DNA from: an uncultured bacterium
GTDB taxonomy: Bacteria; Bacillota_I; Bacilli_A; RFN20; CAG-826
Direction of reading: 5' to 3'
Length of the DNA stretch: 43,122 nucleotides
NCBI GenBank assembly: GCA_949296775.1
Contig: CASFQA010000004.1
Coordinates: 67,698 to 110,819 of the forward strand
The translations under genes were made by a program, and so were the position numbers. The notes under the pieces are model-generated. The model worked only from the letters and a program-made list of their open reading frames with translations. It was not told the origin of the DNA and did not search any database. Each line of letters starts with the position of its first letter. Position 1 is the stretch's first letter. This document shows positions 1 through 43,122 of this stretch, in pieces.

Positions 1-224
1 TGCAAATCGGCCTTCAATTCCTCAAAATCCCGGGCTCTGCCGGGGTAATTGCCGGTCGTTTGGATCCCGCCTTCGAGGGAATCGGAACCATCGAACCCGA
101 TGACGTCGTCCCCTTGCCAACAATGGATTGAGACGGGGATTTCCTTAACCCTCGCGATGGCCGCGTCGGCATCGACGCCGGATTTGGCGTACTCTTCCTT
201 CGCCAACAAATACTTCTCGTTCAT
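1..224 (-). CDS. rhaA: L-rhamnose isomerase, N-terminal part (cut by window edge)
   Basis: The enzyme converts L-rhamnose to L-rhamnulose in the cytosol, the first step of rhamnose catabolism. Only the first 74 codons are present; the gene runs off the left edge. The visible part carries the family's signature N-terminal block, with IHCWQGDDV around residues 28-36 followed by [14 protein letters not shown], as in known RhaA proteins. The ATG at 222-224 overlaps the rhaB stop as ATGA, and a good Shine-Dalgarno (AAAGGAG) lies inside the rhaB 3' end, so the two are translationally coupled. It is the last visible gene of the minus-strand rhamnoside operon. Confidence 0.93.
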
Positions 225-1525
225 GCATTATCTCCTTTCATTTGAATCTTAAGATTGCCTAAACTTGTCGCCTCGACCGGCAAGGCGATGACTTTCTTGC
301 CGGAAACTCTCTCGGTTAAATCGTTGAGGAAGGCGTTTTTCGCCCCACCGCCGAAAATGACGAGGGAGTCGTAAGACCGCCCCGTGATGCTTTCGATCTC
401 CCCAATGGTCCGGGAATAGGAGAGAGCTAAGGAATTGAAGGCGATGCGGAACAATTCGCTTGGGCTCAGCTCCCCTTGACAGACCTCCCTCTCGATCGCT
501 TGCCGCATCGAGGCGGGGGAAAGATAAGCCGAATCGTTGATGTCGACAGTTTTCCTGGTTTTGGAGAGCTTGGCCATTTTGATGATGGAGGGGAAATCGG
601 CTTCCGGGCAGAGTTCGGCCCTCAATCGATTGATGACCCACATCCCCATGATGTTCTTCTGGAAACGGATATAGCCCGGCCCGCCCTCGTTGGAGAAGTT
701 AAAGCGACGGGCTGGCTCGCTATTGATCATCGAACCGACTTTGGCGCCTAATAGCGACCAAGTACCGGAAGAAAGATAAAGGGCGTTGGATGGCAGCACC
801 ACCCCTTCGACCGCCGAGGCGGTGTCATGGGAAGCGCAAAGCCGGACGAGGCAATCGCCCCCGACTTGGCTGGCGAGCTCTTGGCTCAGATGGCCTAATT
901 CCGTCCCCGGTTTGGAGAGTTTGGGGAACAAATGGCTCGGCAAGCCCAGTTTATCAGTGATGGTTTGGCAAAACTCCCCGTCCACCCCGACTAGGCCGGT
1001 CGTGGTGGCGTTGGTGTATTCTTTTTTCTTGACCCCGGTCAGCCGGTAAGAAAGGTATTCAGGGAGCATAAGGAAATCGCTCACGCCTTCTAACCGCCCG
1101 GTTAACTTATCCTCGTAAAGCTGATAGATGGTGTTGAAAGGCTGAAACTGGATTCCGGTTAAGGAATATAGCTCGTCGAAAGAAATCCGGGAATGGACCT
1201 CATCGATGATCGATTCGGTCCGCGGATCGCGATAGCAATACCCTGGATAAACCGGGTCCTCGCCTTTTAAAAGCACGTAATCGCAGCCCCAGGTATCGAT
1301 TGAGAGGCTCCGGATGTTCGGGCAAACCGCGAAGGCGGCTTTAATCCCGTTTTTGACTTCCTCTAAGAGCTTATCGAGGTCCCAGATCAGATGCCCATCG
1401 CGATTAATCGGCCCATTGGGAAAGCGATAGACTTCCTCAGGGCAAAGCAGCCCCTCCTTCTCAAAAGAAAGAATGGCGCGGCCGGAGGAGGCCCCGATAT
1501 CAATGGCGAGATACCTTTTTTCCAT
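221..1525 (-). CDS. rhaB: Rhamnulokinase (FGGY family), short C-terminus
   Basis: FGGY-family kinase that phosphorylates L-rhamnulose to L-rhamnulose 1-phosphate. The N-terminal phosphate-binding motif [10 protein letters not shown], the SIDTWGCDY block, ASHDTASAV and the C-terminal IFGGGAKN ... [10 protein letters not shown] are typical of RhaB. The ATG at 1525 is chosen; a GTG two codons upstream (1531) is also possible. The protein ends only about ten residues after the VEAT..GN motif, whereas E. coli RhaB continues for some 60 more, so the terminal helices of the FGGY domain are missing (see findings). It is flanked by the rhamnosidase gene (48-base gap) and by rhaA (4-base overlap). Confidence 0.92.
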
Positions 1526-1573
1526 AGTCACTCTATCTAAAGCCGTTCGATTCTGATTGGTTTTCTCTTTCGG

Positions 1574-4138
1574 TTATTCTTTTTCCGTTTTGTAGGGTTG
1601 CCGGTATTCCAACTCGTGAGTTCCAGCCGTTAGTTCCTTACGGGTCTTGTCTGGATAAACGAAGGTGGCGGAGCAATTGGCAGGGACCTCGACTTGGAAC
1701 GCCCACTTGCTCTCCTCCTTTTTCCACTTCACCGCCACTTTCCCGAACACCGAGCGATATTCGCAGCTCGCGTAGGCGAAGTGGCCGCCAGGAAGCGGGG
1801 AGAGGGTGAAATGGTTCTCTCCGTCGGGGTTAAGGCCCATCATCCGAGAGAACACCCATTCCAGGCACGCCCCTTTGGAATAGTGATCGAGGGAAGCGAT
1901 CCCGCCTTGGGCATAGGTGCCTTCCCAGGATTCCCAGATGGTCGTAGCTCCGGATTTCGGCATGAAGAGCCACCCCGGCATCTCTTCATTCTCCAACAAC
2001 TTATAAGCATACTCAGGGTTTATTGTCTCTAGGACATATAAAATTAGAGGAGTGGACAAAAAACCAGTGCCGAGCCGCCACGAATAATGGTCGAGGGCCT
2101 CGACCAATCGCTTCTTCGCGTACTTGGTCTGCTCCGGGTCGAGCAAGTCGAGGTAAAGGGGGCGGACTAAGAGGGCTTGCCGATCGGTATCGAGCTTATA
2201 TTCCTCGGTCTTGCGAATGGCTTGGTAGGCCTCCTTGGTCTTGGCCTGATAGAAAGCGTAACGTTCGGCATCCTCTTGCTTATCGAGTTTGGCGGCTATC
2301 TCCTTCATCATGCCCATCATCCAGCTGGCGTAGGCGGTGGCCACCTCGGGCTTGGGCAGGATCATATCGGTCCAAACCGTCGGATGGACGTCGGCCGGTT
2401 CAGCCCATTCGCCATAAGCCTGGCCGTAATTGACCGCGTATTTCCGTAACGAATGCTTCAAGTGCAATGGCTTGGATAAGACGGTATGCCGGCCCATCCG
2501 TTTAATGATGAATTCGGCGTATTTCCTCATTCCGGGATAAAATTCCCGCAAAACCGACTTATCTTGATAGATATGCGAATAACGATAGGGGATCATGATC
2601 CCGGCATCGGCCCACCCCGGAGCCCCATTCATAAACGCCATGTAGAAATCGACTCCCCCCGATGGAGCGATTTGAGGCAATTTGCCGTCTTTCTTCTGCC
2701 AATCATAGACGTCGGTCAGATGCTTTTTGGCGAAGGGGGCGTAATTGAACAGATAGGCGGCGGTCAGGAAGAACAATTCCGAATCCCCGGTCCAACCATG
2801 CCGTTCCCTAGTCGGGCAATCGGTCGGGACGTCGGCCGAGTTGTTCTTCGCCGACCAACGGGTGCTGTCGACGAATTTGTTGAGCAAAGGGTTCGAGCTG
2901 TCGAAGCAAAGGGTTTCCTCCAAAGCCGAATAAACGGCGATCGCCTCCAGCGAATCAACCTTCCCTTCGACCGAAACGTATTGGAATCCGAAGATGGCGA
3001 ATTTGGTTTTGTAAGCGTTATCCCCCGGGCGGCAAATATACTCCACCTCCTGAAGCGGGGTGGCCTTTCTCTTACTCCGGCATTGGATATTCCTTAGGGT
3101 CACCTCGCCTTGTTCGTCGCAGAGCTCGCCGCAGACGAGCTTAATCCGTTCCCCGCCTTTTGCTTTGACGCGGAAGCTGACATAGCCGGCGATATTCTGT
3201 GGGAACTCGTAAACGGTTTTCCCGGAAGGGGTGATATGGGTTTTAATCGGGGCGAAACGCTCGCCTTCTTGGATATCGACGTTATTCGATGGGGTCGGAA
3301 TGACTTTGCAATAGGATATCTTCGCTCTCCCCGCGTATGACGGTTTTCGGTTAGCGTCGACTCTCTCCCCGTCCTTATTGTCGGCGAAGCGGATCGGCCC
3401 ATCATTGCTCCAACTCCAAGAAGCATCGGAAACGATGGTTTGCTTCCCCTGCCCTCCCTCGACCTCCAGCTGGGCATAAAGCTTGGTGACTTTGCCGTAT
3501 TGGTTTCTTAAGCCCCACGCTCCGCAAGAACCGCGATACCAGCCGTCGGCTAGCTCAACCTCGATGACGTTCTCCCCTTCTTTCAATAATGAGGTGACAT
3601 CGTAAGCCTGCAGCTGAATCCGCTTCTTGTAATCGGTATGGCCCGGGGCTAAGACGAATTCCCCGACCCGGGCGCCGTTGATCCGGGCTTCATATAGCCC
3701 GCAGGCGGTTATATATAGCCGCGCTTTGCTAACCCCGGATACGCGGAAGGTCTTCTTAAAACAATCAACCGGGTAACGTTCCTTTTTCCGAACCGGATAA
3801 TCCCCGCTTATCCAATGGGCGAGGAAATCCGACGGCGAAAGCAAACCCATCTCGAACTTCGCCGGTTCGCAAAAGCCTTCTTCCTTCCCGTTTTCGTCAT
3901 AGACCATCACCGCCCATTCGACCGTTTGGCGGGACGATAATTCAATCGGGAGAACGACCCGCATGGCCGAACTTTCGACCTTGCCGGAGTCGAAGATGAC
4001 CTTCCCCTCGCTTTTGGCCAATAGGCGGTAGGCGGTCTGTTTGATTCCCCCTTCGTCGTTCCATGAAAGGGTTGGTTGCCTATTGCCTAACCCCAACGAA
4101 TTTTTTAAGTAATCGACGCGTAGATTAATGGCTTTCAT
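1574..4138 (-). CDS. Alpha-L-rhamnosidase, GH78
   Basis: 854-residue glycoside hydrolase that releases terminal L-rhamnose from rhamnosides. No signal peptide is visible, so it is probably cytosolic and acts on imported substrate. The order is N-terminal beta-sandwich domains (roughly 1-390), an (alpha/alpha)6 catalytic barrel, and a C-terminal beta domain. The signature DCPTRERHGWTGDSE starts at residue 440. Asp440, Glu445 and Asp452 align by spacing with Asp567, Glu572 and Asp579 of the Bacillus sp. GL1 enzyme RhaB, and Glu736 in IWESWEG is a candidate for its second catalytic acidic residue. The start is supported by GGAGGG about 6 bases upstream. The gene sits between the SGNH esterase (176-base gap that may hold a second promoter) and rhaB. 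Confidence 0.93.
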   Translation of the reverse strand: MKAINLRVDYLKNSLGLGNRQPTLSWNDEGGIKQTAYRLLAKSEGKVIFDSGKVESSAMRVVLPIELSSRQTVEWAVMVYDENGKEEGFCEPAKFEMGLLSPSDFLAHWISGDYPVRKKERYPVDCFKKTFRVSGVSKARLYITACGLYEARINGARVGEFVLAPGHTDYKKRIQLQAYDVTSLLKEGENVIEVELADGWYRGSCGAWGLRNQYGKVTKLYAQLEVEGGQGKQTIVSDASWSWSNDGPIRFADNKDGERVDANRKPSYAGRAKISYCKVIPTPSNNVDIQEGERFAPIKTHITPSGKTVYEFPQNIAGYVSFRVKAKGGERIKLVCGELCDEQGEVTLRNIQCRSKRKATPLQEVEYICRPGDNAYKTKFAIFGFQYVSVEGKVDSLEAIAVYSALEETLCFDSSNPLLNKFVDSTRWSAKNNSADVPTDCPTRERHGWTGDSELFFLTAAYLFNYAPFAKKHLTDVYDWQKKDGKLPQIAPSGGVDFYMAFMNGAPGWADAGIMIPYRYSHIYQDKSVLREFYPGMRKYAEFIIKRMGRHTVLSKPLHLKHSLRKYAVNYGQAYGEWAEPADVHPTVWTDMILPKPEVATAYASWMMGMMKEIAAKLDKQEDAERYAFYQAKTKEAYQAIRKTEEYKLDTDRQALLVRPLYLDLLDPEQTKYAKKRLVEALDHYSWRLGTGFLSTPLILYVLETINPEYAYKLLENEEMPGWLFMPKSGATTIWESWEGTYAQGGIASLDHYSKGACLEWVFSRMMGLNPDGENHFTLSPLPGGHFAYASCEYRSVFGKVAVKWKKEESKWAFQVEVPANCSATFVYPDKTRKELTAGTHELEYRQPYKTEKE

Positions 4139-4314
4139 CTCTTGCCCTCCTTGAGTCTATTAGCAACATTGGTAATCCGGTTGATATCCTTCTCTAAATA
4201 AATAAAGTTTGACGAGCTCGGCGCTTTTCCATTCCGGTGGGTTCGGTTAAGGCTTTATAGGCCAGCCGCTTTTCGCAATGAACGGCCTTTATTCATCCCT
4301 TTGCAGCGCTATGG

Positions 4315-5088
4315 CTAAGCCGTCTTCGATATAGGGGTCCACCACTCCAAATAACCGGCCATCGTTGGATGGATGGCATCGGCCATATATAGATCGCGTT
4401 GTTCCTCGCTGATGTCATTGAATCGCGTATCGGAGTACATGTCGATGAAAGCAACGGACTTTTTTGCCGAGATATCCTTCATCGTTTCGACCATCGCCGC
4501 GTATTTATCCGACTCGTAATAGGCATTGGAATAGAAGGCGACCGGACAGCCGTATGCCTCCCTAACATAATCGATGATGTAACATATCGCCCCAATGACG
4601 GTATGGGTATCGTCGGTCCCATATTCCCCCAGTGGCTTGTTTTGGCTGGCGTCGTTGGTCGATAGCTGGACCAAGAACAGATCGAAATGATCGTTCGGAT
4701 CGAAATTGGCGAGGCGGGAAACATAGGAATTCCGCTTATCGTTTACCAATGTGGTTCCCGAGACCGCCTCCTTGACATAGTCAGTGGCGCACCGCTTGGC
4801 GATATACTCGACAAAGGAAGTACGTAGAGACATCGCCCCATAGGTGACGGAGGAGCCGAGATAACCGATCTTCTTACCCTCCAACCCTTTGGTGTCCTCC
4901 AGTTTTTCGACATTGGATAATGAATAGATTTCCGCGTTGCCTTCCATATTTCTTTGCCTAATATCCCCTAAAGAGGATAACGGACCCCAACTATAGCGAT
5001 AGCCAGCGAAGAGGAGGCCGCCTAAAGAAGCGATGGCCAGCCCGCCGGCCAGACAAGACAGCAAGATAACGACGCCTTTTAGCTTCAT
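4315..5088 (-). CDS. Membrane-anchored SGNH/GDSL-like hydrolase, probable C-terminal frameshift
   Basis: 257-residue SGNH-fold esterase-like protein. One hydrophobic N-terminal segment (residues 5-30) should anchor it outside the membrane. Block I is GSSVT with Ser80 as probable nucleophile, LSTNDASQN resembles block III, and block V is DAIHP with Asp237 and His240. It may remove acyl groups from glycosides before uptake or hydrolysis, but the substrate is not visible. The ATG overlaps the symporter stop as ATGA. The end is odd: after GYLEWWTP the frame gives ISKTA and stops. Removing one base from the GGGG run at 4334-4337 would instead continue as [14 protein letters not shown] and stop at 4289-4291, which looks more like the usual family ending. 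Confidence 0.8.
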
Positions 5089-7274
5089 TTGATAACGGCC
5101 TCATCCAAATACTGCTGGGCCAAGACGGTCCAATCGTCGTGGCGATGGGCTTCCTTAAACTCGGCGGTCTTGATGGCGGCCTCGGCTTTCAGATTGGCGT
5201 TAGAAAGCCTTAGGCTATTGGCTTTACCCTCGTTTTCCGGCCCAATCTTAATATTGGACTTGGCCGCTTTCTTAAGCGATTTGATCTCCTCGTTATTGGC
5301 CTCCACTTGCTCCAACGCCGCATCGACGATAAGCAATTCGCCATGGCTCTTGGCGTAATGGACTTCGCCTTTGGCCCGTTCAATTGCCCAAAGGTAAGCC
5401 TCCCGCCGCTGCTTCTTCTCGTATTTAAGTTTTAGGATCTCCTTTTTCTCTTCGCTCATTTTGGCGTATCTAGCCGTCTGCTTTTCTTCCGCTTTCTTTT
5501 CCTTAAGCCGAGTTTTTTCCTCCACGGCTTCGTCCTTGGCTTTGGCCTTGGCCTGTTTGGCGGATAAAGCGTCGTTATGCTTCTTCAACTCAGCTTCATA
5601 ATCGAGATGCTTCTTGGCGCATCGTTCTTTCAATTCCTCCCGGAATGCGACTTCGGCTTCCTCGTCGAGTTTTTTCTGCTCCATCTCGACGACGACTTCC
5701 GGCTCAACCCATTCCTTCCCCCCGGCGATGGTCGCAAGCCGCATCCGTTCCCGAATGCTCTTTTGCTTCGGCTCCAGAGTCTTTTCGACCCGGACGAACA
5801 TCAGCATGAAAGCGAAGAGGAGGCCGGCGAACACCTCTAAGCCGACGAAGAAGAAGGTGATCATGTTGTTAACGGAGGCGTTTTGCTGCAGCGCGATGGT
5901 AATCGATCCGTCGGCCGCGGCTTTTAAGTCGGCGGCGGCCAACTGGGTGGTCCATCCATTGGCGGCTATTTCCTCAAGGGCGGACTGCAATTCGGCTTTG
6001 GTGGTGACGATCGGGGCTTGATAACCGGTCGCGGCGATCCCGCCGTTGAATATACCGGTCGTGATGCCTTGGGCGGCGGTTAGGATAACCGAATAAACTG
6101 ACATCGCGAGGCCATCGCAACGGAACCCGTTTTTCCATTCCATATGATCTAAGGTATCGGAGAAAAGGGCCATAAAGACATAGGAGCAAGGCAAGCCGCC
6201 GATGTTCTTTATGAATTGACCGATCAAAACGACATAAAGATTGGTGGGCATCATCCAGCAGATAAGCGAACCGATGCCATAAAGCAAGAAACCGACGCAG
6301 GTGATGTTTTTCTTCCCGAATCGCTTAGCCAATGGCCAAACGGCGAAGATGCCGATGCCCATCGGGACCCCGCCGATGACGGAGACGAGCGTTTGGGTAA
6401 TCCCATCGGAATAGGTGCCGAGAATGTAGTTGCAATAATAAGGCAACGACATGTTCTTTAGGTTCGAGGCGACGGTATATATGAGGAAATAGGAAAGGAG
6501 GATCAACATGTACTTGTCGGTGAAGACCGCCTTCAGTTGGAGCTTGAAGGGGACTTTCTTCTCTTTCTGCGTCCCCAGCTCGGCAGTAACCCGTTCTTTG
6601 GTGAAATAGTATTCGAGGATGGTGGCCGGCAAAGTGATGCAGGCAAGGACCGACATCACGATCATCCATAGCCCCTTGGAAGCCCCGAGCGAAGGCATGA
6701 TGGCCATCGGGAAGATCAAGGCGACGACGATGCCGCTCATCATGATCGAGGAAACGTTGTTGAAGACCGCCAAAACGCCCCGTTGGGAAGCGTTCCGGGT
6801 GGAAAGGGGGACCATGAGGTTGTGGCTCATGTTATAGATGGTGTAGGAGAAGGAGTAGAAAAGGTTATAGGAAAGCATGACCCAAACGGCTTGCAAGGTA
6901 ACGTTCCCGCTCGGCACGACGAACAGCAAAACCCCGGTAATGGCTAAAAAGGGCGCGCTGAGCAAAAGCCAAGGCCGTGCTTTCCCCTGACGGGTCCTCG
7001 TTCGGTCGATTATCCACCCCATTATCACGTTGGTAATCGCGTCAATGATCTTAGAGATAACTGGGAATATGACCAAGAAAAGCCCACCCCAAAGAAACCC
7101 TAATCCCAAGACGTCGGTGTAATAGACGTTCAAATAGGTTCCTAAGACGGCGTTGAATAGAAGCGCCCCGCACGGCCCGAGTAAATAGCCGAGCCATTTC
7201 TCAGAGCCGGTTACGTTTTTCGACCGTACCCGGGAATTCCACGCCCGGTTATTCAAAGCCTTTGACTCACTCAT
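5085..7274 (-). CDS. GPH/MFS-type sugar symporter with long charged C-terminal tail
   Basis: 729-residue transporter of the glycoside-pentoside-hexuronide:cation symporter type (MFS). About twelve hydrophobic helices fill residues 25-490. The family-like loop [19 protein letters not shown] follows helix 2, and there is an enlarged hydrophilic loop at about 408-460. It probably imports the glycosides or oligosaccharides cut by the adjacent GH3 and GH78 enzymes. Family members are usually 450-500 residues. Here about 230 extra residues follow the last helix, very rich in Lys, Glu and Ala and predicted by eye to be coiled coil on the cytosolic side. The start overlaps the GH3 stop by 8 bases, with AAGGAGG just upstream. 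Confidence 0.9.
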
Positions 7275-9708
7275 GATTTTCCTCCTTCGGAAGTTTTGGT
7301 GCCTGTATTTTGGCGGCGAACCGCTTTATACCTTTTATTAAATGGCCGTTGCTAAGTTCTCTAAAACCCAACGCGAAGTTATAAGGCAAGGACTTCCCAG
7401 CCGACATCGACATCGATATAAGCGTATTATTGACAAGTATTGAATGAAGGAATAACGCCCCTTTTATTTGATTGTCGCGCTCAGGGCCCTCGGGCAATTT
7501 TTTAGCCTTCTTCAGCCGCTTTGTCGCGACCCCGAGGACCGCTTTTCTTAATATCCGGCCTAGGAAGGTCGCCTGAAGGTCATCAAGCTTGGAATCAAGG
7601 GTGATCGGAAGCTTGCTGGTCTTAGGAGGATGGTAGCCGACGTAATCGAAATATTCTCTTTCCCCAATCGAGCGAATATCCCCAAAAAGGTATTTCCCCT
7701 TCAGCTCGCTAGCCAAGGCCGAAATAAGGGATTCCCCCTCAACCTCAATAAAAGATTCGAACTCACAATTTAATGAGTCATGGCAGGCTTGGATTAGGTA
7801 TTTCCCTTGCTCAAGGGCAAAGCGCTTATTAGTCACATCAAAGATTTGCAAATCACGCAAAGAAAAGTGCAATTCGACATTCTTTTCTTGACCTTTTTGC
7901 AAATATACCTTGGTAAAAACCCGCAATTCACGAACGGGTTTATCAATATTCGTTTTTGGTCCGCTGGTATAGATTTGCACGACATCCGCCCCGTCGTAAG
8001 GCCCGATATTCTTAACAAAAAGGCTAATCTGAACATCGTCCCCATTTACCGCCACGCGGAAATCGCGCCAGCAAAATTCAGTGTAGCTAAGTCCAAAACC
8101 AAAGGGGAAAGCGACGGCTTCTTTGTGGGCGGAATAATAACGATAACCCACGTAAATCGATTCACGATAGGCCTCGATCTCTCCTTTGCCGAAATTGTCT
8201 GATAAAGGGGATAACGAGTATTGCTTAAGCCAGGTCTCAGCCAAATGGCCAGAGGGGGTAGCCTCTCCGAAAAGCAATTTGGCGGTCGCCCGTCCTCCGG
8301 CTTGCCCCGGCAAATGCATAAGCAGCAATGATTTAATTTTAGGGAGGAATGGAAGTTCGATGGAGGACCCGCCAAACAGGACGACGATTACATTTTTATT
8401 GACGTCGCAAACCTTATCGATTAACTCCAATTGATTTTTCGGCAAAGCCATATCCGATCGATCGGAAGATTCCATTTCGACATAATCGGTCAATCCCGCG
8501 AAAACCAAGACGGTTTTGCCTTTGGAGGCTAGTTTTAAAGCCGCCTGAAGCAAGGCGGGATCGGTGGCGGTCTCGCTTTCTTTATAGCCTCGAGAGAAGG
8601 CGAAGCGGATCCCATTGGAAACAAAGGCCTGCTCTGGGGAAGTGAGCTTTGCCGGATTGATCATCGAAGAGCCTGCCCCTTGATAACGCATCTTCCTAAA
8701 AAGGTCGCCAACCACCACATAATCCTTTTCAGGGTCAAGGGGCAGCAAACCCTCGTTTTTTAAAAGGACCGCGGAATCAATCGCAACCTCCTCAGCCAAT
8801 TTGTCATTGTCAATGAAAGATGAATCGTCTTTCCTATCCGCCCCATATTCCGCGATGAGGTTTAAGACATTGATGGCCGCGCGGTCTAACCGTTCCTCGC
8901 TTAGGGAACCATCCTTGATGCCATCGTATATCCACTGACGGCAAATCGCGCAATCGCCAGGCATTTCCAGATCCAAACCCGCTTCCAGAGATTTGTTCCT
9001 ATCATGCATCGCCCCCCAATCGGTCATCACTAACCCCTTGAAACCCCATTCTTCGCGCAAGGTCTCGCTTAGCAGGAAGCGGTTTTCGCTGCAATATTCG
9101 CCGTTGATTTTGTTGTAGGCTGACATCACGGTGGCCGGATGGCCATCCTTAACCGCGATCTCGAACGATTTGAGGTAGATTTCCCGCATCGCCCTCTCGT
9201 CGCAGACCGAATCGCCGTTGTTCCGGAAGGTCTCGGCGTTATTCAAAGCAAAATGCTTAAGCGAGGCGGCAACGCCTTGCGATTGGATGCCTTCGATTTC
9301 CTTAGCAGCCATTTTTCCCGATAGCAAAGGGTCTTCGCTGAAATATTCAAAATTCCGTCCGCCGGTCGGGCTCCGTTTAATATTCGCTCCCGGGCCCAAG
9401 ACGACGTTGACCTTATATTTATGGGCTTCCTTCCCGATCGCCTCGCCGATCCGCAATGCATTCTCGCAGTTCCAACTGCTCGCCACGGCTGAGGCCGTCG
9501 GGAAAGCGGTCGCGATCTCACTTCCGGTGACCCCGTTGTCCCCGCGACCGGACTGGACCCGCAACCCATGGGGCCCGTCCGACATCCGCAGCGATTTAAT
9601 CCCCAACCTAGGAATAGGGTTGGTATACATAAAATCAGTCCCGGAAACCAAGGCGATTTTTTCTTCGACGGTTAACTGGTTAAGGATTTTCTTCGGCTCG
9701 TTTTCCAT
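7267..9708 (-). CDS. Glycoside hydrolase family 3 (beta-glucosidase type)
   Basis: 813-residue GH3 enzyme, first gene of the rhamnoside operon. The N-terminal TIM barrel carries KHFALN and [10 protein letters not shown]; Asp230 in TDWG is the nucleophile. A GH3 C-terminal domain follows (about 310-520, including the AGSSMINP region), then a fibronectin-III-like domain (about 565-640) and a C-terminal region of about 150 residues of unclear role. There is no signal peptide, so it is likely cytosolic. Together with GH78 it could trim rhamnosyl-glucosides such as rutinosides or other plant glycosides, but beta-xylosidase or other GH3 activities cannot be excluded. A cre-like palindrome sits 4-17 bases upstream of the start. 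Only a weak AAGGG could act as ribosome binding site. Confidence 0.93.
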
Positions 9709-9711
9709 AGA

Positions 9712-9725
9712 TGTAAGCCCTTACA
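9712..9725. promoter_or_regulatory. cre-like palindrome upstream of the GH3 gene
   Basis: TGTAAGCCCTTACA is a 14-base inverted repeat with TGTAAG/CTTACA arms. It differs from the Bacillus cre consensus (TGWAANCGNTNWCA) at one central position and ends only a few bases before the GH3 start codon. A CcpA or other LacI-family repressor bound here would block expression of the whole minus-strand rhamnoside operon. Confidence 0.55.
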
Positions 9726-9902
9726 AACGGGTTGTTAAGCAAATCTTTTTAAATATTACGCCCCACTAACCCTCGAGCTAATGACAAGATACCCCTGATT
9801 AAAATGCTATTTCTTGCATATTTGTTCCCATTTCGCGTTTTTTGTTTCCATCTTAACGGTCCGCATATTGAATATTCGTTCAGCTTTATCCATATTGTTA
9901 AC

Positions 9903-11099
9903 ATGTATCGGGAAATCGATTTGCCTTACGTCTGCACCGTCTTGTCCAATCTAATGGGGGCCCCAGTCCGGATATACGAAAACGCCGAGCAGACCTATTA
10001 CCATTCCTTAACCAATTTGATAGTCGACCCCATCAAGACCCAAATCGATAAATTGCTTAACCTAGAAGGCCATGTAGGCTATTCCATAGTCGACAATAAC
10101 TTCTACTATGCCTTTGTGCAAAATGATCGAACCAAGATAATCGTCGGCCCGATTCCCTTTGCCGCCGAGGCCAGCGACCAAAACCTTAAGGAATTGGCTT
10201 TTAACCTCGATGTTCCGCCCGATGAGACCGATAACTTCGTTTTGAATATGCGCAACCTGGTCCCGATGCCCTTGCATTCGACCATCGCGGCTTTGCTTGC
10301 AGTCAACCACATCCTCAACGGTGAGAAACTCTCCATGGCCGATATAATCCCCATCGAAGACGGCGAGTTAACCCGTTCGGCCCACCTTAACGAAGAGACC
10401 GAAGCCGGGAGGCTCAACGATTTTGAGAACCGCGATTTCAACAATTCCCTCTCCGTCGAGCAAGCGGTTACGCGGATCGTCCGTCATGGCGACTTGGAAA
10501 GCTTGAACCGCTATATCGCCCAGGCCCCGGCCATCAATTCCGGAACCTTAGCCAAAGAGCGGCTCCGTCAAGCCAAAAACACCTTCATCGTCTCCACCAC
10601 CGTCATCTGCCGAGCGGCCATCCGGGGCGGGATGGACGTCCAAGACGCCTTGAAGATGTCTGATTCATACATCCAACAGGTCGAATTATGCAAAAACGCC
10701 ATCGAGACCTTTTCCCTTCAATACCAGATGGTCCTCGATTACACCACCGCAGTCAATCGACTGAAAGAAGGCGCATACAATTCCAAACTGGTGAGCGATG
10801 TCCGGAATTACATAATCCATCATCTGTCGGAGCCAATCAAAACCAGTGACATGGCTGAATCCCTCCTAACCAGCCGAAGCAAGCTCTCGACGAAATTCAA
10901 GGAGGAAACCGGCGTTAATCTATCGGAATTCATCATGCAGGAGAAAGTTAAGGAAGGGAAAGAACTGCTCCACTACACCGACAAACCGCTGTCGGCGATC
11001 TCCGCCTACTTAGGTTTTTCCTCCCAGAGCCATTTCAGCCGCATCTTCAATCGAATAGTCGGGCTAAGCCCATTGAAGTACCGGGAGAAACACCGCTAG
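9903..11099 (+). CDS. AraC-family transcriptional regulator
   Basis: 398-residue regulator divergent from the rhamnoside operon and therefore its probable activator. The N-terminal two thirds is a sensor-like region not assigned to a named domain. The C-terminal ~100 residues are a double helix-turn-helix AraC domain, with SRSKLSTKFKEETGVNLSEF and the classic second motif YLGFSSQSHFSRIFNRIVGLSP. The ATG at 9903 is preferred over an in-frame upstream start at 9804, because the upstream 33 codons look non-domain-like. No Shine-Dalgarno precedes 9903. A TTGAAT/CATATT pair with 17-base spacing lies just before it, so the mRNA may be nearly leaderless. Confidence 0.88.
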   Translation: MYREIDLPYVCTVLSNLMGAPVRIYENAEQTYYHSLTNLIVDPIKTQIDKLLNLEGHVGYSIVDNNFYYAFVQNDRTKIIVGPIPFAAEASDQNLKELAFNLDVPPDETDNFVLNMRNLVPMPLHSTIAALLAVNHILNGEKLSMADIIPIEDGELTRSAHLNEETEAGRLNDFENRDFNNSLSVEQAVTRIVRHGDLESLNRYIAQAPAINSGTLAKERLRQAKNTFIVSTTVICRAAIRGGMDVQDALKMSDSYIQQVELCKNAIETFSLQYQMVLDYTTAVNRLKEGAYNSKLVSDVRNYIIHHLSEPIKTSDMAESLLTSRSKLSTKFKEETGVNLSEFIMQEKVKEGKELLHYTDKPLSAISAYLGFSSQSHFSRIFNRIVGLSPLKYREKHR

Positions 11100-11119
11100 C
11101 GGAATTGAACCAGTCCATC

Positions 11120-11125
11120 TACAAT
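11120..11125 (+). promoter_or_regulatory. -10 box placed 9 bases before the nucleoside hydrolase start
   Basis: TACAAT is followed by exactly nine bases and the ATG at 11135, with no Shine-Dalgarno between. No convincing -35 is seen. The spacing matches other leaderless-type promoters in this window. Confidence 0.45.
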
Positions 11126-11134
11126 AGCCTCCGT

Positions 11135-12004
11135 ATGAAACTGTGGCTCGACACCGACATCGGCGATGACATCGATGACGCCTTGACCCTCGAGGCGATT
11201 CTAAATGATCCAAACATCGAACTATTAGGCATCTCGACTGTCTTCAAAAATTCCCCATTAAGAGCGATGCTTGCCCAAGAAATGGTGAAACGATCCGGCA
11301 AAAACGTTCCGATTTATGCCGGCAAAAGCCTTCCGCTCCAGGGCTTAAGGAAAATCAACCACGGTGAAATCTATAACCAATACGGAAAAGAGTTGGAACC
11401 GATTGACCAGTCCTTCATCGCCCAAGCCGAAACCAACCAAGCCAGCGAGGCGATGCTTAAGGCAATGCAAGACCATCCCGACGCCTACGTTTTAGCCATT
11501 GGGCCTTTAACCAACTTAGGGGTGGCGGTTAGCTTAGATAAAGAGCGCCTCCTATCCACCCATCCGATATTCTTCATGGGCGGAGACTGGAAACGCCGGG
11601 TCAGCGAATGGAATCTCCTTTGCGACGTCGAGGCGGCGGCTCGGCTCTTCAAAGCCAAACTTGATCTATATGCGATTGGCTTAGAGGAAACGGAAAAGAC
11701 CCGGATGAGCAAAGAAGAAGAGGAACGGATGAGATCGACCGGATCCGGCCCTTTAAACGATTACCGGCGAAAACTAGTGGAAAGGTTCAAGCAAGCCACC
11801 CATTGGGAAATCACCCCCCATGATTGTTTGGCTTATTACGCTTTGCTCAACCGCGATAATCTCCTTTGGGACAAAGGCCGCCCTGAGGTTGAAGTCGAAG
11901 GGGAAGACGCCTATATAAAACTCAGTGAAGGGGATAGCCTGCATTATCTCGAATCGTTTGACCGCCTCGCCTTCATCAATTGGCTCTGCCAAAGCATGAA
12001 CTAA
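11135..12004 (+). CDS. Inosine-uridine preferring nucleoside hydrolase family protein
   Basis: 289-residue member of the nucleoside hydrolase (IUNH) family, which hydrolyses the N-glycosidic bond of ribonucleosides to base and ribose. The N-terminal calcium-binding motif WLDTDIGDDIDDALTL contains the invariant Asp cluster. LAIGPLTNLGVA in the middle and DVEAAA later are also family features. The ATG at 11135 is chosen over a TTG at 11105 because MKLWLDTDIGDD is the usual family start; a -10-like TACAAT lies 9 bases before it and there is no ribosome binding site. It follows the AraC gene on the same strand by about 35 bases. A role in scavenging is likely, but no substrate can be named. Confidence 0.85.
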   Translation: MKLWLDTDIGDDIDDALTLEAILNDPNIELLGISTVFKNSPLRAMLAQEMVKRSGKNVPIYAGKSLPLQGLRKINHGEIYNQYGKELEPIDQSFIAQAETNQASEAMLKAMQDHPDAYVLAIGPLTNLGVAVSLDKERLLSTHPIFFMGGDWKRRVSEWNLLCDVEAAARLFKAKLDLYAIGLEETEKTRMSKEEEERMRSTGSGPLNDYRRKLVERFKQATHWEITPHDCLAYYALLNRDNLLWDKGRPEVEVEGEDAYIKLSEGDSLHYLESFDRLAFINWLCQSMN

Positions 12005-12130
12005 GAAAGGCCTAACGTCCTTATACTCGAAAAGTAAATTTCTCCGCAAAAACCTACTTTTTCCATAAATCTACGACGAATAACTCATAAAAGGGTTGCA
12101 TTACGCACCTACTTACAATACCTTAAGGAT

Positions 12131-12517
12131 ATGGGAAACCTATTTCGAAGCAAGTTCACTGCCATAGGAATGCTCCTCGACATTCTCTCGGCCAGCGGGA
12201 AAAGGCGGATATTTTACGCCTTCGAGACTTTAGTCATGCTCGCCATCACCGTTTTATCGGTCTATGGCCTCCAAGTCCTATTCACCTCCACTATAAGCGA
12301 GAACTTCCTCCTGTTTATCTTCGGGGCCATTCTCGCGATCGCGGCTTTGGTGACAATTGGATTGCCGGTCATCATCGCTTCGATCGTCCTCTTCTTCGCC
12401 ACCCTTATCGGCACCTTCAAAGGAGAGGAAAAGGGCGCCAATGCCTTCAGCCTTATTATTGTTATCATCGCGATAGTCTTAACTATCGTCTTCCTCTCCT
12501 TGATACTAGCGGCCTAA
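12131..12517 (+). CDS. Small hydrophobic membrane protein, unknown function
   Basis: 128 residues with three or four predicted transmembrane helices (about 35-58, 65-100 and 105-127) separated by very short loops. There is no recognisable domain. The first 30 residues are basic and probably cytosolic. AAGGAT stands immediately before the ATG, too close for a standard ribosome binding site, and TACAAT lies 11 bases upstream. The reading frame is likely real because it is long for its position, strongly hydrophobic and free of competing ORFs, but nothing further can be said. Confidence 0.6.
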   Translation: MGNLFRSKFTAIGMLLDILSASGKRRIFYAFETLVMLAITVLSVYGLQVLFTSTISENFLLFIFGAILAIAALVTIGLPVIIASIVLFFATLIGTFKGEEKGANAFSLIIVIIAIVLTIVFLSLILAA

Positions 12518-12534
12518 ATACGAAGAGGAGAAAA

Positions 12535-12560
12535 CAAAAAACGCCGGAATCCAGGCGCTT
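12535..12560 (-). terminator. Rho-independent terminator downstream of tRNA-Leu
   Basis: Read on the minus strand, GCGCC and GGCGT pair around a short loop and are followed by a run of six T and then GTTTTC. It lies about 45 bases beyond the tRNA 3' end. It could also act weakly for the converging membrane-protein gene. Confidence 0.6.
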
Positions 12561-12605
12561 TATTCAATGGCCAACCGAATTAATTGGTTCACCACGATAT
12601 TCTTT

Positions 12606-12690
12606 TGGTGCGTCAGACAGGACTTGAACCTGCACGGGAGAGCCCACATGATCCTAAGTCATGCGCGTATACCAATTCCGCCACTGACGC
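12606..12690 (-). tRNA. tRNA-Leu (anticodon UAG)
   Basis: On the minus strand the acceptor arms GCGTCAG and CTGACGC pair perfectly and are followed by A and an encoded CCA. The anticodon stem CATGA/TCATG encloses the seven-base loop CTTAGGA, giving anticodon TAG, which reads CUN leucine codons. The T arm contains GGTTCAAGTCC, and a long variable arm (GGGCTCTCCCG region) marks it as class II. Length is 85 nt including CCA. Confidence 0.95.
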
Positions 12691-12703
12691 AGACGGCTTC
12701 CGC

Positions 12704-12733
12704 CGCTTGCCCATTATCCTCTTTAGGCAAGCG
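12704..12733. other. Hairpin between small ORF and tRNA-Leu
   Basis: CGCTTGCC at 12704-12711 and GGCAAGCG at 12726-12733 form a perfect 8-bp stem with a 14-nt loop, 14 bases before the tRNA 5' end. There is no T-run, so a processing or spacer structure is more likely than a terminator. Confidence 0.45.
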
Positions 12734-12767
12734 GGAAGGAAGGGGCAAATTACCGAGCCCCGATTAT

Positions 12768-12923
12768 TTAGAAATCCAGGCTGGTGCCGCGGGTGAAGAT
12801 GGCATTGAGGCCATATGACTCCGCCAAAGAGGATTCGAAGTCGTTTTTATTCGAGGTCGAATCGGAGGAATCGGCGTTCCCGCTCATCTGTTCGATCGTC
12901 TTAAGCAACAAATCATTGAACAT
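12768..12923 (-). CDS. Small 51-residue ORF upstream of tRNA-Leu
   Basis: A 51-codon frame begins MFNDLLLKTIEQMSG, passes through a Ser/Asp/Asn-rich stretch, and ends with ESYGLNAIFTRGTSLDF. AAAGGAG lies 12 bases upstream of the ATG. A strong-looking promoter (12989-13016) and a 5' hairpin precede it, and tRNA-Leu follows on the same strand, so both probably share a transcript. The N-terminal style is faintly like the leader region before a lytic transglycosylase domain, but no catalytic part is present. It may be a small protein or a degraded gene remnant. Confidence 0.4.
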   Translation of the reverse strand: MFNDLLLKTIEQMSGNADSSDSTSNKNDFESSLAESYGLNAIFTRGTSLDF

Positions 12924-12965
12924 AAAAACTCTAAACTCCTTTCTTCGGATCTACCGAATTTTGCT

Positions 12966-12983
12966 AACCCCTCTCGGGGGGTT
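12966..12983 (-). other. Hairpin at the predicted 5' end of the tRNA-Leu transcript
   Basis: On the minus strand AACCCC, a six-base loop and GGGGTT form a 6-bp stem starting about 7 bases after the -10 box, which is the expected transcription start. It may protect the RNA 5' end. Confidence 0.4.
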
Positions 12984-12988
12984 GCGAA

Positions 12989-13016
12989 ATAATACGGGGT
13001 TTTAGAGGCCCGTCAA
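12989..13016 (-). promoter_or_regulatory. Sigma-70/A-type promoter for the small ORF and tRNA-Leu
   Basis: On the minus strand TTGACG (13011-13016) and TATTAT (12989-12994) are separated by 16 bases. Both hexamers are one mismatch from consensus, making this one of the best promoters in the window. Confidence 0.65.
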
Positions 13017-13106
13017 GTCAAAATGCTTTTGAAAGCGGTTACAATCTATATTTACATCAAAATAAGAAAAAAACGGGTTTTCTTAATTTTCCATCGGAAA
13101 TTTTTC

Positions 13107-14375
13107 CTATTGATTCTTGCTCTTTTTCAAAGACGGCAAATCGGAGCTGCGGCCTTGTTTTAGCATCCGTTCGTAATTGGCGTTCAAGGCTTTCTCATAG
13201 GCGGAGCTATAGCTTGGCTTATAGAACTTCATGTCCTTATAAAACTCGGGGAGATATTGGATATGCTCCCATAGGTCCGGCCGATCATAGGGGTATTTTC
13301 CCTCCTCCTTGACATTGACCGGGGTGAGCTTAAGGTAATCTTGGACCATGAACGGGCGTTTAGAGGCGAAATCCATAGCTCCTTGAATCGAAAGGCAACC
13401 GGCCTTCGAATGAGGCGACAAGCAAAGGTCGACGACTGCATCGCCTAATGGGATGATGGCCTCCGGGAATCCCACCTGTTCGGCGGCTTGAATGGCAAGT
13501 TGGGCCCGCATCACCGCGTTAGGATTGGCTAAGCCGATGTCTTCGTATGCCGTCACCAGCAATCGCCTTTTGATCGAATCGAGGTCGCCGGCGATGCATA
13601 ATCGCGCCAAATAATATAAAGCCGCGTCCACGTCCGCCCCCCGGATCGATTTCTGCAAGGCCGAAACCGAATCGTAATGTTCTTCTTCGTCTTTATCCAT
13701 CGCGTAATTGGGCACCGATTCGATGGTCTTGACATCCGCTTCGCCGATCGGTCCCTTGCCGAACTGGACCGAGGCTTCCTCTAGGATATTGAGGGCGAAA
13801 CGCATGTCCCCGCCGGAAAGCTTAGCGATAAATGAATAGGCCTCATCGGCGAACTCGCTCCGCTTATTGAGTCCTTCTGGATGAGTGGCGGCTCTTTTAA
13901 GCCCTTCGATGATATCCATTTCCCCCAGCGGCTTGACCTCAAGCAAGCGGCATCGGCTGCGGATGGCCCTTGATAAGGAGATATACGGATTGGTCGTCGT
14001 GGCCCCAATCAAAAAGAAAGTCCCGTCTTCGACATAAGGAAGAAGATAATCCTGCTTTTGCTTATCGAGCCGATGGATTTCGTCGATGATGAGGATCGAG
14101 GGATTCCAAAACTTGGTTTGCTCCAAAGCTTGCTCAAGATCTTTCTTCGTTGAGGTGACGGCGTTAAGCAAAATCGAATGGACGCCCAAAGAACGGGCGT
14201 AAGCTTCGGCAATGGTCGTCTTCCCCGTTCCGGGAGGGCCGAAGAAAATGAAGGAAAAAGGGGCTTTCTCCTCAACCGATTTCCGCAAAAAGGAGCTGGG
14301 TCCGACCAAATAGTCTTGACCCACCACCTCATCCAAGGTTTTCGGCCGAACGCGAAAAGCAAGAGGTTTATTCAT
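13107..14375 (-). CDS. rarA: Replication-associated recombination AAA+ ATPase RarA (MgsA)
   Basis: 422-residue AAA+ clamp-loader-like ATPase acting at stalled replication forks, related to Mgs1/WRNIP1. Walker A is GPPGTGKT at residues 46-53, Walker B is ILIIDEIH at about residue 100, and sensor-1 is IGATTTNP. SRAIRSRCRL is the arginine-finger region. The C-terminal tetramerisation and MgsA regions follow, with SAFQKSIRG-like SALQKSIRG, YLARL and GLANP. Length fits the family. The start at 14375 has no Shine-Dalgarno; a TAAAAT box lies 8 bases before it, again suggesting a leaderless mRNA. It is divergent from the thioesterase gene. Confidence 0.95.
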   Translation of the reverse strand: MNKPLAFRVRPKTLDEVVGQDYLVGPSSFLRKSVEEKAPFSFIFFGPPGTGKTTIAEAYARSLGVHSILLNAVTSTKKDLEQALEQTKFWNPSILIIDEIHRLDKQKQDYLLPYVEDGTFFLIGATTTNPYISLSRAIRSRCRLLEVKPLGEMDIIEGLKRAATHPEGLNKRSEFADEAYSFIAKLSGGDMRFALNILEEASVQFGKGPIGEADVKTIESVPNYAMDKDEEEHYDSVSALQKSIRGADVDAALYYLARLCIAGDLDSIKRRLLVTAYEDIGLANPNAVMRAQLAIQAAEQVGFPEAIIPLGDAVVDLCLSPHSKAGCLSIQGAMDFASKRPFMVQDYLKLTPVNVKEEGKYPYDRPDLWEHIQYLPEFYKDMKFYKPSYSSAYEKALNANYERMLKQGRSSDLPSLKKSKNQ

Positions 14376-14461
14376 ACGTGCTGATTTTACCGCTTTAGGA
14401 AACAGGCTAAAAGATTAAGCCGATGCGGTCTATAATATGCCGGTCTGCTCGAGGTAAGAAA

Positions 14462-14977
14462 ATGTTAGTGAAAGTCAGAGAAAAACAAACCGGCTCCAAA
14501 CTATGCGCCGTCTGCGGCATGGAGAACCCATTCGGCCTCCACGCCCAGTTCTACACGATGGAGGACGACACCGTCGTCGCTTTGTTCCGCTTTAACGAGA
14601 TGAACCAAAGCTATCCCCATCGGACCCATGGCGGCTTGATTTCCGCCATCCTCGATGAGACGATCGGTCGGGCGATCTGGGCCACCGAACCCGGGGTCTG
14701 GGGGGTGACGATGAAGCTCAACATCGAATTCCATAAGCCCTGCCCATATAACCAGGACCTCATCTGCGTCGCCAAGATCACCAAATCGACCAAGATGACC
14801 TTTGAGGGCGAAGGCGTCCTTTATACCCGCGACGGGGTTATGCTCGACAAAGGGACCGCCCTTTACTTCAAATTGCCTTTAGAGCAAGCGGTCACCGGCG
14901 ATGAGTCCATCAAAGACGATGACGTCAACGTCATGTATCCCGACGACGTAAGGGAAATCGATGTCCCCGGAAAATAA
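14462..14977 (+). CDS. PaaI-like hotdog-fold acyl-CoA thioesterase
   Basis: 171-residue hotdog-fold protein of the PaaI/YbgC-related thioesterase group. The start region carries CAVCGMENPFGLHAQF, then HGGLISAILDETIGRAIW in the central helix (the HGG and DE motif carry the usual catalytic residues), and strands with MKLNIEFHKPCPYN. It probably hydrolyses acyl-CoA or related thioesters in the cytosol. The ATG at 14462 is chosen because the upstream 13 codons are not family-like and GAGG precedes it. A TATAAT box lies about 30 bases upstream. It overlaps the next gene by 17 bases, so the pair is an operon. Confidence 0.82.
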   Translation: MLVKVREKQTGSKLCAVCGMENPFGLHAQFYTMEDDTVVALFRFNEMNQSYPHRTHGGLISAILDETIGRAIWATEPGVWGVTMKLNIEFHKPCPYNQDLICVAKITKSTKMTFEGEGVLYTRDGVMLDKGTALYFKLPLEQAVTGDESIKDDDVNVMYPDDVREIDVPGK

Positions 14978-15779
14978 TAACCCAACGAAGCGCCAGCGCA
15001 TCGGCAAGTTCATCCTCCGTCTCTTATTGGTGATCGCCGTCTTGGCGGCGATTGCCGTCGCTTTCTACTTTATCTATAAAGCCCTCGGCTGGGATCGCTT
15101 TTCCAACCGCGAGGAATTTCAGGAATACATCGCCTCCTTCGGGGCTTGGGGTCCGGCCCTATTCATCCTCCTCTCTTTCCTGCAGGTCACTTTCATCCCC
15201 CTGCCAAGCACCGTGACCATATTAGCCGGCTCCTTCCTTTTTGGGGCCGGCATGTCTTTCCTGTATTCCTTCATCGGCATATTTATGGGGTCTTGCCTCG
15301 CTTTCTGGCTCGGAAGATGGATCGGCAAACCGTTCGTCTATTTCGTGGCCGGCGATAAGGCGATGGTCGATAAATGGCTGGAAAGGACCGAGAAAAAAGG
15401 CAACGTCATCCTCTTCTTCATCTTCCTTTTCCCTTTCTTCCCCGATGATTTATTCTGCGCCTTAGCCGGCATCACCAAGATGCGGTTTTTGACCTTCATC
15501 GTCATGCAGATCCCGACCCGGGCCATCGCCATCGGCTATAACCTTTTCTTCATGTCCGGCGAGATCATTCCCTTCCATGGGTGGGGAATCGCCGTCATCT
15601 CCATCGTCTGCGTCTTAGCCTTAGCCGCCTTTATAATCTGTTACCTCAAAGCCGAAGAGCTAGATGCCATATTCATGAAATTCATCAACAAAATCAGCAA
15701 GAAAAAAGCCCCCGAGACGGAGGCGGAGAAAGCAGATAGGGAAACTAACGAGGACGGTTCTGACGGGTCCGAGGATTGA
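14961..15779 (+). CDS. TVP38/TMEM64 (VTT/DedA-like) membrane protein
   Basis: 272-residue integral membrane protein of the TVP38/TMEM64 family, a distant relative of DedA and VMP1/TMEM41B lipid scramblases. There is one N-terminal helix (residues 17-38), then the VTT core with FIPLPSTVTILAGSFLFG, GSCLAFWLGRWIGKPF and the FPFFPDDLFCALAGITKM re-entrant region, and a final helix before an acidic/basic cytosolic tail. A role in membrane lipid handling is likely by family. Its C-terminal end overlaps the converging membrane-protein gene by 35 bases. Confidence 0.88.
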   Translation: MSPENNNPTKRQRIGKFILRLLLVIAVLAAIAVAFYFIYKALGWDRFSNREEFQEYIASFGAWGPALFILLSFLQVTFIPLPSTVTILAGSFLFGAGMSFLYSFIGIFMGSCLAFWLGRWIGKPFVYFVAGDKAMVDKWLERTEKKGNVILFFIFLFPFFPDDLFCALAGITKMRFLTFIVMQIPTRAIAIGYNLFFMSGEIIPFHGWGIAVISIVCVLALAAFIICYLKAEELDAIFMKFINKISKKKAPETEAEKADRETNEDGSDGSED

Positions 15780-16170
15780 AGTCGGAAAGATAATGGGCCC
15801 GGACATCGGCGATCGTCATGCCGAGCAGCCCCAATTGAATCAAGCACAAGGCGATGGTCCCGACCCCAACCAAGCCTAGGGCCATGACCCCGGCTAAAAA
15901 GACCAAACTCAAGACAACCGAAACCAAAAGCACCATCTTAAGGGTGAAAGTCGGTTTTTTGGTGCCGAGCATCCCCACCAGCATATCCAACCCTAAGCAG
16001 GATATCATGCAGTAGAAAAGGAAGATAAGCTCGATATCCTCAACCGAATAAAACAATTGGAAACCGGGATCGCTGAATCCGAAGTCAAATGGCAAAAGCA
16101 AGCAGCAGAAGGCGAACATCGTCAGCAAGACGGCGCCTGGGAAAGAGAAATTGTCGATCTTCTTGTTCAT
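15745..16170 (-). CDS. Four-helix membrane protein, unknown function
   Basis: 141-residue hydrophobic protein starting MNKKIDNFSFPGAV, with four predicted transmembrane helices (about 7-27, 40-62, 70-92 and 95-118) and a short polar C-terminus. The ATG at 16170 is favoured over one 15 codons upstream because GGAG stands 7 bases before it. No domain is recognised. It lies 95 bases after the unknown lipoprotein on the same strand and converges with the TVP38-family gene. Confidence 0.6.
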   Translation of the reverse strand: MNKKIDNFSFPGAVLLTMFAFCCLLLPFDFGFSDPGFQLFYSVEDIELIFLFYCMISCLGLDMLVGMLGTKKPTFTLKMVLLVSVVLSLVFLAGVMALGLVGVGTIALCLIQLGLLGMTIADVRAHYLSDFNPRTRQNRPR

Positions 16171-16265
16171 CAATTGCTCCAGCGAAAGCGTAGACTGATG
16201 GGGAGAAAAAGGCAAGAATAGAGAGTTCCCTGAATTAGAGAAGCTCGATGGAATCTAACTTATTG

Positions 16266-17369
16266 TCAATAACCTAAAGTGTAAAACAAGATGCTGATGT
16301 AGCCGTTTGGATAAAGGGGCGAGTCCATTTCCTCAGCCGTAATCCAATAGAAACCGACCCAATTATCGCCATCATTATAAGAATAATAGTTTTCGTCTAG
16401 ATCGCTTGTGGTCTCGTCTAGGGCGAAGCCGGCCTCCTCCAACAAAGGCTGCAGCACCGAAAGCAATCTCGAAGCATCCGCGGTCGAATCGGTCACCTCA
16501 ATATCGCCAAAATAGTCATCGATTGAGGCCGTATAGCCATAACCGAAGTAACCGGAGGGGAAATCAATACCGAATTGCTCGGCGTAAAGGCCAGCCACCC
16601 CCCAATCGGAAGGGGCGGAGAATTCAACCGAGGAAAGCATTTCCTCCGTCCCCTCATAAGCCGCGGTCCCAATGTCGGTAAAAGCGAAGGTCAGCTCCGC
16701 GCCCTCGATCGCCGTCTCCAAGGTGACGGAACCCTCGCCGAAAGCCAAAACCAGATCGGCGACATCGTCAGAAGTTGTGCCGTCGTAAGTGAAAATATAA
16801 TTAAGGAGGGCCGCTTTCAAATCCGAGTCGGCGCAGACGTAAGTCGAGCCATCGGCTGTCCAATCAGACGACTCGCCGATAAAATCCGCCGGGGTATAGT
16901 AGGCTTCGGCGATCGGATGCCCCTTCGCTGGGCTGACCAAGGATTGGTAATACGGCTCACCGTCTGCAAAATAAACCTCAACCATCCCGTATTCGTCATG
17001 ATTGCCCACCAATTGGCCATCGACATAGCCATCGCCATAATCGGTTTCATAGACCACCGTCTCTTCGTCGAGGTAATAGGCAAGATAGGTATAGACCGTG
17101 GACTCGCCTAAATAGGCATCGTCATAAGCGACGACGTAATTGGCCGATTTTACCCCTTCGATGAAGGAAGCTAAGCGAAGGTCGGCTTGGTTTGAGGAAG
17201 TCGATACCGAATCTTCGCCGCCAGGGGTCGAACTAGAGTCGACTAGGGTATCGCTAGGGGTTTCCTCAGGCGAAATAGAATGGGAAGACGAAGTGTCATC
17301 GCCTTGATCGCAGCCCGCCAGCAATAAGGCCGGGGCGACCAGGAAGAATAGGGGACGCAGTGATTTCAT
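16266..17369 (-). CDS. Secreted lipoprotein, unknown function
   Basis: 367-residue lipoprotein. The signal peptide ends in the lipobox LLAGC with Cys20, followed by a Ser/Thr/Glu linker to about residue 60. The remainder is acidic and tyrosine-rich, with alternating beta-like stretches such as VYTYLAYYLDEETVVYET. It resembles in style the two large lipoproteins at 35.8-39.5 kb, which suggests a lineage-specific surface family, but no named domain is visible. AAAGGAG supports the start, and a promoter with 16-base spacing is seen at 17403-17430. Confidence 0.85.
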   Translation of the reverse strand: MKSLRPLFFLVAPALLLAGCDQGDDTSSSHSISPEETPSDTLVDSSSTPGGEDSVSTSSNQADLRLASFIEGVKSANYVVAYDDAYLGESTVYTYLAYYLDEETVVYETDYGDGYVDGQLVGNHDEYGMVEVYFADGEPYYQSLVSPAKGHPIAEAYYTPADFIGESSDWTADGSTYVCADSDLKAALLNYIFTYDGTTSDDVADLVLAFGEGSVTLETAIEGAELTFAFTDIGTAAYEGTEEMLSSVEFSAPSDWGVAGLYAEQFGIDFPSGYFGYGYTASIDDYFGDIEVTDSTADASRLLSVLQPLLEEAGFALDETTSDLDENYYSYNDGDNWVGFYWITAEEMDSPLYPNGYISILFYTLGY

Positions 17370-17402
17370 TGATTCGCTCCTTTTTTTCTAATCGATGCGG
17401 CA

Positions 17403-17430
17403 ATCATATAACCGGGAGGAGGAGATGCAA
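17403..17430 (-). promoter_or_regulatory. Promoter of the 367-residue lipoprotein gene
   Basis: On the minus strand TTGCAT (17425-17430) and TATGAT (17403-17408) are 16 bases apart. A normal leader with AAAGGAG follows, so this gene has a conventional 5' UTR. Confidence 0.6.
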
Positions 17431-17500
17431 GCAGAAATTAGGAACGGAGTAAGAAAGATGGCAAATTCTATGCAAAAGTCCATCATCCTACCAAAAACCT

Positions 17501-17545
17501 AAAACCCCCGACTTTGCCCCATTGCTTAAAATCCGTCGGGGTTTT
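17501..17545. other. Large hairpin overlapping a promoter
   Basis: AAAACCCCCGAC at 17501-17512 pairs with GTCGGGGTTTT at 17535-17545, an 11-bp stem with a single bulged C. The -35 hexamer TTGCTT (17522-17527) lies in the loop, and the right arm ends just as the -10 hexamer begins. It lies between divergent genes, so a terminator would have nothing to terminate. Confidence 0.5.
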
Positions 17546-17550
17546 ACACT
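17522..17550 (+). promoter_or_regulatory. Leaderless-type promoter of the barnase-like lipoprotein gene
   Basis: TTGCTT (17522-17527), a 17-base spacer and TACACT (17545-17550). The start codon follows exactly nine bases after the -10 box, leaving essentially no 5' UTR and no Shine-Dalgarno. Confidence 0.6.
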
Positions 17551-17559
17551 AACGAGGCT

Positions 17560-19002
17560 ATGAGAAAAGCATGTCTATTGTTATTGTTGCCGTTGCTATT
17601 ATGCGGATGTCGCGAACGTTCGAGCCATTCCTCCGCCTTCGATCCTTCCGCTTGCCCGAACTCGACGTCTGACCCCACTTCCTCAACCGGTTCATCCAGC
17701 GGAGTCGATCAGGAGCAGGCCCTGCTTTTAAGCGTTGAGAAACCGATTGTCGAAATTGGGGATGAGATCGTTTTTTCCGTTACCGATTCCTTAACCGGTA
17801 ACCTCGTCGCCGATGCCTCTATCCGGGCGGTGGCCGGGGGTTTTTACATCGAGGAAAGCAACGGACGTTTCTATGGGGCCAAAGCCGGCCAAGCCCAGTT
17901 CCAAGCCTTTTCCCCCGCCTATGAAAAAGGCAGCAATTTGATCTTGGTCACGATCCAAGAGGAATCGACCCCCATCCCCTTATACGTCAACACCGCCAAA
18001 TTAGCCGAAGGTGATGAGGGCCAACTCATCACCCCAAACTATGACATCGCCAAGATCAGCTTCGAATTCACGCAAGGAGAGGGGGAGATATATCGAGATG
18101 GCCGTTTCCGACTCTATAGCGATTCCGCCACCATCGTCGGCCACACGGCCAATCGAACCACCAATCCGGTCGAAGTCAGCTCGATCCCCTTATCCGAAAC
18201 GCCATACTACAACGTCGACGTCGACGAGTTCTACGCCGATTACGAGCCCGCCTCCTCAAACGAAGACGCCTACTTCCGTTCGTTAGCCGGCCTGATGTCG
18301 GGCTCGCTACATGAGCAAGACCAGGAACCGACTATCGCCATCAATCAGCCCAAAGAAGGAAACGCCTTCATCCGGAACACGACGATGGAGTATTCAGCGG
18401 ACATGAATACCTATTATGTCCTCGATGCCGACGGGAACCGCGCCTTTGAGGTTTACCGCAATGGCGCCTACGCCACCTTGGAAGAGGTCGCCGCTTATAT
18501 CTACGCCTTCGCCGACGTCCCCGCCAATTACGAGGAGGACAAAGACGCTCGCCCCACCCAATCGATTTGGGGTGAATACCTTCGGGTCAATCACAGCGAA
18601 TTCAGCGGCGATAGCTCGAACTGGCCCTACCAGCCGATCCTCCCAGGGGTCTCGGGGGAAGGGGGCAACCTCCAATATTATGAGGTCGACATCGGAACCA
18701 CCGGCACCGATTGCGACCCGGCCTATGAGGCCTTGCCCTATAACAACGGCTATAAAATCACCCGCGGCGCCGCAAGGATCGTCTATGCCAGAGAACATTT
18801 AGACGGAACCCCGATAACCGATCCGGAAGAACGGTATCTGTTCTATACCTATAATCATTACAACGACTTCCAGGAATACCTGAATTATGAGAATGGCTGG
18901 GGAGAGATGTTCGGCAATATAACCGGCGGCGGCCCGATTTCCGACTATGACCCCGATTATCCGCCCACCCCTTACGTCGAAGTCGGCTTTCAAAAATTTT
19001 AA
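17560..19002 (+). CDS. Lipoprotein with Ig-like region and C-terminal barnase-like ribonuclease domain
   Basis: 480-residue lipoprotein (lipobox LLCGC, Cys17, then a Ser-rich linker). Residues about 50-135 look like a bacterial Ig-like fold. The C-terminal ~170 residues follow the barnase/binase pattern: LEEVAAYIYAFADVPANY matches the first barnase helix and its PDNY turn, then LPGVSG, YEVDI, ARIVY and YTYNHYNDF. Glu375, Arg406 and His433 correspond to barnase Glu73, Arg87 and His102, with a ~12-residue insertion between the last two. If active it would be a surface-anchored RNA endonuclease, for nutrient RNA or competition. No barstar-like inhibitor gene is visible nearby. The domain call is by eye. 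Confidence 0.68.
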   Translation: MRKACLLLLLPLLLCGCRERSSHSSAFDPSACPNSTSDPTSSTGSSSGVDQEQALLLSVEKPIVEIGDEIVFSVTDSLTGNLVADASIRAVAGGFYIEESNGRFYGAKAGQAQFQAFSPAYEKGSNLILVTIQEESTPIPLYVNTAKLAEGDEGQLITPNYDIAKISFEFTQGEGEIYRDGRFRLYSDSATIVGHTANRTTNPVEVSSIPLSETPYYNVDVDEFYADYEPASSNEDAYFRSLAGLMSGSLHEQDQEPTIAINQPKEGNAFIRNTTMEYSADMNTYYVLDADGNRAFEVYRNGAYATLEEVAAYIYAFADVPANYEEDKDARPTQSIWGEYLRVNHSEFSGDSSNWPYQPILPGVSGEGGNLQYYEVDIGTTGTDCDPAYEALPYNNGYKITRGAARIVYAREHLDGTPITDPEERYLFYTYNHYNDFQEYLNYENGWGEMFGNITGGGPISDYDPDYPPTPYVEVGFQKF

Positions 19003-19055
19003 TCCCTATTATTTATATATAACGTACCCGCGCGAGGTTCGATGGCATCGAATAA

Positions 19056-19067
19056 GTAAGCGCTTAC
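19056..19067. promoter_or_regulatory. cre-like operator upstream of the glycan-binding lipoprotein
   Basis: GTAAGCGCTTAC is a perfect 12-base palindrome. With its flanks it matches 13 of 14 positions of the Bacillus cre consensus. It ends 8 bases upstream of the -35 box. Confidence 0.6.
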
Positions 19068-19075
19068 ATTTTTTG

Positions 19076-19104
19076 TTGATAAGCGCTTTTCAGGCTTGTA
19101 ATAT
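19076..19104 (+). promoter_or_regulatory. Promoter of the glycan-binding lipoprotein gene with internal operator
   Basis: TTGATA (19076-19081), 17-base spacer, TAATAT (19099-19104). A second AAGCGCTT core (19081-19088) overlaps the -35 box and the start of the spacer, so a LacI-family repressor would directly occlude RNA polymerase. Confidence 0.75.
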
Positions 19105-19110
19105 GTAATT

Positions 19111-19128
19111 AACTTAAACGCTTAAGTT
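19111..19128. promoter_or_regulatory. Inverted repeat at the predicted transcription start
   Basis: AACTTAA and TTAAGTT are perfect 7-base arms around ACGC, centred about 15 bases after the -10 box. It contains a third ACGCTT core and may be a further repressor site. Confidence 0.45.
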
Positions 19129-19150
19129 CGCAAGCAAAGGAGGAACAAGC

Positions 19151-20701
19151 ATGTTTAAGAAAAAAGCCTTCGTCGTCCTGTTGGCTGCCTTCGGGCTCAT
19201 CGCCTGCGACCCGGCCGCCACTTCCACCACGCCCCCGGAGTCAACTCCGCCGGCCTCAACCCCAACCGAATCCGAAGAAAGCGGAGTCACCATCACCTAT
19301 CAAGTCGATGGGAAAACCGTCCACACCGAGAAATTGGCCGAAACCGGCGGCGTCCCTACCAACTACGCTTACACTCCTAGCGAAGGTGAGTTCGTAGGCT
19401 GGTATCTTACCCCGACCTTCTCGCGGATCTACGACTTCAAAACCGCCTTAACCGAGGATACCACCCTCTTTGGAGCCGTCTCAATCTACGAAGAGGATAC
19501 CCGGGTGTTCTACCTCGCCGGCGCCGGGACCTCGCCCACTCTCTCCACTTCCTCTTGGGGCGACAACCCAACCGACGCCCAAAAACTAACCAAAGAAGCC
19601 AACAAAAACGTTTTTACCATCACCGCTGATTTCTACGCCAACGATCAATTCCAAATCACCTCGTTCGAGGAAACGGAAACCGATCCCTATGCCTGGGATT
19701 GGCAATACGGGGTCGGCTACATCATCAACGCCTCGGAATTGACCGACATCGTCGAAGGCGCCGGCGGCATCGCGGCCTCGAACCGGAAATCGAACATCAA
19801 AATCCTGCAGGATGGGAACTACACCATCACGCTGAAGACCTATCCGGACCATATCGACCCCGAGGACACCGAACACATCAATAACCTCGACAACATCACC
19901 ATCAAGCGGAACGGGGATCCGGTCGAGGAAAAGCCGGAGACCACCTACGCCTATTACATCAAAGGCAAAAACATCACCAACTGGCAGAGTCAATTGAACG
20001 CCACCACCCGTTTCGCCGACCAGCAGAATGGAACCTACAAATTGACCATCTATTTGGACGCTGATGAGCAATTCATGTTCTACACCATGTCAACCAAAGC
20101 CGATGGCACGACCTCCGACGCCAACATCAACATCAATTACACGAATCTCGACACGGCTGCCCAGGCCCTCTTCGCCAAACCGGAACAAGGGAATGACATC
20201 CTTACGAAGGAAGCTGGGGAATACACCTTCATCTACACCCCAGGCGCCGACAATACCCCCGGCACGGTAACCGCGACCGTCGACAAGACCAAGACCTTGC
20301 CCGTCTACGACTACTACCTCAACGGTACCATGGCGAGCAGCGACGGCCTCTCCTGGAGCCCATCCACCGTCCAAGACAACAACATTCTTAAGGACACCTA
20401 CAAGTTCACCGTCAATTCCGCCGATGCCCGTCTCTACGAACTGAAAGGGGTAAAGATGGTCGCCAACGCCGAATTCGCCATCGCCGCTTTCGTCGCCGGC
20501 TCAACCACCGTCGGCGATGGATGGTCGAATAAAGCCGCGGACTACAACTACACCTACTCCGACACCAGCAACTCCGCCGAGGTCTGGGAAGCAGCCAATG
20601 CGGTAGGCGGCAACTACAACTTCAAGTGCAAAGTCGCCGGCACCTACGACATCAGCTACAACGTCTACTCCCACATCATCACCATCAAATCGGCAGCCTA
20701 A
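19151..20701 (+). CDS. Lipoprotein with InlB-type repeat and tandem glycan-binding-like modules
   Basis: 516-residue lipoprotein (lipobox LIAC, Cys19; Thr/Pro/Ser linker to residue 45). Residues about 45-110 match the InlB/Flg_new beta-grasp repeat: ITYQVDGKTV, then GEFVGWYLTPTFSRIYDF and DTTLFG. After that come three roughly 120-residue modules. Each begins with an aromatic strand (VFYLAGAG, YAYYIKGK, YDYYLNGT) and ends with a beta hairpin such as YTITLKTYP or YDISYNVYSHIITI. This resembles SusE/SusF or CBM-type starch-binding folds. With the maltodextrin genes next door and cre-like operators upstream, extracellular capture of alpha-glucan is a reasonable inference. AAAGGAGGAAC gives an ideal ribosome binding site. 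Confidence 0.75.
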   Translation: MFKKKAFVVLLAAFGLIACDPAATSTTPPESTPPASTPTESEESGVTITYQVDGKTVHTEKLAETGGVPTNYAYTPSEGEFVGWYLTPTFSRIYDFKTALTEDTTLFGAVSIYEEDTRVFYLAGAGTSPTLSTSSWGDNPTDAQKLTKEANKNVFTITADFYANDQFQITSFEETETDPYAWDWQYGVGYIINASELTDIVEGAGGIAASNRKSNIKILQDGNYTITLKTYPDHIDPEDTEHINNLDNITIKRNGDPVEEKPETTYAYYIKGKNITNWQSQLNATTRFADQQNGTYKLTIYLDADEQFMFYTMSTKADGTTSDANININYTNLDTAAQALFAKPEQGNDILTKEAGEYTFIYTPGADNTPGTVTATVDKTKTLPVYDYYLNGTMASSDGLSWSPSTVQDNNILKDTYKFTVNSADARLYELKGVKMVANAEFAIAAFVAGSTTVGDGWSNKAADYNYTYSDTSNSAEVWEAANAVGGNYNFKCKVAGTYDISYNVYSHIITIKSAA

Positions 20702-20709
20702 AGAAAAAA

Positions 20710-20739
20710 GGGCGTGAGGCCGTTCTCCTCCTCACGCCC
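20710..20739. terminator. Bidirectional Rho-independent terminator
   Basis: GGGCGTGAGG and CCTCACGCCC form a perfect 10-bp stem around a 10-nt loop, with A-rich sequence on the left and T-rich on the right. It separates the glycan-binding lipoprotein gene from the converging LacI gene, whose stop codon is 4 bases away. Confidence 0.85.
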
Positions 20740-20743
20740 TTCC

Positions 20744-21502
20744 TTAGATCTTGCAATGGACCGAAGCCCCTTCCTCGTTTATGGAGGAAAGGGTCGTCTC
20801 AACCACCTTGGCGATCTTCGTTTCGCCAAAGCAATCCTTCCCTACATCCCCTTCCCTAAGGTAAGGCAGCAAGGCCGGATCCCGAACGTAGCAGCCTAAC
20901 GGCTCTCTCTGATATTCGGCCAAGGAAGTAACGACGCGGACGTCGAAATGCTCTCGGAAATAGCTCATCAGTTCGGATGAGGCTACCGGTAGGCATACAA
21001 GCGTTTGCCCATCGTAACGGTCATAATCGTCGTAGATGACGTTGAAAAGCCAATCGCCTCCGACCAACGAATCGACCGAGATAAGAGGGATGAAAACGTT
21101 GTTCCCAACCTCCCGGAACCGTTCGGCCGACAAACCGATGGCGACGATGGCATCGACCATCGATCCATCCGGCAACGAGCCCGCCGGCTCTAAGCAAACG
21201 CGATACCCTTTCGCAAGAAAAGCCCTCGTCAATCGATCGGCGATAATCGATTTGTTTGCCAGGGGCAAGGCGGCCGTATCCATATCGAAGATCAAGGAAA
21301 CCAAGCCGTGATGCCCGCTAGCCAACGAAGCGGCGGCCGGATTCTTGATGTAATGGTAAAGGTTGGCGAGCTGCAGGATCTTCTTCCGCTTCTCCTCGCC
21401 GATCTTCTGATCGGTCCGATTGTTCAATACGTAGGAAACGGTGGCGATGGAGACGCCGGCTTCCGCTGCCAATTCCTTAATCGTCACTCGTTTGCTAGCC
21501 AT
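20744..21502 (-). CDS. Compact LacI-family regulator (probable maltodextrin repressor)
   Basis: 252-residue DNA-binding regulator. The N-terminal HTH and hinge are canonical: VTIKELAAEAGVSIATVSYV, a hinge region with YHYIKNPAAASLASG, then the start of an effector domain (GLVSLIFDMDT). LacI proteins are normally 330-340 residues. Here the effector domain is about 190 residues, lacking much of the second subdomain, so ligand binding may differ. The start at 21502 is the family start; a TATGAT box lies exactly 9 bases before it and there is no Shine-Dalgarno. It is divergent from the GH13-ABC operon with 37 bases between start codons. It is the likely reader of the AAGCGCTT operators, though CcpA is an alternative. 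Confidence 0.83.
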   Translation of the reverse strand: MASKRVTIKELAAEAGVSIATVSYVLNNRTDQKIGEEKRKKILQLANLYHYIKNPAAASLASGHHGLVSLIFDMDTAALPLANKSIIADRLTRAFLAKGYRVCLEPAGSLPDGSMVDAIVAIGLSAERFREVGNNVFIPLISVDSLVGGDWLFNVIYDDYDRYDGQTLVCLPVASSELMSYFREHFDVRVVTSLAEYQREPLGCYVRDPALLPYLREGDVGKDCFGETKIAKVVETTLSSINEEGASVHCKI

Positions 21503-21511
21503 ATTGTCCGT

Positions 21512-21517
21512 ATCATA
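21512..21517 (-). promoter_or_regulatory. -10 box of the LacI gene, leaderless-type
   Basis: TATGAT on the minus strand is followed by nine bases and the ATG at 21502. TCCGT and ACGGA arms of an imperfect inverted repeat flank it (21507-21511 and 21529-21533), a possible autoregulatory site shared with the divergent operon. Confidence 0.5.
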
Positions 21518-21539
21518 AACAAAAAAGGACGGAAATTGA

Positions 21540-23234
21540 ATGAATACCCAAGCTCTCCTCCACATAAGCGAGTCCCCCTACGCCTCATTGGTATCGGAAA
21601 AAGATTTTTGCCTGCGGCTGCGCCTCGCCTCGGAGGATAAGGGTTTATCGGTCTATGCCCATTTCGGGGGGAAATACCCTTTCCCGACCAGCAGAGAGAA
21701 AATCCCGATGGCACTAGCTTACCTAGATTCGGAATTCGCCTATTTCGAAGCCATTATCCCCGTTAAGGACAAACGGCTGGCATATGTCTTCGAAATCGTC
21801 GAAAACGGCCAAAGCCATTTCTTCACCGAAAAAGGATTAACCGACCATTACGACTTCGCTTGCTCCTATAAGGATTTCTTCCAATTCCCCTACCTTCACC
21901 AAATCGACGTCCCCTCTTTGCCTTCTTGGCTGGAAGGGGCGTTCTTCTACCAAATATTCCCGGACCGCTTCAAACTTGGGGACAAAGGCAAGGACCTTTC
22001 ATACGTTAATTTAGACTGGGGCGGCGCCCCGACCCCGCAGTCTTTTGCCGGCGGTGACTTAGAAGGAATAAGGGAGCGGTTGCCCTACCTCGCCTCGCTT
22101 GGGGTCAATGCCTTATACCTTACCCCGATCTTCCTTTCCCCTTCCTACCATAAATACGACATCGTCGATTATTTGAAAATTGATCCCCAACTAGGCGACG
22201 AAAAGACCTTGAAAAGGTTGATCGACGACGCTCATAAAGCGGGGATCCGCCTAGTATTAGACGCGGTGTTCAATCACCTTTCCTCCCAAAGCCTGTTCTT
22301 CCAAGACGCAGTGAAAAACGGCCGGAAATCGCCCTATTGGGATTGGTTCTTCGTCCACGGGGACCATATCGATCTCAATAAACCCAACTACGAGTATTTC
22401 TCCGTTTGCCCGTATATGCCCAAGCTGAACCCCGACTCATCGACCTGCGCCGCCTATTTGAAGAAAGTCGCCCTTCATTATTTGGACTTGGGGATCGATG
22501 GGTGGCGATTGGACGTCGCCGATGAAGTGAGCCATGAATTCTGGCGCGACTTCCGGAAAGCCATCAAATCCGCTTATCCGGAAGCCCTCATCCTCGGCGA
22601 GCATTGGCATAACCCTCACGCCTTTTTGAAAGGCGATGAGTTCGATGGGGTCATGAATTATCCGCTCACCTACGCCCTGGAAAGCTATTTGGCCTCCAAA
22701 AACAGCAACGCCAGACATTGCGCCTCGGAGATCAACCGGATATTCGCCAATATCCGCCCAAGCCAAATCCAGGGCAATCTCAACCTCCTCGATTCCCATG
22801 ATACCTTCCGCTTCTACACCCTTTGCAAAGAGAACATCGACCTTTTGGAATGCGCTCTGGCGGCCCTGGTTTTCATGCCCGGATGCCCGGGGATTTATTA
22901 CGGGACGGAAATACCTTTGCCTGGGAATTTCGATCCGGATTCCCGCCGCTGCTTCCCCCTTGACGGAGAAAAGCCGACCGCCCATTCCGAACTGCTGCGG
23001 AATTTAATCGCCATCCATACAAAACAAATCAGCCATCTCCGCAAATTCCGTTGTCAGGAAATAGAAGGGCTCCTCCGAATCGAAAGAAGCGAGGGAGGCC
23101 AAGGGCTAGAGCTTTATATAAACGCCACCGACCACCCGATCCAATTAAAAGGCGACGACCATCTTTTAGCCCATCGTTATGAATCCAATCACATTCAGCC
23201 AAACGGCTTTCTCATAAGGAGGTTGCAAAAATGA
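21540..23234 (+). CDS. GH13_20-type neopullulanase/cyclomaltodextrinase (first paralogue)
   Basis: 564-residue cytosolic enzyme hydrolysing maltodextrins, cyclodextrins or pullulan fragments. A CBM34-like N-terminal domain (about 1-120) precedes the GH13 barrel. Conserved regions are DAVFNH, GWRLDVADE with nucleophile Asp325, LILGEHWH with acid/base Glu354, and LLDSHDT with Asp421. The start is confirmed by alignment with two paralogues at 28.8 and 30.7 kb. AAGGAC 10 bases upstream is a weak ribosome binding site. The stop overlaps the binding-protein start as ATGA. It is first in the five-gene maltodextrin operon and the most diverged of the three copies. Confidence 0.93.
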   Translation: MNTQALLHISESPYASLVSEKDFCLRLRLASEDKGLSVYAHFGGKYPFPTSREKIPMALAYLDSEFAYFEAIIPVKDKRLAYVFEIVENGQSHFFTEKGLTDHYDFACSYKDFFQFPYLHQIDVPSLPSWLEGAFFYQIFPDRFKLGDKGKDLSYVNLDWGGAPTPQSFAGGDLEGIRERLPYLASLGVNALYLTPIFLSPSYHKYDIVDYLKIDPQLGDEKTLKRLIDDAHKAGIRLVLDAVFNHLSSQSLFFQDAVKNGRKSPYWDWFFVHGDHIDLNKPNYEYFSVCPYMPKLNPDSSTCAAYLKKVALHYLDLGIDGWRLDVADEVSHEFWRDFRKAIKSAYPEALILGEHWHNPHAFLKGDEFDGVMNYPLTYALESYLASKNSNARHCASEINRIFANIRPSQIQGNLNLLDSHDTFRFYTLCKENIDLLECALAALVFMPGCPGIYYGTEIPLPGNFDPDSRRCFPLDGEKPTAHSELLRNLIAIHTKQISHLRKFRCQEIEGLLRIERSEGGQGLELYINATDHPIQLKGDDHLLAHRYESNHIQPNGFLIRRLQK

Positions 23235-24283
23235 GAAAAACCCACACCATCTTCGCCGTCCTTTCCCTCCTCGCCCTCGCCTCTTGCGGCCCAAGCGAAG
23301 AGGGAACTTCCAGCTCGCCCGACAAAGGCAATGAAAGCGAAATAAAAGAAGCGACAGCCGACATGCCGGTTTTTGACCGCTTCGAGGGAGAGTTGGAACG
23401 GAACATCACCCTCCAGATATTGGAAAACGACACCGCCAAATCCTTAGGCTACCTTGACGAGCTGCTCGACGCTTTTAACGAAGAATACGCCGAGTATGGG
23501 ATCAAGGCGGTCGACGCCAACATCGACCAATACTCCAACCTCGCCGAGGATGGCCCCTATGGTTATGGCCCCGATGTCCTCTATCAAGCCAACGACGTCA
23601 TCATGAAATACGTCCGCGGGCGGCACGTCATGCCCTTGCCGACTTGGAACATCGAAGCCTATGAGCACTTCCCTGAGTCGGCCATCAACGCCTACAAAGG
23701 GATCGAATCGGGAGTCCGCTATTCCTTTGGGGTCCCCGTCAACGCCCAAGCCCCGATGCTTTTCTACCGGAAGGACATGGTCCCCGAAGGATCGGATGCC
23801 AACAACAACGGGATCCCCGACATGGTCGAAAGCTGGAATGCTTTATACAAATATTCGAAAGAAATCAATGCCGCCGATCCTTCGAAACGCGGCTATATGA
23901 AAGCCCTCTATGACGTCTATTTCTCCGCCGGTTATCTCTTCTCCTATGGAGCCTATGTCTTCGGAGACGACGGAACCAATCCCAATGACATCGGCTTTAA
24001 CAAAGGGGAGGCCTGGAAGGGGGCTTGGATTATCCGCCAATTAGCGGAAATCATGGGTCCGACCTGCGTCGACGATTCAATCAACACCACCTGCTATGGC
24101 CAACTCGCCAGGGGCGAGATCTTCGCCACCATGACCACCCCGGACGTCACCAATAATTTCACCACCGAGATGGTCACCGAATACGTCGCCTCCGGACTAA
24201 GCGCCGCCGACGCCCAGCAGGCCGCGAAGGAAAACCTGGTTATCGCCGACTTACCCAAACTCCCCAAATCCGGCAATCTATAG
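23231..24283 (+). CDS. malE: Maltodextrin-binding lipoprotein, N-terminal 350 residues, ended by in-frame amber
   Basis: Solute-binding lipoprotein of an oligosaccharide ABC transporter. The lipobox is LASC with Cys19, then a Ser/Glu linker, then lobe 1 of a type-I sugar binding fold (ITLQILENDTAKSLGYLDELLDAFNEEY; PDVLYQANDVI; SFGVPVNAQAPMLFYRKD). The frame stops at TAG (24281-24283) after LPKLPKSGNL. The same frame continues without further stops to 24709 and encodes the rest of the domain, so the gene is one 491-residue protein interrupted by a single codon. A C-to-T change in CAG is the simplest origin. Translation is coupled to the upstream GH13 gene (AAGGAGG, ATGA overlap). Confidence 0.85.
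   Translation: MRKTHTIFAVLSLLALASCGPSEEGTSSSPDKGNESEIKEATADMPVFDRFEGELERNITLQILENDTAKSLGYLDELLDAFNEEYAEYGIKAVDANIDQYSNLAEDGPYGYGPDVLYQANDVIMKYVRGRHVMPLPTWNIEAYEHFPESAINAYKGIESGVRYSFGVPVNAQAPMLFYRKDMVPEGSDANNNGIPDMVESWNALYKYSKEINAADPSKRGYMKALYDVYFSAGYLFSYGAYVFGDDGTNPNDIGFNKGEAWKGAWIIRQLAEIMGPTCVDDSINTTCYGQLARGEIFATMTTPDVTNNFTTEMVTEYVASGLSAADAQQAAKENLVIADLPKLPKSGNL
24281..24283 (+). other. In-frame amber codon inside the binding-protein gene
   Basis: CTA TAG GAA interrupts an otherwise continuous frame from 23231 to 24709. TAG is used as the natural stop of other genes here (for example 11097-11099 and 30461-30463), so it is not generally reassigned. Confidence 0.85.
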
Positions 24284-24307
24284 GAAGAGAACCCGGAACT
24301 CATCGAC

Positions 24308-24709
24308 ATGAAAGCGATGGGCGGCATCAACGGCTACGCCATCTCCTCCTACACCAAATATCCGGTCGCCTGCTTAGCCTTCATCAACTTCGCCACCAGC
24401 TTCGAGATGAATCAGCTCCGCGAGACGATGCTTGGGGTCGCCCCGTGTCGGGACGACGTCGTCGCTGCGTCTGATTCGGCCATTTCGGAAAACGTCTACT
24501 CCCGGCTAGAGGACGGCCTCATCACCTTAATGCCATCCTTAAACGAAACCAGCCAAATCTGGACTCCGGGCGAAACGCTGAACAAAGACCTCGCCACCGA
24601 CCCCAATCGCCCGGCATCTCAGCAAAAATACCACGACCAGGAAGATTATCAAACCGGCTTAGACGAAATGGTCAGGCAAATCCACGAAGCGATAACGACC
24701 TTGGCATGA
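24308..24709 (+). CDS. malE: Maltodextrin-binding protein, C-terminal segment after the amber
   Basis: Same frame as the preceding segment. It can begin at the ATG at 24308, and carries the second part of the binding fold: MGGINGYAISSYTKYPVACLAFINFATS is the usual lobe-swap region of MalE-like proteins. It ends with a helix before TGA. On its own it lacks a signal peptide and would stay in the cytosol as a fragment, so it is meaningful only if the amber is read through or absent in most cells. No ribosome binding site precedes 24308. Confidence 0.7.
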   Translation: MKAMGGINGYAISSYTKYPVACLAFINFATSFEMNQLRETMLGVAPCRDDVVAASDSAISENVYSRLEDGLITLMPSLNETSQIWTPGETLNKDLATDPNRPASQQKYHDQEDYQTGLDEMVRQIHEAITTLA

Positions 24710-24713
24710 TTTT

Positions 24714-26150
24714 ATGGAAAAGGAAAGCCGCGGGAAGAAAATAGTCCTGTCAATCGCCGATTATTTTCGCTCAATCCCCGCAAAAACGAAATCTTTCTTC
24801 CAAAAACAATGGATGAAGGCAAAATCGTTCGGCGCGAATATCGCTGACTTCTTTGCCCAATCGGATTGGAAGGTCCTCCTTTCCCTCCTCTTCTCTGGAG
24901 CGGGAAACATCGCCTATGGCCAATACGCCAAAGGCATCATGTTCCTTCTGCTTGAAGCCTTCTTCATAGTCTATATGGTTCTCTTAGGCGGGGACTATTT
25001 AGTCGGGCTCGTGACCCTAGGGACCAAAGAGTCCGATCCTTGGTCAGGGGTAGTCGGCGACAACTCGGTCGTCTTGATGCTCATGGGCATCTTGACCGTC
25101 TTCATAATCCTCTGCTTCCTCTTGCTTTACCTCAGCGGCTTACGGAGCGCCCTATCGGCAAGGCTAACCAAACTAAAGGGCCAAAAACCACGGACTTTCA
25201 TGGAAGACGTCGCTTCCTTGGCGGGACGGAAATTCCCCTACGTCGCCCTTTTCGTCCCTTTGTTAGGGGTCATGGTCTTCTCGGTCATCCCCATCGTCAT
25301 GATGATCCTCGTCGCCTTCACCAATTTCGGTGGGGAAATCGAAGTCCCGACCGACTTGGTCGATTACGTCGGGTTCGACAATTTCGCCACCATCTTCGGC
25401 GCCACCAACATCGGGACCACTTTCTTCAAGATATTTGGCTGGAACCTCGCCTGGGCCTTCCTCTCGACTTTCATCAACTATTTCTTAGGGTTGGGGTTGG
25501 CTTTGCTTTTATCCAAAAAATGCGTCAAGGGATCAGCTTTCTGGCGGGCTTTCCCGATCTTGGCCTATGCCATCCCCGGCTTCATCACCTTGATCGGCTT
25601 CAAGTTCATGTTCTCGACCATGGGCCCCATCAATTATTACCTAAGCGACGGGCATATGCACGATAGCAATATCATCGATTTCCTCGGCCTTGATTCGACT
25701 TGGTGGGCGCGGGGGATCGGGCTCTTCGTCAATGCCTGGCTCACGGTGCCGACGACCATGCTTTTGGCCACCGGGATCCTTTCCAATATCCAGAAAGACC
25801 TTTACGAGGCGGCGGATATCGATGGGGCCAGCAAAAGAAAACAATTCTTCGACATCACCTTGCCCTACGTCATTTTCGCCACCACCCCCACCCTCATCTC
25901 CCAATTCATCGGCAACTTCAACAACTTCGGAACCTTCTATTTCCTAAGAGGGGGAACCATAAGCGAGGGCTACTTCCTGGCTTCGGACACCGATCTATTG
26001 ATCAATTGGCTCTATAATCTTTCCATCAGCAAGAACTTTTACGGCATCGGGGCCGCCATCTCCTTACTAATATTCATCATCACTTCAGCCATCTCGCTAT
26101 TGGTCTATGTCCGAAGCGGTTCCTATAAGAAGGAGGACACTTACCGATGA
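24714..26150 (+). CDS. malF: Maltodextrin ABC transporter permease MalF-type
   Basis: 478-residue membrane permease. An N-terminal cytosolic segment and two or three extra helices (about 55-145, including GAGNIAYGQYAKGIMFLLLEA) precede the conserved permease core, as in Firmicute MalF proteins. The EAA loop DLYEAADIDGASKRKQFFDITLP lies at about residues 361-383 and docks on the ATPase. It begins 4 bases after the binding-protein stop and overlaps malG as ATGA. It forms the transmembrane channel with MalG. Confidence 0.93.
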   Translation: MEKESRGKKIVLSIADYFRSIPAKTKSFFQKQWMKAKSFGANIADFFAQSDWKVLLSLLFSGAGNIAYGQYAKGIMFLLLEAFFIVYMVLLGGDYLVGLVTLGTKESDPWSGVVGDNSVVLMLMGILTVFIILCFLLLYLSGLRSALSARLTKLKGQKPRTFMEDVASLAGRKFPYVALFVPLLGVMVFSVIPIVMMILVAFTNFGGEIEVPTDLVDYVGFDNFATIFGATNIGTTFFKIFGWNLAWAFLSTFINYFLGLGLALLLSKKCVKGSAFWRAFPILAYAIPGFITLIGFKFMFSTMGPINYYLSDGHMHDSNIIDFLGLDSTWWARGIGLFVNAWLTVPTTMLLATGILSNIQKDLYEAADIDGASKRKQFFDITLPYVIFATTPTLISQFIGNFNNFGTFYFLRGGTISEGYFLASDTDLLINWLYNLSISKNFYGIGAAISLLIFIITSAISLLVYVRSGSYKKEDTYR

Positions 26151-26980
26151 AAGGCAAAACCAAAAAGATCATCGATGCCTTGATCACCTATTGTTTGCTG
26201 ATCATCGTCGCCTTCATATTCCTCTTCCCCTGCCTCTGGCTTATCCTGGCCTCCTTTTCCTCGACGGGAAACCTCTATTCCATCCCTGGTTTCTTCCCTG
26301 AATCCTATTCCTTCAAGTCCTTCATCACCCTCTTCACCGACACGGCGATGTATGACTATCCGCGGTGGCTGCTCAATACCTTGATAATCGCGGTCTGCTC
26401 CTGCGTTTTATCCACCATCTTGGTCATCTTGACCGCCTACGTCATTTCCCGTTTCGAATTCAAAGCCCGGCGGCCCTTGATGAAAGGGGCATTGGTGCTG
26501 GGGATGTTCCCCTCCTTCATGTCGATGACCATCATTTACATCCTCATGACCCAATTCCAGCTGATCAACAACCTATTTGGCCTCATCGCCATCTATTCCT
26601 GCACCGCCCCGATGGGCTATTTGGTCCAAAAAGGGTTCTTCGACACCATCCCGACCTCGATCTATGAGGCGGCGCGAATCGACGGGGCCAACAACGTCCG
26701 GGTATTCCGCACCATCACGCTGCCCCTAGCCAAGCCGATGATCGTCTATACCGCCCTCACCAGCTTCACTTGGCCGTGGTCGGATTTCGTCTTGCCGAAA
26801 ATCTTATTGAAAAACCGTGAGAATTGGACGGTCGCGGTTGGACTGATGAGTTTAGGCGAAACCGAATTCTCCCGCTTCGCCGCCGGGGCGGTCTTCATCG
26901 CCGTCCCCATCGTCGTTCTTTATTTCCTTCTTGTTAAGAATATGGTTTCCGGCTTAACGGCCGGGGCCGTGAAAGGATAA
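26147..26980 (+). CDS. malG: Maltodextrin ABC transporter permease MalG-type
   Basis: 277-residue permease with six predicted helices. The EAA loop [20 protein letters not shown] is at about 170-190. The first helix (about 12-32) is followed by an external loop with [15 protein letters not shown], as in MalG/LacG-like proteins, and the protein ends GLTAGAVKG, a typical MalG C-terminus that contacts the ATPase. It is translationally coupled to malF by a 4-base overlap, and the ATPase gene begins 6 bases after its stop. Confidence 0.94.
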
Positions 26981-26985
26981 AACAT

Positions 26986-28680
26986 ATGGCCAAAATCAGA
27001 TTGGAAAACGTCACCAAAGTCTACAAAGGCGGAGTCCGGGCGGTCTCCGATGCCTCCTTAGAAATCCACGATAAGGAATTCATCGTCTTCGTTGGCCCTT
27101 CAGGCTGCGGCAAATCGACGACCTTGAGGATGATCGCCGGCTTAGAGGAAATAACCTCCGGCAACATCTTCATCGGCGATACCTACGTCAACGATCTAGA
27201 GCCAAAAGACCGCAATATCGCCATGGTTTTCCAAAATTACGCCCTTTATCCCCATATGAGCGTCTACGAGAACCTAGCCTATTCGCTCCGTTGCCAGAAG
27301 GCCAAAAAGGAAGTCATCGAGGAAAAAGTCCATAAAGCGGCGACGATCCTCGGCATCGAAAACCTCTTAAAGCGGACCCCGCGGGAATTAAGCGGCGGCC
27401 AACGTCAACGGGTCGCCTTGGGCCGGGCCATAGTCCGCGAGCCCGCGGCCTTCCTTTTCGATGAGCCCCTTTCGAACCTCGACGCCAAACTTCGGGTGGC
27501 GATGCGGGCCGAGATATCCAAACTCCACCAAGATATCCAAACCACCTTCGTCTACGTCACCCACGACCAAACCGAGGCGATGACGATGGGGGATCGGATC
27601 GTGGTCATGAAAGACGGCCTCATCCAGCAAGTCGACACCCCGATGAACCTCTATGACCATCCGGGCAATATCTTCGTCGCCACCTTCTTAGGCAGCCCTC
27701 AAATGAACATCTTCGAAGGAACGATAGTCAAAAAGGGCGAGGAAAAGCACTTTATCTCCCTTGACGAATCGATCGATATCCTCATCCCCGATGTCGAGCT
27801 ATGCCAGATTGATGAACGGCTCTACCCCCTCGAAGCCTATTTGGGCATCCGTCCAAACGACATCAAAATCGAAACCGCCGGATTCCCGGTCGAAATCGAA
27901 TTGGTCGAGCGGCTCGGGGAACAGACCTTGGTCTACTTCCATCTTGGCGGACGGAAGGAATTCACCATCCTCTCCCTAGTCGAGCCCAACTCCTTAGCCA
28001 AAGGGGACAAAATCAAAGTCCGCTTCGACGTCGGCAAACTCCATCTTTTCGACAAAAAGAGCGAGAAAAACCTAAGCAACGCCGTACCCATCATCGAAAT
28101 GGAGATCGAAAAAGCCAACTTGACCGCGAACGAAAAAGCCCAATTGGATAAACGGCTCATCAACCAATCGCGCCCGAAGTCCATCGCCTTCTTGGCCAGC
28201 AACGTCAAAACCGAAGCAGAGGAAAACGCCCACCGTTTCACCGTCAAAGTGGAGGGAGAGAAGGATTATGGGGATAGGAAAACCTATTACGGGCGCGACG
28301 AAAGCCTGACCATCATCCCCTTTCTTACCGATAAGCCCTTCAGAAAAGGCCAGAAAGTCGACCTCTACGTCCAGCTCGATCACCTTAACTACACCGATGA
28401 GGAGGGCGAAAGGATAAGCGACGATGAGCCGGTAAACGATCATGTCTATCCCGCCACCCTTACCTTCCGTCCCCGCGGCTGCTTCTTATCCGAAGCCGAG
28501 CTCCACAACGACGAAAAGTGTTACAAGACCATCCGCTCGGTCCGATTGGGGAAGAAGACGCTTCTTCACCTCGAAGGGGCGGAAACCAAGCAGAAACTCC
28601 TTTACCTCGTCGATTCCAGCGACCTTATCTACTCCTCCCTCCCCATCTACATGCGGAAGAAAAGGAAAAACGGGAAATAA
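26986..28680 (+). CDS. malK: Sugar ABC transporter ATPase (MsmX/MalK type) with ~200-residue C-terminal extension
   Basis: 564-residue ATPase energising the MalFG permease. Walker [10 protein letters not shown] is at 37-45, the signature [14 protein letters not shown] starts at 135, Walker B is [15 protein letters not shown], and the switch histidine is in [17 protein letters not shown]/MalK regulatory folds run to about residue 360 ([11 protein letters not shown]), where MsmX and MalK normally end. About 200 further residues follow with no motif recognised; they look like additional beta-rich and helical segments. It may also serve other sugar importers, as MsmX does in Bacillus. It ends the operon before a terminator. 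Confidence 0.93.
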
Positions 28681-28717
28681 AGGCCTTCAGTCGGCTTAAC
28701 CCATAGGCAAAGTCCAA

Positions 28718-28749
28718 CCGATAGGAAACCTTCGGTATTTTTCTATTTT
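28718..28749 (+). terminator. Terminator of the maltodextrin ABC operon
   Basis: CCGATAGG and CCTTCGG pair (with one bulge) around AAA at 28718-28735 and are followed by a T-rich tract to 28749. The promoter of the next GH13 gene starts immediately after. Confidence 0.65.
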
Positions 28750-28750
28750 G

Positions 28751-28780
28751 TTTCCATCGGGAAAAGGCTTGTTCTAATAT
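28751..28780 (+). promoter_or_regulatory. Leaderless-type promoter and operator of the second GH13 paralogue
   Basis: TTTCCA (28751-28756) acts as -35 with an 18-base spacer to TAATAT (28775-28780); the ATG follows after nine bases. The -35 lies in the imperfect palindrome TTTCCATCGGGAAA (28751-28764). The arrangement is repeated upstream of the third paralogue. Confidence 0.6.
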
Positions 28781-28789
28781 GTAGTCACC

Positions 28790-30463
28790 ATGAATAAACA
28801 AGTCATATTCCATTTAAGCGAGTCCCCCTACTCCTACCCCACCTCCCAGGACACTTTCTTCTTCCGCCTGCGGATGGCCAAAGAAGACAAAGACCTCAAG
28901 GTAACCGTCTATTACGGAAACAAGTTCTTCCTCCGGGAAATGAAGCAGCCGGCCGTCATGAAGCCAGCCCGGACCGATGAGAACTTCGTCTACTTCGAAG
29001 CCGAGGTCAAATTAAACGACAACCGGGTCGGCTACGTCTTCGAGATCGAGGAAGACGGCCATACCTATTACTACAACGAAGCCGGGTTGCTCGATAGTTA
29101 CGATTATCACGATTGCTACAAGGATTTCTTTGAGTATTCCTCCGTCCACCCCGAGGACATCGGCGACTCCCCCGCTTGGTGCAAAAACGCGGTATTTTAC
29201 CAAATATTCCCCGACCGCTTCCGGATGGGCGACAAGCATAAGGACACCTCCTACATCACCATGGGCTGGTACGATAAGCCGACGCCCCGCGACTTCGCCG
29301 GCGGCGACCTCCGGGGGATCATCGAAAGCTTGGATTACCTGGAAAGCCTCGGCATCAACGCCATCTACCTGACTCCGATCTTCAAATCCAACAGCAACCA
29401 TAAATACGACACCTTGGATTACTTCCAGATCGACCCCCATTTCGGCAGCCTCGACGATTTCAAGGAACTGGTGAAGAAAGCCCATGAACATGGCATCCGC
29501 CTCGTCCTCGACGCCGTCTTCAACCACATGTCCTTCTTCGCTCCCCAATTCCAAGACGCCATCAAAAACGGCAAGAAATCACCTTATTGGAACTGGTTTT
29601 ACATCCATGGGGACGAAGTCGATCCCAAGAAGCCCAACTACTGGACGTTCTCCATCGGCCGTTATATGCCCAAAATCAACGTCACCAACCCGGAAACCGA
29701 GGCTTACCTCAATTCCATCGTCTTCCGTTACCTCGAGCTCGGGATCGACGGCTGGCGGTTCGACGTCGGCGACGAGATCTCCCATTCCTATTGGAGGCAG
29801 TTACGGACCAAGGTCAAAGCCAAATACCCGGAGGCTTTGCTATTGGGCGAGCATTGGCATAACGCCCATTCCTTCCTTCGGGGCGATGAGTTCGACGGGG
29901 TCATGAATTACCCGGTCACCTATGCCATCTACGACTATTTGATCTACCGAAGGTTCTCCGCCCAGAAAGAAGCCGATACGTTGAATCGCCTTTACACCAA
30001 CTACCGGATCCAGGCCACCATGGCTTGCCTGAACCTCCTCGATAGCCACGATACCCACCGCTTCCTCAACCTCGCCAACCAAAACGTCGATATCCTCGAA
30101 TGCGCCATCGCCGTCCTTTTCTTCGTCCCGGGCATGAGTTGCCTCTATTACGGGACCGAGATCCCGATGGATGGGGCCTTCGATCCCGACTGCCGGCGGG
30201 GCTTCCCCTACGAAGAGGCGATCAAAGGCAGCCCCCATCAAGACTTGATAAAACAGCTTATCGAGATCCGGAAGACCCCGGATTTGGGCTCGACCGATTT
30301 CTTAGCCGCGGAAGAAAACGATTTGTTGGTCATCAAACGGGGAGGCACGTATTTATACGTCAACGCCACCGACCGACCGATCGAGAAGAAAGGCAAGGTC
30401 ATTTGCTCGCATAATTACCAAGATGGCGTCATTAATCCCAACGGCTTCGCCATCATAAAATAG
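28790..30463 (+). CDS. GH13_20-type neopullulanase (second paralogue)
   Basis: 557-residue cytosolic GH13 enzyme with a CBM34-like N-terminal domain. Catalytic residues are Asp325 (GWRFDVGDE), Glu354 (LLGEHWH) and Asp421 (LLDSHDT), at the same positions as in the other two paralogues. It is transcribed from its own promoter after the operon terminator. It is the same length as the third paralogue, with blocks of almost identical DNA (29291-29385 and 29717-29917) that exceed the average similarity, pointing to recent duplication or gene conversion. It has no Shine-Dalgarno. Three isoenzymes may differ in linkage or chain-length preference, which sequence alone cannot tell. Confidence 0.93.
   Translation: MNKQVIFHLSESPYSYPTSQDTFFFRLRMAKEDKDLKVTVYYGNKFFLREMKQPAVMKPARTDENFVYFEAEVKLNDNRVGYVFEIEEDGHTYYYNEAGLLDSYDYHDCYKDFFEYSSVHPEDIGDSPAWCKNAVFYQIFPDRFRMGDKHKDTSYITMGWYDKPTPRDFAGGDLRGIIESLDYLESLGINAIYLTPIFKSNSNHKYDTLDYFQIDPHFGSLDDFKELVKKAHEHGIRLVLDAVFNHMSFFAPQFQDAIKNGKKSPYWNWFYIHGDEVDPKKPNYWTFSIGRYMPKINVTNPETEAYLNSIVFRYLELGIDGWRFDVGDEISHSYWRQLRTKVKAKYPEALLLGEHWHNAHSFLRGDEFDGVMNYPVTYAIYDYLIYRRFSAQKEADTLNRLYTNYRIQATMACLNLLDSHDTHRFLNLANQNVDILECAIAVLFFVPGMSCLYYGTEIPMDGAFDPDCRRGFPYEEAIKGSPHQDLIKQLIEIRKTPDLGSTDFLAAEENDLLVIKRGGTYLYVNATDRPIEKKGKVICSHNYQDGVINPNGFAIIK
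29291..29385 (+). repeat. Near-identical block shared with 31184-31278
   Basis: 94 of 95 bases are identical between the second and third GH13 genes here, including third codon positions, while flanking coding sequence differs clearly. Confidence 0.85.
29717..29917 (+). repeat. Near-identical block shared with 31610-31810
   Basis: 199 of 201 bases are identical between the second and third GH13 genes, spanning the codons for Asp325 and Glu354. The sequence diverges sharply right after it. Confidence 0.88.
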
Positions 30464-30542
30464 CCTTGCCTCGTCTAACCCACTTCTTGGAAAAGCCGCC
30501 TATACCAATCTCTAGGTACGGCCGAAAAGGCTATTTTCCGCC

Positions 30543-30579
30543 AAAAAACGCGTAATTCCCTTATAAACGACGCGTTTTT
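30543..30579. terminator. Terminator after the second GH13 paralogue
   Basis: AAAAACGCGT and ACGCGTTTTT form a perfect 10-bp stem with a 16-nt loop, symmetric enough to work in both directions. A second hairpin (GGCCGAAAA with TTTTCCGCC) precedes it at about 30517-30541. Confidence 0.7.
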
Positions 30580-30643
30580 CGCTATTCGTTCCAGATCTAT
30601 CGGCCTTCTTCCCTTTTGAAGCGAAAAGAAATTTCTTATTTTG

Positions 30644-30673
30644 TTTCCAAATGGAAAATGGTTGTTCTAATAT
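30644..30673 (+). promoter_or_regulatory. Leaderless-type promoter and operator of the third GH13 paralogue
   Basis: TTTCCA (30644-30649), 18-base spacer, TAATAT (30668-30673), then nine bases to the ATG at 30683. The -35 is the left arm of the palindrome TTTCCA-AA-TGGAAA (30644-30657), whose arms match perfectly. Confidence 0.62.
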
Positions 30674-30682
30674 GTGCCTGCT

Positions 30683-32356
30683 ATGAATAAATACGCGATA
30701 TTCCATTTAAGCGAGTCCCCCTACTCCTACCCCACCTCCCAGGACACTTTCTTCTTCCGTCTGCGGATGGCCAAGGAAGACAGAGACCTTAAGGTCACCG
30801 TCTATTACGGCAACAAGTTCTTCCTGCCGAAAATGAAGAAGCCGGCCGTCATGAAGCCGGAAAGGGAGGACGAGAACTTCGTCTATTTTGAGGTCGAGGT
30901 CCCGCTTTACGACAACCGGGTCGGCTACGTCTTCGAGATCGAGGAAGGCGGCCATACCTACTATTACACCGAGGCCGGATTGCTCGATAGCTACGACTAT
31001 GCCCTTTGCGAAGACGATTACTTCGAATACTCCTCCGTCCACCCCGAGGACATCGGCGACTCCCCCGCTTGGTGCAAATCCGCCGTCTTCTATCAGATCT
31101 TCCCCGAACGGTTCCGGATGGGCAATAAGAACAAAGACCTTTCCTACATCACCATGGGTTGGGATAAAAAGCCCCAATACCAAGACTTCGCCGGCGGCGA
31201 CCTCCGGGGGATCATCGAAAGCTTGGATTACCTGGAAAGCCTCGGCATCAACGCCATCTACCTGACCCCGATCTTCAAGGCCAACACCGCCCATAAATAC
31301 GATACCGTCGATTATTTCGACATCGATCCCCATTTCGGGAACCTCGATGACCTGAAGGAATTGATCAGGAAAGCCCATGAGCATGGCATCCGCCTCGTCC
31401 TCGACGCCGTCTTCAACCACATGTCCTTCCTTGCCCCCCAATTCCAAGACGTGGTCAAGCACGGCCAAGACTCCCCCTACTGGGACTGGTTTTATATCCA
31501 TGGCGATAAAGTCGATTTGGAAAAGGCCAACTACTGGACTTTCTCCTTAGCCAAATACCTGCCGAAGATCAACGTCGCCAATCCGGCGGCCGAAGAGTAT
31601 TTCAACTCGATCGTCTTCCGTTACCTCGAGCTCGGGATCGACGGCTGGCGGTTCGACGTCGGCGACGAGATCTCCCATTCCTATTGGAGGCAGTTACGAA
31701 CCAAGGTCAAAGCCAAATACCCGGAGGCTTTGCTATTGGGCGAGCATTGGCACAACGCCCATTCCTTCCTTCGGGGCGATGAGTTCGACGGGGTCATGAA
31801 TTACCCGGTCCTCCACGCCATCCATGAATTCGCCTTAAAGAAAAACTACGACGCGAAAAAAGAAGCCGCCGTCTTAAACCGCCTTTACACCAATTACCGG
31901 ATCCAGGCGACGATGGCTAACCTCAATATGCTCGATACCCATGATACCAAGAGGTATTTCAACCAAGCGGGGAACAACCTCGATATCCTCGAGCTCAGCT
32001 TGGCCATCCTCTTCTTCGCCCCCGGCATGAGCTGCCTCTACTACGGGACCGAGATCCCGATGAACCAAGGGGAGGACGGGGATCCGCGAATGGGTTTCCC
32101 CTACGAAGAGGCCCTCAAAGGCAGCCCCCATCAGGATTTGCTTAAGCAGCTGATCAAAATCCGGAAAACCCCCGACTTATCCTCGACCGATTTCCACGCC
32201 TATGAGGAAAACGGTTTGATGGTCATCAAACGGGGTGATACTTATCTATACGCCAACGGGACCGATAAGCCGATAAAGAAAGAGGGGAACGTCATCTGCT
32301 CCCATAATTACGCCGATGGGCAAATCGCCCCCAACGGCTTCGTCATCATCCGCTAA
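30683..32356 (+). CDS. GH13_20-type neopullulanase (third paralogue)
   Basis: 557-residue cytosolic GH13 enzyme, CBM34-like N-terminal domain then barrel, with Asp325 (GWRFDVGDE), Glu354 (LLGEHWH) and Asp421 (MLDTHDT). The start MNKYAIFHLSESPY is fixed by alignment to the other copies; an upstream in-frame GTG at 30674 is rejected. It has its own promoter and is followed by a terminator. The region just after Glu354 (residues about 377-400) and the MNQGEDGDPRM loop replacing DGAFDPDCRRG are the main differences from the second copy, both near the substrate cleft, so specificity may have shifted. Confidence 0.93.
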   Translation: MNKYAIFHLSESPYSYPTSQDTFFFRLRMAKEDRDLKVTVYYGNKFFLPKMKKPAVMKPEREDENFVYFEVEVPLYDNRVGYVFEIEEGGHTYYYTEAGLLDSYDYALCEDDYFEYSSVHPEDIGDSPAWCKSAVFYQIFPERFRMGNKNKDLSYITMGWDKKPQYQDFAGGDLRGIIESLDYLESLGINAIYLTPIFKANTAHKYDTVDYFDIDPHFGNLDDLKELIRKAHEHGIRLVLDAVFNHMSFLAPQFQDVVKHGQDSPYWDWFYIHGDKVDLEKANYWTFSLAKYLPKINVANPAAEEYFNSIVFRYLELGIDGWRFDVGDEISHSYWRQLRTKVKAKYPEALLLGEHWHNAHSFLRGDEFDGVMNYPVLHAIHEFALKKNYDAKKEAAVLNRLYTNYRIQATMANLNMLDTHDTKRYFNQAGNNLDILELSLAILFFAPGMSCLYYGTEIPMNQGEDGDPRMGFPYEEALKGSPHQDLLKQLIKIRKTPDLSSTDFHAYEENGLMVIKRGDTYLYANGTDKPIKKEGNVICSHNYADGQIAPNGFVIIR

Positions 32357-32370
32357 CCTGGAATTAGCCA

Positions 32371-32407
32371 AAAAGCCCGCAAAATCCATTCATTGGACGC
32401 GGGTTTT
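32371..32407 (+). terminator. Terminator after the third GH13 paralogue
   Basis: CCCGC (32376-32380) and GCGGG (32399-32403) pair, with an inner TCCA/TGGA stem, followed by TTTTCTTTT. Confidence 0.65.
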
Positions 32408-32506
32408 CTTTTGCTTTCCCGTTCTCGCTTGGACAAGGATAATGAATTTTCTTGCAATTTCCCCAAAACTCGACAAAATTCTTTCGCCACAAAGGAGGCT
32501 TTGGGC

Positions 32507-34252
32507 ATGAAAACCTACCGCTTAGCTTACGCCTTGCTCCCGCTATTAGTCTTGACTGGATGCCAACCGGAAAGCCAAAGTTCCACTCTAGAAGAATCCA
32601 CCCCGCCGATCCAAGTCGATTACGACGGCCCCTCGGCCCGGATCGAAATCTTCCGCGAGTCGACGGAAGAGCCCGACGAATGCTATATCGACCCGCGGAA
32701 CGTGACCCTCACCCAATCCTATTCGTCCTTATCCGGGATTCTCTCCAACAACCAATCGGTCTGCCCATCCATCGGCGAGGTCAGCCTGCTGGTCATCCCG
32801 GTCCATCTGCCGGGGGAGACGCATAACACCGCCCAGGTCCGTTCCGACATCGAGAAGGCTTTCTTCGGCAAAGAAGGCGATAGTCGGCTCGGCTACCCCT
32901 CCTTATCCTCTTTCTACCAGACTTCCTCTTTCGGCAAATTGCGATTCCAAGGGAAGGTCACCGACTGGTTCGACGTGGCCGAGCATACCGATATCCTCGA
33001 TTCGAGCCTGCTTAGCACCGACGGCACCTCGCCCTATTCCGTCCAGACGATCCTCCGCGAGGCCGTCGACTGGGCCATCTCGACCCAAGGGATCGACATC
33101 GACGATTACGATTACAACGACGACGGCTATATCGACGGGGTTTGGCTCGTCTACGATAAGCTCGACACCTATACCGAGAACGCGATAAAGGGCACCACCG
33201 ACTTCAACAACGTCTTCTGGAACATGTCGAGTTGCGATTACGACGCCTACAAAGACGAGGCGGAGATCGAGCGGCAGCTCGGATGGAGACGGGGGACCTC
33301 GGCTTTCTCCTGGGCTTCCTTCTCCTCCCTCTATACCCCCTACGCCGATTACGATGGCGATATCCCCGACCTAAGCGATCTTTCCTCCATCCCGGTTAGC
33401 TCCCACACCTTCGTCCACGAGACCGGTCACCTGCTGGGGCTGGAGGACTATTACGCGATCGACTCGGCGGCTTATCGCCCGGCGGGCCAATTCACGATGA
33501 TGGACCAAAACGTCGGGGACTTCGATTCCTATTCGAAGATGGTCCTCGGCTGGGTCACCCCCTACGTCGCCTATGGCCCTTCCTCGATCGAGCTCCTCTC
33601 CCGCTTCCACGACGACAAGCAAGTCATCGTCGTCCCCGCCGATTACGCCTCGATCAATGACGAGGTCGAGCGGCAAACCGCGCTCGGCGTGGCTAGCGAG
33701 GACATCAAAATCGAATTCAACCCCTTCTCGGAATACCTCCTCCTCGACCTTTATTCTCCCGAATCGCTGGATGAGCTCGATATACTCCGCGTCCCCCACG
33801 ACCGGAGACCCGGCCCCTCGGAAACCGGGGTCCGCCTCTATCACGTCGATTCCCGGCTATTCCGGTTCACCGTCATCGCCGTCGGCTCCTACACCGACAT
33901 CATCTTCGATCCCGATGACTACCTTTACGAAGGCGGGGAGCTTCGGAACAACGAATACGCGGCTCTCATCGTCACCAATTCCGTCGGCACCGGCAACATC
34001 GACATCGACTCCTACCTCGGGGAGCGGCTCGGCATCTCCTTCAACGCCTTCGACCAGCTCCGCCTCATCCCCGCCGACGGGTTCGACGACTATTCCTTGG
34101 GGCAGCCGATGGACGGCGACGACCTCTTCCAAGCCGGGGACAAGTTCGACATCAAGCAATTCGGGATGGTCTTCTTCTCCGATTACCGCTTCAACTCGGG
34201 GAACAACCTGCCTTTCGCCATAGAGATAACCGACCTCCAGGAGGGAGAATAA
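32507..34252 (+). CDS. M6-like metalloprotease lipoprotein (first)
   Basis: 581-residue lipoprotein (lipobox VLTGC, Cys19). The N-terminal part of the protease is M6-like: VSLLVIPVHLPGE, FFGKEGD, SFYQTSSFGKLRFQGKVTDWFDV. The zinc site HETGHLLGLED has His304, Glu305 and His308 plus a downstream Asp314, as in the immune inhibitor A (M6) family. A beta-rich C-terminal region follows. It should act outside the cell on proteins or peptides. The start is at 32507, with AAAGGAGG upstream; the in-frame extension to 32393 lacks a signal peptide. Its TAA overlaps the next ATG by one base. It is first of four coupled lipoprotein genes. Confidence 0.87.
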   Translation: MKTYRLAYALLPLLVLTGCQPESQSSTLEESTPPIQVDYDGPSARIEIFRESTEEPDECYIDPRNVTLTQSYSSLSGILSNNQSVCPSIGEVSLLVIPVHLPGETHNTAQVRSDIEKAFFGKEGDSRLGYPSLSSFYQTSSFGKLRFQGKVTDWFDVAEHTDILDSSLLSTDGTSPYSVQTILREAVDWAISTQGIDIDDYDYNDDGYIDGVWLVYDKLDTYTENAIKGTTDFNNVFWNMSSCDYDAYKDEAEIERQLGWRRGTSAFSWASFSSLYTPYADYDGDIPDLSDLSSIPVSSHTFVHETGHLLGLEDYYAIDSAAYRPAGQFTMMDQNVGDFDSYSKMVLGWVTPYVAYGPSSIELLSRFHDDKQVIVVPADYASINDEVERQTALGVASEDIKIEFNPFSEYLLLDLYSPESLDELDILRVPHDRRPGPSETGVRLYHVDSRLFRFTVIAVGSYTDIIFDPDDYLYEGGELRNNEYAALIVTNSVGTGNIDIDSYLGERLGISFNAFDQLRLIPADGFDDYSLGQPMDGDDLFQAGDKFDIKQFGMVFFSDYRFNSGNNLPFAIEITDLQEGE

Positions 34253-35832
34253 TGAAACGCTATCTATCCTTATTGCTTCCCTTTTTCCTTCTATCCGCCT
34301 GCGAGAGCGCCGGCTCCTCGAGTTCATCCGTCCCTCTCCCCCGCCCTTCCGATTCCGCCCGGATCGCCATATCCGGAAGAACGGAAAGCGCGACCTTCGC
34401 TCCTAACGAGACCAAGATCAAGGACACCCTCCACTCGATCGAGGACGATCTCCATTACAACACCCAGTTCCTCCCAAGCGTCGGCGAGGTCAATATCCTC
34501 GTCATCCCCGTCTTGATCCCCGGCTATGCCGATTTCCCGCTCGCCGGCTTCCCGGAGCAAACGGGGGAGGCGGAACGGCTAGCCAAGGTCAAAGACGATA
34601 TCCAGACCGCCTTCTTTGGCGAAGAGGAGGAGACGGGATTCCATTCGGTCGCCTCCTATTACGAGCAATCCTCCAACGGACTACTCCGCCTCGGCGGGGA
34701 AGTCACCGACTGGTTCGACGTCCAAGCGGAAATGGGCATTTCCTCAGCCGCGGAAATCACCATCGGCCTGACCTACGACCTCGCCCAGGCCGCGGTCGAA
34801 TGGGCTTTCGGCGAGCAAGGCTACGTCCCGGCCAATTTCGATTCCGACCAAGACGGGTTCTTCGACGGCATCTGGCTCGTCTACTCGGCCGAGGACTATA
34901 CCCACGACGGCCCCTATACCGACGATCGGAATTACTGGGCCTACACCAGCTGGGGCAACCAGGACAAGGAAGGGGATCCGAACCGGAACCTCTACTATTA
35001 CAACCTTTTCGGCTGGGCATCCTACGATTTCCTCTACGAAGGCTACGGCCCACAGGGGATCGATGCCCACACCTACATCCACGAGACCGGCCACTTCCTC
35101 GGCCTCAACGACTATTATTCCGATCGGCTTATGTATAACCCGGTCGGGAAGATCGACATGATGGACGGCAATATCGGCGACCTCAACTCCTATTCCAAAT
35201 TGCTCCTTGGCTGGACCAAGCCCTATTTGGTCTATGGCAACGCCGAAATCGACCTCTGGCCAAGCGAGGAGGAAAACCAGTGCATCGTGGTTATGCCTGA
35301 CGGAGCCGAGCCTTCCGCGGAATTCGACCCCTTCTCGGAATACCTCCTTCTCGATCTATATTCCCCCGTCGGCCTCGCCGCGAAGGAAATCGCCTCCCCG
35401 ATCCCCGACCGGCCGAAGCTAGTCGATAAAGCCGGGGTAAGGATCTACCACGTCGACTATCGGCGGTTCAAAACCCGTTATGACGAGGAAATCGGCGATT
35501 ATCTGACCGTCGAGGACGATGGCGAGCCGTTGGAAGAGGGCGAGCATTACATCCTCCCCCTTTCCAATTCCATCGGGTTCAACCAATACCACACCGCCCT
35601 CAACCTCGAGCCAACCGTCTATCCCTACGACGAGATCCGGCTCATCGAGGCCGACGGGGAGAACACCTTCTCCTCCGGCGGCTACCAGATCGAGTCGACC
35701 TATTTCGGGCAAGGGGACGAATTCGCGATGGCCGATTACCCCGATTTCTTCCTCAATGCCCCATTGCTCGACGCCGGGCAATCCCTAAGCGGGAAAATCG
35801 CCATCGAGAGCCTAACGGAGGTAAGGATATGA
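34252..35832 (+). CDS. M6-like metalloprotease lipoprotein (second)
   Basis: 526-residue lipoprotein (lipobox LLSAC, Cys17). It is paralogous to the previous protein: VNILVIPVLIPGYADFP, FFGEEEE, SYYEQSSNGLLRLGGEVTDWFDV and the zinc motif HETGHFLGLND with His277, Glu278 and His281. The DYYS and MDGNIGDLNSYSKLLLGW segments after the zinc site match the M6 active-site region; the corresponding stretch in the first copy is MDQNVGDFDSYSKMVLGW. Two different proteases side by side suggest complementary specificity or one processing the other. It overlaps the following gene by ATGA. Confidence 0.87.
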   Translation: MKRYLSLLLPFFLLSACESAGSSSSSVPLPRPSDSARIAISGRTESATFAPNETKIKDTLHSIEDDLHYNTQFLPSVGEVNILVIPVLIPGYADFPLAGFPEQTGEAERLAKVKDDIQTAFFGEEEETGFHSVASYYEQSSNGLLRLGGEVTDWFDVQAEMGISSAAEITIGLTYDLAQAAVEWAFGEQGYVPANFDSDQDGFFDGIWLVYSAEDYTHDGPYTDDRNYWAYTSWGNQDKEGDPNRNLYYYNLFGWASYDFLYEGYGPQGIDAHTYIHETGHFLGLNDYYSDRLMYNPVGKIDMMDGNIGDLNSYSKLLLGWTKPYLVYGNAEIDLWPSEEENQCIVVMPDGAEPSAEFDPFSEYLLLDLYSPVGLAAKEIASPIPDRPKLVDKAGVRIYHVDYRRFKTRYDEEIGDYLTVEDDGEPLEEGEHYILPLSNSIGFNQYHTALNLEPTVYPYDEIRLIEADGENTFSSGGYQIESTYFGQGDEFAMADYPDFFLNAPLLDAGQSLSGKIAIESLTEVRI

Positions 35833-37493
35833 AAAAATCGGTTTTCGCTTTCGCCCTGCTTTCTCTAGTTTCTTGCGGACCGGCGGAAAGCACCCCCGGC
35901 TCCAGTTCCTCCTTGCCACCCTCCGAGTCGATCGGGGGCGGGCAAGTCGACACCGGGTCCGACTACGACCAGACCGACATCTCGGCCTTGAGGGAATCAA
36001 TCGTCAGATTGTCCACCACCCGGAAGTACCGCTACGCCACCGAATACCGTTGCCTCGGCATCGAAAGCGACGTCGTCGACTATTACGGCGAGCATTATTT
36101 CTACGAGGACAACCTGACCGACCCCGACGCCTCCTTCGGATTGGCCGAGGAAGCAAGCGGGGATGCCCGCCCGGTGTTCCGCTTCTACGTCGAAGGCGAG
36201 CAATGCCTCCCCTCCCTTTACCAATACACCACCCTCTCGGGCGATTTGGCCCCGATGGAGGAGGTATTCGGCCCCTTTGGGGTGGCCGGGCTCCACAACT
36301 TCTACCAAGAGGCCCTCGACGAGCTGACCGGCATCGCCGTCGACGACGACGAATTCCTCATCACCTCCTCCTCGACCTACACCATCTTCCAATACATGAC
36401 CCAGATCGGGTCGGGGATCGCCTCGATCATGGCCGAATGCCGTTATCGGATCGTCAACCCGTCGACTAACGAAGTCGAGATCACCATCGGGCTCGGGGAC
36501 GAGGGGTATATCAAGTCGACCTTGACCCCCATGTCGGAGCTGCCGTTCGATTACATCGACCAGGGGCTAACGGACGGGTCGCTATCCGGAATCGCCTATT
36601 ACCCGGAGGTGGCCGAGGCCTTCGAGGTCGATTTGGCCGCCGACAACTACTCCTTCTCCTTCCAGATCGAGGAAGAGGGGACCATTTCCCCCGGGACTTT
36701 CGTCGCCAAGCTCTGCCAAGGCTATTTCCTCGTCGATTACCTCGACCAATATAACGACGAGTACACCGACTTCGGCTTCGCCCTTTTCCCGTCGAACGTC
36801 GCCGTTCCCTTGGAGGATATCGGCGAGGACGGGGAATACGTCCCCCTCTCGAATAGCAGCCTCCCCTACTCGGCCTGCTACGACTTCGACCTCGATTCGG
36901 ACGGCAAAGTCCATTTCCGCTCGCTCATCGGCCCGAACCAGACCGATGACCTCAAGTTCATCGAGGTCCCGACCAAAGCCGACTTGGAAAACCTTTCCCC
37001 CGACCAATTGGGCGAGCAATACCTTTACATCGTCAAAGACGAGAACTACGCCTACCAATACCGCCAGCTAAGCGGGAGTAGCGAGGAATACGGCTTCGTC
37101 GCCTATAGCCAATGGTACGACACGGTCGGCGACTTCTACATCGACAATAGCAGCGCCACCTTCTACGCCTCCTCGTCGATGATCGGAAGCCTGGCCCGTT
37201 ATTACCTCGAGAAGGAAGAGGATGGGGTGTATTTCACCACCGATTCCTCTTTCGTCTCCCAGCTCGCCGCCAGTTTGTTCGGCTGGGGGTATATCCCCGG
37301 CACTTCCTGGCGAAGCTATGCCGAGAAAGCGATCGTCGAGATCAAGGAAGAGGGGATCGACATAAGCTTGGAGGTCCCCCGCCCCAACGGGGCCGGGACC
37401 ACCGTCCTCAAGATGATGATCGAGGACATCGGGACGACCGAGATCCCCGCGGTCGCGGAAGAATACGCCCGCTTGACGGAGGGACAATTATGA
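35829..37493 (+). CDS. Large acidic lipoprotein, unknown function (554 aa)
   Basis: Lipoprotein with lipobox LVSC (Cys16) and a Ser/Pro linker to about residue 35. The rest is acidic, with many Asp, Glu, Tyr and Phe, and looks beta-rich with scattered helices. No domain is recognised. Internal resemblance in spacing (a LxxLSTTRKYRYATEYR-like opening, a DYLDQY segment and a late SSMIGSLARYYLEKEEDGVYFTTDSS segment) suggests two related halves and kinship with the following 680-residue protein. It is translationally coupled to genes on both sides, so it probably works with the M6 proteases, for example as substrate, partner or immunity-like protector. That role is inference only. Confidence 0.78.
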   Translation: MKKSVFAFALLSLVSCGPAESTPGSSSSLPPSESIGGGQVDTGSDYDQTDISALRESIVRLSTTRKYRYATEYRCLGIESDVVDYYGEHYFYEDNLTDPDASFGLAEEASGDARPVFRFYVEGEQCLPSLYQYTTLSGDLAPMEEVFGPFGVAGLHNFYQEALDELTGIAVDDDEFLITSSSTYTIFQYMTQIGSGIASIMAECRYRIVNPSTNEVEITIGLGDEGYIKSTLTPMSELPFDYIDQGLTDGSLSGIAYYPEVAEAFEVDLAADNYSFSFQIEEEGTISPGTFVAKLCQGYFLVDYLDQYNDEYTDFGFALFPSNVAVPLEDIGEDGEYVPLSNSSLPYSACYDFDLDSDGKVHFRSLIGPNQTDDLKFIEVPTKADLENLSPDQLGEQYLYIVKDENYAYQYRQLSGSSEEYGFVAYSQWYDTVGDFYIDNSSATFYASSSMIGSLARYYLEKEEDGVYFTTDSSFVSQLAASLFGWGYIPGTSWRSYAEKAIVEIKEEGIDISLEVPRPNGAGTTVLKMMIEDIGTTEIPAVAEEYARLTEGQL

Positions 37494-39532
37494 AACGCTT
37501 GATTTTGCTTGCCGCCAGCCTGCTTTTGCTGCCTTCTTGCGCCGACTCCGCGAGCAGCCCCGCCTCGAGCGAGGAATCGACCCCGGTTTCTTCCGTCTCG
37601 ACCACGGAGCCCTTTGTCCCGAAGGGCGACCTCCAAAAGGTTTTCGCCTCCCTCCAGCAAGGCAATTTCTCGGTTGAGTACACCCTCTCCTACGCCTCAT
37701 TGGATCACGACGGGTCCCAAGAAGCGAAATACACCGAATACGCCATCGAGACCGATGGGTTCTACGGGTTCAACGCCGTCGCCCAAGGGGACCATTCCAT
37801 CTTCCCTTATCATCGGGAAAACGGGACTATCCACTCCCTCGCCCCGGTTCTTAACCCCAATTCCGGGCTCCGTTACGAGCAGCTTGCCGATTACCGGACG
37901 ACTTTCCGCGACTTCGACTTGTCATATCTCCCGACCGAGCCCGACGACGACGGCTTTTACACCTACGCCTACGGGCAAAACGAGAGCAACGACGCCATAA
38001 TCAATTCCCTGGTCATGCTCTATTCAAGCGGTTCCCTTAACCCAAGCTCGGTCCGCTTCCAGGTCATCGGCAATTCGCTAATCGCCCACGGAATCGGGCT
38101 AGTCTACGGGGAAGGGATCCAAGACGAGGTGAAAGCCAATTTCATGCAAATCGGGACAACCGAGATCAATGACGTCAAGGGGTTCCTCGAGGAAGGGGGG
38201 ACGGCCAAAGACTACGTCTCCGACCGATTCGTCGCTTTCCTTCTCCCCTACTTCCTCAGCCAAAACTTCGCCATCGACGTCGATTTGTCATCGGTCAATT
38301 CCGCCTCTTTGCCGACCCGGAGCTACCACAAGCTATTCACCCCGGAATCGGAATATTCCTACGCCGAGCGATTCGACGACGGGACGGGGTATGTCCAATA
38401 CATGGGGGTCGTCTCGCAATTTAGCGTCGACGCGGAAGGGCAGGTCGAGTTCGGGGCCATCGCCCAAGCCGATACCTCCGGCACCCCGATGACCGATCTT
38501 TGGGCCGAGGAAATCGGGCAAAGCTTCCTTTCCCTTAACCCGGCCAACCTGCTCGGCTACCAGAGCAGCGAAAACGGCATTACCTCCTACCATTTGGAGG
38601 ATACCCAATTCATCAGCGCCCTCGCCAACCTCGGCAACGTCGGCTATTCCGATGCCTATTACGTCGACGAGGTCATCCTGACCGTCGACGACTGGGAAAA
38701 GGGCGAATTCACCGCCGAGTTCCCCTATTACAACCTCTCGACCCACCAAGACCTCGGGTCGGCTTTCCTTTCCTTCCATTCGCTTGGCCAGGCCATCAAC
38801 CAGCCGGTCGCGGATCTGCTAAACGAAGGCGACGACCCAAGTAGCCAAACAAAAGGGCAACTGCAACAAGCCCTCGATCTTTTCTCCACCCACTCCTACC
38901 GCCAATACGCCGTCTCGGACTATTCGCTGGTCGAATACGCCTACCAGCCTTCCTACGCCTACTACCGTTACGTCACCGATGCGCCGGATACCGGGGAAGG
39001 CTACCTACTCGACCATGACGGAACGCTGAAAGGGTTCACCTTGGAGGAAGGGAGCCTAACGATCGGCAACCAAGCCAGCGGTGAGCTTCCCGGGACCGGG
39101 CCGACCTACGGGGACGATTCCGACTTCGCCTATTTCTCCGCCCCGACCGTTTATTCCGCCTCCCAAGTCGAACAGACCAAGACCCTCGCCGCCCGGGAGG
39201 CCCTCCTCGATGCCGATAACTATTCGCTGTATCGGCAATACGGCAGCACCACTTGGTCGATACAGGACGACGCCGTCCTCGAATGGGCCAACGCCTACTT
39301 CGAGCCGATCATCTCCGCCTACGGGTTCCGCGGGGTCAACCGGCTGGGGTTCGTCTTCCATCTAGCCGAGGAAGATGAGCCCACCGCCCTCAACAAGCTG
39401 ACCTTCTATCTTTATACCTACGATAATAGCGGCGAGGTGTATTTCACCACCTTCCCCTACTTCGACCTCGGCGGGGACGGGATCGCGCCCATTGACGAGT
39501 ATCTTTCCCCCACCCAAGACGTCGTCCAATAG
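37490..39532 (+). CDS. Large acidic lipoprotein, unknown function (680 aa)
   Basis: Lipoprotein with lipobox LPSC (Cys17) and Ser/Thr linker to about residue 40. It begins with a segment similar in style to the previous gene (VFASLQQGNFSVEYTLSYASLDHDG). A second copy of this kind of opening lies near residue 460 (LQQALDLFSTHSYRQYAVSDYSLVEYAY), so the protein seems built from repeated domains of about 200 residues. The segment GEVYFTTFPYFDLGGDG near the end parallels GVYFTTDSS in the neighbour. No known domain is seen. The start overlaps the upstream stop by 4 bases; it is the last of the four coupled genes. Confidence 0.78.
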   Translation: MKRLILLAASLLLLPSCADSASSPASSEESTPVSSVSTTEPFVPKGDLQKVFASLQQGNFSVEYTLSYASLDHDGSQEAKYTEYAIETDGFYGFNAVAQGDHSIFPYHRENGTIHSLAPVLNPNSGLRYEQLADYRTTFRDFDLSYLPTEPDDDGFYTYAYGQNESNDAIINSLVMLYSSGSLNPSSVRFQVIGNSLIAHGIGLVYGEGIQDEVKANFMQIGTTEINDVKGFLEEGGTAKDYVSDRFVAFLLPYFLSQNFAIDVDLSSVNSASLPTRSYHKLFTPESEYSYAERFDDGTGYVQYMGVVSQFSVDAEGQVEFGAIAQADTSGTPMTDLWAEEIGQSFLSLNPANLLGYQSSENGITSYHLEDTQFISALANLGNVGYSDAYYVDEVILTVDDWEKGEFTAEFPYYNLSTHQDLGSAFLSFHSLGQAINQPVADLLNEGDDPSSQTKGQLQQALDLFSTHSYRQYAVSDYSLVEYAYQPSYAYYRYVTDAPDTGEGYLLDHDGTLKGFTLEEGSLTIGNQASGELPGTGPTYGDDSDFAYFSAPTVYSASQVEQTKTLAAREALLDADNYSLYRQYGSTTWSIQDDAVLEWANAYFEPIISAYGFRGVNRLGFVFHLAEEDEPTALNKLTFYLYTYDNSGEVYFTTFPYFDLGGDGIAPIDEYLSPTQDVVQ

Positions 39533-39611
39533 TCATTAAATCAGGGTTTGGTCCGCTTCTGGGGGTAGGCGGCGCCTGGCAAGGCGAAATCAAAAAACCC
39601 TAAAAATTCGA

Positions 39612-39639
39612 TTGACATATTTCCAACCACCATTTCAAT
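39612..39639 (+). promoter_or_regulatory. Promoter of the 1013-residue lipoprotein gene
   Basis: TTGACA (39612-39617, full consensus), a 16-base spacer and TTCAAT (39634-39639, two mismatches). An AAAGGA ribosome binding site and the ATG follow at 39674, so this gene has a normal leader. Confidence 0.55.
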
Positions 39640-39673
39640 TAAAAAAGCGTAGCAACGGAAAGGAAAAAATCCG

Positions 39674-42600
39674 ATGAAAAAGAAGAACATCCTGCTGTTA
39701 GCCCTCCTCTCGCCCCTGGCCTTGTTTGGGTGCGACCAGATGAGGACATCCTCTTCCACCACTCCCGCCGATACCGGCGAGAGCACCCCGGTCGAAACCG
39801 AGGAAACCACGCCCGGCTCGTCCACCACGACCGGGGAAACGACGACCCCGATAACCATCGGCGAAGTCGCCATCAACGGCCCGACCGCGGTCGACGTCGG
39901 GGATTCGATCACCTTGACCGCCGGGGTCGAGGGCGACCCGGAAAACGAAGTCGATTGGCGGAGCGAAAACGAAGCTGTCGCGAGTGTCGATTCGAATGGT
40001 AAAGTGACCGGGATCGCCCCCGGGACGGCGGAAATCGTCGCCACCTCGGTCAAAGACCCGAGCAAATCGGCCAGCTGGACCATTAATGTCTCCGCCAAGC
40101 TCAACACCCCGAGCAAGATCACCCTCTCATTGACCGGGGAGGAAGTCGATTTCGACGAGGAAGCGAAGGTTTACGTCGTCGAGGTGTATTCCGAATTCGA
40201 CCTCCGTTACGAGCTCGACGTCGAGAACCCGGTCCCGCCCAATGGCGAGGTCATTTACCGCCTATTGCCGGACGAGAACCAGCTTTCCTACGAAGCCTAC
40301 GTCGATATCGACGCCAAAACCGGCCATGGCGAGGTCTTGATGCCGCTTGAGGACACGATCCTCTCGGTCCAGGTGTCCTATCCCTTGACCGAAGGCAACG
40401 TCTTATACGGCGAAGCCAAGCTTCGGATCAAAGACAGCAACCAGGAAATGATCGAAGCCCTTTTGCCGGAACTAGAGACGGCGAAAGCGAAAGAGAAGGA
40501 GGAAGCGGTCAGCGCGCAAATCAAGCGTTATAGCCAAGCGACCGCGACCACCTACGAAAACGGGGTCGCCAAGGAAAGCAAAACGACTTCCGACAAGACC
40601 ATCGAATACGATTATTACCAGAACGCGGCCTACTCCTCCGTCTCCGCCCCCTATTCCGACCAATACGGGTCGGGGCTCAAAACCACCAAGGGGTACGCCG
40701 GCATCCAAAACGGCAAGTTCTACAACTTCGACTACACCTCCAACTACGGCTACACCACCGTCGGGACGGTCCACGCCAAGGGGGCGGAGGATGATTACGC
40801 CGCCCAGGCCGGCTTGCCCTACGACCCGGAAACCGCCTCCTACGGGGTGATCGCCAACGTCATCGACATGGTAAGCGGCGAGGATTACCTCGGCTTGCCG
40901 ACCTTCGGGGACGAATCGGCCCGCCGGGAAGCCGTCATCCGCCGGGTGGGCGATGTCGTCACCCTTTCCTCGACTTACGAATCCGCCGATATCGCCTCCA
41001 AGCGGGATAACGCCGTCAATTTGACCTTGGTCTACGACCAGAGCGACCGGCTCACCTACTACCGGTTCGCCTCCGTTATCATCGAAGACGGGGAAGCCAC
41101 CGACTCGATCCTCGAGGAAGGGAACCTCTCCTACGGGACTAAAAACGCCGGGACCGGGGATATCGACGTCGCCTCCCTCCTGGTCACCAATTTGACCGAG
41201 TACAACATGCAAGGGCAAAAAGGCAGCAACGGGGAATACGATTTCACCGATGCGACCCGTTATTACCCCGCCTCGAGCAGGCCCTCGCAAGAGGAATACG
41301 AAGGGAAGACCTACAACTCGTACAGCATGGACCCGACCATGACCTACGCCTTCAGGCTGTACGGGGGGACCGGGTCGATCGCCCTTGATGACATCACGGT
41401 CACGGTCACCCCGATCGAATACACCATCCTCGGCAACGAGGAGAAAGGGGAGGAAGACACCACCCCGGACATCCCCCAGCCGGTCTGCACCGTCGATGAG
41501 CTCGCCGACGGGATCTATACCGCCTCCAACGCCTTCACCGTCAATGGCAACGCCGTCAAAGGGAAGTCGCTGGTCCACTTCCTCACCAGCAAAGGGGTCG
41601 AGCATTCCTTCATCATCAACTACACCGACTTCGGGGTCCCGACCTCGCTCCGGGTCGACCTCCCGACCTATCCGGCGCTGTCCATCCGGGTCGGCGAGGC
41701 CACCGATCGCTTCTTCATCAACGCCACTCCCGACACCACGACCTACGAGTTCGCCCTCGAGGTCCGGGACGCCACCACCTTATCCCCGGTCGAGGACGCC
41801 TTGCTCCTCCGCCGCCCATCCGACGACATCTACGGCAACACCGGCTACGTCATCGAAGGGATGAAGGAAGGGAATTACCAATTCCGGATCGGCTTTGCCG
41901 ATTATCCGGAGGAGGAAAGCCTCAAGTCGAGCTGGTATTCGATTTCCGTCTCCGCCCCGCTCACCGACGCGGACATCGAGCAGAACATCCTCTCGAAGAC
42001 CTTCGATTACGAATACGCCACCCCGAACATGGGCGTGAGCCTGGCCTTCGATACCGCCGATAAAACCGTCACCATCACCCAAACCAATTACGGGGTCGTC
42101 TTCGTCGACACGACCGGCTATGATTTGACCGACGGGGTGTTGAAGCTTACCGGCGGGACCGCCATCGACGGGCTCGAGGGGACGTATTTGCAACTTGGCA
42201 CCAACGTGACCGAAGGCGACAATTCCAGCGGGCGGAACAACCCGACCTTCGGTTATATCCAAACCGGGGTCGAGCTCGAGATCGCCGCCGATTTGAAGTC
42301 CTTCACCCTCCCGGCCGCAAGCTATGGTTATACCTACTTCAACCCGGTGAAGTTCAACGTCTATCAGGATCCCTGGGACAAGTTCGACTGGAACGAGGCC
42401 TACTACCAATACCAGGACGGGGAAGGGAACTACCAATACCTCTACGTCGCCCTTTCCCTTGACGAGGACCACACCGGCGGGACCTTCACCTTCTTGGATT
42501 ACCAGACCCGGGAAGAGATCGGGAGCGCCCGCTTCGACTGCGTGATCGAGGGGAACTCGATCACCATCTCCTCCCTAGTCGAGACCGGGACCTCGATCAC

Positions 42601-42715
42601 CGCCAATTGGGACCCGACCTTGACCGGCACCTTGAACGATTACGGGACCTCGGGCAATCTATCCATCATCGTCAACTCGGCGAATTACACGCGATTGAGC
42701 TTCAACGCCTATTGA
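39674..42715 (+). CDS. 1013-residue lipoprotein with Big2-type Ig-like domain
   Basis: Lipobox LFGC (Cys20), then a Thr/Glu/Ser-rich stalk to about residue 55. Residues about 57-140 form a clear bacterial Ig-like domain of the Big2 type, with VDVGDSITLTAGVEG, VDWRSENEAVASVDSNGKVTGIAPGTAEIVATS. A long beta-rich region follows, with a helical, charged segment near 255-285 (LPELETAKAKEKEEAVSAQIKRYSQ). Many tyrosines and aromatic strands in the remainder suggest carbohydrate- or peptide-binding modules, but none is named with confidence. It lies downstream of the protease operon with its own promoter and a strong terminator, and is probably a surface adhesin or binding protein. Confidence 0.8.
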   Translation: MKKKNILLLALLSPLALFGCDQMRTSSSTTPADTGESTPVETEETTPGSSTTTGETTTPITIGEVAINGPTAVDVGDSITLTAGVEGDPENEVDWRSENEAVASVDSNGKVTGIAPGTAEIVATSVKDPSKSASWTINVSAKLNTPSKITLSLTGEEVDFDEEAKVYVVEVYSEFDLRYELDVENPVPPNGEVIYRLLPDENQLSYEAYVDIDAKTGHGEVLMPLEDTILSVQVSYPLTEGNVLYGEAKLRIKDSNQEMIEALLPELETAKAKEKEEAVSAQIKRYSQATATTYENGVAKESKTTSDKTIEYDYYQNAAYSSVSAPYSDQYGSGLKTTKGYAGIQNGKFYNFDYTSNYGYTTVGTVHAKGAEDDYAAQAGLPYDPETASYGVIANVIDMVSGEDYLGLPTFGDESARREAVIRRVGDVVTLSSTYESADIASKRDNAVNLTLVYDQSDRLTYYRFASVIIEDGEATDSILEEGNLSYGTKNAGTGDIDVASLLVTNLTEYNMQGQKGSNGEYDFTDATRYYPASSRPSQEEYEGKTYNSYSMDPTMTYAFRLYGGTGSIALDDITVTVTPIEYTILGNEEKGEEDTTPDIPQPVCTVDELADGIYTASNAFTVNGNAVKGKSLVHFLTSKGVEHSFIINYTDFGVPTSLRVDLPTYPALSIRVGEATDRFFINATPDTTTYEFALEVRDATTLSPVEDALLLRRPSDDIYGNTGYVIEGMKEGNYQFRIGFADYPEEESLKSSWYSISVSAPLTDADIEQNILSKTFDYEYATPNMGVSLAFDTADKTVTITQTNYGVVFVDTTGYDLTDGVLKLTGGTAIDGLEGTYLQLGTNVTEGDNSSGRNNPTFGYIQTGVELEIAADLKSFTLPAASYGYTYFNPVKFNVYQDPWDKFDWNEAYYQYQDGEGNYQYLYVALSLDEDHTGGTFTFLDYQTREEIGSARFDCVIEGNSITISSLVETGTSITANWDPTLTGTLNDYGTSGNLSIIVNSANYTRLSFNAY

Positions 42716-42720
42716 TTGAG

Positions 42721-42751
42721 AAAAAGGCTGGGAACAAATCCCAGCCTTTTT
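42721..42751. terminator. Strong Rho-independent terminator
   Basis: AAAAAGGCTGGGA and TCCCAGCCTTTTT form a perfect 13-bp stem around ACAAA, symmetric and likely bidirectional. It closes the lipoprotein block just before base composition changes. Confidence 0.92.

Positions 42752-43122: not shown

Follow-up and report, generated by a model that had tools for sequence, protein, structure and literature searches.

The maltodextrin locus and its interrupted binding-protein gene

The window (the whole stretch of 43,122 nucleotides that was analysed) belongs to an uncultured bacterium whose genome is assembled in 10 contigs (1.52 Mb, 96% complete), and harbors a maltodextrin-import locus with the following features:

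20744..21565, minus strand: LacI-family regulator, 273 aa, below curated cut-offs, with a matching N-terminal DNA-binding region
21540..23234, plus strand: GH13 alpha-amylase family enzyme, 564 aa, intact
23231..24283, plus strand: truncated malE-like ORF, residues 1-350, with a lipoprotein signal (LASC lipobox), ending at an amber codon
24281..24283, plus strand: in-frame TAG, codon 351
24284..24709, plus strand: remainder of malE, 141 codons and TGA, coding conservation kept, lacking a signal peptide of its own
24714..26150, plus strand: MalF-like permease, intact
26147..26980, plus strand: MalG-like permease, intact
26986..28680, plus strand: MalK/UgpC/MsmK-type ATPase, 564 aa, with a long C-terminal extension, intact
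28790-30463 and 30674-32356, plus strand: two GH13 cyclomaltodextrinase/maltodextrin glucosidase-like enzymes, intact

Translation of the plus-strand frame 23231-24709 gives 350 residues, a single TAG (24281-24283), 141 further residues and a final TGA. The read-through product and intact orthologues (90, 90, 77, 75 and 73% identity) are collinear along 492 residues, which rules out a chance in-frame extension and confirms the preliminary description of one amber codon splitting a single gene. The same description had assigned both sides of the codon to one MalE-like fold, and this is borne out. The SBP_bac_1 score rises from 53.3 bits for the first part alone to 67.0 bits for the read-through protein (cut-off 26), the match extending from residues 74-266 to 74-390, and the related SBP_bac_8 model scores 64.4 bits (cut-off 27). 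The AlphaFold model (mean pLDDT 81) finds its best structural matches among maltodextrin-binding proteins from Thermotoga, Listeria, Lactobacillus and Streptococcus, with a TM-score (target) of 0.71-0.79. From this fold and the operon context, we infer that the malE product would bind maltodextrin.

The rest of the transporter is intact, as had been proposed: full-length alignments with relatives were obtained for MalF, MalG and MalK as well as for the GH13 genes on either side, and no stop or frameshift was found in the other 26 main genes of the window wherever they could be aligned. The MalK-like ATPase extends about 200 aa at its C-terminus beyond the MalK/UgpC models. Further downstream, two adjacent genes (32393-35832) give weak M6 metalloprotease domain matches, below the curated cut-off, and are 97% identical to the sister species G009 and 68-76% to the sister species G028. 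Identity between the window and G009 is a mosaic, averaging 81.7% over 10608-28659 and reaching 94.6% over 30662-42675, with no G009 alignment over about 2080-10608; this pattern suggests recombination or gene gain and loss.

Codon 351 in relatives and selection beyond the stop

Among 31 genomes of the genus, a close malE copy is present only in the genome of the window, G009, G028 and G008, and the closest named relatives of the genome of the window are metagenome-assembled genomes of uncultured Bacilli and Firmicutes, a kind to which it probably belongs itself. A codon alignment was made of eighteen orthologue records, which reach from within the genus out to Paenibacillus, Clostridium and Butyrivibrio and count among them the two sister-species records, retrieved a second time by name. 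All 18 carry a sense codon at position 351 (TCC, TCG, TCA, ACG, ACA or AAC, i.e. Ser, Thr or Asn); no stop, no Gln and no gene truly ending at this point were found among them. Relatives with an intact gene and a sense codon here are what is expected for a nonsense pseudogene, and both sister species have an intact malE at 90% identity. The sisters use TCC, from which TAG is two changes away; two of the closer relatives (L067, L068) use TCG, from which it is a single C-to-A change. Since the records have Ser, Thr or Asn, the ancestral codon was probably Ser (TCC or TCG) and not Gln. A recent mutation, as suggested in the preliminary description, therefore stays a live option, but the CAG-to-TAG route does not.

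Beyond the stop, malE shows no clear decay and is as conserved as in intact relatives: its last 141 codons contain neither a second stop nor an indel and, compared with the sisters, show a dN of 0.067 and a dS of 1.1 (dN/dS about 0.06-0.07), against 0.037 and 0.85 (dN/dS 0.044) for the mature part before the stop. The ratio of post-stop to pre-stop dN is 1.8 for the malE of the window and 1.6 between two intact relatives (L065/L066; dN 0.204 after the site and 0.131 before it). Because this intact pair shows a similar ratio, the raised post-stop dN seems to be characteristic of this part of malE. A strict outgroup-polarized count gave 5 replacement to 6 silent changes after the stop versus 2 to 28 (Fisher p = 0.0096), but this hint of relaxation vanishes in the majority-outgroup version (p = 0.21).

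None of the 14 post-stop amino-acid differences falls in the 34 columns that are invariant in all other sequences. In simulations of neutral drift, the probability of leaving these columns unchanged was 0.23 at 0.02 substitutions per site and 0.015 at 0.05, and none of 400 runs did so at 0.1. Taken with the simulation, the unchanged columns argue that the stop is either very young or not real. A real lesion would date back less than about 0.05 substitutions per site, on a branch measuring about 0.5 synonymous substitutions per site.

Reading the amber codon: mutation, error or suppression

The explanation that we consider probable is a very recent nonsense mutation in the malE of an otherwise intact maltodextrin locus. 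The chief competing explanation is that the TAG arose as an error of assembly or consensus, or that the metagenome-assembled consensus has fixed the allele of a minor strain, the gene being intact in most cells. Assembly error had been listed as an option from the start, and this rival is kept alive by two observations, the lack of clear decay in the downstream coding sequence and a defect elsewhere in the same assembly: the only detected tRNA-Ser(UGA) gene (contig C9, about 4361-4440; L106:4361-4440), which adjoins tRNA-Ile(UAU), has a 13-base internal deletion in the D-arm region, between short CGG repeats. These 13 bases are present in G009 and G028, and the cell should need the gene, as UCA codons are in use (50 in the genes of the window). 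Either an assembly error at this gene or an undeleted copy within the 4% of the genome that is missing is likely, and the deletion suggests that the assembly may contain errors. A homopolymer frameshift, in malK, is likewise seen in the assembly of the sister G009. On the other side, the TAG lies outside any homopolymer, in a non-repetitive context, and differs from the sisters' TCC by two bases; the other 26 main genes of the window are free of stops and frameshifts where aligned, and no comparable in-gene stop was found in 159 kb of the same genome. On balance, error or a minor allele is a possible reading of the TAG, though a doubtful one.

That last comparison comes from a codon-usage scan, in which several stops had coding signal on both sides. 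The others are followed within a few codons by a start codon and resemble ordinary gene junctions; the malE TAG, which has the strongest coding signal immediately downstream of all, is alone in combining strong signal right behind it with a first start codon eight codons on. The purifying selection visible after the stop would speak for readthrough by a suppressor tRNA, a leaky context or a programmed site, yielding a small amount of full-length MalE. The search for a tRNA with a CUA anticodon, which had been proposed as a check, found none among 47 tRNAs (Rfam model detection, ARAGORN anticodons) in this genome, of which some 4% is missing; RF1 is intact; and PylS gave only sub-threshold cross-matches, with a model that cross-reacts in 13 of 14 control genomes and exceeds its cut-off in one of them. 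TAG moreover terminates 5 of the 27 main genes of the window, in agreement with the preliminary view that it is a normal stop here and that wholesale recoding is unlikely. Together with the lack of a comparable stop in the scan, these results make systematic readthrough unlikely; amber recoding, tRNA suppression and pyrrolysine insertion are unsupported. A programmed site was also rejected, the stop being conserved in none of the 18 orthologue records. We accordingly regard readthrough as very improbable.

Production of MalE in two pieces, cooperating or with the truncated protein functional by itself, would require reinitiation, for which an ATG (24308) lies 24 bases past the stop and an AGGAAG-like motif at the stop. 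Some 20 bases separate this motif from the ATG, however; the second piece, lacking a signal peptide, would remain cytoplasmic, apart from the exported first piece; and no relative has a split malE, so that we find this reading scarcely credible. A phase-variable switch, another early suggestion, is not borne out either: a base substitution produced the lesion, its surroundings are not repetitive, and no second close copy that could recombine with it was found in the genome. The case is an ordinary one, either a nonsense allele of recent origin or an error of assembly, and involves no novel decoding of the genetic code.

The frameshift in the malK of G009 (L009, contig C3; matching 26986-28680 of the window) lies near residue 250, where an A7 run carries a +1 shift; malK is intact in the window and in G028. 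It may reflect either an importer lost independently or a mistake in the G009 assembly. That the clade is losing its maltodextrin importer by independent lesions (the malE amber here, the frameshifted malK in G009) seems unlikely; such lesions would perhaps be kept as reversible variants at strain level, the use of imported maltodextrin being favored only at times. Apparent stops in two other malK-type genes of the genome of the window were discarded: at C1:306663-307742 the alignment had continued beyond the point where an intact gene really ends, and at C2:28691-30634 the frame is open through a large insert to a terminal TAA. The latter gene (L094, about 28691-30634) encodes a MalK-like ATPase whose ATPase domain contains about 230 inserted residues.

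Predicted consequence and comparison with known systems

In the proposed scheme of a recent nonsense mutation, codon 351, ancestrally Ser (TCC or TCG), would have become TAG, and translation would halt after 350 of 491 residues, RF1 being present and an amber-reading tRNA not found. The predicted product is a truncated lipoprotein without the last third of the fold, including strand 362-372 and all C-terminal helices in the model, and should neither bind nor deliver maltodextrin. MalFGK2-type importers need a binding protein for transport. A protein search (E 1e-3) found no second close MalE in the genome, only distant other SBP_bac_1 proteins, so the MalFGK importer should be silent for its substrate in cells with the TAG allele, its other genes being intact. 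Both the loss of function and the reality of the TAG in the cell are things that we infer. One codon may thus be enough to make a sugar-import locus that looks complete in a fragmented draft genome non-functional, or to have it wrongly called so. The malE stop itself has little importance beyond annotation; the two different lesions in sister genomes call for caution in inferring diet or niche from the maltodextrin locus.

We found no precedent in the literature bearing on this malE gene. Recent single-nonsense pseudogenes of bacterial transporter operons share its traits, namely one stop, intact orthologues in sisters and no further decay; compared with them the gene has nothing distinctive, and its TAG is known from the assembly rather than from reads. 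With respect to functional MalE-type systems, the gene similarly adjoins MalF/MalG/MalK-like genes and GH13 enzymes. Its product shares the SBP fold and the lipobox with the Gram-positive lipoproteins Lmo2125 of Listeria (5tu0), MalE1 of L. casei (5m28) and MalX of S. pneumoniae (2xd2), and matches the SBP fold of Thermotoga MalE (6dts, 2gha). It differs from these known proteins in sequence, with just 16-21% identity over the fold, and in that the copy in the window is cut at residue 350.
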